Part shown: positions 1-64,000 of the stretch, in pieces | Layout of the letters: the number at the start of each line of letters is the position of its first letter | How positions within the stretch are numbered: the stretch's first letter is position 1 | Source of the DNA: Leuconostoc mesenteroides subsp. mesenteroides ATCC 8293 | GTDB lineage: Bacteria > Bacillota > Bacilli > Lactobacillales > Lactobacillaceae | Direction: 5' to 3' | NCBI RefSeq assembly: GCF_000014445.1 | Contig: NC_008531.1 | Location: 837,001 to 901,000, forward strand | DNA length: 64,000 nucleotides | Made by a program: the position numbers and the translations under genes | The notes under the pieces: generated by a model | The model's database searches: none | Told to the model about the DNA's origin: nothing | What the model saw: the letters and a program-made list of their open reading frames with translations, nothing else

Positions 1-1
1 T

Positions 2-751
2 ATCCAGAAAGTAAATTGGACGGCAGACGGTTGGTTACAAATGGCTGACGGCACAAATTTTGCTAAGGAAAATATCGATGGCCCACAACAAGAAGAAGCG
101 ACAATAAAGTATTCTGAAGATATCACGGAGTACTTTAATGAGCCTCATTATGACAAGCGATTTTTATCCCCGTATCGTTTTCAGAACAAAACATGGGTCA
201 ATCATTTGGGAAATACAAATTACTTAAGAATTTATGGCGGCGAGTCACTTTTCTCACAAATGAATCCAAGTATTTTAGCTACACGAGCTACATCGTTCAC
301 TTATTCTCTAGAAACTGAAGTGGAAATTCATCCAGATCATTATTCTGAATCAGCTGGAGCAGGGCTATATTATGATGCTAATAATTGGTTGTATGCAAAT
401 TTATACTGGTCAGAATCATTAAACGCGATAGCATTAGGTTTAACACAAGCAAAGTTGGGTGAGAAAAAAATTTATCAGTATGTTAAGGTGCCTATTTCAA
501 ATGGACACGTTCAAATAAAATTTGTCTATAATTTTGGTGAAGCGACAGTGTTTTATAGAATGTCTACCGACGATGAATGGCTGATATTACTAGAAAATGT
601 TGATGTTAATTATTTATCTGATGAAGGGGTTAATGGTGAAAAAGGTGAAATTGGAGGTTTCACGGGGCTCTTCAACTTCATAGCGGTCACTGATGCACAT
701 CAGCATGATGGTTACGGCGACTTTTCGTTCTATAAAGTGACGAGTCTTTGA
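2..751 (+). CDS. GH43 family beta-xylosidase, C-terminal part (5' truncated by window)
   Basis: The frame is open from base 2, before the first ATG at 41, so this is the last 249 residues of a longer gene that starts outside the window. The visible part reads as the C-terminal beta-sandwich of GH43 beta-xylosidases: an opening TADGWLQMADG-like segment that follows the five-bladed propeller, then the stretch LETEVEIHPDHYSESAGAGL and a YYDANNWLYANLYW segment. In that family this domain packs against the propeller and helps shape the active site. No signal peptide can be judged, and characterised members are usually cytoplasmic, acting on imported xylo-oligosaccharides. The catalytic residues lie upstream and are not visible, so substrate (xylose versus arabinose linkages) cannot be decided. 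A terminator follows at once. The nearby arabinose operon and GH51 gene fit hemicellulose use. Confidence 0.8.
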   Translation: MQKVNWTADGWLQMADGTNFAKENIDGPQQEEATIKYSEDITEYFNEPHYDKRFLSPYRFQNKTWVNHLGNTNYLRIYGGESLFSQMNPSILATRATSFTYSLETEVEIHPDHYSESAGAGLYYDANNWLYANLYWSESLNAIALGLTQAKLGEKKIYQYVKVPISNGHVQIKFVYNFGEATVFYRMSTDDEWLILLENVDVNYLSDEGVNGEKGEIGGFTGLFNFIAVTDAHQHDGYGDFSFYKVTSL

Positions 752-772
752 TGTATTATTTGTTTTAATAAT

Positions 773-806
773 AAATTCCAACATACTAAGTGTGTTGGAA
801 TTTTTA
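773..806 (+). terminator. Rho-independent terminator of the GH43 gene
   Basis: Perfect 11-bp stem, AAATTCCAACA (773-783) with TGTTGGAATTT (793-803), running into a short T tract. It separates the xylosidase gene from azlCD. Confidence 0.8.
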
Positions 807-840
807 TAAGGTGTTATCTAATTATTTGCTAATAAACCTC

Positions 841-869
841 TTAACATTCAAAAACAGATGTGATAGGAT
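841..869 (+). promoter_or_regulatory. Candidate sigma-A promoter of azlCD
   Basis: TTAACA at 841-846, a 17-bp spacer, and TAGGAT at 864-869, about 50 bases before the azlC start. It is inferred from consensus match only. Confidence 0.45.
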
Positions 870-917
870 ATTTATATCGCTTCAACCGACTAAAATTTTA
901 GGAATTGAGAATAATCC

Positions 918-1646
918 ATGTCGTTATCACAACAACAATTGAATGATTTTTGGAGTGGCGTAAAGGCTTCCCTGCCAACCATGCTAGGTTATATTAGTAT
1001 TGGCGCAGCATTTGGAACAATAGCTGGCTCAGAACACTTTACTATTTGGCAAGTCTTTTTGCTGTCAGCGATTTTTTATGCTGGTTCTGGACAGTTTATT
1101 GTTGTTAGTATGCTGGCTGCCAATGCTTCTATTAGCAGTATTGTCATGATGGTTTTTTTGGTTAACTTTCGCATGTTTTTACAATCATTAACGGTTACAC
1201 AGGTTTTTCCACGGCAATCTACAGTATCTAGTTTGCTTATGGGTAGTTTAGTAACTGACGAATCATTTGGCATACTATCTGTGAATATTGCTGCTGGCAA
1301 GGAAAGATCAGTGATGTGGATGCATGGCTTAAATATTGCTTCGTGGGCAACGTGGTGGCTAGCTTGTGTTATTTTTGCAGTAGTTGGCAAAAACATTACT
1401 GATCCTGCAGCATTCGGCTTGGATTTTGCTTTAACGGGAATGTTTGCCGGACTTTGGTTGCTGACAAGCATTTCTATGTTCCAAAATCCGAAGGAAAGCA
1501 AGTTTAAGGTGCTGTCAATTATAATTGTTTCTACGGCTTTGTTATATATACTTATGTATTTCTTTAGCGCAGTTGTGTCTGTATTGATAGCCTCTGTTTT
1601 GGGAAGTTTTTACGCCGTTTTGGTAAATAGAAGTGAGGGTAAGTGA
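918..1646 (+). CDS. azlC: AzlC family branched-chain amino acid exporter, large subunit
   Basis: This 242-residue integral membrane protein has the AzlC features: a conserved N-terminal segment with LPTMLGYISIGAAFGTIAG, the FYAGSGQFIVVSML stretch, and NFRMFLQSLT. About seven hydrophobic segments are visible. AzlC works with the small AzlD protein to export leucine, isoleucine, valine or their analogues (4-azaleucine resistance in Bacillus). The gene is followed with a one-base gap by azlD, and the azlC tail encodes the ribosome site of azlD, so the two are probably translationally coupled. The SD before this ATG is weak (GGAATTGAGA). No adjacent regulator is present. Family assignment is firm, exact substrate is inferred. 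Confidence 0.9.
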   Translation: MSLSQQQLNDFWSGVKASLPTMLGYISIGAAFGTIAGSEHFTIWQVFLLSAIFYAGSGQFIVVSMLAANASISSIVMMVFLVNFRMFLQSLTVTQVFPRQSTVSSLLMGSLVTDESFGILSVNIAAGKERSVMWMHGLNIASWATWWLACVIFAVVGKNITDPAAFGLDFALTGMFAGLWLLTSISMFQNPKESKFKVLSIIIVSTALLYILMYFFSAVVSVLIASVLGSFYAVLVNRSEGK

Positions 1647-1647
1647 T

Positions 1648-1977
1648 ATGAGTGATACGAAATTTTATATCGTCCTTCTAGGTAGTATTATTGTGACACT
1701 TATTCCTAGAGTGATACCTTTTTTTATGGCTAAGTATATTAATTTTCCAGATTGGATGACGACATTTTTAAGGTATTTACCGTTAGCAATGATGACAACA
1801 CTTATGTTTCAAAATATATTTGTTGTTCATGGGTACGGGCATCTGGCGACAGTTAACTTTACTGCTTTAGTAGCATTGTTGCCTGGTTTAATTATTGGTT
1901 ATTTTAGGCGTTCTCTGATGGCTGTAGTTTTATTGAGCGTGCTAGTAATGGCTTTGATGAGATACTTTAATCTATAA
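1648..1977 (+). CDS. azlD: AzlD family branched-chain amino acid exporter, small subunit
   Basis: This 109-residue protein has four hydrophobic segments and the AzlD signature region IPRVIPFFMAKY followed by RYLPLAMMTTLM. It is the partner of AzlC in the two-part exporter. A GTG at 1633 opens the same frame, but its GTGAGGG is better read as the Shine-Dalgarno element of the ATG at 1648 (GAGGG ending 8 bases upstream). With that start the gene begins one base after the azlC stop. Length is usual for AzlD (about 100-110 aa). Confidence 0.9.
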   Translation: MSDTKFYIVLLGSIIVTLIPRVIPFFMAKYINFPDWMTTFLRYLPLAMMTTLMFQNIFVVHGYGHLATVNFTALVALLPGLIIGYFRRSLMAVVLLSVLVMALMRYFNL

Positions 1978-1979
1978 GT

Positions 1980-2009
1980 AAAATTCCATATCAATTTAAG
2001 TGGATTTTG
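1980..2009 (+). terminator. Weak hairpin after azlD
   Basis: AAAATTCCA (1980-1988) can pair with TGGATTTT (2002-2009) with one bulge, but there is no clear T tract after it. It is the only terminator-like structure between azlD and araR. The rest of 1978-2195 shows no clear operator. Confidence 0.3.
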
Positions 2010-2195
2010 GCTGAGTTAATACTACTACTAGTGCCGGTGTGATAAACTCTATATATAGATCAATTTTATTATGGACTACTTTCTAGACACGCAAACACTG
2101 AAAGTACACAATAAAAATATGAGAATTAAAATAAGCATACCAAAAAGGAAACTGAGCGCTGATTATAAAATTTTCATAGCGCATTTTTATTAAAT

Positions 2196-3275
2196 ATGGC
2201 AAATAAATATGAAATTGTTAAAAAAGACATTTTAGAAAAAATATTGAGCGGAGAATACGATAAAAATCAACAGCTGCCAACAGAGAGCGAAATGATGACA
2301 GCATTTTCTGTCAGCCGTTATACCGTACGACGTGCTATTTCTGATTTAGAAAATGAAAAGTATGTTTATCGTGTGCAAGGTGGCGGTTCGTTTGTGGCTG
2401 ATTGGTCGGCTGCAAAAAAATATGAGGAAATTCCCAAAGTAATTGGTATCTTATCTACTCATGTGGCATCTTATATTTTTCCAGCAATTATTGATGGTGC
2501 TGATCAAGTGCTATCTGAAAATGGATTTTCGCTTATTTTGGCTAACACCCATAACGACCCAAAACGTGAACGCACAGCATTAACAAATTTGATGAGCCAA
2601 AATTTGGGTGGATTAATCATTGAACCAACACAAAGTGCCATCGATACACCTAATATTGATTTGTATCAAAAAATTGCGCAACTAAATATTCCGATGGTTT
2701 TCATTAATGCATCATACAATAATTTTGAAGGTACCACGTTGGTCAGTGATGATAAAAATGCAATCTATCAGGTAACGGAATATTTGATTAAACGCGGACA
2801 TAAAAGAATCACAGGTGTATTTCAAGTTTCTGATGTTCAAGGTATTCATCGTTTGAATGGCTTTCTTCAGTCGTATCAGAACCATCCGAATATCTTACCA
2901 GAGAGTTCCTCGATCATGTATAAATCTGATGAAGTGAATGAAGCACTTCAAAATATGCGTGAATTGTTGGTGAAAAATCCAGATCAGAGGCCCACAGCCG
3001 TCATCGCGTATAATGATCAATTAGCGATACGCATTGTCGATTTGATTCATGAGGTGGGGCTTAAAGTACCACAAGATATCTCCGTGATTGGTTTTGATGA
3101 TTTCCAATTATCACAATATTTGTCTCCTAGGTTGACAACGGTGTCACATGCTAAAGAGAAAATGGGACAAGATGCAGCAAGGTTGCTGTTACAGAAAATC
3201 AAACATCATAAGGTTGAGTCGATTGTCTATCATTCTCAATTGATTGAAAGAGAATCAGTAAGTGATATTAGTTAA
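2196..3275 (+). CDS. araR: AraR-type arabinose repressor (GntR DNA-binding domain, LacI-type effector domain)
   Basis: The 359-residue protein joins an N-terminal GntR winged helix (about 1-70; NKYEIVKKDILEKILSGEY, then QLPTESEMMTAFSVSRYTVR) to a LacI/GalR periplasmic-binding-like domain (about 80-355, with VIGFDDFQLSQYLSPRLTTV near the end). This chimera is the hallmark of Bacillus AraR, which represses arabinose genes and releases DNA on binding L-arabinose. It sits directly upstream of araA in the same direction but is separated from it by a strong terminator, so it is its own unit. The ATG at 2196 is chosen because it begins the conserved NKYE segment, although no good SD precedes it: the nearest AAAAGGA lies about 45 bases upstream, before a short AGCGC-containing hairpin. 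Confidence 0.93.
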   Translation: MANKYEIVKKDILEKILSGEYDKNQQLPTESEMMTAFSVSRYTVRRAISDLENEKYVYRVQGGGSFVADWSAAKKYEEIPKVIGILSTHVASYIFPAIIDGADQVLSENGFSLILANTHNDPKRERTALTNLMSQNLGGLIIEPTQSAIDTPNIDLYQKIAQLNIPMVFINASYNNFEGTTLVSDDKNAIYQVTEYLIKRGHKRITGVFQVSDVQGIHRLNGFLQSYQNHPNILPESSSIMYKSDEVNEALQNMRELLVKNPDQRPTAVIAYNDQLAIRIVDLIHEVGLKVPQDISVIGFDDFQLSQYLSPRLTTVSHAKEKMGQDAARLLLQKIKHHKVESIVYHSQLIERESVSDIS

Positions 3276-3292
3276 ATTAAACGGCTAAAATA

Positions 3293-3328
3293 AAGCTAAC
3301 TAGAATCTATCTTCTAGTTAGCTTTTTT
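3293..3328 (+). terminator. Terminator of araR
   Basis: Perfect 13-bp stem AAGCTAACTAGAA (3293-3305) with TTCTAGTTAGCTT (3312-3324), 6-base loop and T tract. It isolates araR from the araA promoter. Confidence 0.92.
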
Positions 3329-3340
3329 GTGTTTTTAAAA

Positions 3341-3360
3341 ATAAGTTATCGTATAAAAAT
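3341..3360 (+). promoter_or_regulatory. Possible second AraR operator (degenerate)
   Basis: AAGTTATCGTATAAAAAT in this stretch is a looser version of the AraR-like box centred near 3379. The two centres are about 29-30 bp apart, close to three helical turns. AraR binding paired sites is known in Bacillus; assignment here is inference from similarity. Confidence 0.35.
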
Positions 3361-3368
3361 ATATTTAT

Positions 3369-3397
3369 TTGACTTATACGGACAAATGTTTTATAGT
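3369..3397 (+). promoter_or_regulatory. Promoter of the araA operon
   Basis: TTGACT (3369-3374), a 17-bp spacer and TATAGT (3392-3397) form a near-consensus sigma-A promoter. The AraR-like box lies inside it and a cre lies just downstream, so both would block initiation or early elongation. Confidence 0.8.
3372..3387 (+). promoter_or_regulatory. AraR operator in the araA promoter
   Basis: ACTTATACGGACAAAT; its complement, ATTTGTCCGTATAAGT, is very like the Bacillus AraR boxes as I recall them (ATTTGTCCGTACATTT type). It fills the spacer between -35 and -10, a repressor position. Confidence 0.7.
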
Positions 3398-3401
3398 TTG
3401 T

Positions 3402-3416
3402 TTGTAAGCGTTTCCA
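3402..3416 (+). promoter_or_regulatory. cre site for CcpA at araA
   Basis: TTGTAAGCGTTTCCA fits the cre consensus WTGNAANCGNWNNCW at every position. It begins 5 bases after the -10 box, which would give catabolite repression of the arabinose operon. Confidence 0.75.
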
Positions 3417-3505
3417 AAAAATGATTATTCTAGATAGTATTGTTTGATTCCGAGTCGCTTCAAAATAACTAATGTCGCTACAAGTACAAATACAGAGGAT
3501 GAAAA

Positions 3506-4930
3506 ATGGCTGATATAAAAGATTACAAGTTTTGGTTTGTGACAGGATCTCAATTTCTGTACGGTCCTGAAGTACTGAAACAAGTTGAAGAAGATTCAAA
3601 AAAAATTATTGAAAAGTTAAATGAATCAGGTAATTTACCTTATCCAATTGAATTTAAAACTGTTGGTGTGACAGCTGAAAACATTACTGAAGCAATGAAA
3701 GAAGCAAATTATGATGACTCTGTTGCTGGTGTTATCACATGGGCACATACATTTTCACCAGCTAAAAACTGGATTCGTGGCACGCAATTGCTCAACAAAC
3801 CATTGCTCCATTTGGCAACCCAAATGTTGAACAATATTCCATACGATTCAATTGATTTTGATTATATGAACTTAAATCAGTCAGCACATGGTGACCGTGA
3901 ATATGCATTTATCAATGCTAGGCTTCGATTGAATAATAAAATTGTCTTTGGACACTGGGCTGATGAAGCCGTTCAAGTACAAATCGGCAAGTGGATGGAT
4001 GTTGCGGTTGCTTACGAAGAAAGTTTCAAAATTAAAGTAGTTACTTTTGCTGATAAGATGCGTAATGTTGCGGTAACTGATGGTGACAAAATCGAAGCGC
4101 AAATTAAATTTGGCTGGACGGTTGACTATTGGGGTGTTGGCGACTTAGTGACGTATGTTAACGCAATTGATGATGCTGATATTGATAATCTATATATCGA
4201 ACTTCAAGATAAGTATGACTTTGTTGCTGGGCAAAATGATTCTGAAAAATATGAACATAATGTGAAATATCAATTACGCGAATACCTTGGTATCAAGAGA
4301 TTTTTGACTGATAAAGGTTATTCGGCTTTCACCACTAATTTTGAAGACTTAGTTGGCCTTGAACAATTGCCTGGTTTGGCAGCACAGCTTTTGATGGCAG
4401 ATGGATTTGGATTTGCCGGTGAAGGGGACTGGAAGACGGCAGCCTTAACACGTTTGTTAAAAATTGTGTCACATAATCAAGCGACAGCATTTATGGAAGA
4501 CTACACTTTGGATTTGAGACAAGGTCACGAAGCAATTCTCGGATCACATATGCTCGAAGTGGATCCAACGATAGCATCAGATAAACCACGTGTTGAGGTG
4601 CATCCTCTTGGAATTGGTGGTAAAGAAGATCCCGCTCGTTTGGTCTTTAGTGGACGTACTGGTGATGCTGTTGATGTGACAATTTCTGATTTTGGTGATG
4701 AGTTTAAGCTAATTAGCTATGATGTCACAGGAAATAAACCAGAAGCTGAAACACCATATCTACCAGTTGCTAAGCAATTATGGACACCAAAGGCTGGTTT
4801 GAAAGCGGGTGCAGAAGGTTGGTTAACAGTGGGTGGCGGACATCACACAACATTGAGTTTCTCTGTTGATTCTGAACAGCTGACAGATTTGGCCAACTTA
4901 TTCGGTGTCACATATGTAGATATTAAGTAA
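3506..4930 (+). CDS. araA: L-arabinose isomerase
   Basis: AraA converts L-arabinose to L-ribulose in the cytoplasm, the first step of the pathway. The 474-residue length is standard. Residues known to bind the metal and act in catalysis are recognisable: Glu in [13 protein letters not shown], Glu in HMLEVDPTI, His in [10 protein letters not shown], and His in the C-terminal [10 protein letters not shown]. The ATG at 3506 follows a GAGGATG ribosome site. It is the first gene of the unit araA-symporter-araB-araD, behind a promoter with AraR-like and cre sites. Spacing to the next gene is 11 bases. Confidence 0.97.
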
Positions 4931-4941
4931 AGGGCATAATC

Positions 4942-6321
4942 ATGGAAAATGGATCCACAAAAAGAATCGCCAGTTCATTTATATATTTCTTTGGTGCATT
5001 TGGCGGCATTTTATTTGGTTACGATATTGGCGTTATGACTGGCGCTTTACCATTTTTACAAAAAGACTGGCATCTAACAGATGCAGGAACTATCGGTTGG
5101 ATCACTTCAACCCTTATGTTAGGAGCAATTCTTGGCGGCGCATTAGCTGGACAACTGTCAGATAGATTAGGTCGTCGTCGAATGATACTGGCTTCATCAT
5201 TTATCTTTGCAGTTGGTGCAATTATGGCTGGTGTTTCTCCAAATAATGGGGTGGTGTGGTTATTAATTGCTCGCTTCCTCTTGGGCTTAGCAGTTGGTGC
5301 AGCTTCGGCATTAGTACCTTCATATATGTCCGAAATGGCACCTGCCAAAAATAGAGGTCGGCTATCCGGGTTGAATCAGCTGATGATTGTTTCTGGAATG
5401 CTTTTATCATATATCGTTGACTATTTGCTACAAGGCTTGCCGCATACGATTGCTTGGCGATTAATGCTTGGATTAGCAGCTGTGCCGGCAATCATACTTT
5501 TCGTTGGTGTTCTTCGTTTACCTGAGTCACCACGATTTTTAGTGAAAACGCACAAATTAGCCGAAGCACGACAAGTGTTAACTTATATTCGTACTGCCAG
5601 TGAAGTGGATCCAGAGCTAGAAGACATACAAAATACTGTAGCAATTGAGTCCGGTGCGCAAAAAAATATTACTTTAAGTACATTATTTTCCAGTAAGTAT
5701 CGATATTTAGTCACCGCGGGTATTGGTGTGGCAGCTTTCCAACAGTTTATGGGTGCCAACGCAATATTTTACTACATTCCGTTGATTGTTGAAAAAGCAA
5801 GTGGACAAGCTGCGTCAAGCGCATTACTATGGCCAATCGTACAAGGTGTGATACTTGTCCTAGGCGCGTTGTTGTATATGGTAATAGCAGACAAGTTCAA
5901 ACGGCGTACGCTACTGATGGTCGGTGGAACCGTAATGGCATTGTCATTCTTAATGCCATCAGCACTCAATGCATTGGTGGGTGCAGACAAGTTTCCACCT
6001 ATGCTGATAGTGGTATTTCTGTCAATATTTGTTGCTTTCTATTCATTCACTTGGGCACCACTCACCTGGGTATTAGTTGGTGAGGTATTTCCGCTAGCAA
6101 TTCGCGGTCGTGCTAGTGGATTGGCATCGTCATTTAATTGGCTTGGTTCCTTTGCTGTAGGGTTATTATTTCCTATCATGACGGCTGCCATGCCGCAAGC
6201 AACGGTATTTGCTATCTTTGGTGTAATTTCAATCATCGCCGTCTTATTTATTAAGTTTGCCGTACCCGAAACTCATGGCAGAACGCTTGAAGAAATAGAA
6301 GCGCAAGGAACAAACCATTAA
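4942..6321 (+). CDS. Sugar/H+ symporter of the sugar porter family, probably arabinose
   Basis: This 459-residue protein has 12 predicted membrane segments and the major facilitator sugar porter signatures: FGGILFGYDIGVMTGAL in TM1, DRLGRRRM between TM2 and TM3, PESPRFL after TM6, and PETHGRTLEEIE at the C-terminus. It lies 11 bases after araA and before araB, so L-arabinose is the likely substrate (AraE/AraP role). Proton coupling is known for the family. Related porters also carry xylose, galactose or inositol, so transport of other pentoses is possible. A 98-base gap follows before araB, but no terminator is evident. Confidence 0.88.
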   Translation: MENGSTKRIASSFIYFFGAFGGILFGYDIGVMTGALPFLQKDWHLTDAGTIGWITSTLMLGAILGGALAGQLSDRLGRRRMILASSFIFAVGAIMAGVSPNNGVVWLLIARFLLGLAVGAASALVPSYMSEMAPAKNRGRLSGLNQLMIVSGMLLSYIVDYLLQGLPHTIAWRLMLGLAAVPAIILFVGVLRLPESPRFLVKTHKLAEARQVLTYIRTASEVDPELEDIQNTVAIESGAQKNITLSTLFSSKYRYLVTAGIGVAAFQQFMGANAIFYYIPLIVEKASGQAASSALLWPIVQGVILVLGALLYMVIADKFKRRTLLMVGGTVMALSFLMPSALNALVGADKFPPMLIVVFLSIFVAFYSFTWAPLTWVLVGEVFPLAIRGRASGLASSFNWLGSFAVGLLFPIMTAAMPQATVFAIFGVISIIAVLFIKFAVPETHGRTLEEIEAQGTNH

Positions 6322-6419
6322 AGAGTATTCGATAGATAAACTGGTTCAGTTGAAATAGGGAAATCGCAGAGCGGGCATCTTGTACTGGTTGGCGTTTTTC
6401 CATAAAGGAGAGCATATTT

Positions 6420-8039
6420 ATGGCAGATGAAAAAATAGAACAAGCGATTAAAAATGGTGAAGTTGCACTTGGTGTTGAATTTGGTTCGACGACGGTAAAG
6501 GCAATCTTAACAACTGAAGATTTCAAAACAATTGCTTCAGGTAGCTATGAATGGGATAACAGTTTGCAAGATGGGCTGTGGACATATGCGATAGATGATA
6601 TTTGGCTGGGATTGCAAACAGCTTATAGGAATCTTAGAAAGAAAGTATCTGTCGATTACAATGTTGAGATAAAACAGATTAACGCCATGGGATTTTCAGC
6701 GATGATGCATGGTTATCTAGCATTTGATAAGAATAATGAATTATTGGTCCCTTTTCGTACATGGCGTAATGCCATCACTGAAGAGGCATCGCTAGAATTG
6801 ACAAAATTATTTGAATTTAATATTCCACAACGTTGGAGTGTTGCCCATCTTTATCAAGCTATTTTGAACCAAGAGACCCATGTCAAAAACATTGAATTTT
6901 TAACAACCTTGGCAGGCTACGTTCATTGGCAATTGACTGATCAAAAAGTTATAGGTATCGGTGACGCTTCTGGAATGTTCCCAATTGATGAGAAAACTGG
7001 GAGCTACAGTCAGCGCATGCTGAGCCAGTTTGATTCTTTGAAGTCTGTCCAACAATATAATTGGCACATTCAAGACTTACTACCAAAGCCATTAACAGCT
7101 GGTGAGGTTGGTGGGTACTTAACAGAGAAAGGGGCGAGGTTACTTGACCCTAGTGGCAATTTATCAGCAGGAGCAACTATTGCACCTCCGGAAGGAGATG
7201 CAGGAACGGGTATGGTGTCAACTAACAGTGTTAAAAAACGTTCTGGAAATATTTCAGTAGGTACATCAATTTTTTCTATGATTGTACTAGAAAAAAGTTT
7301 ACAGCACGTTTATACAAATATTGATATAGTGACAACGCCTACCGGCTCGCCAGTAGCAATGGTTCATGCCAATAACTCAGCATCTGATTTGAGTGCGTGG
7401 GTCAAACTATTTTCGCAATTTGCTAAGATGATTGGCAGTAATATTTCTACCAGTGAATTATACCAAGCACTTTTTAATACCGCGTTGACGGAAGCAGAAC
7501 CAGATGCTGGTGGTCTGTCTGGTTACGGTTATTATTCTGGTGAGAATATTACCGCGGTCCCAGAAGGACGGCCATTATTAGTGCGACAGCCAGATTCTGA
7601 ATTTACTATTGGTAATTTGATGAGATTTCATTTTTTCACAGCATTTGGTGCTATTAAAATCGGTATGCGTATTCTATCTGACGAAAAAGTTTTGACAGAC
7701 AATATCGTGGCGCAAGGAGGTGTCTTCAAAACGCCCATTGTGGCACAAAAATTATTAGCCGCAGCACTAAATACCGATATTACCGTAATGAAAACAGCAG
7801 GTGAAGGTGGCCCATGGGGAATGGCCGTGTTGTCTTTGTACACGATAAATAAAAAAACAACTCAAACTTTGGATGATTTTTTGGATAATAATGTGTTTAT
7901 CAATGAAAAATACGAAACCTTATCTCCTGAACCTGAAGATGTTCAAGGATTTGAACAGTTTATGGAGCGATATGTCGCAGGGCTAGATATTGAATTGACA
8001 GCGATTAAAACATTGCCATCAAAAAAAGAGAAGGAGTAA
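6420..8039 (+). CDS. araB: L-ribulokinase (FGGY family)
   Basis: The 539-residue FGGY-family kinase phosphorylates L-ribulose to L-ribulose 5-phosphate with ATP. The N-terminal ATPase loop is visible in ALGVEFGSTTVKAIL, substrate-binding segments follow (MMHGYLAFD, VPFRTWRN), the catalytic Asp is in EGDAGTGMV (Asp260), and the C-terminal adenosine-binding region is in TAGEGGPWGMAVL. It resembles the Lactobacillus plantarum type of AraB rather than the E. coli type, as I recall them. The start has a good site, AAAGGAGAG, 8 bases before the ATG. It ends 5 bases before araD. Confidence 0.92.
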   Translation: MADEKIEQAIKNGEVALGVEFGSTTVKAILTTEDFKTIASGSYEWDNSLQDGLWTYAIDDIWLGLQTAYRNLRKKVSVDYNVEIKQINAMGFSAMMHGYLAFDKNNELLVPFRTWRNAITEEASLELTKLFEFNIPQRWSVAHLYQAILNQETHVKNIEFLTTLAGYVHWQLTDQKVIGIGDASGMFPIDEKTGSYSQRMLSQFDSLKSVQQYNWHIQDLLPKPLTAGEVGGYLTEKGARLLDPSGNLSAGATIAPPEGDAGTGMVSTNSVKKRSGNISVGTSIFSMIVLEKSLQHVYTNIDIVTTPTGSPVAMVHANNSASDLSAWVKLFSQFAKMIGSNISTSELYQALFNTALTEAEPDAGGLSGYGYYSGENITAVPEGRPLLVRQPDSEFTIGNLMRFHFFTAFGAIKIGMRILSDEKVLTDNIVAQGGVFKTPIVAQKLLAAALNTDITVMKTAGEGGPWGMAVLSLYTINKKTTQTLDDFLDNNVFINEKYETLSPEPEDVQGFEQFMERYVAGLDIELTAIKTLPSKKEKE

Positions 8040-8044
8040 ACGTT

Positions 8045-8749
8045 ATGTTAGAAGATTTGAAAAAAGAAGTTTACGAAGCTAACATGGCTTTGCCAGCTAA
8101 TAATTTAGTGACTTTAACTTGGGGAAATGTTTCCCAAGTTGATCGCGAGAAAGGGGTTTTTGTAATTAAGCCTAGTGGTGTTGATTATAATGACCTCAAG
8201 CCTGAAGACATGGTGGTTGTTAGTTTAGATGGGCATGTTGTGGAAGGAAATTTGAATCCTTCTACAGATACCCCAACCCATGCATTTTTGTACCGACATT
8301 GGACTGATTTGGGTGGAATCGTTCACACCCATTCAAAATGGGCTGTTGCCTTTGCTCAAGCAGGAATACCAGTTCCTGCTGCTGGAACAACCCATGCGGA
8401 CACATTTTATGGGGATGTTCCAGTCGCTCGGCGTTTGACTAAAAATGAAGTAGATAGTGAGTACGAACTAAATACTGGGAAATCAATTGTACGCGCGTTT
8501 GAAAGTGAAGATATTGATCCCATGGCAGTTCCGGGTGTTTTGACGAATGATCATGGACCATTTACATGGGGGAAAGATGCTATGGATGCGGTTCATAATG
8601 CTATAGTTTTGGATGTTGTAGCTGAAATTGATTATCATACTATGAGCCTTAATCCTTCGCAAGATATTCACGTACCACAATATTTGTTAGACCGTCATTA
8701 CTATAGAAAACACGGTGTAAACGCATATTACGGACAAAATACTCATTGA
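8045..8749 (+). CDS. araD: L-ribulose-5-phosphate 4-epimerase
   Basis: AraD epimerises L-ribulose 5-phosphate to D-xylulose 5-phosphate, which heterofermentative bacteria cleave by phosphoketolase. The 234 residues carry the class II aldolase-type zinc site (HTHSKWAVAFAQ, and a third His in LTNDHGPFTW). The N-terminus has the substrate loop LTWGNVSQVDRE. GAAGGAG precedes the ATG. It is the last gene of the ara unit and is followed by a hairpin terminator. Confidence 0.96.
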   Translation: MLEDLKKEVYEANMALPANNLVTLTWGNVSQVDREKGVFVIKPSGVDYNDLKPEDMVVVSLDGHVVEGNLNPSTDTPTHAFLYRHWTDLGGIVHTHSKWAVAFAQAGIPVPAAGTTHADTFYGDVPVARRLTKNEVDSEYELNTGKSIVRAFESEDIDPMAVPGVLTNDHGPFTWGKDAMDAVHNAIVLDVVAEIDYHTMSLNPSQDIHVPQYLLDRHYYRKHGVNAYYGQNTH

Positions 8750-8780
8750 AATATAATTTATTAAGATAGTTAAAGTTAAT

Positions 8781-8816
8781 AAAAAAGAGTCCTTGATTTT
8801 TCAAGAGCTCTTTTTA
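8781..8816. terminator. Terminator between araD and the convergent rgg-like gene
   Basis: AAAAAGAG-CCTTGA pairs with TCAAG-CTCTTTTT with small bulges, and both strands end in T runs. It can serve araD and the minus-strand gene ending at 8830. Confidence 0.75.
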
Positions 8817-8829
8817 CATGTTAATCGTG

Positions 8830-9657
8830 TTATTTTTTAGTGTAGTAGGACAGTATTCGATCAAATAACTGAGTGGTATTAACATCGTTTAGATATTCTG
8901 TAATATTATAGGCTTCTTTTATTTTCTTTTCATTATTATAGTAAATTCCGGTTAGAAATAATTTCCATAATTGTTGATTGGTGTTGAGTGATATTTTTTC
9001 CATTTCCAATTTATTAAGTAAAAAAGTAGTAATATTATTTTCCTTCTGCATGATACTAGTTTCCAAATATTTAATTATCGTATTAGTAATTATATCAGGG
9101 TAGCACATAACATTGGATTCGCTGTTGTATTGTGACAAAATGTCTAAGAAATACGATTTCGTTTTCTTAACAGGAAGCATATTAATAGTAGATTCAAACA
9201 GATAAATATCGTAGAGACGCCAATTAATAATTTTATCAAAATATGAAAAAAGTATATTTTGATCAATTTCATCTGCTGATTGAAAGAAAAGATGATAAAT
9301 AGTTGATTGTACCATTAGCATACGATGCTTTGTTTCTATATCTAATGATTTATGATGCTTATAGTGTGAAAATATTTTACGTAATTCATCAATGCTTCCC
9401 TGCATGTATAGCTTATCTAGGTTATTTCTAAAAGTTGTCGTATTTTGATCCGGACCAAATATACTATAGAAGTATTCCTCAACGGTAATCTCAAGTTTGT
9501 TACAAAGAATAAATATGGTTTGAGCATTTGGCAAAATTTGCCCATTTTCTATTCTGGAAACCATGGCCTGAGAACCAACAATATCGCCCAGTTGCGCTTG
9601 AGACATATTTCTCAATTTTCTCTTTTCTTTGATAATGTTGCTCTTAAATTCTCTCAT
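8830..9657 (-). CDS. Rgg/GadR/MutR family transcriptional regulator, divergent from dsrE
   Basis: The 275-residue protein has an N-terminal XRE helix-turn-helix (about 8-62: LRNMSQAQLGDIVGSQAMVS, then RIENGQILPNAQTIFILCNK) and a long, helix-rich C-terminal part with no enzyme motif, the arrangement of Rgg-type regulators whose repeat domain binds short peptides. The founding Rgg of Streptococcus gordonii activates the neighbouring glucosyltransferase gene gtfG. Here the gene is divergent from dsrE, also a GH70 enzyme, so control of dsrE is a strong inference. GATGGGGA lies before the start. I found no obvious peptide pheromone gene in the 208-base gap. Confidence 0.82.
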   Translation of the reverse strand: MREFKSNIIKEKRKLRNMSQAQLGDIVGSQAMVSRIENGQILPNAQTIFILCNKLEITVEEYFYSIFGPDQNTTTFRNNLDKLYMQGSIDELRKIFSHYKHHKSLDIETKHRMLMVQSTIYHLFFQSADEIDQNILFSYFDKIINWRLYDIYLFESTINMLPVKKTKSYFLDILSQYNSESNVMCYPDIITNTIIKYLETSIMQKENNITTFLLNKLEMEKISLNTNQQLWKLFLTGIYYNNEKKIKEAYNITEYLNDVNTTQLFDRILSYYTKK

Positions 9658-9701
9658 AATTACAAATCCCCATCCCGTTGCTATATAAAATTTAGTAACT
9701 A

Positions 9702-9730
9702 AAAACTAGCACGGTATGTGCTAGTTTTTT
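9702..9730. terminator. Perfect hairpin between the rgg-like gene and dsrE
   Basis: AAAACTAGCAC (9702-9712), 5-base loop, GTGCTAGTTTT (9718-9728), with T runs on both strands. It looks like a terminator but lies between two divergent starts, so it may instead be an attenuator, an insulator or a regulator site. Confidence 0.6.
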
Positions 9731-9736
9731 TACTTT

Positions 9737-9760
9737 ATTCAATATTGAATATGCTATTAT
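9737..9760 (+). promoter_or_regulatory. Probable dsrE promoter region with palindrome
   Basis: The perfect palindrome ATTCAATATTGAAT (9737-9750) is followed by TGCTATTAT (9752-9760), an extended -10 element. The -35 region is poor, as expected for an activator-dependent promoter, and the palindrome lies where an activator would bind. Inference only. Confidence 0.45.
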
Positions 9761-9865
9761 GCATAAATTACAAAAGAGAAGCAGAAGGCTTATAGAATGA
9801 AATGGTAAAGGTTTGACATCTTTATGAGTACTTTACGGTAAGAATATGAAGTGAGGGAAAATTTC

Positions 9866-12800
9866 ATGAGAGACAAAAGAATAATATGCGATCGTAAAAA
9901 ATTGTATAAATCTGGGAAACTGTTAGTGACAGCCGGTATTTTTTCTGCTGTGATATTTGGCGTTTCCACAACTAACGTAAGCGCTGATAGCACTAACAAC
10001 ACTGGTGTTACGGTGTCACAAGCACCAGATAAAGTAGCGGACACAACAGCTACAACAGATAAAGTAGCAGACACGACGGCTACAACGGATAAAGCAGCGG
10101 ACACAACAGCTACAACAGATAAAGTGGCCGACACAGCAGCTGCAACGGACAAAGTAGCGGACACAACAGCTACAACGGACAAAGTAGCGGACACAACAGC
10201 TACAACAGATAAAGTGGCCGACACAGCAGCTGCAACGGACAAAGTAGCGGACACAACAGCTACAACAGATAAAGTAGCGGACACAACAGCTACAACGGAC
10301 AAAGTAGCGGACACAACAGCTACAACAGATAAAGTAGCGGACACAGCAGCTGCAACGGATAAAGCAGCGGACACGACGGCTACAACAGATAAAGCAGCGG
10401 ACACGACGGCTACAACAGATAAAGTGGCCGACACAGCAGCTACAACAGATAAAGCAGCGGACACGACGGCTACAACAGATAAAGTGGCCGACACAGCAGC
10501 TACAACAGATAAAGCAGCCGATACAGCGGCTACAACGGATAAAGTAACCGACACAACAGTTGCAACGAATAAAGCAGTGGACACAACAGCTACAACAGAT
10601 AAAGTGGACGACACAACAGCCACAACGTCAGAAAAATCAAAAAGTATTAAACAAATTGATGGTAAAACTTATTTCATTGGTGATGATGGTCAGCCTAAGA
10701 AAAATTTTACAGCCATTGTTGACGGTCAAGTATTATATTTCGACAAAGATACTGGTGCTTTGACATCAAATAGTAGTCAATATACCGATGGTTTAGTCAA
10801 TATAGGAAATGAGCATAATGCGGCTTATTCATTGTCTTCGGATAGTTTTACACAAGTTGATGGCTATCTAACGGCTAACAGTTGGTACCGACCTAAAGAT
10901 ATATTAAAAAATGGTACAACTTGGACGGCTGCAACAGCAAACGATTTTCGACCATTGTTAATGTCTTGGTGGCCAGATAAAGATACCCAAGTTTCATACT
11001 TAAAATATATGCAATCTGCGGGATTATTATCAGATGACGTTGCATTATCAAACAATGATAGTATGAACAGTTTGACGGATACGGCTATGACTGTTCAAAA
11101 AAACATTGAAGAAAAAATTGGCCTATTGGGCAGTACTGACTGGCTTAAGGCCGATATGAACCAAATGGTTGATTCACAATCGAATTGGAACATTAGTAGT
11201 GAGTCTAAAGGAACAGATCATTTGCAAGGTGGTGCGCTCCTATACGTTAATAGTGATTTAACACCAAATGCCAATTCTGATTATCGTTTATTAAATCGAA
11301 CGCCAACTAACCAAAAAGGTCAAATTACAACAAATGGTAATCAAGGTGGCTATGAGATGCTGTTGGCCAACGATGTTGATAATTCTAACCCAATTGTTCA
11401 AGCTGAACAATTGAATTGGTTATACTACATGATGAATATCGGTAGCATCGCCCAAAATGATCCAACAGCAAATTTTGACGGTTACAGAGTTGATGCTGTT
11501 GATAACGTGAATGCTGACTTGTTGCAAATTGCTGGAGATTATTTTAAAGCAGCATATGGAACAAATCAAAGTGACGCTAATGCAAACAATCACATTTCCA
11601 TCTTAGAAGACTGGGACAATAATGATCCAGCGTATGTAAAAGCACAGGGGAACAACCAATTAACCATGGATTTTCCAATGCATTTGGCATTGAAGTATTC
11701 ATTGAATATGCCAAGTAGTGCTCGTAGCGGTTTGGAACCAGCAATTTCAACAAGCCTAGTAAATCGTGCAGCAGACGCCACAGAAAATGAAGCCCAACCG
11801 AACTATTCATTTATTCGTGCACATGATAGTGAAGTACAAACGGTTATTGCTCAAATTATTAAAGATAAAATTAATCCTAGTTCCGATGGATTGACTGTCT
11901 CAACAGATGAAATTGCCAAAGCATTCGAAATATATAATGCTGACGAATTAAAGGCTGATAAAGAGTATACCGCATATAATATACCCTCATCATATGCATT
12001 GATGTTAACTAACAAAGATACAATTCCTCGTGTGTATTATGGTGATTTGTTTACGGATGATGGACAATATATGTCTGCAAAATCACCATATTATGATGCA
12101 CTTACTTCATTGCTTCAATCGCGAGTAAAATATGTTTCAGGTGGTCAATCTATGAATATGACTTACCTTCATAATAATCAAGGCCTTTTGACGTCAGTCC
12201 GCTATGGAAAAGACGCCATGACAGCTAACGACACTGGTACAAGTGAAACGCGCACACAAGGTATTGGATTAATTGTCGGCAACAAAACTGATTTAAACCT
12301 GAATAATGATGAGCAAATTGTGCTTAACATGGGCGCCGCACACAAAAATCAAGCTTACCGTGCATTAATGTTAAGTACTAAAGATGGCTTGAAAATTTAT
12401 AATAGTGATGACGAGGCACCGGTATCGTATACAGATGATCAAGGCCGTTTGATTTTTAAATCTGATGTGGTTTATGGTGTGAGTGATGCTCAGGTTTCTG
12501 GTTATTTAGCAGCTTGGGTGCCAGTCGGTGCAAACGATAGCCAAGATGCTAGAACAGAAAGTAGTACAACAGCGTCAACAGATGGTAATACCTATCATTC
12601 AAATAGTGCCTTAGATTCTCAAGTTATATATGAAGGTTTTTCAAACTTCCAAGCCATGCCAACACAGGCCGATGAGTATACCAATATCAAGATTGCCGAA
12701 AATGCACAATTATTCAAGAGCCTTGGGATAACAAGCTTTGAATTGGCACCTCAATACCGTTCAAGTACGGATAACAGTTTCTTAGATTCAGTTATTCAAA

Positions 12801-15800
12801 ATGGCTATGCCTTCACGGATCGCTACGACATTGGTTATAATACGCCTACAAAGTACGGTACAGTTGACCAACTATTAGATGCTTTAAGAGCATTGCATGC
12901 CCAAGGCATTCAGGCTATCAATGATTGGGTCCCAGACCAAATTTATAATTTGCCTGGCGAAGAAATAGTGACAGCCAGTCGAACAAACGGTTCGGGAAAG
13001 GTGAATGAAAGTTCAGTTATTAATAATACGCTATATGATTCTCGTACTGTTGGTGGCGGAGAGTATCAAGCAATATATGGAGGTGCTTTCTTAGATAAGT
13101 TAAAACAAGATTATCCTGAGTTATTTGAAACAAAACAAATTTCAACAGGTGAAGCAATGAACCCTGATGTCAAAATCACAGAATGGTCAGCTAAGTATTT
13201 TAATGGCTCAAACATTCAAGGACGTGGTGCATGGTATGTTCTCAAGGATTGGTCAACAAATCAATACTTTAATGTTTCAAGTGGTAGTGAATTTTTACCT
13301 AAGCAACTGTTAGGCGAAAAAACAAGTACAGGGTTTACCAACGTGGACAATGGCAAGACTGAGTTTTATTCTACGAGTGGCTACCAAGCAAAGAATACAT
13401 TTATTCAAGATAATGACAATTGGTATTATTTTGATAATGATGGCTATATGGTTGTTGGCGGTCAAGAAATTAATGGTAAAAAATATTATTTCCTACCAAA
13501 TGGTGTAGAGTTACAAGATGCTTATTTGTCTGATGGGACTAGTGAGTATTACTACAGTAGTGATGGTCGTCAAATTTCTAATCAATATTATCAAGGATCA
13601 GACAACAACTGGCGTTATTTCTTTGCAGATGGTCATATGGCTGTAGGGTTAGCAACAATTACTACAGAAAATGGTACAACAAATCAACAATATTTCGATG
13701 CAAATGGTATGCAACTTAAGGGCGTAGCTATAAAGGATACTGATGGCAATGTGCACTATTTTGATGGTAAGACAGGAAACATGGTTATAAATTCCTGGGG
13801 CAAAATAAGCGATGGTTCATGGTTATACTTAAATGATAGCGGTGTAGCGGTCACAGGACCGCAAAATATTAACGGTCAAAATCTTTACTTCAACGAAGAC
13901 GGTATTCAAGTAAAGGGTGAAGCCATTACTGATAATAGTGGAAACATACATTATTATGATCGCAGCACAGGAAATATGGTTGTGAACTCATGGGGTGAAA
14001 CGAATAATGGTTCATGGCTATACTTGAACGACAAGGGTGATGCCGTTACAGGAGAACAAGTTATTGACGGTCAAAAACTATATTTCAGTAGTAATGGAAT
14101 CCAACTTAAAAATACATTCAAGAAGCTATCCGATGGTTCATGGCTATATTTGAACGATAAAGGTCTTCCAGTGACAGGAGCACAGGTCATTGATGGACAA
14201 AACTTGTATTTCGACCAAGATGGGAAGCAAGTCAAAGGTGACGTTGCTACAGATGGACAAGGTAACACTCATTATTATGACGGCAACACAGGAAATATGG
14301 TTACTAATTCATGGGCAGAGTTAGCGGACGGTTCATGGATGTATCTAGATAATGATGGCAATCCTTTAACAGGACCGCAAAAGATTGATGGCCAGTCACT
14401 CTACTTTAATGATGCTGGTAAGCAAATCAAAAACGCATTGGTTAAACTAGATGATGGGTCAACAATTTACCTCGATGATAAAGGTGTTTCATCAACCGGT
14501 ATTCAAAGAATTGATGATAAGATATATTATTTTGATCCTGATGGTAAACAAGTAGTATGTCGTTTTGAAGAATTACCAGATGGTTCATGGATGTATCTAG
14601 ATGATGACGGTGTTGCTGCTACGGGCGCTCAAAAAATTAATGGCCAGGAATTATATTTCGACAATAACGGGAAACAAGTCAAAAATGACAAAGTAATTAA
14701 TGACGATGGAACAATAAACTATTACACAGGTATGAGCGGTGAAAAACTAAAAAATGATTTTGGTGAATTACCAGACGGTTCATGGATGTACTTGGATAAT
14801 CAAGGTAATGCTGTAATAGGTGCCCAAAAAATTAATGGCCAGAATCTTTACTTCAAGACAGACGGACGACAGGTTAAGGGTGAAGCAAATGTTGATTCAT
14901 CGGGTGAAATGCACTTCTATGATCCTGATTCTGGCGAGCTAATTACAAATAGATTTGAACAAGTTGCTAGTGGTGTATGGGCTTACTTTGATGCCAACGG
15001 TGTTGCTGTAACTGGTGAGCAACGCATTGGTAAGCAAAATTTATTTTTTGATCCAACTGGTTATCAAGTTAAAGGCGACAAACGAACAATTGACGGCGTT
15101 CTCTATACCTTTGATAAAGAAAGTGGTGAGAGAAAGGGTTTAGATTCTATATCGGTATTACCCACCAATGGACAATACACAACCGATAAGGCCCAAAATT
15201 GGTATTACCAAGTCGATGGTGAAAATGTAAAAGGGCTATATACAAATAATGATGGTCAATTACGTTACTTCGATTTGACAACTGGCGTGCAGACTAAAGG
15301 TAATTTTGTGACAATTGGCAATGATACCTACTATTTCACCAAGGAACAAGGGGATGGACAGATAGTTTCTGAGGTTGTGTCAGGACACTATGGTACTGTC
15401 CAGTTGAGTGACAATTCGTCTGCATGGGTTTATCGCGGTGCAAATGATCAAATTTTGAAAGGCCTACAGAATATAAACGGTCGTCTGCAATATTTTGATC
15501 TAACCACCGGTGCGCAATTAAAAGGCGGTGCTGCAAACTATGATGGCAACCTTTATTATTTTGAATCATCAGATGGTAACCTAGTCAGTAAAATTCAGCA
15601 ATCTTATTCTACTGGGAATTATGTGACCGATGGTGATAAAGTAACATATGTTGATGAGCAAAACAACCAAGTCACGGGATTAGCGTTGATTGATGATCAA
15701 CTACAATACTTCAATCCAAGTGACGGTAGTCAAGTCAAGAATGAGCAGGTTATCGTTGATGGCGTCACATACTACTTTGATAAAAATGGTAATGGACAAT

Positions 15801-18391
15801 ACTTGTTTACAAATACTGCAACGATGTCTACTAATGAATTTGCCAAACATAGTGCTGCTTATAGCAATGATAGTTCTAGCTTCAAGAATACGATAGATGG
15901 TTTCTTGACGGCCGATACCTGGTATCGCCCTAAAGATATCTTGGAAAACGGACAAACGTGGGTAGTTTCTTCAACAAATGACGTGCGACCACTGATAACA
16001 GTTTGGTGGCCAAATAAAGATGTTCAAGTTAATTATTTAAATTTTATGAAGAAAAATGGTTTGCTAGATACAAGTAGTCAATTTAATCTACAATTTGATC
16101 AATATGACTTGAATGTCGCCGCGCAAAAAGTTCAAGTGGCTATTGAAAAACGCATTTCGAAAGAAAAGAGTACAGATTGGTTGAAAGATCTTTTGTTTGA
16201 AGCTCATGAAGATACGCCTTCATTTGTGAAACAACAATTTATTTGGAATAAAGATTCTGAATATCAAGGTCAAGGGGATGCGTGGTTCCAAGGTGGTTAT
16301 CTGAAATATGATAATAGTGAATTAACCCCAACAACGAACTCAGATTATCGTGAATCCGGTAATACATTAGACTTCTTGCTTGCTAATGATGTCGACAATT
16401 CTAACCCAGCGGTTCAAGCTGAAAATTTGAATTGGTTACATTATTTAATGAACTTTGGCACGATTACAGCTAATGATGATGATGCCAACTTTGACAGTAT
16501 TCGTATTGATGCCGTTGACTTTATTGATAATGATGCCATTCAGAGAACCTACGATTACATGCGTGATGCTTATAAAGTTGATGCAAGTGAAGACAACGCT
16601 AATAAGCATATTTCACTAGTTGAAGCTGGATTAGATGCTGGTACCTCTACAATTAAGAATAATGCTTTAGTTGAATCTAACTTTAGAGAGGCAGCTACAC
16701 TATCGCTAGCAAATCAATCAGGGAAAAATAGTTCCTTGACTAATATGTTGCAAGACATTGATGGTGGCCAGATTATAGCTGATCACGCCAACAATGCAAC
16801 AGAAAATGAAGCAACGCCAAATTATTCAATTATTCATGCTCATGATAAGGGGATTCAAGAAAAGGTTGGTGCAGCAATTACCGACGTTACTGGTGCAGAC
16901 TGGACGAATTTCACCGATGACCAATTAAAAGAAGGATTAGCAGCTTATTATCAAGATCAACGTTCAACGAATAAAAAGTATAACATCTATAACTTACCTA
17001 GTATCTATGCTTTGATGTTGACCAATAAGGACACAGTTCCTCGTGTTTATTACGGTGATATGTATCAAGATGATGGCCAGTATATGGAAAAGCAAAGTAT
17101 TTATTATGATGCCATTGTTTCCTTGATGAACACTAGAAAGAGTTATGTGAGCGGTGGACAAACCATGGATGTAGATGAACATGGTTTGTTGAAGAGCGTT
17201 CGTTTTGGTAAAGACGCAATGACAGCTAGTGAACTTGGTACGAATGAAACACGCACTGAAGGTGTTGGTGTGCTGGTCGGTAATGATTCTTCACTAAAAC
17301 TAAATGATTCAGATACAGTTACTTTAGAGATGGGGGCGGCTCATAAAAACCAAGAGTACCGAGCTGCATTGTTGACAACTAGTGATGGTATTGTTACGTA
17401 TGATGCTGATAATGATGCACCAACGATCTGGACAGATGACCGGGGTACATTAACGTTCTCAAATAAGGAGATTGCTGGTCAAGATTATACTAGTGTGCAA
17501 GGATTCGCTAATCCACAAGTATCAGGTTACTTAGCAGTTTGGGTGCCCGTAGGAGCTAGTGACGATCAAGATGCCCGAACAGCAGCATCAACAGATAAAA
17601 ATACTGATGACAAAGTACTGCATTCTAATGCTGCATTAGATTCGAACTTGATTTACGAAGGTTTTTCGAACTTTCAACCTAAAGCAACCACCAATGATGA
17701 ACTGACTAACGTAGTAATTGCTAAAAATGCTAATTTATTTGAAAAGTGGGGAATCACAAGTTTTGAGATGGCACCACAATATCGTTCAAGTGGGGACCAC
17801 ACGTTCTTAGATTCAACGATTGATAATGGTTATGTATTTACTGACCGATACGATTTGGGATTTGAAACACCAACTAAGTACGGTACTGATAAGGATTTGC
17901 GTACTGCAATTAAAGCATTGCACCAATCAAATATGCAGGTTATGGCTGATGTAGTTGATAACCAAGTTTATAATTTATCTGGACAAGAGGTCGTATCAGC
18001 TTCACGTGCTGGTGTTTACGGCAATGATGTGTCAACTGGATTTGGGACACAACTCTATGCGGTTAATAGTGTTGGTGGTGGTAAATATCAAGCCCAATAC
18101 GGTGGTGAATATTTGAATGAATTGAAGCAACAATACCCAGATTTGTTCGAAGCTAAGACGTATGACTATTGGGTTAAAAATTATTCAAATGACGGATCGG
18201 ATCCGTATTACACACTGTCGCAAAACACACGAAAAGATATGCCAAGTAGTGAGGTCATTAAACAATGGTCAGCTAAATATATGAATGGTACTAATGTATT
18301 AGGAAACGGTATGGGATATGTTTTGAAAGATTGGAATACAGGTGAGTACTTCAAAATTGGAGAAAAGAATGCTGATTTTATAACAAATTAA
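9866..18391 (+). CDS. dsrE: DSR-E-type glucansucrase: dextransucrase domain plus branching-sucrase domain
   Basis: A secreted 2841-residue enzyme with two GH70 catalytic domains. Order: signal peptide 1-40 (KKLYKSGK motif, cut near VSA/DS), a Thr/Ala repeat (55-254), a short glucan-binding stretch, CD1 (about 330-1150), a large glucan-binding domain of aromatic YG-type repeats (about 1170-1985), and CD2 (about 1990-2841). CD1 has Asp543, Glu581 and Asp654 with HDSEVQT after the last, typical of alpha-1,6 dextransucrases. CD2 has Asp2215, Glu2253 and Asp2327 with HDKGIQEKV, typical of DSR-E CD2, which adds alpha-1,2 branches. These CD2 positions are each 5 above the DSR-E triad I remember (2210, 2248, 2322). 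Start: the ATG at 9866 is preferred; GTG 9851 is in frame, but its GTGAGGG acts as the SD. alpha-1,3 branching is the main alternative. No LPXTG anchor is seen. Confidence 0.95.
10028..10627 (+). repeat. 20 tandem 30-bp in-frame units encoding a Thr/Ala/Asp/Lys repeat
   Basis: Twenty consecutive 30-base units encode variants of [10 protein letters not shown] (also [30 protein letters not shown]). The last three units are the most diverged, suggesting expansion from the upstream side. There are no spacers, so it is not a CRISPR. It lies just after the signal peptide of DsrE and is likely extended and flexible. Unit number is expected to vary between strains. Confidence 0.95.
13380..15820 (+). 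repeat. Glucan-binding repeat domain of DsrE
   Basis: Many degenerate units of roughly 20-30 residues with recurring patterns such as [22 protein letters not shown] and DGKQVKG link the two catalytic domains (about residues 1170-1985). Boundaries are approximate. Such repeats bind dextran and aid processivity in GH70 enzymes. Confidence 0.85.
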
Positions 18392-18418
18392 TCAATAAGG
18401 TTTTCTTATATTGTTGAG

Positions 18419-18460
18419 AAAGGAAGTGTGATTTTTAAATCATCACGCTTCCTTTTTTTT
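18419..18460 (+). terminator. Terminator of dsrE
   Basis: AAAGGAAGTGTGAT pairs with ATCACGCTTCCTTT (one G-U pair) and is followed by a long T run. Confidence 0.9.
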
Positions 18461-18517
18461 TGATTTATTTTCATCTGATATTAACAAATTACATTGTCAA
18501 GTATCTAGGCAAAATTT

Positions 18518-18546
18518 TTGTAACCGCTCTCTACTAATGATATAGT
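18518..18546 (+). promoter_or_regulatory. Promoter of the stress SDR gene, with cre-like spacer
   Basis: TTGTAA (18518-18523), 17-bp spacer, TATAGT (18541-18546). TGTAACCGCTCTCT (18519-18532) fits the loose cre pattern. The same layout recurs at 19989-20017. A perfect inverted repeat, AACAAACA/TGTTTGTT (18553-18560 and 18564-18571), lies just downstream in the roughly 90-base leader. Confidence 0.6.
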
Positions 18547-18640
18547 AGGCATAACAAACAAAGTGTTTGTTAAACAATATACACGTTATTAGTGCGTGTC
18601 AAGATTGTGCTGAGTACTGTATGAAAAAGGGAGGAATTAT

Positions 18641-19510
18641 ATGACAAACATAAATGGAGAATATGCAAAGCAGAATTTTCCAAAACAGAGTCAACCTGAA
18701 CCAGGATTACAAAGCAAGATGTCGCCAACACCAGATGATGGTGCAGCAAGTTACGTTGGGCATGACCGCCTGAAACATAAGAAAGCACTGATAACCGGTG
18801 GTGACTCAGGAATCGGCAGATCTGTGGCGATAGCGTATGCGCATGAAGGTGCTGATATTGTGTTAAATTATCTCCCTGAAGAAGAACCAGATGCACAAGA
18901 AGTTAAGGGCATTATTGAATCATTGGGTCGTAAAATCAAGCTAGTTCCAGGTGATTTAAAGAATGAATCATTCAGCCAAAAGTTGATTGATGAAGCAGTT
19001 TCATTTTTTGGTGATTTAAGTATTTTGACGTTAGTAGCTGGCAAACAACAAGCGGAAGTTGATATAGCTAATTTGTCGACACAACAAATAACCGACACTT
19101 ATGCAACAAATGTTTTTAGTCTCGTTTGGCTTGTTAAAGCGGCTTTACCACATATGCAACCTGGCAGCAGTATCATAACAACGAATTCTATTCAGGCAGA
19201 GCAACCATCGTCATTTCTCGTGGATTATGCAGGTACAAAAGCTGCTATCAAGAATATGACGATGAGTTTGGCTAAACAATTGGCTAATCGGGGGATTCGC
19301 GTGAATAGTGTGGCACCTGGTCCCATTTGGACACCTTTGCAGATTGTTGGTGGACAGTTACCGGAGAACATTCCAACATTTGGCCAATCGACACCCATCG
19401 GTAGAGCTGGTCAACCAGCAGAATTAGCAGGCGCTTATGTTTTCCTAGCATCAAATGAATCTAGCTATGTAACAGGTGAGTCAATCAATGTTACTGGTGG
19501 CTTAAAGTAA
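18641..19510 (+). CDS. SDR family oxidoreductase, general-stress type
   Basis: A 289-residue short-chain dehydrogenase/reductase with an extra N-terminal arm of about 45 residues ([20 protein letters not shown]), as in Bacillus general stress protein 39 and YhxC/YhxD-like proteins. The cofactor loop is [11 protein letters not shown] (Gly53-Gly59 region), and the active site is Tyr196 and Lys200 in YAGTKAA. The physiological substrate is unknown for this subgroup; NADP-dependent reduction of an aldehyde or ketone is likely. AAGGGAGG precedes the ATG. It heads a block of stress and envelope genes, which supports the role. No terminator separates it from the next small gene. Confidence 0.88.
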
Positions 19511-19583
19511 ATCATGAGCTCCTTTGAATTTCGTAGATACTAATCAGAAATTTGGTTGGATCAACGAAGAAAGTGGAGAAAAG

Positions 19584-19706
19584 ATGGATAAAAAGAATAA
19601 AAAATTTGGCTTTTGGGATAAACTGTCGATGCTTTTGGCGTTGTCTCAATTATTGTTCAGTTTCTATTATTTTGTCAGAAATTGGAAGAAAACAAAAGAA
19701 GATTAA
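19584..19706 (+). CDS. Small single-span membrane protein, unknown function
   Basis: A 40-residue protein: a basic N-terminus (MDKKNKKFGFWDKL), one hydrophobic segment (about 15-31, LSMLLALSQLLFSFYYFV) and a charged tail. The frame is open upstream to a TTG at 19524, but the ATG at 19584 has a GTGGAG ribosome site 5 bases upstream and is preferred. I do not recognise the family. It lies between the stress SDR gene and a 44-residue gene, all in one direction. Confidence 0.6.
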   Translation: MDKKNKKFGFWDKLSMLLALSQLLFSFYYFVRNWKKTKED

Positions 19707-19740
19707 CAAATTTTCATTTTAGGCATAAAGGAGGAAAACT

Positions 19741-19875
19741 ATGTTAAAAACTGTACTTAAGGTATTGTTGGCATCTACATTAATTCTAGGCGGTATAGCA
19801 GTTGGAGGGACCATATTTGCAGCTAAAGGCATCGATAAAGCTGGGGACCGTTTGGAAGAGGAAATCCATAATTAA
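19741..19875 (+). CDS. 44-residue membrane or exported peptide, unknown function
   Basis: The ATG at 19741 has a near-perfect AAAGGAGG ribosome site and encodes 44 residues: MLKTVLKVLLASTLILGGIA, then VGGTIFAAKGIDKAGDRLEE and EIHN. It has one hydrophobic helix at the N-terminus and an acidic tail. It could be a small membrane-anchored stress protein, or be cut by signal peptidase near FAA. It is followed by a hairpin terminator, so it may end the transcript starting at the SDR promoter. Too short for most gene finders. Confidence 0.7.
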   Translation: MLKTVLKVLLASTLILGGIAVGGTIFAAKGIDKAGDRLEEEIHN

Positions 19876-19892
19876 ATCATTGAACAGATAAT

Positions 19893-19931
19893 AACGATAG
19901 CAACTTATTGATGAGGAGCTGTTGTTTTTTT
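19893..19931 (+). terminator. Terminator after the 44-aa gene
   Basis: AACGATAGC (19893-19901) pairs with GCTGTTGTT (19918-19926) with two G-U pairs, and a T run follows. Confidence 0.6.
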
Positions 19932-19988
19932 AATCTTTTAAAAATAACTCATAATTTCATTGTTTTGTAAAGGGGGTAAGCATTATTT

Positions 19989-20017
19989 TTGTAAACGCTT
20001 TCCGTTAGTGCTATATT
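19989..20017 (+). promoter_or_regulatory. Promoter of the GlsB-AmaP-Asp23 operon, with cre-like spacer
   Basis: TTGTAA (19989-19994), 17-bp spacer, TATATT (20012-20017). TTTTTGTAAACGCTTTCC spans the -35 region and is nearly a cre. It matches the SDR promoter at 18518-18546 in -35, spacer length and spacer sequence. Confidence 0.65.
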
Positions 20018-20071
20018 TAGGCTAGTGAATTGGATATCATAATTCATAGAGAAGAGAATGGAGGAAAGATT

Positions 20072-20317
20072 ATGATTTGGTCATTAATTGTAGGTGCCAT
20101 TATTGGTGCCATTGCAGGTGCTATCACAAATCGTGGTGAGTCAATGGGGTGGATTAGCAATATTATTGCTGGTCTAATCGGATCGGCTATTGGCCAGGCT
20201 TTGTTGGGTCAATGGGGACCTAGCTTGGCGGGAATGGCAATCATTCCTTCGATAATTGGTGCTGTGATTCTTGTACTAGTCGTGTCAATGGTGCTTGGTA
20301 TGAGAGCAAAACAGTAG
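20072..20317 (+). CDS. GlsB/YeaQ/YmgE family stress response membrane protein
   Basis: An 81-residue, glycine-rich, three-helix membrane protein with the family patterns IVGAIIGAIAGAITNRGESM, GWISNIIAGLIGSAIGQALL and GPSLAGMAIIPSIIGAVILV. The family is stress-induced in enterococci (GlsB) and enteric bacteria (YmgE); its molecular role is unknown. The ATG at 20072 has a GGAGGAAAG site and is preferred to an in-frame upstream TTG at 20030. It is paralogous to the gene at 22521 and heads the Asp23 operon. Confidence 0.88.
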   Translation: MIWSLIVGAIIGAIAGAITNRGESMGWISNIIAGLIGSAIGQALLGQWGPSLAGMAIIPSIIGAVILVLVVSMVLGMRAKQ

Positions 20318-20341
20318 CATAAGGTAATAGAGAGGTATGAT

Positions 20342-20896
20342 ATGAAGAAAAGTCAAAAAATTGTTCTGAGTATTTTCAGCCTCGGATATTTGGTTGGGCT
20401 TTGTTTGTTAATATGGCCGCAAATAATTGATGAAGTGTTCAAATTTTTAGCAGAGTTTAATATACATTTAGACTTTAAGAGCGATCTTTTCATTTATTAC
20501 TATGGTCTTGTACTGCTGGCACTGACCGTGCTTGTGTTTTTACTCATATTGATATGGCCGGTAGAATTACCAGATATTCCTTTGAAGCAAACCAAAGAAG
20601 GACGGCTTGCGTTGAGTAATCATGGTATCAACCAGTTTATTCAGACAAAGCTCTCAGGTGAAGATTTATCAAATATTAAAGTGAGATTGAAAAATACTCG
20701 TCGTCAACGAAAATTTTATATTGTTGCTGATTCAGTTTATAAACAGGCGACAGTCGAAGAATTACCTCGTATTTCATACGATTTAACGAAAAGCTTGAGT
20801 GATTTACTCGCTGGCATAAATCGAATTCCCATTAAAGTTGATATTAAAGTAAATCAGAAATCAAACTCAAAGCGTAAAGTCACACGTGTGATTTAA
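20342..20896 (+). CDS. amaP: AmaP-type membrane anchor for Asp23
   Basis: This 184-residue protein has two N-terminal membrane helices (about 7-30 and 53-78) and a cytoplasmic C-terminal region. The size, topology and position next to DUF2273 and Asp23 genes match AmaP, which anchors Asp23 at the membrane in staphylococci. The terminal residues are very basic (NQKSNSKRKVTRV). It begins 24 bases after the GlsB-like gene. Confidence 0.85.
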   Translation: MKKSQKIVLSIFSLGYLVGLCLLIWPQIIDEVFKFLAEFNIHLDFKSDLFIYYYGLVLLALTVLVFLLILIWPVELPDIPLKQTKEGRLALSNHGINQFIQTKLSGEDLSNIKVRLKNTRRQRKFYIVADSVYKQATVEELPRISYDLTKSLSDLLAGINRIPIKVDIKVNQKSNSKRKVTRVI

Positions 20897-20913
20897 AAAG
20901 GAGTGCGGATATA

Positions 20914-21114
20914 ATGAAAGACAAAAAATCAATTAATATTTGGGTTGGTGGTCTTGCGGGTTTCATTCTGTCAACTCTATTGGTAACTGTAGGATTTTGG
21001 AAGACGATTTTGATTATAGTTGTCACCTTACTAGCAGGTTGGATTGGCTACTTGCTCGAAGCGTATAATGTCGATTTATCAATTGTCTCTAAAATATTTA
21101 CACGTAAAAATTAA
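20914..21114 (+). CDS. DUF2273 small membrane protein
   Basis: A 66-residue protein with two closely spaced hydrophobic helices (about 9-27 and 29-47) that invariably, in my knowledge, sits between amaP and asp23/gls24 genes. AAAAAGGAG precedes the ATG. It is presumably part of the membrane complex that holds Asp23. Function is not known in detail. Confidence 0.85.
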   Translation: MKDKKSINIWVGGLAGFILSTLLVTVGFWKTILIIVVTLLAGWIGYLLEAYNVDLSIVSKIFTRKN

Positions 21115-21141
21115 TTATTTAGATATAGAAAGGATTTAATT

Positions 21142-21669
21142 ATGTCTACAGAAAAAACAACTACACAAAATACTGCAACAGAGAATCGTCAACCTAAAGG
21201 TGAATTAACATTTGATGACAAAGTGATTCAAAAAGTAGTGGGCTATGCAATTGAAAACGTGACAGGATTGCTAGGTGTTGATGGTGGTTTTGTCGCAAAC
21301 ATTAAAAATAAAATTGTGAATACGGATAACCCCACTGATGGCATTGGTGTCGAGGTCGGAAAAGAACAAGTTGCGGTAGATTTAGATATTATCATGGAAT
21401 ATGGACACAACGCACATGATATTTATAAGCAACTAACAGAAGTAATCACAAAACAGGTGCGAGAAACAACAAGTTTGACGCTAGTTGAGTTAAATGTTGA
21501 AGTAGTTGATATTCAAACACAAAAAGAATTTGATGAATCACAAACAAGCCTACAGGATCGCGTAACAGACGCTGGTAGCACAATCAAAGAAAAAACTTCA
21601 GATGGCGTTGATGCCGTGAAAAAGACAACTTCTCAAGCAGTGAACGATGACGACAATCGTGTCAAGTAA
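21142..21669 (+). CDS. Asp23/Gls24 family envelope stress response protein
   Basis: The 175-residue protein has the Asp23 core (about 20-130: LTFDDKVIQKVVGYAIENVT, GLLGVDGG, and later VDLDIIMEYGHNAHDIYKQL), followed by a polar tail (DRVTDAGSTIKEKTSDGVDA onward) with a repeated amphipathic character. Asp23 forms a layer under the membrane in Staphylococcus, and Gls24 is a general stress and virulence factor in Enterococcus. It is the last gene of the four-gene unit and is followed by a strong terminator. Confidence 0.92.
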   Translation: MSTEKTTTQNTATENRQPKGELTFDDKVIQKVVGYAIENVTGLLGVDGGFVANIKNKIVNTDNPTDGIGVEVGKEQVAVDLDIIMEYGHNAHDIYKQLTEVITKQVRETTSLTLVELNVEVVDIQTQKEFDESQTSLQDRVTDAGSTIKEKTSDGVDAVKKTTSQAVNDDDNRVK

Positions 21670-21705
21670 ACGCACAAGCATTTTGAAGTTGCAGTAGCAA
21701 GTCTC

Positions 21706-21735
21706 AGCACAACGGTCTAAACGTTGTGCTTTTTA
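21706..21735 (+). terminator. Terminator of the Asp23 operon
   Basis: Perfect 9-bp stem AGCACAACG (21706-21714) with CGTTGTGCT (21722-21730), 7-base loop, then TTTT. Confidence 0.88.
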
Positions 21736-21761
21736 TAATTAGAACTAGGTTGATGTAAGCT

Positions 21762-22406
21762 ATGAAGCGAATAAAAATTCAAAAATTTTTGCATAAACAC
21801 GGGAATGTTTTCTTGCTTGCCTTGACTAGTGGTACCTTAGTAGCTTTGCTAACTTCTTTGACTGCGTCTTGGGAATACATTCTCCTAACAGGATGGGACT
21901 GCGCTATATTCGTACTTTTTTGTTTAGTAATTTACTCTTTTTATCCGATGGATCAAGGCCGGCACACGAAGAAAGTAATTCTCAAAGAAGGTATTCGATA
22001 TCCACTGATTGATGCGTTTGTTGTCTTTTCAAGTGCAGTGAGTGTGTTTATTGTGATTTTGTTATTAACTATCAGCAAAGGCAGTCGCCTGGAAATTGTA
22101 TTTTGTATTTTTAGTGTTTTTTCTTCTTGGAATTTGATTCAATTATTGTACGCTATTCATTACACGGAAATTTATTACCAAAATAATGGTGGTGTGTCAT
22201 TTAATGCAAAGGGTCTTCCTAATTTCTGGGATTTTTTGTATTTAGCCTATACCATTGGTATGACTTACCAAGTTTCGGATACAAATTTTTCTACAACCCG
22301 TTTTCGAAAAGTTGCATTAGGGCACTCACTCATTTCTTTTGCCTTTAGCACACTCCTCATTGCCACTATGATTAATTTTATAGCCAGTTTGATTAGTAGT
22401 CACTAA
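21762..22406 (+). CDS. DUF1345 family membrane protein
   Basis: This 214-residue protein has about five membrane segments and the DUF1345 hallmarks: a Y-x-E-I-Y-Y loop followed by NNGGVSF, then PNFWDFLYLAYTIGMTYQVS and a DTNFSTTRFRK segment. No function is established for the family. The ribosome site is weak (TAGGTTGATG). It lies alone between the Asp23 operon and a second GlsB-like gene, so a link to envelope stress is only positional. Confidence 0.85.
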   Translation: MKRIKIQKFLHKHGNVFLLALTSGTLVALLTSLTASWEYILLTGWDCAIFVLFCLVIYSFYPMDQGRHTKKVILKEGIRYPLIDAFVVFSSAVSVFIVILLLTISKGSRLEIVFCIFSVFSSWNLIQLLYAIHYTEIYYQNNGGVSFNAKGLPNFWDFLYLAYTIGMTYQVSDTNFSTTRFRKVALGHSLISFAFSTLLIATMINFIASLISSH

Positions 22407-22520
22407 GCCCTTTTTAGAATCAAACGTGATAAAAGTGCAAGCTAAATATTTGCGGAAAAAATATGACAGTGGTAATCTGGACTTAGGTTCTGATAGAGAA
22501 CCAGAAGGAGAGATATCATT

Positions 22521-22769
22521 ATGGGATTAATTTGGACACTTATCGTAGGTGCAGTTATCGGTGCTATTGCAGGAGCAATTACAAGCCGCGGTGCAGCTAT
22601 GGGATGGATTAGTAACATCATTGCTGGTTTAATTGGTTCTTGGTTAGGTGAAAGCCTTCTTGGATCATGGGGACCAAGCTTAGCAGGAATGGCACTTATT
22701 CCTTCAATTATTGGTGCAGTTGTATTAGTCTTAATCGTATCTTGGATTACTAGTCGCACAAATAAGTAA
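22521..22769 (+). CDS. GlsB/YeaQ/YmgE family stress membrane protein, second copy
   Basis: This 82-residue paralogue of the protein at 20072 shares most residues, including GWISNIIAGLIGS and GPSLAGMA.IPSIIGAV. AGAAGGAGAG precedes the ATG. It has three helices with small-residue packing motifs. It is followed closely by a 47-residue hydrophilic gene and then a terminator, suggesting a two-gene unit. The duplication within 2.5 kb probably arose by local copying. Confidence 0.88.
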   Translation: MGLIWTLIVGAVIGAIAGAITSRGAAMGWISNIIAGLIGSWLGESLLGSWGPSLAGMALIPSIIGAVVLVLIVSWITSRTNK

Positions 22770-22841
22770 TTTATAAAAACTCACTGCGTAAAACTATAAT
22801 TAACTGTTTTACACAGAAAGTAGGTATAGGAGAAACTTATC

Positions 22842-22985
22842 ATGACAGAAAACAAAAATAAAGACCAAAATAAAGAAGAGCAGGTTAAGGATCAAAAGGA
22901 AAAGATTGATCCTGAGTCAACTGCCGAAAATACTAATCTTTACGAACATGATCCAAAAAACGCTGATTATAAAAAAGCTGATTAA
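22842..22985 (+). CDS. 47-residue hydrophilic, charged small protein
   Basis: The ATG at 22842 with upstream TAGGAGA encodes 47 residues, very rich in Lys, Glu, Asp, Asn and Gln, with no hydrophobic stretch: MTENKNKDQNKEEQVKDQKE, then KIDPESTAENTNLYEHDPKN. It looks intrinsically disordered, as do some small stress or desiccation-related proteins, but I recognise no family. A compound hairpin terminator follows directly, which supports its being a real last gene. Confidence 0.65.
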   Translation: MTENKNKDQNKEEQVKDQKEKIDPESTAENTNLYEHDPKNADYKKAD

Positions 22986-23007
22986 GGATTATATCAGTAT
23001 TGCTACT

Positions 23008-23045
23008 AAAGCTTAAATTTGTTAGTTAACAAGTTAGGCTTTTTT
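23008..23045 (+). terminator. Terminator after the 47-aa gene
   Basis: AAAGCTTAA pairs with TTAGGCTTT (one G-U) and an inner TTGTTA pairs with TAACAA, followed by a T run. Confidence 0.8.
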
Positions 23046-23081
23046 ATAAACCTTTTTGCAGTAGAATAGGAGACATTTTTA

Positions 23082-23924
23082 ATGAGTTTGAATGAGTTAT
23101 ATGAACTAAATGATGGGCATCAGTTACCAAAAATTGGCTTGGGAACCTTTCAGATTCGAGGTTATCAAGGCGTTGACCAGATTTTAAATGCTATACAAAT
23201 CGGTTACCGATTGCTTGATACGTCTACAAATTATGACAGTGAAGGTGCGGTTGGAGAAGCTATTCGTCGTTCAGGTATCCCACGCTCGCAATTTTATGTA
23301 ACAACAAAACTTCCTGGTAAATATCATCATTTCGATGATGCTCTGAAAATCATTGAAGAATCATTGCTTCGTTTAGGATTAGACTACTTGGATCTTTATT
23401 TGATTCATTGGCCACTTCCTAAACGAGACAATTATGTGGAGGCTTGGCAAGCATTAATTGAGGCACAAAGGCGTGGACTAGTTCGTTCGATTGGTGTATC
23501 CAACTTTGAAAAGGAACATCTGGATAAGATTATTTCAGCAACGGGGGTCACACCGGCTGTTAACCAAAATGAAATTCATCCATATTGGCCGCAGGAATCA
23601 TTGGTGGCTACTAATCAAGAGTATGGTATCGTAACTGAGGCTTGGAGCCCATTAGGCCGAGGCAGTAGCGAATTAACAGAACCGTTAATTTTAAAACTAG
23701 CCGAAAAATATGATAAAAATGCGGGTCAAATTATTTTGAGATGGCATATACAACGTGGTATTTTACCAGTTGCTAAATCTACCACTCCTCAGCATCAGCG
23801 ACGTAACTTAGATATCTTTGATTTCACACTGACAGAGACTGAGGTTAGCCAAATATCTGATTTGGAACGTAAAGATGGGCGTGTGGATGACCAAGATCCA
23901 AAAGAATACGAAGAATTTGTTTAA
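23082..23924 (+). CDS. Aldo/keto reductase
   Basis: A 280-residue cytoplasmic NADPH-dependent oxidoreductase. The catalytic tetrad is visible: Asp46 and Tyr51 in DTSTNYDSEGAVG, Lys76 in TTKLPG, and His109 in LYLIHWPLP. Family signature segments include GVSNFEKEHL and the cofactor-binding PVAKSTTPQHQRRNLDIFDF. It resembles the 2,5-diketo-gluconate reductase/YvgN group, which reduce methylglyoxal and various aldehydes. AGGAGA precedes the ATG. It is followed 53 bases later by a sugar porter gene in the same direction. Substrate unknown. Confidence 0.92.
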   Translation: MSLNELYELNDGHQLPKIGLGTFQIRGYQGVDQILNAIQIGYRLLDTSTNYDSEGAVGEAIRRSGIPRSQFYVTTKLPGKYHHFDDALKIIEESLLRLGLDYLDLYLIHWPLPKRDNYVEAWQALIEAQRRGLVRSIGVSNFEKEHLDKIISATGVTPAVNQNEIHPYWPQESLVATNQEYGIVTEAWSPLGRGSSELTEPLILKLAEKYDKNAGQIILRWHIQRGILPVAKSTTPQHQRRNLDIFDFTLTETEVSQISDLERKDGRVDDQDPKEYEEFV

Positions 23925-23977
23925 GTGATTTATGGTTTTCTCACTTTTAAAATTTTTACAAAGGAATATTGAAAAGT

Positions 23978-25351
23978 ATGAAAACTAAATCAAAAAAAGT
24001 TAAGCTAAATTTTCTGCATTACTGTGTTTACGTTATATCATTAGGCGGATTTCTATTTGGCTATGATACTGGTGTGATTAACGGTGCACTGGCATTCATG
24101 AGCCGTCCGGACCAACTGAATTTGACACCGACCTTACAAGGCGTTGTGTCCAGTTCATTGGTTATTGGTGCTTGTTTTGGGGCACTGGGATGTGGTCGAG
24201 TTGCTGATAAAATTGGTCGCCGTAAAACGCTACGAATCATTGCAATCGTATTTACAATAGCTACGGTGCTTTGCGCTGTTGCCATGAACTTTTGGCTTAT
24301 GTCACTTTTTCGATTTGTATTAGGTTTAGCAGTTGGTGCTGCATCAAGTTTGTCACCAATGTATTTAGCAGAAATTTCACCGGAAAATTTAAGAAGCGCC
24401 AATGTCAACAAAAACGCTATTTTTATTGTACTTGGTCAGTTATGTGCTTTCATTGTAAATGCAATATTAGGCAACATCTGGGGTCATTGGGGTCCAATTT
24501 GGCGTGTTATGGTGATTTCTGGTGCGGTTCCATCAATTATTCTGTGGGTAAACTCGTTTCGTATCAGCGGTAGTCCGCAATGGTTACTCTTAAAGCATCG
24601 TTTTAACCGAGCTCGAAAAATATTTCGTCGATTGGGATTTAAAAATACTAACCAGCTTATCAAATCTCAAAGTGATCAATCTAGTGAGCAAAACGATAAT
24701 GAATTTAATTGGTCAATAGCATTAAAAAACAAAAAATTGTTTTATTTGTTAGTGACAGGAATTGTGATTGCTCTGATTCAGCAAATCTCAGGTGTAAACA
24801 CCGTGATGTATTACGGTACAATTTTACTTGAAAAAGTTGGTATGGGTGAAAGTGGCTCCTTGTACGCCAATGTGTTAATTGGTGTCGTTTCTGTTATTGC
24901 TAGTATATTTGGTACTCGAATGATAGAACATGCCAATCATCATCGCATGTTGATTATTGGTCTGATTGGTAACGTTGTTTTTATGGCGCTACTTGGAACT
25001 ATTATGAAATCTAGTGTTTTTTCTCAAGGAATAACTAATGCTTTGGTGCTTGTTAGTTTAACGTTGTTTTTGGCTAATCATCAAGGTATTGTAAGTCCTG
25101 TTACATGGCTCTTGTTAGCCGAAATGTTTCCTGGAAAGGTTAAGGCGCAATTTATGTCCGTGGCTACAGCAACAACTTGGATAACCAACTTCGTCATTAG
25201 TTTAATCTATCCCCAGTTAGTTGCTATTCTTGGAACAGCATTGGTATTTTTCGTTTTTGCTATGTCAAATGGATTAAGTATTGTGTTAGCAAGTCTGTTT
25301 GTCAATAGTAAAAAGATGGCAAAGGCTTATGATACAGCTAGTCTATCATAG
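23978..25351 (+). CDS. MFS sugar porter family transporter
   Basis: A 457-residue, 12-segment transporter with sugar-porter signatures: GGFLFGYDTGVINGAL in TM1, DKIGRRKTL, the RFVLGLAVGAASS region, QQISGVNTVMYYG in TM7 and WLLLAEMFPGKVKAQ. It lacks the usual C-terminal PETKG motif and ends in FVNSKKMAKAYD, so it is an outlier. It is probably a proton-coupled hexose, pentose or inositol importer. The ATG at 23978 is chosen over an in-frame TTG at 23969, which sits only about 4 bases from AAAGGA. The next gene follows after 22 bases. Confidence 0.85.
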   Translation: MKTKSKKVKLNFLHYCVYVISLGGFLFGYDTGVINGALAFMSRPDQLNLTPTLQGVVSSSLVIGACFGALGCGRVADKIGRRKTLRIIAIVFTIATVLCAVAMNFWLMSLFRFVLGLAVGAASSLSPMYLAEISPENLRSANVNKNAIFIVLGQLCAFIVNAILGNIWGHWGPIWRVMVISGAVPSIILWVNSFRISGSPQWLLLKHRFNRARKIFRRLGFKNTNQLIKSQSDQSSEQNDNEFNWSIALKNKKLFYLLVTGIVIALIQQISGVNTVMYYGTILLEKVGMGESGSLYANVLIGVVSVIASIFGTRMIEHANHHRMLIIGLIGNVVFMALLGTIMKSSVFSQGITNALVLVSLTLFLANHQGIVSPVTWLLLAEMFPGKVKAQFMSVATATTWITNFVISLIYPQLVAILGTALVFFVFAMSNGLSIVLASLFVNSKKMAKAYDTASLS

Positions 25352-25373
25352 CCCCCAAAAAGGAGTGTAGTTA

Positions 25374-26393
25374 ATGGCTAATTTTTACATTGATACGACA
25401 GAAGTCGTTCATGAAATTCCACAAAATGATCGTCCAAAATTTTATATGTTTGGTGTACCACGTTATACAAATATGGGTGATCAAGCAGTATCATTGGCTG
25501 AAAGAAAATATATTGAGAACGAATTTCCAAATTATCAGTATATTGAAATTATTGAGGAAGACGGTGATGAGGCGATACCTGTTGTCCAAGAGAATTTGCG
25601 TAAAGATGATGTTATTGCGTTTACTGGTGGTGGCAATATGGGTAATTTGTATCACAACCACGAAGAGGCAAGGCGTAAAGTATTTTCGACATTTGTTGAC
25701 AACCTTACGATCTCATTTCCCCAATCAATTCATTTTGAGGATAATGAGGATGGTGAGATTGAAAAAAGAAAAAGTCAGGAAGCCTATAGCAAGAACCCAA
25801 ATCTTGTCCTTGTAGCTCGCGACGCACAAAGCTTTCATCGTATGCTTACGACTTTTGACAATAAAGTTATTTTCACGCCGGACATGGTATTATACATGAA
25901 TTCGGTGGACTGGAAATTTGAACGTAATGGGGCTTTGTTTGTTTTGCGTCATGATTCAGAGAAGGTTGTCAAACAAACCACCATTGATAAAATAAAAGAA
26001 ATACTCGGTGGGGACAGACCAGTGGAACGTGTTGATACCGTATTAGATGAACCAAAAGAGATTACGCCGATCACACGTGACACTTTGTTTGAGCAACAGC
26101 TGGAGTTGTTTTCACACCAAGAAATTATTATCACAGACCGTTGGCATGCTATGGTTTTCTCTGTCCTCACTGGGACACCATGCTTGCTTTTTGGAAATAG
26201 TTATGGAAAAGGGAAGCACGCGTACTTTGATTGGTTAGAGCATGTGAATTGGATTGATTACACAGATGAAACCGATATCGATCGAATTGAAAGTAGTTTA
26301 AATGAACTGATGAAGCAGGAACGTCATGATTATAATGTGAAAAAAGACTTCCAACAACTTCATGACATTATTGAAGAAAATATATCTAAATAA
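25374..26393 (+). CDS. Polysaccharide pyruvyl transferase family protein
   Basis: This 339-residue protein has features of the CsaB/ExoV-type pyruvyl transferase fold: the N-terminal YTNMGDQAVSLAERKYI, a glycine-rich GGGNMGNLY segment, then FPQSIHFE, and late ITDRWHAMVFSVLTGTPCLL with GNSYGKGKHAYFDWL. The family ketalises sugars in cell-wall polymers or exopolysaccharide with pyruvate. No glycosyltransferases are nearby, so the acceptor is unclear; it shares a probable transcript with a sugar porter. AAAAAGGAG lies before the ATG. Confidence 0.82.
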   Translation: MANFYIDTTEVVHEIPQNDRPKFYMFGVPRYTNMGDQAVSLAERKYIENEFPNYQYIEIIEEDGDEAIPVVQENLRKDDVIAFTGGGNMGNLYHNHEEARRKVFSTFVDNLTISFPQSIHFEDNEDGEIEKRKSQEAYSKNPNLVLVARDAQSFHRMLTTFDNKVIFTPDMVLYMNSVDWKFERNGALFVLRHDSEKVVKQTTIDKIKEILGGDRPVERVDTVLDEPKEITPITRDTLFEQQLELFSHQEIIITDRWHAMVFSVLTGTPCLLFGNSYGKGKHAYFDWLEHVNWIDYTDETDIDRIESSLNELMKQERHDYNVKKDFQQLHDIIEENISK

Positions 26394-26394
26394 G

Positions 26395-26422
26395 AAAAGA
26401 CATAACGTAAGTTATGTCTTTT
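26395..26422. terminator. Bidirectional terminator between convergent genes
   Basis: Perfect 12-bp stem AAAAGACATAAC (26395-26406) with GTTATGTCTTTT (26411-26422). It serves the pyruvyl-transferase-like gene and the minus-strand gene ending at 26428. Confidence 0.9.
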
Positions 26423-26427
26423 TCTAT

Positions 26428-27054
26428 TCATTTTAATTTTTTTATAAAGAATATTTTGTGTGTTAAATCAACAATAGGACCTTGCAAAAATAGTGAACCT
26501 ACAAGTCCAATACCAACCCCAAACCATTGGTCATTAATATAAAAAGCTAGAACCAGAATGGACAAAGGAAGCATATAAGCGATGAGTTGTGCTTTAGTTG
26601 CATTTCCATGTGTATATTTGAATCGTAATGTGAACATCAATTCATCGTTTGGATGCAAGATTAAGTTTGCCTGCTGGTACATGGCAACTGCTATAGCAAT
26701 CGTTGTAATTGCTAAAAGATTAAAGATTAGTTTAACATACAAGTTACTTGTTAAAAGAAATGAGTCGTTTAAGCATGTAACAATCCAATCAACTAAGTAA
26801 CTAAACGGAAACATGAACAAAAAATTTCCGATAATTCGACGGAAATTAATTTCACGCGCCAGCAGAGAATTCAGCAACAATACGAAAACACCAAAGCTGA
26901 CCAAAGCTGTACCGAGAGATATGTCAAAAGTTGCTGCTAATCCTTGACCAGCAGCAGTCCATGGATTAGCACCAAGATTTGTAGTGATTGCCACGGCATT
27001 ACCAAGTGCGTTTAATAAAAGTGAAAATACTAATAGATAAAGTCTACTTTTCAT
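26428..27054 (-). CDS. YczE/YitT-like integral membrane protein
   Basis: A 208-residue protein with five or more membrane segments. The pattern LLLNALGNAVAITTNLGANP, then WTAAGQGLA, is typical of the YczE/YyaS family, whose function is poorly known. The ATG at 27054 is preferred because GAAGGTGAC stands about 6 bases upstream; an in-frame TTG at 27072 exists. The start overlaps the end of the LacI gene by 11 bases, so translation is probably coupled. A joint role with the divergent nucleoside-hydrolase-like gene or its transporter is possible but unproven. Confidence 0.75.
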   Translation of the reverse strand: MKSRLYLLVFSLLLNALGNAVAITTNLGANPWTAAGQGLAATFDISLGTALVSFGVFVLLLNSLLAREINFRRIIGNFLFMFPFSYLVDWIVTCLNDSFLLTSNLYVKLIFNLLAITTIAIAVAMYQQANLILHPNDELMFTLRFKYTHGNATKAQLIAYMLPLSILVLAFYINDQWFGVGIGLVGSLFLQGPIVDLTHKIFFIKKLK

Positions 27055-28015
27055 TTTTGTCACCTTCAACAAAGTTTGTATCTACTGTTACATGAACAGG
27101 GACTTTGTATTCTTTTAAAATTAAATCAATTGCCATGTCTACCATGACAGACACATTTACTGAAACTGTTTTAATTGGGATCGGTGATTGAGATAAGGTT
27201 TTGATATTATCGAAACCAAAGAGTGCTTTCACATTATGCGTCAATTTTTTTTCGGCTACAATCTGTGCAATTTTCAAAGCTAAATAATCGTTCTCAGCTA
27301 CTATAGTTGTGTTATTTTGTAGCGTATTGATAATAAGTTGTTGCTCAGAAGTTGTTGTTTCTGAAAAACTAAAACTATCCATTTTAATTTCCGTTAAATT
27401 GAAATCTTTCGTCTGGGCTGAATATTTAAAGGCAGTGTTGCGTTCCTGAAAATTAGGAATAGCTGGTAATCCGTGAACGTATAAAACGGTCTCCTTTGGA
27501 GAAATCTGATGGACAATGCTTCGAACACCCTCTTTATTATTAATAACTACCGAACTATGAGAATTTTCAATAGACGGATTGTCCAAAATAACTATGTTTG
27601 CATGCACCTTGTTTAGCAATAATACATCATCTGATGTTAAAAATGTGCCTAGTATTACAACGCCATAGATATTTGTCTGTTGCCAATTTGAAAAGGTATC
27701 TTGATCTAGCTTAGAAACTGTCTGAAGTGAGAGGTTATAACCTTTTAAATACGACTTTGTTTTGAAAGCATCGATAATGGATTGAAAAAAAGGGAGACGT
27801 TGAAAATAATCCAATGATTGCGCGTGATCATTAGTAACTAAAAGAAAAACAATAGTATCTTTTTTTATTTTTCGTCGAGGAACATAATTCAATTCTTCAG
27901 CAATCTTTAAAATTTGATTGCGTGTTGCTTGGCTGATTCCAGGCTTATCATTTAGGGCGAAAGATACTGCTGCTTTTGAAACACCAGCTATTTTCGCTAT
28001 TTTTTCCATATTCAT
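27044..28015 (-). CDS. LacI family transcriptional regulator
   Basis: A 323-residue regulator: N-terminal LacI helix-turn-helix and hinge (about 1-60, MEKIAKIAGVSKAAVSFALN, DKPGISQATR) and a periplasmic-binding-like effector domain. The start at 28015 follows AGAGGAA by 5 bases; in-frame ATGs at 28042 and 28009 are alternatives. It is divergent from the DUF1593 gene and a GAAAGCGCTTTC palindrome lies between them, so it probably represses that unit. Effector unknown, perhaps a sugar or nucleoside. Confidence 0.9.
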   Translation of the reverse strand: MNMEKIAKIAGVSKAAVSFALNDKPGISQATRNQILKIAEELNYVPRRKIKKDTIVFLLVTNDHAQSLDYFQRLPFFQSIIDAFKTKSYLKGYNLSLQTVSKLDQDTFSNWQQTNIYGVVILGTFLTSDDVLLLNKVHANIVILDNPSIENSHSSVVINNKEGVRSIVHQISPKETVLYVHGLPAIPNFQERNTAFKYSAQTKDFNLTEIKMDSFSFSETTTSEQQLIINTLQNNTTIVAENDYLALKIAQIVAEKKLTHNVKALFGFDNIKTLSQSPIPIKTVSVNVSVMVDMAIDLILKEYKVPVHVTVDTNFVEGDKNEK

Positions 28016-28130
28016 AACATTTCCTCTAACATTATCATACACTCGTTAACCTTTGTTTAGTCATATAAGTTCATTTTGTTAAGTTGTTTAGTTTTTTTTA
28101 TGTAGTCATTTAGTGTTAGTATAACAATAT

Positions 28131-28145
28131 AGAAAGCGCTTTCAA
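28131..28145 (+). promoter_or_regulatory. Palindromic LacI-type operator or cre
   Basis: AGAAAGCGCTTTCAA contains the perfect palindrome GAAAGCGCTTTC (28132-28143). It is 24 bases before the 28167 gene and downstream of a TATAAC -10-like element, a repressing position for the divergent LacI protein or for CcpA. Confidence 0.65.
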
Positions 28146-28166
28146 AATATTGGAAAGGTTTATGAT

Positions 28167-29648
28167 ATGATTAAACAACTTAACGAAAAAGCACGAACCA
28201 TAATTACTACTGATGGCGAAGTAGATGATATGAATTCTTTTTTGCGGTATTTGTTATACAGTAATGAATTTGATACAGAGGGTATCATATTGACGAGCTC
28301 AGTATATCATTACGCGGGCGATGATGAAAAAGGGATTAAGCCAGAACGTTGGACTGGAGAAAAGTGGATTCCGTATCTAATTTCAGAGTATGGAAAAGTT
28401 TATGATCATTTAAAAGTCCATGGTGAGGGGTATCCAACACCTGAATACTTACAAAGTATCTACCATGTTGGTAATATCAGTTTCAAAGGTGAATATGAAC
28501 AAGAAACAGATGGTTCAAGGTTTCTAGAAAACTATTTATTAGAAGATACAGATGAACGTCCGTTATATATTCAAACTTGGGGTGGAACCAATACAACGGC
28601 TCGTGCATTGAGATCAATAGAGGAAAAATATGGGCACAGTCCAGAATGGTCCACTATAAAAAAACGTATTGAAGAAAAAGTGGTTATTTATATAATTCTT
28701 GATCAGGATGACACCTATAATGAATACATCGCAAAAAAATGGCATATTAAAGTTATTAATGATAAATTCAATTTTTGGTATTTTGCTTATCTTTGGAAAT
28801 ATACCAACTACAATTTAACCCGTAAATTGAACCACGATTGGCAAAAAAAATTGGTTAATAATTTTGGTTCATTCTTGGCAAACTATGCTTTGATAGGTGA
28901 TGGACGCGTTATAGATGGTGAGAATGAGGATGAGCAACGAGGAATTGATTCATATTTAGAAAAAAATCCCGAATACGAGCGTTTTGATTTTATTTCGGAA
29001 GGGGACTCACCATCGTTTTTCTATTTAATTAACAATGGCTTGAGAAATAGTTCTGATCCAACCTTTGGGGGGTGGGGTGGCCGATTTGTTGAAAAATCAT
29101 CAACGCTCTATACTAACGAAGCATTGGACTTTAATCCATATACGAAGCGTTATGAAGCTGCATATACTTTAACACGATGGTTTGATGATATTCAAGATGA
29201 CTTTATTGCACGTGCTGCATGGAGTGCTACAGATGATTTCGATAAGGTGTCGCATTATCCAATTGTTGACATAGATATGAACTTAGAAAGGGATGTAAAG
29301 CCAGGAGAAAGAGTTAAATATAAAGTTTATGCTAAAGATTTGAACGGACGTAAGCTATATTATAAATGGTGGATTTATGATGAAGCCTCTACCTATAACG
29401 CTCACGAACATTTGGAAGCAAAGCAGGAAGATATTGAGGGGTTTTTAATTGGCTATAATGCTGAACCATTGGCTGATAGTTATCACAAAATTCGTATAAA
29501 GAATGAAAACCAACCAACCGTTAGCATTGATGTGCCAAAAGATATTTCTGATGGTCAAACGATTCATGTGATTTTGGAAGTTAAAAATGATGGTGAGCAT
29601 CCTCTAAAAACGTATCGTCGCATCATTTTAACAGCAAAGGAAAACTAA
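28167..29648 (+). CDS. DUF1593 family nucleoside-hydrolase-like protein
   Basis: A 493-residue protein with no signal peptide. The first about 310 residues resemble the nucleoside-hydrolase-like DUF1593 domain: the Asp-rich ITTDGEVDDMNSFLRYLLYS near the start recalls the metal site of nucleoside hydrolases, followed by LYIQTWGGTNTTARAL. The C-terminal about 100 residues (YPIVDIDMNLERDVKPGERV onward) form a beta-rich domain seen with it in Sde182-like proteins. The activity is not established; hydrolysis of a glycosidic or N-glycosidic bond is inferred. It sits one base before an MFS transporter gene and is divergent from a LacI regulator, suggesting import and cleavage of one substrate. Confidence 0.78.
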   Translation: MIKQLNEKARTIITTDGEVDDMNSFLRYLLYSNEFDTEGIILTSSVYHYAGDDEKGIKPERWTGEKWIPYLISEYGKVYDHLKVHGEGYPTPEYLQSIYHVGNISFKGEYEQETDGSRFLENYLLEDTDERPLYIQTWGGTNTTARALRSIEEKYGHSPEWSTIKKRIEEKVVIYIILDQDDTYNEYIAKKWHIKVINDKFNFWYFAYLWKYTNYNLTRKLNHDWQKKLVNNFGSFLANYALIGDGRVIDGENEDEQRGIDSYLEKNPEYERFDFISEGDSPSFFYLINNGLRNSSDPTFGGWGGRFVEKSSTLYTNEALDFNPYTKRYEAAYTLTRWFDDIQDDFIARAAWSATDDFDKVSHYPIVDIDMNLERDVKPGERVKYKVYAKDLNGRKLYYKWWIYDEASTYNAHEHLEAKQEDIEGFLIGYNAEPLADSYHKIRIKNENQPTVSIDVPKDISDGQTIHVILEVKNDGEHPLKTYRRIILTAKEN

Positions 29649-29649
29649 A

Positions 29650-30849
29650 ATGATTAAAGATAAATATTCATCAAATATGTTTAAACTAGCATTCTTATCA
29701 ATTTCATTATTATTGACTTCAACTGCGTCAATTTCAATTACAATTCCAAAAATGCAACAAACATTTGCCAATCAAAGTGCAACTGCTGTTGAAGCGTTAG
29801 TTACGGCATCTAATATTACGGTTATGATTTTCGTGCTACTGAGCCCTTTTATTGTAAGAGTTTTTGGAACTAGAAAAACAGTTTTAACTGGCTTATTCTT
29901 GGCAGGAGTTTCAGGTGTAGTGCCTATGTTCTCTGATAACTATTTTCTTGTATATATTTCTCGATTGGTTTTAGGTGCTGGCTTGGGAATGTTTAACTCA
30001 TTAGCTGTCAGTTTGATTAATGACTTTTGGAGTGGAGATACACGCAATAAAATGCTAGGTTTTCAAAGTGCTGTTCAAAGTGTAGGTCAAACTGTAACAA
30101 CATTTATTGCAGGAATTTTGGTTAATTACAATTGGCATTATTCGTATAGTATTTACTTCTTAGCATTAGTTTCGTTCATTCTGTTTTTGGTTTATGTACC
30201 AGATACGACTACTAAGGATGACTTAGTCACAAATGAAGTGGTTGAAAAACCTAAACAAAGTATTAATAGTTATGTTTTGTTTTCATCGTTTGGTTTGCTG
30301 ATCTCGTTTGCGTTATTAATGGCTGTATTCCTAAAGTCAGCTGGATTTGTTGTTGAAGAAAAATTTGAAAATGCTTCGTTTATTGGAACGGCATTATCAG
30401 TCTATACTTTGGTCGGATTTTTAGGTAGTTTGCTCTATGGCTATATTGTGAAAATAACGAAGCAATATACTTTCTCATTGAGTTATGCGATTATTGGCAT
30501 ATCTTTCTTGATAGTTGCACTAGCACCTAACATGTTCGTCATTACTCTGGGTATGGCTATTGGTGGTATTGGCGGATCGGTATTTCTACCGATAGCATTT
30601 GGTACAATCTTGGAAAAAGCGCCAGCAAATTCAGGAAATTTGGCGATTTCTATCGCTATGGTTGGTACAAACTTAGGTACCTATTTATCGCCATATTTGC
30701 TAGCAACATTAGGTAATTTATTTGGTAACAATACTTCTAAATTCTCAATCATTATTGCAGGCGTATTAATGCTTGTGTTAGCTGTATTTTATTTCTTCAT
30801 AAGGAACATATTTAAGCAAGCTAATGAGGTGGGAGAACTACAAAATTAG
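29650..30849 (+). CDS. MFS transporter
   Basis: A 399-residue protein with 12 hydrophobic segments of drug/H+ antiporter-like or sugar-exporter-like MFS type (TIPKMQQTFANQSATAVEAL; RLVLGAGLGMFNSLAVSLIN; the loop after TM2 reads RVFGTRKTV). Sequence alone does not give the substrate. It starts one base after the DUF1593 gene, so it is co-translated with it and probably imports that enzyme's substrate or exports a product. No terminator is evident before the GH3 gene, which has its own promoter. Confidence 0.82.
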   Translation: MIKDKYSSNMFKLAFLSISLLLTSTASISITIPKMQQTFANQSATAVEALVTASNITVMIFVLLSPFIVRVFGTRKTVLTGLFLAGVSGVVPMFSDNYFLVYISRLVLGAGLGMFNSLAVSLINDFWSGDTRNKMLGFQSAVQSVGQTVTTFIAGILVNYNWHYSYSIYFLALVSFILFLVYVPDTTTKDDLVTNEVVEKPKQSINSYVLFSSFGLLISFALLMAVFLKSAGFVVEEKFENASFIGTALSVYTLVGFLGSLLYGYIVKITKQYTFSLSYAIIGISFLIVALAPNMFVITLGMAIGGIGGSVFLPIAFGTILEKAPANSGNLAISIAMVGTNLGTYLSPYLLATLGNLFGNNTSKFSIIIAGVLMLVLAVFYFFIRNIFKQANEVGELQN

Positions 30850-30957
30850 CTTTCAAAATGATTGCTAATAGTGAATTAATGCGTTAGTTACTAATAGCTA
30901 ATTCATATTTCTACCATGGTATTGAGTTTGGTGTATTCTATAGTTAGAAACAATGAA

Positions 30958-30986
30958 TTGACTTTATTGGCAGCAGTATATTAGAT
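30958..30986 (+). promoter_or_regulatory. Candidate promoter of the GH3 gene
   Basis: TTGACT (30958-30963), 17-bp spacer, TTAGAT (30981-30986), about 18 bases before the start codon. No cre or palindrome is seen here. Confidence 0.45.
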
Positions 30987-31003
30987 AACAAGGAGTTGAA
31001 AGA

Positions 31004-33229
31004 ATGAGCACAGAATTTAATTTATCCTTTGTACAAGGGCTAACCGTTCGTGAAAAAGCAGAATTAGTAACGGGGAAAGATTTCTGGTTTACCGCGGAAA
31101 ATATTGAAAATGATATACCAAAAATCATGGTAACAGATGGTCCTTCAGGATTGCGAAAACAAGCAAGTAGTGCAGACGCACTAGGCTTGAATCAAAGTGT
31201 GGAAGCCATTGCTTTTCCAAGTTCAGCTTTGATGGCTAGTTCATTTAATGTGGACATGCTTTATCAATTAGGTCAAAATCTTGGAACAGCATCTAGAGCT
31301 GAAAATGTGTCAGTTTTATTGGGGCCAGGTATTAATATTAAGCGTTCTCCATTGGCAGGAAGAAATTTTGAATATTTTTCCGAAGATCCATATCTAACTG
31401 GAGAACTAGGAAGCGCTTATGTGAAGGGCGTGCAATCGCAAGGTGTTGGCGTGAGTGTCAAGCACTTTGCAGCCAATAATCGAGAAGATCAACGTTTTAC
31501 CTCGTCCTCGAATGTTGATGAACGTGCTTTACGTGAGATATACTTGCTGGCTTTTGAAAAGATTGTCAAAGAGGCACATCCAGCAACGTTAATGTGCTCT
31601 TACAACGCGATTAATGGTGTGCTCAATTCTCAAAATTATCGTTTGTTAACCGAAATACTGCGTAATGAATGGGGATATACTGGCGTCGTTATGTCAGATT
31701 GGGGAGCAGTAGCCGATAATATTGCTTCGCTAAAAGCAGGTTTAGACTTAGAAATGCCTGGAAATGGTGCATATTCGATTGATAGAATTGTATCTGCTGT
31801 CCAAAATGGTCAGCTAGAAGAATCAAAATTGGATATCTCAGTATTACGCGTACTGGCGTTGGTTGAAAAGTTCCGTGTTAGCGAAGATGATAGTACGGAT
31901 TATGATAAGAATAATCAACATGAGTTTGCTCGAAAAGCAGCAGAGGATAGCATTGCTTTACTAAAAAACGATGACGATGTTTTACCAATTAAACAAACTG
32001 AAAAAATTGCATTAATTGGTGAACTAGCCCAGAATCCAAGATATCAAGGTGGCGGTAGTTCACATGTAAATGCATACAAAGTTGTTACGCCACATGAGGT
32101 TGCAAGCAACAGTGATTACAATGTTACTTATACTGCAGGGTATAGCCTATCTGAAGAAAAAGGTAATTTAGATTTAGAACAGCAAGCAGAATCTATTGCT
32201 GAGTTGAGTGACAAAATCATTTTCTTTGCTGGTGTCCCAGAACAAGATGAGTCAGAAGGATTTGACAAAAAAACCATTGATTTGCCGGAAAATCAAGTCA
32301 ATTTGATTCAAAAGCTATCAGCAATTAATCCTAATATAATTGTTGTTCTTCAAAATGGATCAGCGGTTGCAACACCTTGGAGAAATAAGGTAAAAGCAAT
32401 TGTAGAAACTTATTTAGCCGGCGAAGCTGTCGGTGAGGCGACATGGAATATTCTTACTGGTCAAACAAATCCGTCAGGTAAATTAGCAGAAACTTTTCCT
32501 GAAAAAATTGAAGACACACCGGCATACGGTACGTTCAATGCTAGTGTAGATGAAGAAAATTACCATGAAGGAATATTTGTTGGTTATCGGCATTATGATT
32601 TAAAGAGGAAAGAGGTTGCGTTTCCATTTGGACATGGATTAAGCTATACAGATTTTAAGTATGACGATTTGGAAATAGTAGCTAATACGAAAAAGCATGT
32701 CACGGGTAAAATCAAAATAACCAATGTGGGCTCAATATATGGCAAAGAAACAGCTCAAATCTATATTCAAAATCTAGAAAGCCGTGTTGAGAAACCTCGT
32801 CAAGAATTAAAAGCATTTGTTAAAGTCGGACTCAATCCAGGAGAAAGTAAAACTGTCGAATTTTTCTTAGATCGGAGAAGTTTTGCTTGGTATAACGTGA
32901 AAAAAAGTATCTGGCAAGTTGATCAAGGTGACTATAATCTAAAAATAGGTAGTTCTTCGCGCGATATTAGATTAGAAAAAACGGTTTCTTTAGAAATGGG
33001 CACGACAAATAATCGTCCGATCAGCGGAGACACTTATATTAGCGAAATCATTAACCGAGATGGTTTACATGAATCACTCGTGGCGTCTGGTTTACAAACA
33101 GCGATTGAAAGTATTAGTGCGTCTGATAGTAATCGAGAGCTAATGGAAAACTTGCCACTGCGGGCAATTATTATGATCGGAGCAAATGTAGATCAAGTGA
33201 ACAAGTTCATTGAACTAGCAAATAATTAA
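31004..33229 (+). CDS. GH3 beta-glucosidase (or related beta-glycosidase)
   Basis: A 741-residue cytoplasmic enzyme without signal peptide. Domains in order: GH3 N-terminal barrel (about 10-290) with KHFAANN (163-169) and the catalytic nucleophile Asp232 in VMSDWGA; GH3 C-terminal sandwich (about 320-510, GGGSSHVNAYK, NGSAVATPW, AGEAVGEATWNILTG); and a fibronectin III-like domain (about 555-665). The usual reaction is removal of terminal beta-glucose from oligosaccharides or plant glycosides; xylosidase, arabinosidase and N-acetylglucosaminidase activity also occur in GH3. AAGGAGTTG precedes the ATG. The last about 70 residues are an extra helical tail. Confidence 0.9.
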   Translation: MSTEFNLSFVQGLTVREKAELVTGKDFWFTAENIENDIPKIMVTDGPSGLRKQASSADALGLNQSVEAIAFPSSALMASSFNVDMLYQLGQNLGTASRAENVSVLLGPGINIKRSPLAGRNFEYFSEDPYLTGELGSAYVKGVQSQGVGVSVKHFAANNREDQRFTSSSNVDERALREIYLLAFEKIVKEAHPATLMCSYNAINGVLNSQNYRLLTEILRNEWGYTGVVMSDWGAVADNIASLKAGLDLEMPGNGAYSIDRIVSAVQNGQLEESKLDISVLRVLALVEKFRVSEDDSTDYDKNNQHEFARKAAEDSIALLKNDDDVLPIKQTEKIALIGELAQNPRYQGGGSSHVNAYKVVTPHEVASNSDYNVTYTAGYSLSEEKGNLDLEQQAESIAELSDKIIFFAGVPEQDESEGFDKKTIDLPENQVNLIQKLSAINPNIIVVLQNGSAVATPWRNKVKAIVETYLAGEAVGEATWNILTGQTNPSGKLAETFPEKIEDTPAYGTFNASVDEENYHEGIFVGYRHYDLKRKEVAFPFGHGLSYTDFKYDDLEIVANTKKHVTGKIKITNVGSIYGKETAQIYIQNLESRVEKPRQELKAFVKVGLNPGESKTVEFFLDRRSFAWYNVKKSIWQVDQGDYNLKIGSSSRDIRLEKTVSLEMGTTNNRPISGDTYISEIINRDGLHESLVASGLQTAIESISASDSNRELMENLPLRAIIMIGANVDQVNKFIELANN

Positions 33230-33308
33230 TCTACTCGTTTGTAAATTTCGTTGAAAATGGTTACTCAAAGATGGCTTGGTTAGTGTACAAACAGATATAA
33301 ATAGATGC

Positions 33309-33337
33309 TTGCAAACTACTCAATTTCATTGTATACT
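33309..33337 (+). promoter_or_regulatory. Promoter of the FMN reductase gene
   Basis: TTGCAA (33309-33314), 17-bp spacer, TATACT (33332-33337). Confidence 0.6.
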
Positions 33338-33369
33338 TACTTTTAGTAATTAGAAAGAAGGTCACATAA

Positions 33370-33912
33370 ATGACAAAATATGGTGTTGTTGTTGGTTCGA
33401 TTCGTGAAAACTCATTTTCAAAGGGAGTAGCTGATGCACTTGTTGCTGGTCTGCCTGAAGATGCTGAGGTAAATTACTTAAATATCAGTAACTTACCCCT
33501 TTACAATCAAGATTTCGATGCTGATTCGCCTGAAGAATATACAAAGTTCCGCGCGGCAGTTGCTGAGCAAGATGCATTTATCTTTGTCACACCTGAGCAT
33601 AACCGAAGCATTTCAGCAGCTTTGAAAAATGCCTTAGATGTTGCTTCTCGACCTTGGGGTGAAAACGCATGGGCTGGCAAACCAGCGCTAGTCGCTTCAC
33701 AGTCAGTTTCTGGTATTTCTGGTGTATTGGCTCATCACGTGCTACGTCAATCTTTGGTATTCTTGGATATGCCAACTTTACAACAACCAGAATTGTATAT
33801 TGGCAATGTTCAAAACTTAGCCGATGAAAATGGTCATATTACTAACACAGATACGCAAAATTTCCTTGCAAATGCAGCAAAGCAATTTGTTACATTCGCA
33901 CAAAAGTTTTAA
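33370..33912 (+). CDS. NADPH-dependent FMN reductase family protein
   Basis: A 180-residue flavodoxin-fold oxidoreductase. VVGSIRENSFSKGVADAL forms the FMN phosphate loop and VTPEHNRSISAALKNALD is the second FMN-binding segment, as in azoreductase/chromate-reductase-like YieF proteins. It likely reduces quinones, azo compounds or free FMN. GAAAGAAGG lies before the ATG. It has its own promoter and terminator, so it is a single-gene unit. Confidence 0.9.
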   Translation: MTKYGVVVGSIRENSFSKGVADALVAGLPEDAEVNYLNISNLPLYNQDFDADSPEEYTKFRAAVAEQDAFIFVTPEHNRSISAALKNALDVASRPWGENAWAGKPALVASQSVSGISGVLAHHVLRQSLVFLDMPTLQQPELYIGNVQNLADENGHITNTDTQNFLANAAKQFVTFAQKF

Positions 33913-33923
33913 TTATGAATCAA

Positions 33924-33958
33924 AAAAACCTGACTTTAGAAATAAATCAGGTTTTTTT
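33924..33958 (+). terminator. Terminator of the FMN reductase gene
   Basis: AAAAACCTGA pairs with TCAGGTTTTT, 13-base loop, and a T run follows. Confidence 0.85.
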
Positions 33959-34022
33959 ATGCGCCTTTAAATGCGATTAAAATTAAAATGAGGGTATAAT
34001 AAAGATAGAGGACTTAAATAAT

Positions 34023-34670
34023 ATGGATAAAAACCAGTTTAAAAAGGGAAACGATGATCCAGTCTCAGAAGACAAAGAATTCAATTCATTTTTTTCTGAA
34101 GTACTGCAACGATTTCCTGACAAAACCTCAAAGATTATACAGAATTCATATGAAAAATCGAAATCCAGGGCGGACAAGATATTTTTTAAAAGTCGATCGA
34201 ATCTTGATCAAGTTTTTGATACCTTTTTGACGGGAGTTGATCAACAAACAGCTCAGAAGTGTCATCGAATTATTCACGCTGCATCATTGAGTGCTGCAAT
34301 TGTGGGCTGCTCGCCAATTCCGTTCTCAGATGCTTTTTTACTAGTACCAATTCAACTAACTATGATGTCACGATTGCATAAATTGTTTGGGCAATCATGG
34401 TCAGAAGGTTTAGGTAAAAGTTTATCTAAGGAACTGGTAGTTGTAGGTCTTGGTCGTAGCGCAGTGGGGAATATTATTAAATTTATACCAGCTGTGGGAA
34501 CTGTATCCGGTGCTGTAATCAATGCTTCCGTAGCTGTTTCAATCACTGAGGCTTTGGGATGGGTGACAGTGAAAATGTTAAATGATGGTGAGGACATATT
34601 TGAACAAGCTATGTCATTTCGAGGGCAGTTTGAAATCCTCTTTAAAGCACTTAGAAAAGCGAAAAAATAA
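34023..34670 (+). CDS. DUF697 family membrane-associated protein
   Basis: A 215-residue protein: a polar N-terminal part of about 75 residues and a C-terminal DUF697 domain with HAASLSAAIVGCSPIPFSDA, LLVPIQLTMMSRLHKLFGQ and two glycine-rich helices (VGLGRSAVGNIIKFIPAVGT). DUF697 often follows GTPase domains, but here no GTPase is attached. Function is unknown. A TATAAT at 33995-34000 is 23 bases upstream. A terminator follows the gene directly. Confidence 0.8.
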   Translation: MDKNQFKKGNDDPVSEDKEFNSFFSEVLQRFPDKTSKIIQNSYEKSKSRADKIFFKSRSNLDQVFDTFLTGVDQQTAQKCHRIIHAASLSAAIVGCSPIPFSDAFLLVPIQLTMMSRLHKLFGQSWSEGLGKSLSKELVVVGLGRSAVGNIIKFIPAVGTVSGAVINASVAVSITEALGWVTVKMLNDGEDIFEQAMSFRGQFEILFKALRKAKK

Positions 34671-34674
34671 TTTT

Positions 34675-34706
34675 AAAAAGCATATCTCATGAGGATATGC
34701 TTTTTT
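34675..34706 (+). terminator. Terminator of the DUF697 gene
   Basis: AAAAAGCATATC pairs with GATATGCTTTTT around a short TCATGAG loop, then a T run. Confidence 0.9.
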
Positions 34707-34777
34707 ATAATTATTTGACATTAATTAAGAAACATTATAAACTATTTTGGTTACGTATTAATTGCTAGGGGGAAGCA

Positions 34778-35659
34778 TTGAACATGGGGAAATTAAAAAT
34801 AGTTTTAAAGTATTTGGTATATGCATTTTTACTCAGTTTTGTATTGGATATCGGCGGATTTTTTAGCGGAATATATGCTGAGCGTAGCGGTTTATCCGAG
34901 GAATGGCTTGAAAATAGTCAGGTAGCCATAGTTTTCATGTTGATTAGTCAAATTACTTTACCAATTTTTTTGATGTTTCAATATGAAAGTCGAAAAAATG
35001 ATCTTAGAATTATAATGCCCTTTGCTAAAGATAAAAAGGCATACAGATATTTGATAGGGTACGCTGCAGGGGCAATATTCTTTGTACTAACTTGGATAAT
35101 AGCAGTTGCCTTTGGAGGATTTCAAGTCATTAACATTTGGCATATAGGTAATGTGCTGTGGCTCGTTCTCTTTCTTTTAGGTTTTTGTATTCAAGGCATG
35201 GGCGAAGAAATATTAGTTAGAGGCTATTTGTTAGGTAAATTAAGTCAACATTTAAGCCATGCTTCAGCTATTATAATTAGCTCGCTTTTTTTCGCAGCGC
35301 TACATTTGGCAAACCCAGGAATAACTAGAGTAGCTTTCTTAGAACTATTTTTGTTTGGTGCTATCATGGCTATGATTCGAATTGAAACCGAAGATTTGTG
35401 GGTGGTGGGTGCCTTTCATGGTGCGTGGAACTTTTTTCAAGGGCCAATTCTTGGTGTTGCAGTTTCTGGCACTAACAGTGGTGCGCTAATTTTCAAATCA
35501 ATTCCAACACAAGCTTATGAATGGTTAAATGGTGGGCGTTTTGGCATCGAAGGGAGTGTAATGAGCCTAACGTTACATGTTGCGTTATTTGGTGCAATCG
35601 CAGTTTGGATTAAATTAAACAAGAACAAATCAAAAATTATTTGCGAATCTACTAAATAA
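34778..35659 (+). CDS. CPBP family intramembrane glutamic/metallo-protease
   Basis: A 293-residue protein with about eight hydrophobic segments and the CPBP (Abi) motifs: EEILVRGYLLG (EExxxR), FFAALHLAN, and VVGAFHGAWNFFQG. These conserved Glu, Arg and His residues form the intramembrane active site. Members process CaaX proteins or take part in bacteriocin immunity, but no bacteriocin gene is adjacent. Start is uncertain: TTG at 34778 has the best spacing to AGGGGG (34767-34772), while the ATG at 34784 is 11 bases away. Confidence 0.85.
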   Translation: MNMGKLKIVLKYLVYAFLLSFVLDIGGFFSGIYAERSGLSEEWLENSQVAIVFMLISQITLPIFLMFQYESRKNDLRIIMPFAKDKKAYRYLIGYAAGAIFFVLTWIIAVAFGGFQVINIWHIGNVLWLVLFLLGFCIQGMGEEILVRGYLLGKLSQHLSHASAIIISSLFFAALHLANPGITRVAFLELFLFGAIMAMIRIETEDLWVVGAFHGAWNFFQGPILGVAVSGTNSGALIFKSIPTQAYEWLNGGRFGIEGSVMSLTLHVALFGAIAVWIKLNKNKSKIICESTK

Positions 35660-35687
35660 TTTCTTTTTATTTTGACCTAATGGTTGA

Positions 35688-36209
35688 TTATTTTTTTGGT
35701 CTAAATAGGGTAATTTGGAAAAATTCGTCTGAATCGTCATTATCTAGGATATGTTCGATTGAAACGGTATCGATTTCAGCATGGATTTGCAGTTGTTTTG
35801 AGTTTAGTACTTTTAAGGTTGATAACATTGCTTGCTGATTGTGTATCTGTCCCACTGTGATATGGGGTGTATATGGAAATTCAGGGCGTAGAAAGGGTGA
35901 GAACAAAGGGGATTGATATAAAACATCATGCATCTTTTGAATGACCGAACACCCCTCGTCAACAGGTAGCCAAAGATAACTTTTCTCATCAGACGAAAAA
36001 TTTTCAAAGGTCACGTTGAAAGCCGAGAATGGTTTTAAAATCGTTTGAATATTTTGGATAATGACTTCGTCTGTAGCCTCACTTTCAAATGGAAACACAA
36101 GAGTTATGTGTGGACGAATATGTGGATATAAGGGATCAAGTTCGCGCCTAATATTTTGGATTGTTGTTATTTCTGAAAGTTTAGGAAATATTAAAATAGA
36201 ACGTAACAT
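35688..36209 (-). CDS. 2'-5' RNA ligase/cyclic phosphodiesterase family (2H) protein
   Basis: A 173-residue protein with two H-x-T motifs, HITLVFPF and HITVGQI, the signature of the 2H phosphoesterase superfamily (LigT/YjcG). Such enzymes act on cyclic phosphates at RNA ends or on small nucleotides; the substrate here is unknown. The start at 36209 is chosen because of AGGAGG 8 bases upstream; the frame continues open to 36257 without a ribosome site. Confidence 0.85.
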   Translation of the reverse strand: MLRSILIFPKLSEITTIQNIRRELDPLYPHIRPHITLVFPFESEATDEVIIQNIQTILKPFSAFNVTFENFSSDEKSYLWLPVDEGCSVIQKMHDVLYQSPLFSPFLRPEFPYTPHITVGQIHNQQAMLSTLKVLNSKQLQIHAEIDTVSIEHILDNDDSDEFFQITLFRPKK

Positions 36210-36284
36210 AAACCTTGCCTCCTTAAATAAATTTAACTTGTGTTTGTAGTATATCAAAATTTAATGTACACAGTCTTCATAAGA

Positions 36285-36327
36285 AACAAAAAGTTATCAA
36301 TATATTATATATTGATAACTTTTTGTT
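36285..36327. terminator. Long perfect-stem terminator after lacS
   Basis: A perfect 20-bp stem (36285-36304 with 36308-36327) and 3-base loop; the arms start AACAAAAAGTTATC. It lies about 20 bases beyond the lacS stop on the minus strand and would also work in the other direction. Confidence 0.85.
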
Positions 36328-36346
36328 CCTGTATGTTAAAATTTAC

Positions 36347-38269
36347 TTATTTATTGATTAAAGTCAAAACAATATCATCTTTATCGACTTTACTACCAAT
36401 TGGTTTTACAATGTTGAATTCAGAAAGGACATTAGAATTTGTTATTGTCACAATAACGGTGTCATCAAAGCCAGCATCCTTTATTGACTTGTCCCAGAAC
36501 TCAATGAGTAGATCACCTTTCTTAACATGTTGGCCGCGCTCGAAGTAAGTAACAAAACCTGTCCCTTGCATAGCAACAGTACCAATACCAATGTGAATTA
36601 ATGTGACTAGACCAGTGTCTGAAACAAGGCCAATGGCATGTTTCGTTGAGAAGGCAACGCGAACGGTTGCATCAAATGGCGCATAAACCCGACCATCGCT
36701 CGGACGAATTGCAAATCCTTGACCTAGAGATCCTGAAGCAAATGCATGGTCATTAACGGATGAGAGATTAATTAATTCACCGGCAATAGGTGCATTGTAT
36801 GTGTACTCACCAGTTTTTAATTCAGGCGTGGTTGTAGTCGTTGTTGTGTCAACAAATTTCTTTCCCCATGTTTTTTCAAGTTGGTCAACAATTTCAGCGT
36901 GCTTGCGCTCAGTAAGTGTTACTTTGCGATAAAATACGTAGGTGCCGATTAAAATAATAACAATTGGCAAACCAAACATAATGGTTTTGAAAATGGATTG
37001 TCCGGACCCTGTTACTGAAGAAGCTGTAGCACCAGTTGTCATTCCAGCGACTACGGCAGTTATTCCGACGACGCCGTTTGAAATAGCACCAGCTAGTTTA
37101 TCTAATAGTGGACGAACCGACAACGTTAATGATTCATCACGATGCCCGAGCTTCAGTTGACCGTACTCCACAGAATCAGAGATTGTCATGAGAACCACTA
37201 AGAACACAAGTGGTTGTGGAATGGCAAATAATTCGGCAGCGATTAGAACCATTGTGAGTGACTGTCCTGCAAAAATAAACAGAACTAATCCGATAATCAT
37301 GGTTAAGATACACCAGAAAAATAAATTACGTCGATTAAGTTTATCAGCTAATTTTGGAAATAGTGAAACAGATAGTAAGCCAGTTACAATGTTTAGTGAG
37401 GCGAAAATTGAGAAAGCAGATGAGTTTCCTAAAATAAAAGTGAAATAATATAACTCTAGTGAATTAACAAGAGTGACGCCCGTGGTGTAAAAACCATAAG
37501 ACAGGGCAATCCACATGAGCTGATCATTATGCGTTAGAATATGGATAACATTTTTGAATGTTGTTTTTTCTTTGTTCTTACGTAGGTCGGAATCAACTTC
37601 TTTAGTACCAACACCAACAGCGACCGCACTCAGCCATGCGATTACCGCAATAATAACAGCAAACCAGAACCAACCACGAGTGTCACCAGTACCATCATTT
37701 TGATTCAAAGAGAAAAACAAAACAATGGGCATAACAACAACACCGACTAAGTTTCCACCGATTGTAGAACCGATACGGGCAAAAGTTGCAGTTTTTTCAC
37801 GTTCGCGTGAGCCAAAAGTTAATGCCGGTATCATTGACCAGAACCCAATATCTTTAAATGAATAGAAGATATCCATAATAATATAGATTATGCCAAAGAT
37901 AATCAAATAAAGAAGTGGGTTTGATTTATTTAGACCGCCCATATTTGTGAAAAGAATGATCAGAGCAACTGATCCAACCGTTCCACCAACAACCACCCAA
38001 GGTTTAAATTTACCCCAACGAGTGCTTGTATTATCAATTGCATTACCAATAAATGGATCAATTGCTAATTCAACAAATCGTAGTAGAAAGATAATTAGCG
38101 TAATGGAACTAATCATTTTGTCATTTTGCGCGGCATTACCACTATTGAACAAATGTGTGGTAACAAACATAATGAAATACGTTGATAATGTCGCAAAAAA
38201 CATATCATTACCGAATGCACCAAAAGCGTATGAAACGCGTGATGTCATTGACTGCTGGTTAGACTTCAT
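36347..38269 (-). CDS. lacS: Galactoside permease of the GPH family with C-terminal EIIA-like domain (LacS/RafP type)
   Basis: A 640-residue protein. Residues about 1-460 form a 12-helix GPH carrier (SYAFGAFGNDMFFATLSTYF; a loop with NRRNLFFW). The last about 150 residues are an EIIA-Glc-like domain with His559 in LIHIGIGTVAMQG, equivalent to the phosphorylated His552 of Streptococcus thermophilus LacS, and the second His in KHAIGLVSDTG. HPr-dependent phosphorylation of that domain is known to tune transport. Substrates may be lactose, melibiose, raffinose or galactose; the divergent alpha-galactosidase operon argues for alpha-galactosides. A Thr-rich linker (VDTTTTTTTPE) joins the two parts. 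AAAAGGAG precedes the ATG. Confidence 0.93.
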   Translation of the reverse strand: MKSNQQSMTSRVSYAFGAFGNDMFFATLSTYFIMFVTTHLFNSGNAAQNDKMISSITLIIFLLRFVELAIDPFIGNAIDNTSTRWGKFKPWVVVGGTVGSVALIILFTNMGGLNKSNPLLYLIIFGIIYIIMDIFYSFKDIGFWSMIPALTFGSREREKTATFARIGSTIGGNLVGVVVMPIVLFFSLNQNDGTGDTRGWFWFAVIIAVIAWLSAVAVGVGTKEVDSDLRKNKEKTTFKNVIHILTHNDQLMWIALSYGFYTTGVTLVNSLELYYFTFILGNSSAFSIFASLNIVTGLLSVSLFPKLADKLNRRNLFFWCILTMIIGLVLFIFAGQSLTMVLIAAELFAIPQPLVFLVVLMTISDSVEYGQLKLGHRDESLTLSVRPLLDKLAGAISNGVVGITAVVAGMTTGATASSVTGSGQSIFKTIMFGLPIVIILIGTYVFYRKVTLTERKHAEIVDQLEKTWGKKFVDTTTTTTTPELKTGEYTYNAPIAGELINLSSVNDHAFASGSLGQGFAIRPSDGRVYAPFDATVRVAFSTKHAIGLVSDTGLVTLIHIGIGTVAMQGTGFVTYFERGQHVKKGDLLIEFWDKSIKDAGFDDTVIVTITNSNVLSEFNIVKPIGSKVDKDDIVLTLINK

Positions 38270-38307
38270 AATTGTAATCTCCTTTTTGTAGTAGCTAACA
38301 TCTCAAT

Positions 38308-38321
38308 AGTAAGCGCTTTCA
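38308..38321 (-). promoter_or_regulatory. cre site upstream of lacS
   Basis: On the minus strand TGAAAGCGCTTACT fits TGNAANCGNWNNCW fully. It is 39 bases before the lacS start, consistent with CcpA repression. Confidence 0.7.
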
Positions 38322-38339
38322 TTTAAAAAATCAATACTT

Positions 38340-38359
38340 TTTAGTAAATATTTAGTAAA
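38340..38359 (+). promoter_or_regulatory. Tandem TTTAGTAAA operators between lacS and its regulator
   Basis: TTTAGTAAA occurs at 38340-38348 and 38351-38359, one helical turn apart. The same word recurs twice before the alpha-galactosidase gene (39465, 39497). A shared 9-bp near-palindrome around both units suggests the site of the local LacI-type regulator. Confidence 0.55.
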
Positions 38360-38440
38360 TAGGTATTTTTTATATTTTGATGTAAAATGATAAGGAGTAT
38401 AAATAAAGCAAATGAACTTGCATAAATTGAGGAAGAAAAT

Positions 38441-39448
38441 ATGGTAACAATTAAGCAGATAGCGCTGGAAACGGATGTGTCATCAAGCACGGTATCTCGA
38501 GTTTTAAATAATGACCTGACTCTGTCAGTTTCTGACGAAACTCGCCGAAAGATTATTGATGCCGCGCAAAGGTTGAATTACACAAAAAAACATAAAAAAA
38601 GTATTTCCAAAAAATTGATCCATATTGCAGTATTGACGGTTTTTTCTGAAATCCGAGAAGCTAGCGATGCTTATTGGCGACAAATATACTTGAGTATTGA
38701 GCAAAATGCGCAAGATCAAAATATTATTGTTGATGAAATTATTCGAATTAATCAAGGCATTAATATCGCGGATTTCGCAACTTACGATGCCATTATTATT
38801 TTAGGCGATATGACTCAAAAAGCGGTGAACCAATTGCAGAAAATTAATGAGCGAATTGTGTTGGTTGATGCCAAAACGCGCTATGAAACCATTGACTCTG
38901 TCAATCCCGAACTGCGGTTGATGACAACTCGGATATTGGATGAGTTTTATCAAGCTGGACGGCGACATATTGGATTTATTGGTGGCGTGAATGATTTGCT
39001 AGAATTAGATGGCTCCTCAACACTTGCTGTTGAAGATGTGCGTAGTGAAATCTATCGTAATTGGGCTGAAGAGCATCAAATGAGCTCTCATTTTTACACC
39101 GGTCCGTGGCATGCTGAAACGGGCATGCAAGGCGCTATATCTTTATTAAGAGAAGAACACAGTATAGATGCACTATTAGTTGCTTCGGATCCTATTGCAA
39201 TTGGTGCCATTAATGCATTGAAATCCGAGAATCTAGAGCCAGGAATTGATATTGATGTGGTGAGCTTTGATAATGTTGAGTTATCCTCTTACTTGGTTCC
39301 GGCACTAACGACGGTAGATCTAAATCCTGCGGCACTAGGGAAGACGGCTTTAGAACAAGCCTACGAATTAGCAAATGATGAACGTGATTGGACAGTTTGG
39401 GCTACAATACCGGGAAATTTGAAATATCGAGAAACTTTTAAAAAGTAA
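38441..39448 (+). CDS. LacI/GalR family regulator of the alpha-galactoside genes
   Basis: A 335-residue regulator with helix-turn-helix at 1-58 (MVTIKQIALETDVSSSTVSR, VLNNDLTLSVSDETRRK) and a sugar-binding effector domain ending ...VSFDNVELSSYLVPALTTVD. It is the MsmR/GalR/RafR type that replaces the LacI hinge with a variable linker (KKHKKSISKK). It is divergent from lacS and lies directly upstream of the aga-galK-galT genes, so it probably represses both in the absence of galactose or melibiose. GAGGAAG stands before the ATG. Confidence 0.9.
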   Translation: MVTIKQIALETDVSSSTVSRVLNNDLTLSVSDETRRKIIDAAQRLNYTKKHKKSISKKLIHIAVLTVFSEIREASDAYWRQIYLSIEQNAQDQNIIVDEIIRINQGINIADFATYDAIIILGDMTQKAVNQLQKINERIVLVDAKTRYETIDSVNPELRLMTTRILDEFYQAGRRHIGFIGGVNDLLELDGSSTLAVEDVRSEIYRNWAEEHQMSSHFYTGPWHAETGMQGAISLLREEHSIDALLVASDPIAIGAINALKSENLEPGIDIDVVSFDNVELSSYLVPALTTVDLNPAALGKTALEQAYELANDERDWTVWATIPGNLKYRETFKK

Positions 39449-39455
39449 AAGTAAC

Positions 39456-39505
39456 CGTTTACATTTTAGTAAACGAGTGGTAAACTGTGTTTGTAATTTA
39501 GTAAA
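39456..39505 (+). promoter_or_regulatory. Operator region of the alpha-galactosidase operon
   Basis: CGTTTAC (39456-39462) and GTAAACG (39469-39475) form an inverted repeat with a 6-bp gap, and TTTAGTAAA occurs at 39465-39473 and 39497-39505. The set fits binding of the LacI-family protein and perhaps CcpA. Confidence 0.55.
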
Positions 39506-39525
39506 AGACTTCACGGAGGAAGATT

Positions 39526-41748
39526 ATGGCTAATGCAAACATTTCTTTTGATGACAAGCAAAATGTTTTTCATCTTTCAAATCGACAAATATCTTACCTG
39601 ATACAAATTGAAGAGGGCGGACTGCTAAGCCATCTCTATTTTGGTAAAAAAATTACAAAATATCATGGTTCACGACATTATCCACGTCTAGATAGAGGAT
39701 TCTCACCAAACTTAGCTGGAAAACCACATCAAACAGATCGTAGCTATTCGAAGGACACATTATTACAAGAATACGGTGGTTATAATACGGGAGATTTTCG
39801 TCAAGCCGCGATTAAAATTCAAGGAGCCAACGGTGCACAAACATCTGATTTTCGTTTTCAATCATTCGAAATCGTAAATGGTAAGCCACATATAGCTCAT
39901 CTGCCTCAGGCCTACGTGTTATCAGAAGATGAAGCTAAAACATTAATAATTTATCTTGTGGATAGTGCGCTAAATGTCCAAGTATCGCTTTATTACACAA
40001 TTTATAATGACCGGCCAGTAGTTGCAAGATCAACTAAAATAACGAATCTCTCTCAACAAAGTATTAATATTGAGAAAATTGCATCACTGCAATTAGATTT
40101 ACCAGCAAGTGATCTAGAAATCATCTCGTTACCCGGCGCCCATGTGCGTGAACGTCAAATGGAGCGACAAACTGTGCGCCAAGGAGTGGCTGAATTTTCT
40201 AGTCATCGAGGAACAAGCTCGCACCACATGAATCCATTTGTAGCGCTAGTAACACCGAACACAACCGAAAATGAGGGTGAAGCTGTTGGTATCCAACTGG
40301 TTTATTCGGGAAATCATCAATTCACTATCGAAAGAGATTATGTGGAACAGACACGTGTTCTATCTGGTATTAACGAAGATGGATTTGATTGGCAATTAAA
40401 CGCTGATGATGACTTTCAGACACCTGAAGCGTTGTTGGTTTATTCTGATGAAGGTTTAAATGGTATGTCACAAGCTTACCATCACTTGCTACGAGAACGT
40501 GTGGCTCGTGGAAAATATCAATATGCAGAGAGACCAATTGTTATTAATAACTGGGAAGCAACTTATTTTGATTTTAATGCAGAAAAAATTCAAGAGATAT
40601 TAGATGAAGCATCCCCATTAGGCATTGAAATGTTTGTCTTAGATGATGGTTGGTTTGGAAAACGTGATGATGATGATAGCTCTTTGGGTGACTGGTTTGA
40701 ATACGCCACTAAATTACAGAGTGGCGGTGGTTTAGTTGGCTTGTCAGATAAAGTACACGAAAAAGGTATGAAATTTGGATTATGGTTTGAACCGGAAATG
40801 ATTTCCAAAAATTCTGATCTCTATCGACAACATCCTGATTATATTCTCGGTATGCCTAACCGTGATTTGACCCCTAGTCGTGATCAATATGTGCTTGATT
40901 TTTCAAGACCTGAGGTAGTGGATAATATTTTCCAACAAGTAGTAAATATCTTGGATAATGTTAAGATTGATTACATTAAGTGGGACATGAACCGTCATTT
41001 AACAGAAGTATATTCTGCAGCGTTGTCACCAGAACGTCAAGGAGAAGTGGGACATCGTTATATGTTAGGTGTGTATGATTTGGCGGATCGTTTGACCAAA
41101 CGTTATCCAGATATTTTATTTGAAGGATGCTCTGGCGGTGGCGGACGATTTGACGCTGGCATGTTATATTTCTTTCCACAATCGTGGACATCAGACAATA
41201 CGGACCCTGTTGAGCGCTTAAAAATTCAATATGGGACGACATTAAGCTACCCAGTCTCTAGTATGACCGCGCATGTTTCAGCATCGCCTAATCATCAAAC
41301 TGGGCGTCAAACGAGTCTGGCTATGCGTGGGGATGTTGCTACTGCAGGAGTCTTTGGATATGAATTAAACCTAGCTAAGTTGTCATTAGAAGAAAAATCA
41401 GAAATCAAAGATCAAGTGACATTTTATAAACAGCATCGCTCGTTGATCCAGTATGGCAATTTTTACCGTATCAAAAGTCCTTTTAAAAATAATGAAACAG
41501 CCTGGGAATTTATCAGTGAAGATAAGACAGAAGCATTGTTATTCAATTACCGTGTTTTGTCAACTGCGCAGCCAGTTTTCACTGTAACTAAAATGAGTCA
41601 CCTGAAATCTGACGGAATCTATGTTGATCAAAGAACAAATGAACATTATTCTGGAGATGAACTCATGTCAATTGGTCTATATAACACGCCAATTAAGCAA
41701 GCTGATTTTACCTCTGCGGTGCGTTATTTCAAATGGCAAGCTGAATAA
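39526..41748 (+). CDS. aga: Alpha-galactosidase, GH36
   Basis: A 740-residue cytoplasmic enzyme of GH36 subgroup I, which cleaves terminal alpha-1,6-galactose from melibiose, raffinose and stachyose. The nucleophile is Asp487 in YIKWDMNRHLTE and the acid/base is Asp557 in TSDNTDPVERL. Other markers are VLDDGWFGKRDDD, GLWFEPEMIS and CSGGGGRFD. Family members are usually tetramers of 720-750 residues. GGAGGAAG precedes the ATG. galK follows about 30 bases after the stop. Operators just upstream match those at lacS. Confidence 0.95.
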   Translation: MANANISFDDKQNVFHLSNRQISYLIQIEEGGLLSHLYFGKKITKYHGSRHYPRLDRGFSPNLAGKPHQTDRSYSKDTLLQEYGGYNTGDFRQAAIKIQGANGAQTSDFRFQSFEIVNGKPHIAHLPQAYVLSEDEAKTLIIYLVDSALNVQVSLYYTIYNDRPVVARSTKITNLSQQSINIEKIASLQLDLPASDLEIISLPGAHVRERQMERQTVRQGVAEFSSHRGTSSHHMNPFVALVTPNTTENEGEAVGIQLVYSGNHQFTIERDYVEQTRVLSGINEDGFDWQLNADDDFQTPEALLVYSDEGLNGMSQAYHHLLRERVARGKYQYAERPIVINNWEATYFDFNAEKIQEILDEASPLGIEMFVLDDGWFGKRDDDDSSLGDWFEYATKLQSGGGLVGLSDKVHEKGMKFGLWFEPEMISKNSDLYRQHPDYILGMPNRDLTPSRDQYVLDFSRPEVVDNIFQQVVNILDNVKIDYIKWDMNRHLTEVYSAALSPERQGEVGHRYMLGVYDLADRLTKRYPDILFEGCSGGGGRFDAGMLYFFPQSWTSDNTDPVERLKIQYGTTLSYPVSSMTAHVSASPNHQTGRQTSLAMRGDVATAGVFGYELNLAKLSLEEKSEIKDQVTFYKQHRSLIQYGNFYRIKSPFKNNETAWEFISEDKTEALLFNYRVLSTAQPVFTVTKMSHLKSDGIYVDQRTNEHYSGDELMSIGLYNTPIKQADFTSAVRYFKWQAE

Positions 41749-41778
41749 GTGAAAATCATTGTGAAAGGAAAAATGGAA

Positions 41779-42963
41779 ATGACTGAAATATACGAAGAAT
41801 TAATTCATGTTTTTAAGAAGCAATTTCATCATGAACCAACTGACAAGTTTTTCTCACCAGGTCGAATTAACTTAATCGGTGAGCATACTGATTATAATGG
41901 TGGTCACGTGTTTCCAGCATCAATTACACTGGGAACATATGGCGTAGCATCTCAAAGAGCGGATAGTTTGGTAAAACTCTATTCGACTAATTTCCCGGAT
42001 GAAGGGGTGATTAGTTTTGACGTTAATGACGAAGAAAAGTTACCTGGATCATCTTGGGGAAATTTTGTTAAAGGCGTGTTGCAGGCTTTAAGAGGATATG
42101 GTAACCGTTTTGAGCATGGATTTGAATTAGTTATCAATGGTAACATACCAAACGGCTCAGGATTGTCATCATCGTCATCTTTAGAACTCTTAATTGGCGT
42201 AGTGGCGCAAAAGCTATATGATCTAAAAATTCCGAGATTGCAATTGGTGGCCAGTGGACAACGTGCTGAAAACGATTTTGTTGGTGTTAATACTGGAATA
42301 ATGGATCAATTTGCTATTGGATTTGGTGAAGCGGACCAAGCTATCTATTTAGACACGAATACGATGATTTACGAAATGGTACCAATCCATTTGGGTGATT
42401 ATGTTGTTGTTATTATGAATACGAACAAACGAAGAGAGTTGGCTGACTCAAAATACAATGAGCGTGTTCGTGAAACTCAAGAAGCAGTCTATCAATTGCA
42501 AAAATATACACCTATCCAATATCTGGGCGAATTAGACGCCAAAACTTTTAATAAATATGCTGATAAATTAGAAAGCAACATACTTGTAAAACGTGCCCGC
42601 CATGCTGTTTATGAAAACGAACGAACTAAGATTGCTGTCGAGGCATTAAAATCAAATGATTTGGCTAGCTTTGGTAAGTTAATGAATGAATCGCATCAGT
42701 CTTTAAAGGATGACTATGCGGTAACTGGAATAGAACTTGATACGCTTGTGGAAACAGCACAAACCGTCGATGGTGTGCTCGGTGCAAGGATGACCGGTGC
42801 AGGATTTGGTGGTTGTGCAATCGCACTAGTACATCAAGATAATGTTGATGATTTGAAAGCGGCTGTTGGGGCTAAATATGAATCTGTAGTTGGCTACGAT
42901 CCCTCATTTTATGTAGCAAATGTTGGTGACGGAGCACACTGGGTCGGTAAAGTAGGTGAATAA
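41779..42963 (+). CDS. galK: Galactokinase
   Basis: A 394-residue GHMP kinase that phosphorylates alpha-D-galactose at C1 in the Leloir pathway. Signatures: FSPGRINLIGEHTDYNGG near the N-terminus, NGSGLSSSSSLEL for ATP binding, and MTGAGFGGCAIALV near the C-terminus. The frame is open from a GTG at 41749, but the ATG at 41779 has AAAGGA at the right distance and gives the usual N-terminus (MTEIYEELIHVF). It uses galactose freed by the upstream alpha-galactosidase. Confidence 0.95.
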   Translation: MTEIYEELIHVFKKQFHHEPTDKFFSPGRINLIGEHTDYNGGHVFPASITLGTYGVASQRADSLVKLYSTNFPDEGVISFDVNDEEKLPGSSWGNFVKGVLQALRGYGNRFEHGFELVINGNIPNGSGLSSSSSLELLIGVVAQKLYDLKIPRLQLVASGQRAENDFVGVNTGIMDQFAIGFGEADQAIYLDTNTMIYEMVPIHLGDYVVVIMNTNKRRELADSKYNERVRETQEAVYQLQKYTPIQYLGELDAKTFNKYADKLESNILVKRARHAVYENERTKIAVEALKSNDLASFGKLMNESHQSLKDDYAVTGIELDTLVETAQTVDGVLGARMTGAGFGGCAIALVHQDNVDDLKAAVGAKYESVVGYDPSFYVANVGDGAHWVGKVGE

Positions 42964-42965
42964 TA

Positions 42966-44471
42966 ATGTCAGAAAATAATTTAATTACGGAATTTACTCA
43001 GCGTATTATCGAACAATCGGATTACACAAATGAAGATGCAAACTATTTGGGAAACCAAATATTAGGCATGATTGGTGAATCAAATTATGAGCATGTAACA
43101 AGTGATCAAGATGTTTCGAGGTTATCTACGTTAACACTATTGGATAATTTGGTAGCAATTGCAGCAGATAATGGCACATTACAGAATAGAAAAATAAATG
43201 CTGATATACTAGGGGCACAACTAATGGATTATTTTGTGCCTCGTCCTTCACAAGTTCGACAAATTTTTTGGCAACATTACGATCACGCCCCACGGGAGGC
43301 TACTGACTATTTCTTTGATTTATCGAAAAGAAGTAACTATATCAAGACGCGGGAAATTAGCCAAAATTTATCTTACCCAGTTGAGACCGAGTATGGTCAA
43401 TTACAAATTACAATTAATCTCTCAAAGCCTGAAAAAGATCCTAAGGTAATTGCAGCAGCACTGAAAAATAAAACACAACAACAGGAACAGTATCCTGCAT
43501 CTCAGTTGGCAAAAGAGAATGAAGGCTACTGGGGTCGTTTAGATTATGCTGCTCGGTCGAATCATCGTGTCATTCCAGTAACTTTAGGTAATGAAAATTG
43601 GTATTTTCAATATTCACCGTATGCCTATTTTAATGAACATGCAATTGTGCTATCAGAAAATATTCGACCAATGCACGTTGATCAGGAAAACTTAGCTAGA
43701 CTGTTAGAATTTGTTACTAAATTCCCAGATTATTTTATTGGATCCAATGCAGATTTGCCAATTGTGGGTGGTTCAATATTGTCCCACGATCATTTTCAAG
43801 CAGGGCGCTATGATTTACCTATGGCAAAAGCAACATTGAAGGAAAGCTTTCAGATTTCAGATGTGAACCTGTCGGAAGCGGGGGTATTAAACTGGCCAAT
43901 GACTGCAATTCGCTTAATTGATTCGGACAGCGATAAATTACTCGCAGCGGCTGGTAAAGTAATGAAAACATGGGAAGATTATGACGACCCAAGTTTATTT
44001 ATTCAATCTCATAGTCAAACGGGTGAAAGACATCATACGGTTACACCAATCGTCCGATTCCGTGACCACAAATATGAAGTAGACCTTGTGTTACGGGACA
44101 ACAATACGTCGACTGAATTTCCAGACGGAATCTTTCATCCTCACTCAGATGTACAACACATAAAAAAAGAAAACATTGGACTAATAGAAGTAATGGGTTT
44201 GGCTATTTTGCCACCGCGTTTAAAAACAGAACTTGCAGAAGTCGAAGCATATCTTTTGGGGAATACGGATTCTGTGGCTCCAAAGCACAAGATATGGGCC
44301 GATAAACTAAAATATGAAGAAACTTTTAATGCTGATAATGTAACGGAAGTGGTGGAGCAAAGTGTTGGTCAAATTTTTAAAAGAGTCCTTGAAGACGCTG
44401 GCGTTTTCAAAAATTCCGAAGCAGGCCAAGCTGGTTTGAAAAAATTTATTGTGCAGTTAACAACTAATTGA
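42966..44471 (+). CDS. galT: UDP-glucose-hexose-1-phosphate uridylyltransferase, class II
   Basis: The 501 residues match the long class II GalT of lactic acid bacteria and bacilli. Recognisable parts are the catalytic region GGSILSHDHFQAGRYDLPM, and IQSHSQTGERHHTVTPIVRF. It transfers UMP from UDP-glucose to galactose 1-phosphate. It begins 2 bases after the galK stop (TAATAATG) and ends in a terminator whose stem overlaps the stop codon. galE and galM are absent from the window and must lie elsewhere. Confidence 0.95.
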   Translation: MSENNLITEFTQRIIEQSDYTNEDANYLGNQILGMIGESNYEHVTSDQDVSRLSTLTLLDNLVAIAADNGTLQNRKINADILGAQLMDYFVPRPSQVRQIFWQHYDHAPREATDYFFDLSKRSNYIKTREISQNLSYPVETEYGQLQITINLSKPEKDPKVIAAALKNKTQQQEQYPASQLAKENEGYWGRLDYAARSNHRVIPVTLGNENWYFQYSPYAYFNEHAIVLSENIRPMHVDQENLARLLEFVTKFPDYFIGSNADLPIVGGSILSHDHFQAGRYDLPMAKATLKESFQISDVNLSEAGVLNWPMTAIRLIDSDSDKLLAAAGKVMKTWEDYDDPSLFIQSHSQTGERHHTVTPIVRFRDHKYEVDLVLRDNNTSTEFPDGIFHPHSDVQHIKKENIGLIEVMGLAILPPRLKTELAEVEAYLLGNTDSVAPKHKIWADKLKYEETFNADNVTEVVEQSVGQIFKRVLEDAGVFKNSEAGQAGLKKFIVQLTTN

Positions 44472-44519
44472 AAACATGAAAAAAAATACAAGTTATTGCT
44501 TGTATTTTTTCATGTTTTC
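44470..44519 (+). terminator. Terminator of the aga-galKT operon
   Basis: GAAAACATGA and TACAAG on the left (44470-44492) pair with CTTGTA and TCATGTTTTC on the right (44499-44519), with unequal A/T runs in between. It overlaps the galT stop codon. Confidence 0.88.
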
Positions 44520-44612
44520 AATACATACTCTGCTCTGACTTTGATTATCATATAAAAAAATGATAACATTGCATTGAATTGTACATTAAAGATAATCGGT
44601 AAGGGGGATAGC

Positions 44613-46865
44613 GTGGGTAACAATGAATGGATTGGCATCGACAATGCGCATCAAAATAATTTAAAAAACATTTCGGTCAAAATTCCAAAACACCAGTTAA
44701 CCGTTTTTACAGGTGTATCTGGTTCGGGAAAGTCAACCTTAGTTTTTGACACTTTAGTTGCGCAGTCAAGACGTGAATTAAATGATACGTTCTCGAGTTA
44801 TGTGCAACATATTTTACCAAAATATGGTAGACCGGCTGTAGATAACATTACTAATTTGCCAATAGCAATACCAATTGAGCAACGAAAAATGTCGGGCAAC
44901 GTTAGATCAACAGTAGGAACGTATACTGAAATATACACATTCTTGCGTTTGCTGTTTTCTCGAATAGGACAACCCTTTGTTGGTTATTCAGATGCCTTTT
45001 CTTTCAATCATCCCCAAGGCAAATGTGAAGTTTGTGATGGCTTAGGTTTTACTAAAAAAATTAATTTAACATATCTTGTTGATTTTAATCAATCACTTAA
45101 TGAAGATCCAATTGATTTTCCAACTTTTGGAAATGGTGCTTGGCGTTGGAAACGTTATGCCTATAGCGGCTTATTTGATTTGAATAAAAAAATAAAGGAT
45201 TATTCTAAAGAAGAACTAGATTTATTGTTATACGCACCACAGCAAAAACTAGCGTCTCCTCCTGAAAAATGGCCAAAAACTGCCTTATATGAGGGTTTGT
45301 TACCGAGAATTAAGCGAAGTATTATTAATACTGATGAGGGGAAAAGGCATAGAAAGCAACTTGAAAAGTTTGTATCCACTGATATTTGTCCAACTTGTCA
45401 GGGCTCCAGATTGAATGCAAAGGCGCTAAGTTGCAAAATTGATGGGCATAATATCAGTGATTTAGTTGCAATGTCATTGGATGAATTACAATTATTAATT
45501 CAAAAAATAAGAAATCCACTGGTTCAGGATGTTAAAACACAGATTGATAAACGCCTAAATGCTTTGATTACGATTGGTTTAGGCTATCTTAATTTAGCGC
45601 GAAGTACAGATACGCTATCGGGCGGCGAAGCGCAAAGAATCAGAATTGCTAAGCATATCACAAGCTCTTTAAATGATGTGATGTATGTCCTAGACGAACC
45701 TAGCTCAGGCCTACATCCAAAAGATATTGAACGACTATATAAATGTTTGTGTGTCTTAAAGAATCAAGGCAATACGATTATTTTAGTGGAACATAACCCA
45801 CTGCTAATTCAGCGAGCTGACTACATCATTGATGTTGGTCCAGGTCCGGGAGTTAATGGTGGCAGTATTCAATTTTCGGGAACATATGGTGAGTTTTTAA
45901 AAAGCGATACGATTACCAGTGTTGCTATGCGTGAAAATGAGAGGTTGAATAATCATACTAATAGCAGCTTCAAAAAATGGCTGTCTGTTAGAGATAAAAA
46001 TTTAAACACAGTACAAAACGTTTCTTTAAAAATACCACTTAATGCTTTGACTGTTTTATGCGGTGTGGCTGGATCAGGTAAATCGTCTCTAGCACAAATA
46101 GTAGCGTCAGAATTGATTCAAAGAGAAATCGATGTTATCAATATTTCGCAAAAGAACATTGGTATTAGTCTTAGATCAACTCCACTGACTTACTTAGATA
46201 TTTTTGATGATATTAGGAAACTATTTGCAAGAGCAAACTCAGTTAGTCCATCGTTATTTAGTTACAATTCAAAGGGCGCTTGTCCGCGCTGCAAGGGAAA
46301 AGGCGTTATCGTTAATGATATGTATTTTATGGACGATGTCGTTTCTGAGTGTGAATTGTGCCATGGACAACGCTATAATCAGGAAGTTTTGCAATATGGC
46401 TATAAGGATAAGACTATTGTTGACATATTGTCTATGACGGTGAGTCAAGCCGTTAATTTTTTTAGTGGTATTACACGAATAGCTACTGGTTTGCAAGCAA
46501 TCTGTGATGTGGGTCTTGGTTATTTAAAATTAAACCAATCTTTGAGTACATTGTCAGGCGGAGAGTTGCAACGGATCAAGTTATCGAGCTACTTACAAAA
46601 GAAGAGTAGTGTTTATATTATTGATGAACCAACGAATGGGTTACATTTAAAAGATATTGATCATTTGCTTGAGCTTTTCGATAAGCTGGTTGCTAGAGGA
46701 AACACGATTGTCATTATTGAACACAGTTTGAAAGTCATTCGACAGGCTGATTGGCTGATTGAGATGGGTCCTGAAGGCGGAAAAATGGGTGGTAAAGTTG
46801 TTTTTTCCGGTACAATCGACGATTTGAAAAAATCAAATGATGCAATAACAAAACCATATTTATAA
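44613..46865 (+). CDS. UvrA-like ABC ATPase lacking the UvrB-binding domain (UvrA2/drug-resistance type)
   Basis: A 750-residue protein with two ABC ATPase modules: Walker A at GVSGSGKSTL and GVAGSGKSSL, signature segments LSGGEAQRIRIAK and LSGGELQRIKLSS, and Walker B VLDEPSSGLHP and IIDEPTNGLHL. Zinc-type cysteines occur in CEVCDGLGF, CPTCQG and CPRCKGKG...CELCHG. True UvrA has about 940 residues; here the region after RLLFSRIGQPF passes straight to the CxxC, so the UvrB-interaction and insertion domains are missing. UvrA2-like proteins are linked to tolerance of DNA-binding drugs. GTG at 44613 follows AAGGGGGAT; an in-frame TTG at 44574 has no site. Confidence 0.85.
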   Translation: MGNNEWIGIDNAHQNNLKNISVKIPKHQLTVFTGVSGSGKSTLVFDTLVAQSRRELNDTFSSYVQHILPKYGRPAVDNITNLPIAIPIEQRKMSGNVRSTVGTYTEIYTFLRLLFSRIGQPFVGYSDAFSFNHPQGKCEVCDGLGFTKKINLTYLVDFNQSLNEDPIDFPTFGNGAWRWKRYAYSGLFDLNKKIKDYSKEELDLLLYAPQQKLASPPEKWPKTALYEGLLPRIKRSIINTDEGKRHRKQLEKFVSTDICPTCQGSRLNAKALSCKIDGHNISDLVAMSLDELQLLIQKIRNPLVQDVKTQIDKRLNALITIGLGYLNLARSTDTLSGGEAQRIRIAKHITSSLNDVMYVLDEPSSGLHPKDIERLYKCLCVLKNQGNTIILVEHNPLLIQRADYIIDVGPGPGVNGGSIQFSGTYGEFLKSDTITSVAMRENERLNNHTNSSFKKWLSVRDKNLNTVQNVSLKIPLNALTVLCGVAGSGKSSLAQIVASELIQREIDVINISQKNIGISLRSTPLTYLDIFDDIRKLFARANSVSPSLFSYNSKGACPRCKGKGVIVNDMYFMDDVVSECELCHGQRYNQEVLQYGYKDKTIVDILSMTVSQAVNFFSGITRIATGLQAICDVGLGYLKLNQSLSTLSGGELQRIKLSSYLQKKSSVYIIDEPTNGLHLKDIDHLLELFDKLVARGNTIVIIEHSLKVIRQADWLIEMGPEGGKMGGKVVFSGTIDDLKKSNDAITKPYL

Positions 46866-46874
46866 AAAAGATGC

Positions 46875-46919
46875 ATATAAAAAGCAGAAAAATATGATTT
46901 ATTTTTCTGCTTTTTATAT
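46875..46919. terminator. Bidirectional terminator, perfect 20-bp stem
   Basis: 46875-46894 pairs perfectly with 46900-46919 around a TGATT loop; arms contain AAAAAGCAGAAAAA. It serves the uvrA-like gene and the convergent hydrolase gene. Confidence 0.92.
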
Positions 46920-46923
46920 TTGG

Positions 46924-48045
46924 CTATTTATTCGATAAAAATTCTTTTATTGCATCAAATCCTAATTGTCGATTACCTGCTTGACAATGTTGATCACCAC
47001 CAGACGCCTTGTCAAACATAATTGATTTAACGGAAGCAGCATTAATTAATTTGCTATCAATTTCTACTAAGCGGCTACTGGGAACATATTGATCATTTTC
47101 GCCAGCTAGTAACAGAACATCTTGATTAATAAGTGGCATAATCGGTTCCATATTATATTTTTGGAACTGTTTTAATAGTTCGTAAGGCGATTGAACGCCA
47201 ACGTTTGCCATACCCTTATTGATTTTCCAATTTAAATCTAGATTATTGGCCATCATACTTTTGAACATAAAATTAACTGTTTTGGCATCTTTAGCAGCTA
47301 GCAGCTGTTCGATTTTAGTAATTTGATTATAGGGCATTCGAATACGTAATGCATCAAAGAAACTATAGAAAATATCAAATGCAACAATTTTATCCAATCG
47401 TTTTTCAAATGCGGCGGCGCGCATAACTAAATATCCACCTAATGACATACCAACTGCACTAGCTCTTTTAAGGTTGAAATAATCTAATATGACGCTTACT
47501 GGATTTTCCCAATTATGTATCAGGTGAATCCCTTGACGCAACGCAGTTCCTTGACCTGGCCCATCAAAAACATAAATGTTGTAATCAATTCCTTTCAAAA
47601 ATTTTGACATTTTGACCATCTCTTCCATGTAGGAATCATATCCGGCAAATAGCAATAGATTCTTAGTGGCGTTTGGTGTGACTAGTTTTACAATTGGTAG
47701 ATACCCATTTTCATAAGGTACTTGATACCTTTCGTATTCAAAGTCGTTGAAGCCTTTATAAAAATTTTCTCGATACTTTCGATAAGCATTTTCATCTCGG
47801 GGATCCTCAGGTGACAAATAAAACTCAGAGGCTTGATAATAAGTTGATGCGACAGAGAAATCACCATCTTGTTCTCTTGCAATAGCTTTGTCGTTCCATG
47901 CTTTAAACCATGATTCTTCATCTTTTAACTGAGGAATAATACTTTTTAAATCTTCCTGTACTTTTTGATCATTTTCGTACTCATCATTGATGAATCGATT
48001 AATTTGTAAATTGAATTGTTCATTTTTAACATACTGTTTAAACAT
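46924..48045 (-). CDS. Alpha/beta hydrolase, FrsA/dipeptidyl-like esterase type
   Basis: A 373-residue protein with an N-terminal helical part (about 1-110) and an alpha/beta hydrolase domain. The nucleophile Ser is in AVGMSLGGYLVMRAA, and a likely acid Asp and His are in GENDQYVPSSR and GGDQHCQAGNRQLG. The oxyanion region is LLFAGYDSYMEEM and VFDGPGQGTALRQ is present. Substrate unknown. The start at 48045 has an AGGAGG site; the longer frame to 48129 has none. It is divergent from a TetR-type gene over a perfect inverted repeat, so it is probably regulated by it. Confidence 0.85.
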   Translation of the reverse strand: MFKQYVKNEQFNLQINRFINDEYENDQKVQEDLKSIIPQLKDEESWFKAWNDKAIAREQDGDFSVASTYYQASEFYLSPEDPRDENAYRKYRENFYKGFNDFEYERYQVPYENGYLPIVKLVTPNATKNLLLFAGYDSYMEEMVKMSKFLKGIDYNIYVFDGPGQGTALRQGIHLIHNWENPVSVILDYFNLKRASAVGMSLGGYLVMRAAAFEKRLDKIVAFDIFYSFFDALRIRMPYNQITKIEQLLAAKDAKTVNFMFKSMMANNLDLNWKINKGMANVGVQSPYELLKQFQKYNMEPIMPLINQDVLLLAGENDQYVPSSRLVEIDSKLINAASVKSIMFDKASGGDQHCQAGNRQLGFDAIKEFLSNK

Positions 48046-48122
48046 GTTGTTCCTCCTTCTTTTAAGTACATTTTGACATGATGAAGGTAAAATACAACTG
48101 GCAAAAGCGGTAATAAGGAACG

Positions 48123-48155
48123 ATATCATACTGAAAAAAGAAAACAGTATGATAT
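48123..48155. promoter_or_regulatory. Perfect inverted repeat, probable TetR-type operator
   Basis: ATATCATACTG (48123-48133), 11-bp A-rich spacer, CAGTATGATAT (48145-48155). It lies between the divergent hydrolase and TetR genes, where binding would control both. Confidence 0.8.
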
Positions 48156-48185
48156 TATTGGTGTATAAATAGGAGGGTCAGCATT

Positions 48186-48758
48186 GTGTCAAAAGACAAA
48201 AGGGTTATCAAAACAGAAAAATTGATTACTGAAACGATGATGCGGTTATTGACGACCACGAGTATTTCAAAAATCACTGTTAAGAAAATTTGTGATCAAG
48301 CGTTGATTAGCAAATCAACTTTTTATGATCACTATGTCGACAAATTTGATGTCATTGACAAGATTGTTGATGTGTATGCGATGCAGTTTAATTGTGAAAT
48401 CCAACAAAGATTTGAAGCAGTGCAGCAGAAAAATACCTTTGAAATCTTTAACAAAATTATTAAAGATATGGCTAATCAAGATAGTGATTTATTAATTTTA
48501 ATGTCGCTTGAACAGGATGTACATCCTGTTCAAGATTGTTTTCACAAAATATTATACGATAATGCCCACGCTTTCTTGTCAAAACAAAAAATGAATAATC
48601 GTTTTTCAGTTGACTTCTTATCCCAAATTTATGCTGACCTTGCATTAACTTCAATTTCTTTTACGTTAAAACATGCTGAGAACGAAAAGCTTCTTGAAGA
48701 GCAAACTGATTTTATGAATTTAATGCAAGAGGTGATCATTTCTAACGTTAAGCAGTAG
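48186..48758 (+). CDS. TetR/AcrR family transcriptional regulator
   Basis: A 190-residue regulator with the N-terminal TetR helix-turn-helix (about 8-58: TETMMRLLTTTSISKITVKK, ICDQALISKSTFYDHYVDK). The C-terminal part, with a conserved Phe/Tyr pattern and no known ligand motif, resembles the DhaS-like group. It starts with GTG at 48186 behind AGGAGGG. The perfect inverted repeat 31 bases upstream is its likely operator, and the divergent hydrolase the likely target. Confidence 0.9.
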   Translation: MSKDKRVIKTEKLITETMMRLLTTTSISKITVKKICDQALISKSTFYDHYVDKFDVIDKIVDVYAMQFNCEIQQRFEAVQQKNTFEIFNKIIKDMANQDSDLLILMSLEQDVHPVQDCFHKILYDNAHAFLSKQKMNNRFSVDFLSQIYADLALTSISFTLKHAENEKLLEEQTDFMNLMQEVIISNVKQ

Positions 48759-48846
48759 ACATTTTTTAGTAGCTGAAATAGCTAAGGTATGTTTATTTTG
48801 TCTATTCAATATTATCGCAGCTAGAAAATTATCAAAGCAAAAAAAT

Positions 48847-48896
48847 AAAAAAGTACTGATTGATGTGTAAAGTTCATATCTATCAGTACTTTTTTG
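48847..48896. terminator. Bidirectional terminator between the TetR and AraC genes
   Basis: AAAAAAGTACTGAT pairs with ATCAGTACTTTTTT around a 21-base loop. The right arm overlaps the stop codon of the minus-strand AraC gene. Confidence 0.82.
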
Positions 48897-50004
48897 TCGA
48901 TATAAATTGTTTCGGGGATGTGCCAGTTATACGTTTGAAGGTGTGGGAAAAATGTGTGTAGTCTTTAAAGTTAAGGAGCGTCGAAATGTCCATTAAGGAA
49001 AGTTGTGTTGAAAGTAGTAAGCGTTTTGCTTCTGTTATCTTTGTCTTAATGATGTATTGTTTGAGTGTTTCATTTGTTTCTTTTTTGAATCGTGTGGACA
49101 GGTAGTTTTGACTATATTTAAATTGTTTTGCAATTTTCACAATGGACAAATTTTCATAGATATGAATTTGAATATAGGTCTGCACTTCAAATATTAAATG
49201 ACTTAATTTGCTATATTTTTTTGTTTTTACCAAACTAGTAAAATTGAGAAGAATATTTAATCGGACATTCTGATTAATAATATTTTCCACAGAAGTGTGC
49301 TTTTCAATTGTATTAATCCACTGGTCTGAAAGTAAATAAGCTTTTTTATCATTTACGCCAGCTTGAATCGCTTCTCGTGTACACAGGGTTGCAATAATGA
49401 TGAGCATATTTTTCTCATGGCGTAAGCGATTATTCTTCATTGCTAAGAAGGATTCGTATGCATTATGGATTTGAAACTGCTTGTAGGCATTTATGACAAT
49501 TTGTTTGTCACCGGTTTTGATAGAGCTGAGCAATGTTTGTTCATCAGAATAGCTATGATGTGTTTGTAGTTGAGAAGAATATTCTAAAAGACTGAGGCTA
49601 TCATTTGGAGGGGCAATATCAATCAAACCGTTATTTTCAGATATATCATTACTGATTATTTTTAGTATTGCACGATATCTTTGATAGAGCTTAAGTAATA
49701 GGTATGTAGATGAGTGACTTTCTGATGGCGTGAGTTTACCATACAGCATTAAGTAGTATTTTTTTATTGAAAATATAGCAAGTATGTCATCATCGTCAGG
49801 GTGATTAAAATTCCTAATTGGATAAAATAGTATTGCAGATGGATTGTCCAAAATTTCATCATTAAAATGCAGTTCGTCATCAAACTTCATCAAGAGTTTT
49901 TCGTCGCCAAATATCACATTACAATGCGTGTCTTGCATAAATATTTTTTCATCAAGCAGTTGCTGAATTGATTCCAAAGTTTCTGTTAACATACTTAACC
50001 CCAT
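48883..50004 (-). CDS. AraC family transcriptional regulator
   Basis: A 373-residue regulator with a C-terminal AraC double helix-turn-helix (about 270-370: ENLSIVKIAKQFKYSQNYLS, LMDISTLLNFKDYTHFSHTF, KRITGTSPKQF). The N-terminal about 260 residues are a variable sensor region with no cupin motif, as in Lactobacillus and Leuconostoc regulators of plant glycoside genes. It is divergent from the GH51 arabinofuranosidase unit, which it may activate. Start is unsure: ATG 50004 has no good site, while the ATG at 49992 follows TGGGG by 6 bases. Confidence 0.88.
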   Translation of the reverse strand: MGLSMLTETLESIQQLLDEKIFMQDTHCNVIFGDEKLLMKFDDELHFNDEILDNPSAILFYPIRNFNHPDDDDILAIFSIKKYYLMLYGKLTPSESHSSTYLLLKLYQRYRAILKIISNDISENNGLIDIAPPNDSLSLLEYSSQLQTHHSYSDEQTLLSSIKTGDKQIVINAYKQFQIHNAYESFLAMKNNRLRHEKNMLIIIATLCTREAIQAGVNDKKAYLLSDQWINTIEKHTSVENIINQNVRLNILLNFTSLVKTKKYSKLSHLIFEVQTYIQIHIYENLSIVKIAKQFKYSQNYLSTRFKKETNETLKQYIIKTKITEAKRLLLSTQLSLMDISTLLNFKDYTHFSHTFKRITGTSPKQFISTKKY

Positions 50005-50067
50005 TTTTCACAAAAAAAAGTTAGAAATTACAATTTCTTTTTCAACGAAAGATTTATTATTCAATTA

Positions 50068-50083
50068 TAGTAAGCGCTTACAA
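50068..50083 (+). promoter_or_regulatory. cre-like palindrome between the AraC gene and the GH51 unit
   Basis: The perfect palindrome GTAAGCGCTTAC (50070-50081) within a TAGTAAGCGCTTACAA context fits cre on both strands. The region 50084-50193 holds no other clear signal apart from a GCAGGAGAC ribosome-like site (50131-50139). Confidence 0.7.
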
Positions 50084-50193
50084 AAAAATCAAACAATATT
50101 ACTCATCTAATTTATGAAAATTGGATTTTTGCAGGAGACATTGTTGGAAGATTTTTTGTTCCTAATGGGCGTACTAAACAATGTCTGATAAAA

Positions 50194-50436
50194 TTGATCG
50201 TTATTATTGCTTTGATAGGTTATGGTTATTGGTTGCTTACTACCATGGATGCTCCAAAAAAAAACATTTTCAATGATGTGTTGCCATCTAAAGAAACAGC
50301 TGCAAAGGATTTAGAAATTTTGAATATCGCGATAATGCTTGGACAAACAGGCGGCCATGGTTACGTAGGTGCAACTGCTATTGTATTTGCCTTCATTGCA
50401 TGCATATTTATTCAAATAATTCGATCCACAAAGTAG
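50194..50436 (+). CDS. Small membrane protein with unclear start, ahead of abfA
   Basis: An 80-residue reading with two hydrophobic segments (about 2-17 and 58-76) and a polar middle part. TTG at 50194 has no ribosome site, and the frame is open further upstream. A strong GCAGGAGAC site (50131-50139) precedes an in-frame ATT at 50140 that would give MVGRFFVPNGRTKQCLIK, adding 18 residues. So the true start may be a rare codon, or the gene may be damaged near its 5' end. It ends 28 bases before abfA. I do not recognise the family. Confidence 0.45.
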   Translation: MIVIIALIGYGYWLLTTMDAPKKNIFNDVLPSKETAAKDLEILNIAIMLGQTGGHGYVGATAIVFAFIACIFIQIIRSTK

Positions 50437-50464
50437 TAAAAAGGTGAAATCTTCTGGAGGAAAA

Positions 50465-51991
50465 ATGAAAGTTAAAATAGAAAAACGTCAAAATGAGACT
50501 AAAATCAATCCACGTTTACATGGTCAATTTATAGAATTTCTTGGTAATGCGATAAATGATGGCATATGGGTCGGAAAAGAAAGCAAAATTCCAAACATTA
50601 ATGGGATGCGGTTAGATGTCATTAACGCCTTGAAAGAAATTGAACCTCCAATTATAAGGTGGCCAGGTGGTGTATTTGCGGATCATTACAATTGGCAAGA
50701 CGGGGTTGGGGAAAAAAGGAAAAAGGTATTTAACGAAGGATTCGGAACATATAGCGTTGAAACCAATGAGTTTGGTACGGATGAGTTTCTAGAATTTGCG
50801 TCACTGATTCATTCTGAACCATGGATCAATGTTAATTTATTAACTGGTTCAGCTCGGGAAATGACTGAGTGGATGGAATATATTAATCGTAAGCAGTCAA
50901 CGTATTTATCAAAAAAGAGAAAAGATTCTGGTCATGAAAAACCCTATGATGTAAATTATTGGGGAATCGGGAATGAAGTTTGGGGTGGTGGAGGCATGAT
51001 GACCCCCGAGCAATATGTTGCTGATTACCGAAAGTACGCAACGGCGGCACCAACATTTGCGTTGAATCAGTTTTCAGAGGATTCGCGCTACTTCATTTTG
51101 AGTGGTGCCGATGCTAATAAACCAAAAGAACGCCGTTATTGGACTAAAAGTGTAATGAAGGAATTAGCAAGGGCTCGTCCACCAAAAGTTGATGGTTATG
51201 ATTTGCATTGGTATAACTGGTACCTGGGTAATGAGTTTTCCGCCTCAGCAACAGATTTTAATGCCAACGACTGGTATCAAGTAATTAAAGGTGCGACAGA
51301 ATTAGAAGATATCCTTAAAGAACAATACGATTTGATTCAAGATGGTTTGGATCAACTGCCAGAACCTGAAGGAGAGTTTGATCAAAAACTAGAGAAAATG
51401 GATCTGATTTTAGGTGAGTGGGGCAATTGGTATGGGAGAGCTTTTTTTGAAGAGAAGGCACTGTATCAACAAAATACAATGCGCGATGCGATAACAACTG
51501 CAATCGTTTTAGATATTCTTCATTCTAATGCTGATAAAGTTAAAATGGCTAGTATGGCTCAGACAATTAATGTGTTAAATGCATTAATATTAACTAACGG
51601 TGAACAATTTGTGCTAACACCAGTATATGATATTTTCAAGATGTACAAAGTGCATAGAAATAATGATGTTCTAGATGTGACAATAACAGATGAGAATAGT
51701 GATCACGTTAAGTTTTTTGCATCAATAAATGACAAAACAATTTACTTAAATGTGATTAATTTTGATTTGACTGAAACCATCAGTGTTGACATTGATTTAC
51801 CAGGGTTGGTACTTCAGTATCAAAAGGAGGAGTTAGCGGCCAATGATATGCATGAAACCAATACGTTCGAGGATCCTAATCACCTACGTGCAGCGATTGT
51901 TGAACAGCGTAATAATGTTTCTGCGAATGAGTTATTTGATATTAGCATAAAGCCAATGTCAGTTTCTGTATTCAAAATTGTATTAGGTTAG
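50465..51991 (+). CDS. abfA: Alpha-L-arabinofuranosidase, GH51
   Basis: A 508-residue cytoplasmic enzyme without signal peptide. GH51 markers: RWPGGVFADHYNWQDGVG, the acid/base Glu171 in WGIGNEVWGGGG, DGYDLHWYNW, and the nucleophile Glu318 in LILGEWGNWYGR, then a C-terminal beta domain. It releases L-arabinose from arabino-oligosaccharides, feeding the ara operon at 3.5-8.7 kb. The ATG at 50465 lies 4 bases after GGAGG; an in-frame GTG at 50444 has no site. A terminator follows. Confidence 0.94.
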   Translation: MKVKIEKRQNETKINPRLHGQFIEFLGNAINDGIWVGKESKIPNINGMRLDVINALKEIEPPIIRWPGGVFADHYNWQDGVGEKRKKVFNEGFGTYSVETNEFGTDEFLEFASLIHSEPWINVNLLTGSAREMTEWMEYINRKQSTYLSKKRKDSGHEKPYDVNYWGIGNEVWGGGGMMTPEQYVADYRKYATAAPTFALNQFSEDSRYFILSGADANKPKERRYWTKSVMKELARARPPKVDGYDLHWYNWYLGNEFSASATDFNANDWYQVIKGATELEDILKEQYDLIQDGLDQLPEPEGEFDQKLEKMDLILGEWGNWYGRAFFEEKALYQQNTMRDAITTAIVLDILHSNADKVKMASMAQTINVLNALILTNGEQFVLTPVYDIFKMYKVHRNNDVLDVTITDENSDHVKFFASINDKTIYLNVINFDLTETISVDIDLPGLVLQYQKEELAANDMHETNTFEDPNHLRAAIVEQRNNVSANELFDISIKPMSVSVFKIVLG

Positions 51992-52048
51992 TCTAAAGTT
52001 AAACTATTTAAAGAATGTGAAATAGTTGGTGTATTTCCGAAAAGTCAG

Positions 52049-52080
52049 AAAAAGATTGAGACACCCGTCTCGATCTTTTT
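52049..52080 (+). terminator. Terminator of abfA
   Basis: AAAAAGATTGAGAC (52049-52062) pairs with GTCTCGATCTTTTT (52067-52080), one G-U pair, 4-base loop. Confidence 0.9.
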
Positions 52081-52112
52081 CATGTTAAAATAACGTGGAC
52101 AGGAGGTCTGGT

Positions 52113-53099
52113 ATGGTAACGATACAAGATATTGCAAACAAAACTGGTGTGGCTATTTCAACAGTATCACGCGCTTTAGGGGATTCCCCAAAAATAAGTT
52201 TAAGAACTAAAGAACGTATCAGAAAAGCGGCGCGTGACATGGGTTATACACCTAACTTTGCTGCCAGAAACTTAACGCAAACTGAAAGTAATACGGTTGG
52301 CGTTGTATTTCAACCTCAATCAGAAGGTAATACAGATAATGACTTTGCCATGCAAATTCTATTTGGTATTAATGCGCAATTAATTGCGCGTCGTTATTTA
52401 TTGACTACAGCTACGGGCAGCAATTGGTCTGAGGTGTTTAATGCAGTTAAAATGATGGTTGAAGCCGGACAAGTTCGACGCTTTATTTTACTATATACAG
52501 TCGAAAATGATCCAATTGCCGAATTGCTTCGTGAGAATCATGCACGTGTTGTAGTTACAGGTGAGCCAGAAATTGCTACGAATATTTTGTATGTAGATAA
52601 CGATAATCGCAAAGCAAGCGCTGAAGCTACCAAAAACTTAGTGTCTAGTTTTCAGTTAAAATCACCAGTTTTTGTCAGAACGTTAGCTGATTGGCGCTTT
52701 GAAGATAATCGAGAGTTGGGCTTTCGTGAAGCACAAGAAGAAGGTGATGTTTTATCTTTACCCTTGGAATTCACGCAACAAAAGCAGGTCTTACAGAAAT
52801 ATTTTGAGCAACATCAAACGGTTGACGGAATAGTTGCCAGTGACGATAAACTTGGTTATTTGGCACGTAATCAAGCACAAGCTCATCTTCCCAGTCATCC
52901 TAAATTGCCGACAATTGCATTTAACTGTTCTGAATACGCCCGCTTGGGAGGGAAAAACTTTTATTCTGTTGATGTCTTACCAAGAACTCTTGGCAGTGAA
53001 GCAGTCCGATTGTTATTTAATGACCAGCAATCGCCACTTGAGAAAACTGAAGCTAGCAGCGTCATTGTTCCGTATCGTATACCAAAAATAGGTGAATAA
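52113..53099 (+). CDS. LacI family regulator, first of a tandem pair
   Basis: A 328-residue regulator with helix-turn-helix at 1-58 (MVTIQDIANKTGVAISTVSR, ALGDSPKISLRTKER) and an effector domain (VVFQPQSEGNTDNDF; GIVASDDKLGYLARNQ). ATG 52113 is chosen because AGGAGG ends about 7 bases upstream; an in-frame GTG at 52095 has none. It resembles MalR-type maltose regulators and is followed 2 bases later by a second LacI gene and then the maltose transporter, so control of the maltose genes is likely. Confidence 0.88.
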   Translation: MVTIQDIANKTGVAISTVSRALGDSPKISLRTKERIRKAARDMGYTPNFAARNLTQTESNTVGVVFQPQSEGNTDNDFAMQILFGINAQLIARRYLLTTATGSNWSEVFNAVKMMVEAGQVRRFILLYTVENDPIAELLRENHARVVVTGEPEIATNILYVDNDNRKASAEATKNLVSSFQLKSPVFVRTLADWRFEDNRELGFREAQEEGDVLSLPLEFTQQKQVLQKYFEQHQTVDGIVASDDKLGYLARNQAQAHLPSHPKLPTIAFNCSEYARLGGKNFYSVDVLPRTLGSEAVRLLFNDQQSPLEKTEASSVIVPYRIPKIGE

Positions 53100-53101
53100 T
53101 A

Positions 53102-54055
53102 ATGACAAATTTAAATGATGTTGCGCGCAATGCACACGTGTCTAAAATGACAGTTAGTCGTGTAATTAATCATCCCGAACGAGTTTCAGATGAATTGAAA
53201 GAGCTTGTAGAGAAAGCAATTCAGGACGTTGGATATGAGCCAAATCGCATGGCAAAAGCGCTTGTTAACAAGCGCCATTATGTGATTAGATTTTTACTGT
53301 TAGAGGATGTCACAACAGTTGAACCAAATTACGCCAAGCTATTGATTCATATTGCTAATTATCTCCAAGAGAGCGGCTACACGCTCGAAATAAGTACCGA
53401 TTTAGCCGCCAGTACAAACAATATTGACGGGATGATTGTTAGTGGCTGGCGTCAAGCGGACTTAGAGGGTTTATCATTAGTGACCGTACCAATTATTTTG
53501 TATGGTGTGGCACCGGAAAATTCACGTCTTTCTTATGTTGACGTTCATAATAAACAAGGAATTGAGATGGCAACGCAATATATGATAGACAGGGGTTATC
53601 AGGATATTTGGTACATTGGAATTGCAATTGATTTACCATTTGCTAAGCAGCGGGCGTTAGGCTATCGTTCGGTCATGAATAAGTATGGTATGAGTCAAAA
53701 AGTTTTTGCGACAGAAAACCATGCCCACTCGGCGGATATATTGATGACGAATATGGTGACAAGTATTCAATCAAATACTGGTTTCGTCTGCGCGACAGAT
53801 CGGATTGCTTTGGGTGTTGTCAGATCCTTGACACGTATTTATGAAGTGCCAACTGACTTTGGAGTAATTGGATTTGATGGTGTATTTATTGACCAAATTT
53901 CCTCGCCACAATTAACGACAATTAGGCAACCGCTTGCATTAATTGCAAAAAATTTGGTCAAGGAGATAGTAAACCGAGTTGAGTCTGATGAAGAAAATAC
54001 CAAAATTGAAGTTAATATTACGCCAGAACTAATTATCCGCGATTCAACGCAATGA
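53102..54055 (+). CDS. LacI family regulator, second of a tandem pair
   Basis: A 317-residue regulator with its own helix-turn-helix (TNLNDVARNAHVSKMTVSRV, INHPERVSDELKE) and effector domain (DGMIVSGWRQ; VIGFDGVFIDQISSPQLTTI). It is not a close copy of the gene before it. The start codon lies two bases after the first gene's stop (TAATAATG), implying one transcript. Two palindromes close to its stop (54061, 54122) flank the promoter of the transporter gene and may be its sites. Confidence 0.88.
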   Translation: MTNLNDVARNAHVSKMTVSRVINHPERVSDELKELVEKAIQDVGYEPNRMAKALVNKRHYVIRFLLLEDVTTVEPNYAKLLIHIANYLQESGYTLEISTDLAASTNNIDGMIVSGWRQADLEGLSLVTVPIILYGVAPENSRLSYVDVHNKQGIEMATQYMIDRGYQDIWYIGIAIDLPFAKQRALGYRSVMNKYGMSQKVFATENHAHSADILMTNMVTSIQSNTGFVCATDRIALGVVRSLTRIYEVPTDFGVIGFDGVFIDQISSPQLTTIRQPLALIAKNLVKEIVNRVESDEENTKIEVNITPELIIRDSTQ

Positions 54056-54060
54056 AATGA

Positions 54061-54135
54061 TGTTACCGTTAACATCGGGCAAACGCTTCCAAATATTTAT
54101 CTACTGCTTTATACTGTTCAATGTAAACGGTTACA
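54061..54135 (+). promoter_or_regulatory. Promoter and operators of the maltose transporter-phosphorylase genes
   Basis: TTCCAA (54087-54092), 17-bp spacer, TATACT (54110-54115). TGTTACCGTTAACA (54061-54074) and TGTAAACGGTTACA (54122-54135) are related palindromes with centres 61 bp apart. GGCAAACGCTTCCA (54078-54091) at the -35 is cre-like. The paired sites suggest repression, perhaps by looping. Confidence 0.65.
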
Positions 54136-54161
54136 AAAATAATATTTTGGAGGCAGAAATA

Positions 54162-55514
54162 ATGGATGATAAGCATAAAGGGCAGGGATTGCCTAATTTG
54201 CCGCTTAGCACAATTTGGATGTTGAGTTTTGGGTTCTTAGGTGTGCAAATGGCTTTTTCCTTGCAAAGTTCACAAATGGGAAGAATTTTCCAAACATTGG
54301 GTGCTGACCCAACAAAACTTGGTTTTTTCTTCATATTGCCACCTTTGGCTGGACTATTTGTTCAACCCTTGGTTGGTTACTTTTCAGATCGAACATGGAC
54401 CAAGCGTTTTGGACGACGCATGCCATACTTGTTAGTTGGTGCATTAGTTTCGGTTATAGTAATGTTCCTGTTACCAAATTCTGGTAGCTTTGGATTTTCT
54501 ACAACCGCAGCATTATGGTTTGGCGCAATAACGATTTTGTTTATGGATCTTAGTTCAAATGTGGCTATGCAACCTTTTAAAATGGTTGTTGGTGATATGG
54601 TTAATGAAGATCAGAAATCATACGCCTATTCTATTCAGAGTTTCTTATCAAATACAGGTTCTGTACTAGCCACAATTTTTCCTTTCTTGTTAACAGCAAT
54701 TGGGGTTGCTAATACTGCTGACAAAGGACAGGTTCCAGCTTCGGTTATTATTTCCTTTTACGTTGGTGCAGTTGTATTAGTTGTCTTCTCATTAGTTGCG
54801 GTATTCAACGTAAAAGAATACGATGACGCAACTTACGAGCTTTATCATGGTTACGCATTAAACACGCCAAATGATAATGATGGTGGGTTTTTAACTTTAT
54901 TGAAGCGCGCACCAAAAACATTTTGGATGGTTACTGTGACACAATTCTTCTGCTGGATGGCTTTCCAGTATTTGTGGACATACGGTACAGGTGCAGTTGC
55001 AGATAATGTCTTTCATGCAACCGACCCAACAACAGCAGGTTATCAAAATGGTGGAAATTGGTTTGGAATTTTGTCGGCGGTTTATGCAATTGCTGCCGTA
55101 CTCTGGTCGTTAGTACTGTCTAAAATTCCGGCAGAAAAAAATAAATTTGGGTATGCTTTGTCGCTTCTATTAGGGTCAACAGGATTCATTTCAGTTTTCT
55201 TTATCCATTCACAATATCTTTTAATTGCATCTTTCATTTTGATTGGTATTTCATGGGCAGGGATGATGGCTTATCCATTTATCATGGTTACTAATGCATT
55301 GAACGGCGATCACATGGGCACTTATCTCGGGCTATTCAACGGCTCTATATGCCTGCCACAAATTGTGGCGTCAGTTGCAAGTTTTGTTGTATTTCCAGCA
55401 TTAGGATCACATTTTCCATCAATGATCTTAGTTTCAGGGGTTTTGATGCTATTGGGTGCAGTTAGTGTTGGTTTTATTAAAGAAATTCATAGTAATCCAG
55501 TGAATGCACATTAA
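54162..55514 (+). CDS. MalT-type MFS maltose transporter (SLC45-like)
   Basis: A 450-residue protein with 12 membrane segments. The N-terminal part IWMLSFGFLGVQMAFSLQSS, then QMGRIFQTLGADPTKLGFFF and GRRMPYLLVG, closely recalls the MalT maltose permeases of lactobacilli. It would import maltose for the GH65 phosphorylase, whose gene follows by 44 bases. ATG 54162 has GGAGG upstream; the open frame back to 54057 lacks a site. A paralogue lies at 61441. Confidence 0.88.
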   Translation: MDDKHKGQGLPNLPLSTIWMLSFGFLGVQMAFSLQSSQMGRIFQTLGADPTKLGFFFILPPLAGLFVQPLVGYFSDRTWTKRFGRRMPYLLVGALVSVIVMFLLPNSGSFGFSTTAALWFGAITILFMDLSSNVAMQPFKMVVGDMVNEDQKSYAYSIQSFLSNTGSVLATIFPFLLTAIGVANTADKGQVPASVIISFYVGAVVLVVFSLVAVFNVKEYDDATYELYHGYALNTPNDNDGGFLTLLKRAPKTFWMVTVTQFFCWMAFQYLWTYGTGAVADNVFHATDPTTAGYQNGGNWFGILSAVYAIAAVLWSLVLSKIPAEKNKFGYALSLLLGSTGFISVFFIHSQYLLIASFILIGISWAGMMAYPFIMVTNALNGDHMGTYLGLFNGSICLPQIVASVASFVVFPALGSHFPSMILVSGVLMLLGAVSVGFIKEIHSNPVNAH

Positions 55515-55523
55515 TATAGTAAT

Positions 55524-55538
55524 AACGTTACCGTAAAG
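55524..55538 (+). promoter_or_regulatory. Operator-like sequence before the GH65 gene
   Basis: AACGTTACCGTAAAG in the 44-bp gap shares GTTACCGT with the palindrome at 54061-54074. It may be a weaker site of the same regulator. Confidence 0.35.
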
Positions 55539-55558
55539 AAGAAAGAGGCATAAAAATA

Positions 55559-57817
55559 ATGAAAAGAATTTTTGAAATTAACCCTTGGACAGTCGTAACG
55601 CACGATTTAAATCCTGAAGACAAACGCCTACAGGAATCTATGACAAGTTTGGGAAACGAATATATGGGCATGCGTGGTATGTTTGAAGAGGTTTATTCAG
55701 GCGATACACACCAAGGTATCTATATTGGAGGCGTGTGGTTTCCAGATAAAACAAGAGTTGGCTGGTGGAAAAATGGTTACCCACTTTACTTTGGAAAAGC
55801 TATTAATGCTTTGAATTTTGTGAAAGCAGACATTTATATTGATGGTCATCAAATTGATTTAGCCAAGAATGAATTTCAGAATTTTGAAGTATCCTTAGAC
55901 ATGAAACATGGTGTTTTGAAGCGTCAATTTACAGTCTTTGGCGTTGAAGTTCAAGTATCACGTTTCGTTTCAGCCGCGTTTAAAGAACTAGCCGATATTC
56001 ACTATACCTTTACATCCGTGGATGGATATAAGCATAACATTCGTTTTGATGCTAGCATTGATGCTGATGTAGTCAATGAAGATGCTAATTATGACGGAAA
56101 ATTTTGGCAAGTTTTAGATGCCGGTAATGATGTTGCATCGTCATTTATTGCCACACAAACCATTGAGAATCCATTTGGTGTACCACAATTCACAGTGGTT
56201 GCTCGTCAAAGTTTCATTGGTGGCGAAAAACACGGCACTAATCGTGGAACAAAAGAAGTTACTGATAACTTTGATATTGAGGTACCAACTAAAGGCGTAG
56301 TAAATTTTGAAAAGCGTGTTATCGTAACCACTTCTCGAGATTACGATAGTTTAAAAGAGACAATAGATGCTGGGACAGCGTTGACGAACAAAGTTTTAGA
56401 AAACTCTTATCAAGAAATATATGAAGACCATGCGCAAGAATGGTTGAAACGGTGGGAGAAGGCTGACGTTCAAATTGAAGGTGATGATGCTGCGCAACAA
56501 GGTATTCGGTTCAATTTGTTCCACCTCTTCTCAACTTACTATGGTAACGACCCACGGCTAAATATTGGACCAAAGGGCTTCACCGGTGAAAAGTATGGTG
56601 GTGCAACGTACTGGGACACAGAAGCTTTCGCCATTCCGGTCTATCTAGGTGTTGCTGATCCATCAGTTACAAGATCACTATTGCAATACCGTTTTGATCA
56701 ACTTGATGGTGCCTTTCATAATGCTAAACAACAAGGCCTAAAAGGCGCGCTTTATCCAATGGTGACTTTTGATGGTATTGAATCTCATAATGAGTGGGAA
56801 ATAACATTTGAAGAGATTCACCGTAATTCAACTATTGCTTATGCGATTTATAATTATACAAATATTACTGGAGATCACTCTTGGTTAGACGGGGATGGGG
56901 CGCAAGTACTTTACAGCATCGCACGTTTCTGGGCTGATCGCGTTCACTATTCAAAACGCAATAATCAGTATATGATTCACGGTGTCACTGGACCTAATGA
57001 ATATGAAAATAATGTTAATAATAATTACTACACTAATTGGATGGCTAAATGGGTATTACAGTATTCGCTTGATCACTATGACGAAATTAATGACAAGCAA
57101 AAGGCAAAGCTAGCTATTACCGATGAAGAGTTGGTTCAATGGCAAGATATTGTTACCAAAATGTATTTGCCAGAAGCTGATGTTGATACAAAAAATGGCA
57201 AAAAACATATTTTTGTACAACATGATACATTTTTGGATAAAGATTTAACCCCAATTGCTGATATGCCACAAGATATTCGTCCAATCAACCAGAACTGGTC
57301 TTGGGATCGAATACTACGGTCGCCATACATTAAGCAGTCTGACACTTTGCACGCAATGTTCTATTTTCCTGATGCCTTTACTGAAGAAGAGAAACGTAAC
57401 AATTTTAACTTTTATGAGCCACTGACTGTGCACGAATCATCATTATCACCGTCAGTTCACGCGATATTGGCTGCTGATTTACAAATGGCTGACAAAGCTG
57501 TTGAAATGTATGAACGCGCTGCGCGATTGGATTTGGATAATTACAATAATGATACTGGTGATGGTTTGCATATTACTGCGATGACCGGTTCATGGTTAGC
57601 AATCGTGCAGGGATTTGCCGGAATGCGAGTACGAAATGACGAATTAAATTTAAAGCCATTTTTACCTAAGAATTGGACAAAATACGCGTTCCGTCTGGTT
57701 TTCCGTGGTCATGTTTTAGAAGTGACGGTTGACAAAGAAGGTGCAGATGTCCAACTAATTTCTGGTGATCCACTTACGATTAATTTATTGGGTAAACAAG
57801 TCACATTAACGAGATAA
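55559..57817 (+). CDS. mapA: Maltose phosphorylase, GH65
   Basis: A 752-residue cytoplasmic enzyme that cleaves maltose with phosphate to beta-glucose 1-phosphate and glucose. Domains: N-terminal beta-sandwich (about 1-270), helical linker, (alpha/alpha)6 barrel (about 325-690), and a short C-terminal sheet. The acid catalyst is Glu481 in VTGPNEYENNVNNNYYTN. Phosphate-binding residues are expected in the HESSLSPSVHAI segment, and HITAMTGSWLAIVQGF is also typical. Kojibiose, nigerose and trehalose phosphorylases are relatives; the transporter and pgmB context favours maltose. Confidence 0.9.
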   Translation: MKRIFEINPWTVVTHDLNPEDKRLQESMTSLGNEYMGMRGMFEEVYSGDTHQGIYIGGVWFPDKTRVGWWKNGYPLYFGKAINALNFVKADIYIDGHQIDLAKNEFQNFEVSLDMKHGVLKRQFTVFGVEVQVSRFVSAAFKELADIHYTFTSVDGYKHNIRFDASIDADVVNEDANYDGKFWQVLDAGNDVASSFIATQTIENPFGVPQFTVVARQSFIGGEKHGTNRGTKEVTDNFDIEVPTKGVVNFEKRVIVTTSRDYDSLKETIDAGTALTNKVLENSYQEIYEDHAQEWLKRWEKADVQIEGDDAAQQGIRFNLFHLFSTYYGNDPRLNIGPKGFTGEKYGGATYWDTEAFAIPVYLGVADPSVTRSLLQYRFDQLDGAFHNAKQQGLKGALYPMVTFDGIESHNEWEITFEEIHRNSTIAYAIYNYTNITGDHSWLDGDGAQVLYSIARFWADRVHYSKRNNQYMIHGVTGPNEYENNVNNNYYTNWMAKWVLQYSLDHYDEINDKQKAKLAITDEELVQWQDIVTKMYLPEADVDTKNGKKHIFVQHDTFLDKDLTPIADMPQDIRPINQNWSWDRILRSPYIKQSDTLHAMFYFPDAFTEEEKRNNFNFYEPLTVHESSLSPSVHAILAADLQMADKAVEMYERAARLDLDNYNNDTGDGLHITAMTGSWLAIVQGFAGMRVRNDELNLKPFLPKNWTKYAFRLVFRGHVLEVTVDKEGADVQLISGDPLTINLLGKQVTLTR

Positions 57818-57833
57818 TAAAGAGGACAAATCA

Positions 57834-58520
57834 ATGCAGAAATTCAAAGATATTAAGGGATTTGCTTTTGATTTAGATGGGGTCATTGCAGATACAGCTC
57901 GATTTCATGGACAAGCTTGGCATCAGACTGCTGATGAAGTCGGCACAACTTGGACACCACAATTGGCTGAATCACTCAAAGGTATTAGTCGCATGGAATC
58001 ATTGCAAATGATTTTAGACGCGGGTAATCATGCGGATGATTTTTCACAAGCTGATAGAGAAGCACTCGCTGAAAAGAAAAATCATTTCTATCAACGATTG
58101 ATTGCAACATTAACGGAGGACGACATATTGCCGGGGATGAAAAGTTTTATTCATTCGGCCAAAGTGGCAGGGTACAAAATGTCTATCGCCTCAGCCTCAA
58201 AAAACGCTCCTATGATCCTTGATCATTTGGGATTAGCAAATGATTTTGTTGGAATAGTAGATCCAGCAACACTGACAAAGGGAAAACCAGACCCTGAAAT
58301 TTTTGTTAGAGCTGCAGAAGTGCTAGAACTAGCACCCAATCAAGTGATTGGATTAGAAGATTCAGCAGCCGGTATCGAGTCAATTAATAGTGCTGGTCAA
58401 ATATCGTTGGCAATTGGTGATGCAGTTGTTTTATCGGCTGCTAATTTAATTTTCAGTTCGACTGTCGATGTTACTTTGCAAAGTATTCAATCTAAAATGG
58501 ACAAAATCAAGTCCAACTAA
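57834..58520 (+). CDS. pgmB: Beta-phosphoglucomutase
   Basis: A 228-residue HAD-family enzyme converting beta-glucose 1-phosphate to glucose 6-phosphate. The nucleophile Asp13 and Asp15 are in FAFDLDGVIADTARFHG; the cap has the LKGISRMESL motif, and SIASASKNAP, KGKPDPEIFV and GLEDSAAGIESI give the other HAD motifs. It starts 16 bases after mapA (AGAGGAC site), a classic pair, and is followed by a terminator. Confidence 0.95.
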   Translation: MQKFKDIKGFAFDLDGVIADTARFHGQAWHQTADEVGTTWTPQLAESLKGISRMESLQMILDAGNHADDFSQADREALAEKKNHFYQRLIATLTEDDILPGMKSFIHSAKVAGYKMSIASASKNAPMILDHLGLANDFVGIVDPATLTKGKPDPEIFVRAAEVLELAPNQVIGLEDSAAGIESINSAGQISLAIGDAVVLSAANLIFSSTVDVTLQSIQSKMDKIKSN

Positions 58521-58565
58521 AAAAAATCATTAAAGCTACTAGAAATAAGCTTTAATGATTTTTTA
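58521..58565. terminator. Bidirectional terminator between pgmB and the convergent LacI gene
   Basis: AAAAAATCATTAAAGCT pairs with AGCTTTAATGATTTTTT around a 10-base loop. Confidence 0.92.
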
Positions 58566-58570
58566 TTGTG

Positions 58571-59578
58571 CTAATTATTTTTATTAAGCGTTGTCACTGT
58601 ACCTGACGGTACGATTTTAGTCTCTGTAAAGAAAACAGCATGTGGTGCTAATTCCTGTTCATCTAGTGCCGAAACAGCCAACTGTCCCATCAATTGAAAA
58701 TCTTGTTTGGCAGCACTGAGAATGGGCCGGGTTATTTGTGCTATTTCAGTACCGTCAATTGTTACGATAGATAGGTCTTTGGGAACATCTATTTGAGCAT
58801 CTTTAGCACCATTGAGGATGCCAACGCTGATAATATCAGCCGAACCAATTGCTGCTGTAAAAGGTAACGGTGTGCCAAAATGTTTGACAGCATCCAATCC
58901 GGTTTGATAAGTAATATCTGTCCCCCAGATAAAATCAGAGTTATATTGAATACCGTGTTTTGCGAGTGAATCAATAAATCCTTGCCTTCGTAATTTGGAA
59001 ACAATTGAATTTGAGTTTGAGGAACCAATGAGCGCAATTTTTTCATGTCCATTTTCGTAAAGATAATTAACAATTTGGTGCATCATATCATAATTATCGG
59101 AGGAAATTGAAGGGATTTCATTGTTTAATTGATTTGAAACGCTAAGAAGCTGGACATCAGTGTTGGTTAATAGGTTAAAAACCGGGTCAGCAATTTCAAT
59201 ATCTACTGCCAACATGACAATTGCCAGCACTTTTCGAGATAGCAAAGAATGAACGGTTTGCAGCTGTTGTTCTTTGTTTACATCGACAAAGGCGATGAGT
59301 AATTCATAGTTGAGCTCATACGCTTTAGACCGCATGCCCTTAATAATTTCATCAGCAAAATTAGTATGCTCGCTTGGTACTAACACGCCAATAACGCGAC
59401 TTTGTTTTTGTGATAAATCAGCTGCTGATTGATTCTTAAGATAACCCATTGATTCCGCAAGTTCACGAACTCTTTTTGCTGTATCCGCATTAAAACGACC
59501 TCGATTAGTTAAAATCCGAGAGACGGATGCTGGTGAAAGCCCAGCTTTATCTGCAATGTCTTTAATAGTAATAGCCAT
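58571..59578 (-). CDS. LacI family regulator, divergent from the alpha-glucosidase gene
   Basis: A 335-residue regulator with helix-turn-helix (AITIKDIADKAGLSPASVSR, ILTNRGRFNADTAKRVR) and a sugar-binding effector domain (SIVTIDGTEIAQITRPILSA). It is divergent from the GH13_31 alpha-glucosidase and two GTAAACG-type palindromes lie between. It resembles MalR-type regulators and may control the region from 59.7 kb on. With the two genes at 52.1-54.1 kb there are three LacI proteins around the maltose/isomaltose genes. The SD is weak. Confidence 0.9.
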   Translation of the reverse strand: MAITIKDIADKAGLSPASVSRILTNRGRFNADTAKRVRELAESMGYLKNQSAADLSQKQSRVIGVLVPSEHTNFADEIIKGMRSKAYELNYELLIAFVDVNKEQQLQTVHSLLSRKVLAIVMLAVDIEIADPVFNLLTNTDVQLLSVSNQLNNEIPSISSDNYDMMHQIVNYLYENGHEKIALIGSSNSNSIVSKLRRQGFIDSLAKHGIQYNSDFIWGTDITYQTGLDAVKHFGTPLPFTAAIGSADIISVGILNGAKDAQIDVPKDLSIVTIDGTEIAQITRPILSAAKQDFQLMGQLAVSALDEQELAPHAVFFTETKIVPSGTVTTLNKNN

Positions 59579-59615
59579 ATCAATTATTATAACCTAAAAA
59601 GGTTGACTTTCAATA

Positions 59616-59654
59616 TGGAAGCGTTTACAATGTAAATTGCGTAAACGTTTACTC
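59616..59654 (+). promoter_or_regulatory. Operator pair before the alpha-glucosidase gene
   Basis: TGGAAGCGTTTACA (59616-59629) and the perfect palindrome GTAAACGTTTAC (59641-59652), centres 24 bp apart, in the 110-bp gap between divergent genes. Both fit LacI/CcpA sites. Confidence 0.65.
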
Positions 59655-59688
59655 AAAAAGTTTTTTAGAAATAATAAGGACGGTTAGT

Positions 59689-61359
59689 ATGGAAAAAGTA
59701 CAGTGGTGGCAGAATACTGTTGTCTACCAAATTTATCCCAGGAGCTTTCAAGATAGTAACGGAGATGGTGTGGGGGATATACCCGGCATTATTGAACGAT
59801 TACCCTATTTGAAAGCTCTTGGTGTCCAAGTGATTTGGCTAAGTCCAATTTATCAGTCGCCAAATGATGATAATGGCTATGACATTAGTGATTATCGTAA
59901 AGTTTTACCGGAATTTGGAACAATGGCAGATGTTCAAGAAATGCTCGAGGTAGCACATCATTTAGGTCTAAAAATTATGATGGATTTGGTCGTCAACCAT
60001 ACTTCTGATGAACATCAATGGTTTAAAGAGAGTCGTAAAAACAAGGATAATCCTTATCGCAATTATTACATTTGGCGTGATCCTGTGGATGGTCACGAAC
60101 CTAATAATTGGTTGTCAGACTTTGGTGGATCAGCATGGGAATTTGACAATAATACACAACAGTATTATTTGCATTTATTCTCAAAGAAGCAACCAGATCT
60201 TAATTGGGATAACCCCGATTTACGACAAGATATTTACGACACAATGAAATGGTGGTTAGATCAAGGTGTTGATGGTTTTCGCATGGATGTTATTAACCTA
60301 ATTTCAAAACCATCAGATTTACCAAATGATCCAAATGTCACCTTAGAAAATCATGGCTCATCGATGGATTTTGTTGCTAATGGTCCAAATATTCATGATT
60401 ATTTACAAGAAATGAATCAAGAAGTATTGTCAAAGCATGATATCATCACTGTTGGTGAAACGCCAGGCGTATCAACAAAGGATGCAATGAAATATGCCGG
60501 ATTTGATTCGCATGAGTTGCAGATGATTTTCCAGTTTGAACATACTGAGGTTGATAACAGTCATGAGGGATTAGGCAAATGGAGTGATGAACGCTTCAAT
60601 CTGGTTGATTTAAAGCGTATTTTATCCAGATGGCAAAATGAGTTGTATGGTAAGGCTTGGAACAGTCTTTATTGGAATAATCATGATCGACCAAGAGTAG
60701 TCTCACGATTTGGAAATGATTCAGATGAATATCGCGTATTGTCTGCTAAAATGTTGGCTGCAACTTTACATTTTATGCAGGGAACACCTTATATTTACCA
60801 AGGTGAAGAAATTGGTATGACCAATATTGACTTACCATCTATTAAAGACTACCGAGATATTGATACCTTGAATGCATATGATGACTTAGTTGTCCAACAA
60901 AGACGAGTTACTGCTGATAAAATGATGTCTTATGTTCATCATTCTTCAAGAGACAATGCACGAACACCAATGCAATGGGATAACACTAAAAATGCCGGAT
61001 TTACTGAAAGTCACCCATGGTTAAGTGTTAATCCTAATTACCAGACCATCAATGTGGCAGATTCATTAACTGATCAACAGTCAGTCTTTCATTTTTACCA
61101 AAAGCTCATCGCCTTAAGGCAAGAGTTATCCATTATCACGACTGGGAAGTATGAAGTGTTGGATTTAGAAGACGAATCTGTTTACGCTTACAAGCGGATT
61201 GACAAAGACACGCAATTACTGGTTATTAGCAATTTTACTGATCAAAAGCAAACACGTCATTACGATCGAACCCAATCTGCACAATTAGTTATAAGTAATT
61301 ATTCAGATGATCAAGGTGACACACTCAGACCTTACGAATCAAAAGTATATTTGTTTTAA
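59689..61359 (+). CDS. Oligo-1,6-glucosidase-like alpha-glucosidase, GH13 subfamily 31
   Basis: A 556-residue cytoplasmic enzyme. Conserved GH13 regions: DLVVNHTSDEH, GFRMDVINLI with nucleophile Asp200, acid Glu257 in TVGETPGV, and Asp333 in WNNHDRPR. Val201 after the nucleophile is the mark of enzymes cutting alpha-1,6 bonds, as in Bacillus oligo-1,6-glucosidase. It likely hydrolyses isomaltose, panose and short dextran fragments, perhaps those made by the DsrE of this window. AAGGACGG precedes the ATG. It is divergent from a LacI gene. Confidence 0.9.
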   Translation: MEKVQWWQNTVVYQIYPRSFQDSNGDGVGDIPGIIERLPYLKALGVQVIWLSPIYQSPNDDNGYDISDYRKVLPEFGTMADVQEMLEVAHHLGLKIMMDLVVNHTSDEHQWFKESRKNKDNPYRNYYIWRDPVDGHEPNNWLSDFGGSAWEFDNNTQQYYLHLFSKKQPDLNWDNPDLRQDIYDTMKWWLDQGVDGFRMDVINLISKPSDLPNDPNVTLENHGSSMDFVANGPNIHDYLQEMNQEVLSKHDIITVGETPGVSTKDAMKYAGFDSHELQMIFQFEHTEVDNSHEGLGKWSDERFNLVDLKRILSRWQNELYGKAWNSLYWNNHDRPRVVSRFGNDSDEYRVLSAKMLAATLHFMQGTPYIYQGEEIGMTNIDLPSIKDYRDIDTLNAYDDLVVQQRRVTADKMMSYVHHSSRDNARTPMQWDNTKNAGFTESHPWLSVNPNYQTINVADSLTDQQSVFHFYQKLIALRQELSIITTGKYEVLDLEDESVYAYKRIDKDTQLLVISNFTDQKQTRHYDRTQSAQLVISNYSDDQGDTLRPYESKVYLF

Positions 61360-61369
61360 TTCAATAAAA

Positions 61370-61383
61370 TGTAAGCGGTTACT
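61370..61383 (+). promoter_or_regulatory. Operator/cre-like site before the second transporter
   Basis: TGTAAGCGGTTACT resembles the palindrome at 54122-54135. It lies 58 bases before the start of the transporter gene. Confidence 0.55.
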
Positions 61384-61440
61384 TAAATTGCTGTTATTTT
61401 AAATTTTTATATGATCACTTAATTAAGGAGAGTGAATATA

Positions 61441-62805
61441 ATGAGTAGTAACGAACACAAAAAAGGTCAGCTTCCGATGCTGACTAGCATGCAACTGTTT
61501 TTAATGACTTTTGGTTATGCAGGCGTCCAGGTTGCCTTCTCGGTTCAAACGGGTAATATGGGAAGAATATTCCAGACCTTGGGTTCCGATCCAACAAAAT
61601 TAGGATTTTTCTTCATCTTGCCCCCTTTGGCAGGTATGATCACGCAACCTTTAATTGGTCTGTTTTCTGACAAAACTTGGTTGCCTAAATTGGGTCGACG
61701 AATGCCTTATCTCATTGGTGGCTGTTTAGTATCATTGATTGTTTTACTATTATTGCCCAACACAGGTTCATTTGGTTTTGGTTATGGATCAATGACAGCC
61801 TTGTGGTTTGGTGCGGTAACAGTATTGTTCATGGACTTGTCCGCAAACGTTTCAATGCAGCCTTTTAAGATGATTATTCCTGATATGGTCAATGAAAAGC
61901 AAACCGACAAAGCCTGGAGCTTACAAAATATATGGGGAAGTTTGGGTGGCGTGATTGCCTTTGTTTTCCCATTTATCTTAACTTCGTTTGGTGTTGCTAA
62001 CACTGCAGCACGTGGGGTTGTGCCTGATTCAGTTAAGATTTCATTTTATGTTGCAGCTGCAATACTATTATTGTCAACCATTTTTACCATTATAAATGTA
62101 AAAGAGTATGACCCAGAAACGCTAGCATATTACCATGGTTTCAGGTCCGATGATAAGACACATGAATCGTTTATTGATATTTTGAAACACGCGCCAAAAG
62201 TTTTTTGGACCTTAGGCATTGTTGAATTCTTTGTCTGGTTTGGTATTCCATACATGTGGACTTATTCTACTGGTGCTCTGTCAGAAAATATTTGGCACGT
62301 TTCAGACCCTGCATCTGCTGGCTACCAAGCAGCAGGTAACTGGTTTGGTATTTTGCAGGCAGTGTACTCGGTTGTTGCAATAGTAGTGGGTATTTTATTT
62401 CAAAGGTTAAACGATAAAACAAGAAAAATGACGTATTTCTTAAGTTTGATAGCTGGTGGTTTAGGATTTATTATCGTAGCTTATGGTCATACTCATGTGT
62501 CGTCGTTAATTGGATTTGTACTAATCGGTATAGGTTGGATTGCATTGATTTCGATTCCATTTACTATTTTGACGAACGCATTGGATGGTAAACATGATGG
62601 CGTTTATCTAGGTTTGTTTAATTGCTTTATCTGTATCCCTCAAATTGTTGCTTCGGTAGCAAGTTTTGCTATTTTCCCAGCTGTCGGAAAATCAATGGCC
62701 CACATGTTAGCAATTGCAGGCGTCTTTCTGATGATTGGTGGTTGTTTAATTTGGATTGTTAAAGAAGAAAAAACACAAGTAGATATGACACAAAAAGGAG
62801 AATGA
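61441..62805 (+). CDS. MalT-type MFS oligosaccharide transporter, second copy
   Basis: A 454-residue paralogue of the transporter at 54162, with matching segments GRIFQTLGSDPTKLGFFFIL and LGRRMPYLIGG, and 12 membrane helices. ATG 61441 is 10 bases after AAGGAG; an in-frame GTG at 61432 is too close. Placed between two GH13_31 genes, it probably imports isomaltose, panose or maltotriose, while the first copy serves maltose. The next gene begins 3 bases after its stop. Confidence 0.88.
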   Translation: MSSNEHKKGQLPMLTSMQLFLMTFGYAGVQVAFSVQTGNMGRIFQTLGSDPTKLGFFFILPPLAGMITQPLIGLFSDKTWLPKLGRRMPYLIGGCLVSLIVLLLLPNTGSFGFGYGSMTALWFGAVTVLFMDLSANVSMQPFKMIIPDMVNEKQTDKAWSLQNIWGSLGGVIAFVFPFILTSFGVANTAARGVVPDSVKISFYVAAAILLLSTIFTIINVKEYDPETLAYYHGFRSDDKTHESFIDILKHAPKVFWTLGIVEFFVWFGIPYMWTYSTGALSENIWHVSDPASAGYQAAGNWFGILQAVYSVVAIVVGILFQRLNDKTRKMTYFLSLIAGGLGFIIVAYGHTHVSSLIGFVLIGIGWIALISIPFTILTNALDGKHDGVYLGLFNCFICIPQIVASVASFAIFPAVGKSMAHMLAIAGVFLMIGGCLIWIVKEEKTQVDMTQKGE

Positions 62806-62808
62806 AAA

Positions 62809-64000
62809 ATGACAGAAGATATTAAGTGGTGGCAAAAAGCAGTTGCTTATCAGGTTTACCCACGATCGTTTCAAGATGCAAATGGAGATGGTATTGGTGA
62901 TCTTCAAGGCATAGAACAAAGATTAGATTATATTAAAAAATTGGGTGCCGATGTCATTTGGTTAAATCCAATATATGCTTCACCTGACAAAGATAATGGC
63001 TACGATATCTCTGATTATGAAGATATTAATGCAAAATTTGGTACAATGCAGGACTTTGATCGATTACTTCAGAAAGCTCATGATAAAGGGATCAAAATTT
63101 TGATGGACTTGGTCGTTAATCACACATCAGACCAACACCAATGGTTCATTGAAAGCCGTTCCTCAAAGGATAATGATAAGCGTGACTTTTATATTTGGCG
63201 TGATCCAGTTGATGGACATGAGCCCAATAATTGGGGTTCCTTCTTTTCAGGGCCGGCATGGAAATTTGACGAAGAAACTGGGCAGTATTACTTACATTTG
63301 TTTGTTGAAGGACAGCCCGATTTGAATTGGGTAAATCCGGAAGTGCGCCAGGCAGTATTTGACATGATGAACTTTTGGGTTGATAAGGGAATTGATGGCT
63401 TCCGAATGGATGTTATTTCTTTGATATCAAAACCAGATGGGTTACCAGACGGTGAGGTACCTGAAGGAGGGGAGTATGGTAATTCAGATAAGGCAGTAGC
63501 TAATGGGCCCCATGTTCACGAGTATCTGCAAGAAATGCGTGAAAAAGTGCTAAAGAGAGCTGATATGATGACTGTTGGTGAAGCATCTGGTGTTGATATC
63601 AATAACGCTATCAAGTATGCAAACACAAATGAATCAGAATTAAATATGGTTTTCCAGTTTGAACATATGGGACTTGATAATAATCCAAATCCAGCTTTGG
63701 GAAAATGGTATGATCAAAAAGTTTCTCTAGTCGACCTGAAGGAAAACTTATCCAAGTGGCAAAATGATTTAGCTGGTAAAGCTTGGAATTCACTTTATTG
63801 GGATAACCATGATCAACCAAGAGCAGTAAGCCGCTATGGGGATGACCGAGCAGCGTATCGTGTGGTTTCAGCAAAGATGGTTGCGACCTTATTACACTTT
63901 ATGCAAGGGACACCATATGTCTATCAGGGTGAAGAAATTGGAATGACCAATGCCTATAATTTGCAACGTGAAGATTTCGATGATGTTGAAATCAAAAATG
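62809..64000 (+). CDS. GH13 subfamily 31 alpha-glucosidase, 3' truncated by window end
   Basis: ATG 62809 with AAGGAG upstream opens a frame that runs to the window edge (397 residues seen of about 560). It shares most motifs with the enzyme at 59689: QVYPRSFQDANGDGIGDLQG, DLVVNHTSDQH, GFRMDVISLI with Val after the nucleophile, MTVGEASGV and WDNHDQPR. It is thus a second alpha-1,6-type glucosidase, adjacent to a transporter that could supply its substrate. The two enzymes differ enough to suggest an old duplication with different chain-length or linkage preference. Confidence 0.9.
   Translation, partial: MTEDIKWWQKAVAYQVYPRSFQDANGDGIGDLQGIEQRLDYIKKLGADVIWLNPIYASPDKDNGYDISDYEDINAKFGTMQDFDRLLQKAHDKGIKILMDLVVNHTSDQHQWFIESRSSKDNDKRDFYIWRDPVDGHEPNNWGSFFSGPAWKFDEETGQYYLHLFVEGQPDLNWVNPEVRQAVFDMMNFWVDKGIDGFRMDVISLISKPDGLPDGEVPEGGEYGNSDKAVANGPHVHEYLQEMREKVLKRADMMTVGEASGVDINNAIKYANTNESELNMVFQFEHMGLDNNPNPALGKWYDQKVSLVDLKENLSKWQNDLAGKAWNSLYWDNHDQPRAVSRYGDDRAAYRVVSAKMVATLLHFMQGTPYVYQGEEIGMTNAYNLQREDFDDVEIKN

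What the first reader, a model, noticed from the sequence alone, without database searches (positions are those of the whole stretch)
9866..18391. Dual-domain glucansucrase of DSR-E type: a dextran maker fused to a branching sucrase
Most GH70 enzymes have one catalytic domain. This one has two complete triads, CD1 with HDSEVQT (alpha-1,6 type) and CD2 with HDKGIQEKV (the motif of alpha-1,2 branching sucrases). The CD2 triad positions are each 5 above the DSR-E numbers I remember, so it is probably an orthologue with a slightly longer N-terminus. alpha-1,2-branched dextrans are rare and resist digestion. Differences from DSR-E in CD2, such as [15 protein letters not shown], may alter branch linkage.
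Basis: partly seen in the sequence, partly recalled or inferred. Interest (0 to 1): 0.75.

Follow-up and report, generated by a model that had tools for sequence, protein, structure and literature searches.

The report
Two-in-one dextran-making and branching enzyme
A lactic acid bacterium, likely Leuconostoc mesenteroides, carries one very long gene for an enzyme with two complete catalytic halves, one predicted to build dextran from sucrose and the other predicted to graft rare alpha-1,2 side branches onto it; enzymes of this two-in-one kind are already known, so this is a further member and not a new kind.

Summary
Window 9866-18391 is one intact 2,841-codon gene with two complete GH70 cores; the CD2 triad (D2215/E2253/D2327) sits 5 above DSR-E numbering. 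It is a DSR-E orthologue, a "twin" glucansucrase-branching sucrase. CD2 is 77.7% identical to L. citreum DSR-E-type CD2 and groups with it (bootstrap 100, SH-aLRT 99); grouping it with the alpha-1,3 enzymes is rejected. Motif II (RIDAVDF) matches three alpha-1,2 references, not three alpha-1,3 ones. Alpha-1,2 branching is likely but untested. The gene is almost certainly dsxD (LEUM_0857) of L. mesenteroides ATCC 8293, published as a 308-kDa glucansucrase; I found no linkage analysis of it. Around it: (1) a divergent Rgg-type regulator, beside a GH70 gene in 11 of 11 close homologues found in the genus and unmentioned in the published study of this strain's glycosyltransferase regulation; (2) plasmid copies that lack CD2; (3) signs that CD2 was exchanged between species. 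In passing: the related Rgg beside the strain's other glucansucrase gene, dsrI, reads in two conserved frames split at a run of 9-11 A in eight Leuconostoc genomes.

The parts
9866..18391 (+). Twin glucansucrase-branching sucrase gene, DSR-E type (likely dsxD, LEUM_0857)
   Evidence: open frame, two GH70 cores
9866..9985 (+). KxYKxGKxW secretion signal; cleavage after VSA assumed, mature mass then 308.0 kDa
   Evidence: Pfam and NCBIfam matches; mass
10026..10626 (+). 20 copies of a 30-bp repeat (10-residue repeat behind the signal)
   Evidence: Tandem Repeats Finder
10703..13360 (+). CD1, predicted alpha-1,6 dextransucrase core; triad codons at 11492, 11606, 11825
13361..15133 (+). Glucan-binding repeats; homology with the plasmid CD1-only genes ends at 15133
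15134..15790 (+). Further stretch between the repeats and CD2, matched by the DSR-E GBD-CD2 structure from residue 1769 on
15818..18364 (+). CD2, predicted alpha-1,2 branching sucrase core; triad codons at 16508, 16622, 16844
8830..9657 (-). Rgg/GadR/MutR-family regulator gene, divergent from the twin gene; proposed regulator (untested)
9803..9823 (+). Promoter-region block TGGTAAAGGTT...; TGGTAAAGGT is invariant in nine aligned regions; candidate operator (untested)
9736..9751 (.). Perfect 16-bp palindrome TATTCAATATTGAATA between the two divergent genes; imperfectly kept in relatives
   Evidence: 20 of 100 shuffles hold a match at up to two mismatches, so not significant alone
18422..18461 (+). 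Terminator-like hairpin and T run after the gene, seen by eye
   Evidence: sequence; the scan did not list it
18311..18391 (+). Last 81 bp of the gene, also present on other Leuconostoc and Weissella plasmids beside the SDR gene

Best explanation
This gene encodes one protein with a secretion signal and two complete GH70 catalytic cores, of which CD1 likely polymerises glucose from sucrose into alpha-1,6 dextran and CD2 is predicted to graft alpha-1,2 glucosyl branches onto that dextran. It is a DSR-E orthologue and, by inference, the dsxD gene of L. mesenteroides ATCC 8293. Shown by sequence: the intact frame, both triads, the glucansucrase mark (Trp) in CD1 and the branching mark (Gly) in CD2, membership of the DSR-E CD2 clade, and low dN/dS in both cores. 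Inferred: the alpha-1,2 linkage, hand-over of dextran from CD1 to CD2 through the repeats between them, and control by the divergent Rgg protein.
For: Two GH70 cores in one frame. Motif III reads EDW in CD1 and EAG in CD2, the criterion of PMC11299179 for GS against BrS (passages). CD2 matches the DSR-E CD2 structure 3TTO over 1769-2833 with 1780.9 bits; 77.7% identity to P0006, itself almost identical to 3TTO in the printed alignment. Six-row DSR-E CD2 clade at 100/99; holding the window CD2 with BRS-B and BRS-C types costs 335.5 log units (p-AU 1.7e-34), with GtfZ-CD2 667.5 (1.9e-55). Motif II RIDAVDF as in the DSR-E, BRS-A and BRS-D types, against RIDAISF (BRS-B, BRS-C types) and RIDAYAF (GtfZ). 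dN/dS against three relatives 0.038-0.058 for CD1 and 0.085-0.108 for CD2. A zymogram band of 308 kDa, tentatively assigned to DsxD by mass, is active in the likely source strain (PMC10177778 passages).
Against: No product data. The linkage labels do not form clean clades: the three alpha-1,2 references need 3 changes and the four alpha-1,3 rows 2 (132 of 500 shuffles as low) on the 52-row tree, and the BRS-A type falls weakly (83/75) with the alpha-1,3 BRS-B/BRS-C types. GtfZ-CD2, alpha-1,3, is still 62% identical to the window CD2. The motif II sign rests on three enzymes against three. The window differs from DSR-E at 2162, 2163, 2216 and 2325; engineered changes at F2163 shift acceptor choice on an unnatural acceptor (PMC7844235 passages). 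The labels of P0014 and P0023 rest on species and length, those of P0008 and P0009 on motifs.
Confidence: 0.85

Rival explanations
1. CD2 is a branching sucrase, but it would make alpha-1,3 branches, as GtfZ-CD2 of A. kunkeei does.
For: Alpha-1,3 activity occurs in two separate parts of the branching-sucrase tree, once inside a group with alpha-1,2-type members, so linkage can change quickly; GtfZ-CD2 is about 62% identical.
Against: Motif II is of the alpha-1,2 form; nearest characterised relative is DSR-E CD2 (77.7%); grouping with BRS-B/BRS-C or GtfZ is rejected.
Confidence: 0.07
2. CD2 keeps the fold, but its substitutions (2163 L, 2216 D) would give mixed linkage or mostly hydrolysis.
For: Differences at acceptor-side positions; F2163 variants of the engineered DSR-E CD2 shift regioselectivity on a synthetic tetrasaccharide (PMC7844235 passages).
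Against: L at 2163 also occurs in the BRS-A type (alpha-1,2) and position 2216 is H or S in the alpha-1,2 references; CD2 is under purifying selection.
Confidence: 0.05
3. Only CD1 would matter in the cell: CD2 is a dispensable passenger.
For: Two plasmids carry CD1-only relatives that end at window 15133, and their CD1 falls inside the twin clade. One relative (G001) has a TAG inside its CD2.
Against: dN/dS of CD2 is about 0.1 in several species pairs; a 308-kDa active band is reported (PMC10177778 passages).
Confidence: 0.03

Closest known systems
DSR-E of L. citreum NRRL B-1299 (CAD22883; CD2 structures 3TTO, 3TTQ)
   Same: Domain order signal - CD1 - glucan-binding repeats - CD2 with no C-terminal extension; same triads; CD2 77.7% and CD1 79.8% identical to the L. 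citreum stand-in P0006
   Different: Another species; N-terminal 30-bp repeat array; CD2 differs at 2162, 2163, 2216 and 2325; product not reported in what I found
DsxD (LEUM_0857), L. mesenteroides ATCC 8293 (PMC10177778)
   Same: Very probably this very gene: 308 kDa, genome of 2.07 Mb, two further single-core glucansucrase genes
   Different: The passages I saw do not describe two catalytic cores, branching or linkage for it (0 hits for 'branched' and 'catalytic domains')
GtfZ of A. kunkeei DSM 12361
   Same: Twin glucansucrase-branching sucrase
   Different: CD2 makes alpha-1,3 branches (PMC8398850, PMC12849098 passages); motif II RIDAYAF; fusion held to be of separate origin
BRS-A of L. 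citreum B-1299 (stand-in P0014)
   Same: Alpha-1,2 branching sucrase with motif II RIDAVDF
   Different: Single core; 63.6% identical to the window CD2
BRS-B and BRS-C (stand-ins P0026, P0023)
   Same: Branching sucrases of GH70
   Different: Alpha-1,3; motif II RIDAISF; 54.3% and 57.8% identical; grouping rejected
Rgg-gtfG of Streptococcus gordonii (recalled, from no call)
   Same: An Rgg-family regulator gene beside a GH70 glucosyltransferase gene
   Different: Here the pair is divergent and in Leuconostoc; regulation is not shown

Membership tests
Twin GS-BrS (DSR-E type) | Two complete GH70 cores in one polypeptide | tested here: met
Twin GS-BrS (DSR-E type) | CD1 with Trp, CD2 without it, two positions after the acid/base in motif III | tested here: met
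   EDW and EAG; criterion from PMC11299179
Twin GS-BrS (DSR-E type) | CD2 clusters with DSR-E CD2 | tested here: met
   100/99; 99 SH-aLRT on 52 rows
Alpha-1,2 branching sucrase (CD2) | Motif II RIDAVDF, as in three alpha-1,2 references and none of three alpha-1,3 references | tested here: met
   small sample
Alpha-1,2 branching sucrase (CD2) | Forms alpha-1,2 branches on dextran from sucrose | not testable with these tools
   needs enzyme and NMR
Dextransucrase (CD1) | GH70 core with glucansucrase motifs II-IV | tested here: met
   RVDAVDN, EDW, HDSEVQ
Dextransucrase (CD1) | Product mainly alpha-1,6 glucan | not testable with these tools
   needs enzyme assay
Rgg/GadR/MutR regulator (8830-9657) | N-terminal HTH and an Rgg C-terminal domain over the curated cut-off | tested here: met
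   HTH_3 47 bits; TIGR01716 37.6 against 36.9, narrow; Pfam Rgg_C 26.1, just under its 27

The most novel reading that the evidence does not exclude
Branched-dextran making in Leuconostoc is a regulated, modular trait: each glucansucrase locus has its own divergent Rgg regulator. The one at dsxD switches the branching twin through the conserved TGGTAAAGGTT site. The one at dsrI is made whole only by frame slippage at a conserved A9-A11 run. The branching half is exchanged between species and shed on plasmids.
Probability: 0.3. Interest if true: 0.62.

Novelty: new member of a known kind. Interest (0 to 1): 0.4.

Why it matters
Alpha-1,2-branched dextrans are rare, and the classic source is L. 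citreum B-1299. If the prediction holds, what appears to be the reference strain of L. mesenteroides carries a second, divergent alpha-1,2 twin enzyme whose product can be checked directly. The neighbouring Rgg gives a concrete candidate regulator for dsxD, where a published transcriptome study of that strain found none with a direct effect on the glucansucrases. The plasmid copies that lack CD2 are natural counterparts of CD1-only forms of DSR-E.

Tried and rejected
Motif IV as a linkage marker: rejected, since GtfZ-CD2 (alpha-1,3) and the BRS-A type (alpha-1,2) share HDKDIQDKV. 'A longer N-terminus explains +5': holds only in part (CD1 is +16 by recalled numbers). C-terminal truncation by an insertion sequence was considered, because the last 81 bp of the gene occur on plasmids, in one case beside an IS3-family transposase; rejected, because the match to DSR-E CD2 runs to within 8 residues of the end and the plasmid stretches look like remnants of this locus. 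A short hydrophobic pheromone ORF near the Rgg was looked for: 35 candidate starts (many nested in the same frames) with over 50% hydrophobic residues were listed; none stood out and conservation was not tested, so no claim is made. The promoter scan found no more promoter-like sites than shuffles (45 against mean 41.5, sd 7.1) and fewer terminator-like ones (4 against 6.7). The TGGTAAAGGTT pattern at up to two mismatches is no commoner in the genome than its reversed control (9 against 8); only its exactness and conservation are notable. The family-wide GH70 search was not used to count twins, because at most two candidates per genome were scored. PMC6070258 held none of the terms I searched. 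Structure prediction was not run: CD2 is about 78% identical to a solved structure.
Full report
1. What is there. Window 9866-18391 (+) is one open frame of 2,841 residues ending in TAA. A GTG 15 bases upstream gives a slightly longer frame, but the ATG has a GAGGG-like site in front and is followed by a KxYKxGKxW signal. Then come 20 copies of a 30-bp repeat, a first GH70 core, glucan-binding repeats (14 Choline_bind_3 stretches; 13 glucan_65_rpt stretches), and a second GH70 core that ends the protein. Triads: D543/E581/D654 and D2215/E2253/D2327. CD2 is +5 against DSR-E numbering as used in PMC7844235 (passages) and PMC8398850 (section 9); mapping.

2. Which strain. The window is G000:C2:837001-901000 of a 2,075,763-bp genome, whose contig C2 has 2,038,396 bp. 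I recall these as the sizes of L. mesenteroides ATCC 8293. PMC10177778 (passages) gives 2.07 Mb and three glucansucrase genes: dsxD (LEUM_0857, 308 kDa), dsrD (LEUM_1747) and dsrI (LEUM_1752). G000 shows this set: the twin (two core matches) plus two single-core genes about 10 kb apart at 1.71-1.73 Mb. The calculated mature mass is 308.0 kDa, taking cleavage after VSA. The neighbour Rgg is 94-95% identical to three L. suionicum proteins, which fits the L. mesenteroides group. The identification is inferred, but strongly. In that paper the 308-kDa band is assigned by mass only, is lacking on xylose and ascorbic acid, and dsxD falls by log2 2.06 on xylose against sucrose.

3. Is it DSR-E type? 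CD2 matches 3TTO (DSR-E GBD-CD2) over residues 1769-2833 with 1780.9 bits. The L. citreum protein P0006 is almost identical to 3TTO in the printed part of the alignment and stands in for DSR-E. CD2 identities: P0006 77.7%, BRS-A-type P0014 63.6%, GtfZ-type P0009 62.2%, BRS-C-type P0023 57.8%, BRS-B-type P0026 54.3%, own CD1 49.9%. Basis of the labels: P0014 and P0023 by species and exact length (1877 and 1774 aa; table in PMC8398850). P0026 by near identity to PDB 9i2j, labelled there only 'dextransucrase', which carries Q at the acid/base in the context HISIVQAPKGE, as the E709Q primer of BRS-B in PMC8514537 encodes (passage). P0008 by motif identity with BRS-D, and P0009 by motif identity with GtfZ-CD2 (PMC12849098 Table 1) and identity with the CD2 on a contig of strain DSM 12361 itself, L035.

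4. Linkage. In a 22-row tree with bootstraps the window CD2 sits in a six-row DSR-E CD2 clade (100/99). Holding it with the BRS-B and BRS-C types costs 335.5 log units (p-AU 1.7e-34), with GtfZ-CD2 667.5 (1.9e-55). A quick 52-row tree agrees. Against a simple reading: alpha-1,2 and alpha-1,3 enzymes are not two clades. The alpha-1,2 labels need 3 changes and the alpha-1,3 labels 2 on the 52-row tree, no fewer than many shuffles give, and the BRS-A type falls weakly with the BRS-B/BRS-C types. So the tree speaks for alpha-1,2 only through closeness to DSR-E. Motif II reads RIDAVDF in the window and in the three alpha-1,2 references, RIDAISF in the BRS-B and BRS-C types, and RIDAYAF in GtfZ: three enzymes against three, a supporting sign and no law; uncharacterised relatives have other forms (P0020, P0024, P0025). 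Near the acceptor site the window keeps W2135, F2136 and L2166 and, among the 37 positions compared, differs from DSR-E at 2162 (T), 2163 (L), 2216 (D) and 2325 (I); L at 2163 also occurs in the BRS-A type. The window against G016, L. litchii and L. citreum gives dN/dS 0.038-0.058 for CD1 and 0.085-0.108 for CD2, so CD2 is not decaying.

5. Spread. L. carnosum also has one (P0005). PMC11299179 (passages) counts 8 twins among 259 representatives, 5 of them Leuconostoc. PMC12849098 (passages) calls twins rare and suggests that the Leuconostoc and A. kunkeei fusions arose separately. I could not see whether the window's protein is one of those 5.

6. The branching half moves. (a) An L. mesenteroides plasmid (L001) carries two CD1-only genes with the same protein accession, 1,546 aa. 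They match the window at 93.0% over 10173-14420 and at 93.0% over 14765-15133, and the homology stops at 15133. An L. citreum plasmid (L003) shows the same end point, with a 1,300-codon frame and no gene annotated there. Their CD1 falls inside the twin clade beside G016 (quick tree), so loss of CD2 is the simplest reading. L001 also holds window 20383-21728 (AmaP/Asp23 genes of this same locus) at 97.9%, turned round. (b) Two other plasmid stretches (L002, L055) carry the last 81 bp of the gene plus the SDR gene, in L055 with further downstream genes, at about 98%; one search lists seven plasmid records with the 81 bp. (c) Between the window and L. litchii, synonymous divergence is 0.73-1.63 in windows up to residue 2025, 0.18-0.70 in windows from 1951 on, and 1.55-2.25 in five flanking genes. 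Against L. citreum there is no comparable drop (1.26-2.41 in the same part; 1.47 to saturated elsewhere). I read this as an exchange of the CD2 part between the two lineages; no formal recombination test was made.

7. The neighbour regulator. An Rgg-type gene (8830-9657, -) lies 208 bp from the twin gene, divergent. Its protein was searched in 31 genomes and the places were compared by eye; weaker hits (under 50 bits, mostly generic HTH) were left out. Close copies (over 200 bits) number 11, and 11 of 11 lie divergently 207-252 bp from a GH70 match (in G018 only an N-terminal piece at a contig end; in G006 a shortened frame). More distant copies number 13: 11 of 13 lie divergently beside another GH70 match, dsrI in the own genome (in G006 the evidence is a weak N-terminal match), 1 (G009) lies at the 3' side of a GH70 gene and 1 (G004 C6) near none. 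In nine aligned promoter regions of the close group TGGTAAAGGT is invariant. The wider pattern has one exact match in the genome, the window site, but with two mismatches it is no commoner than its control. [quoted passage not shown] A search on Rgg, glucansucrase, Leuconostoc and dextransucrase (three of four terms) found 130 papers; the 20 listed all have zero 'rgg', the other 110 were not seen. Regulation by this Rgg is a proposal, not a result.

8. A side discovery. Nine of the 13 distant Rgg copies read in more than one frame. In eight of them the break lies at a run of 9-11 A just after the HTH part, and the second frame stays open for 183-235 codons (183 in G003, which has one TGA further on; 224-235 in the other seven). 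The shift is -1 in four genomes and +1 in four. The ninth, in the fragmented genome G018, has A7 there and a third frame. Of the four single-frame copies two (G012, G011) have A8 there, and G004 and G009 have no such run. In G000, G001, G015 and G016 both parts are under purifying selection (dN/dS 0-0.15 over 64 codons, with dS saturated in two of six pairs; 0.11-0.22 over 219 codons), and the second part has 0 stops in its own frame against 14-16 and 22-34 in the others. That argues for use rather than decay, by slippage at the A run or by phase variation. Sequencing error in the A run is not excluded genome by genome. One search on these terms found nothing on it among the 8 papers listed.

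9. What is in print. Searches for the gene and its product: strain and enzyme names; DsxD: 69 papers, 20 listed, one on Leuconostoc; LEUM_0857: only PMC10177778. I saw no linkage analysis of DsxD in the listings and passages; subscription papers and supplements were not available.

10. Verdict. Observation confirmed; interpretation supported; kind already known. Added here: the likely identity with DsxD, a sounder linkage argument, the movement of CD2, and a candidate regulator.

Noticed in passing
L054:17779-18661 (own genome, about C2:1726778-1727660, outside the window); L064-L070 in seven other genomes: The Rgg-type gene beside dsrI reads in two frames split at a run of 9-11 A after the HTH part in eight Leuconostoc genomes; in the four tested both parts are under purifying selection, which suggests slippage or phase variation rather than decay.
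   Followed up: partly
L001:1-4641 and 17725-22365; L003:4609-8702: Plasmid-borne CD1-only relatives of the twin gene, both losing homology at window 15133; in L001 beside a turned-round AmaP/Asp23 piece of the same chromosomal locus.
   Followed up: partly
window 18311-25039; L002 and L055: The downstream genes (SDR; in L055 also AmaP, Asp23, aldo-keto reductase, MFS) occur at about 98% on plasmids of other Leuconostoc and Weissella, with the last 81 bp of the GH70 gene; an IS3-family transposase stands next to it in L002.
   Followed up: partly
window 15818-18364: CD2 and L. litchii differ far less at synonymous sites (0.18-0.70) than the rest of the gene and its flanks, which points to exchange of the branching domain.
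   Followed up: partly
window 4942-8749: An MFS sugar transporter, a FGGY sugar kinase and an AraD-type L-ribulose-5-phosphate 4-epimerase gene run toward the Rgg gene. The published loss of the DsxD band on xylose makes this curious, but of the flanking stretches compared only G016 kept all three.
   Followed up: no
G001:C1:1321925-1330459 (L051): The twin gene of one close relative carries an in-frame TAG inside CD2, so it reads as 2,121 and 725 codon stretches.
   Followed up: no
window 10026-10626: The 30-bp repeat array behind the signal peptide aligns poorly even with G016 (dN 0.10-0.20 against 0.003-0.051 elsewhere), as expected for an array that changes copy number.
   Followed up: no
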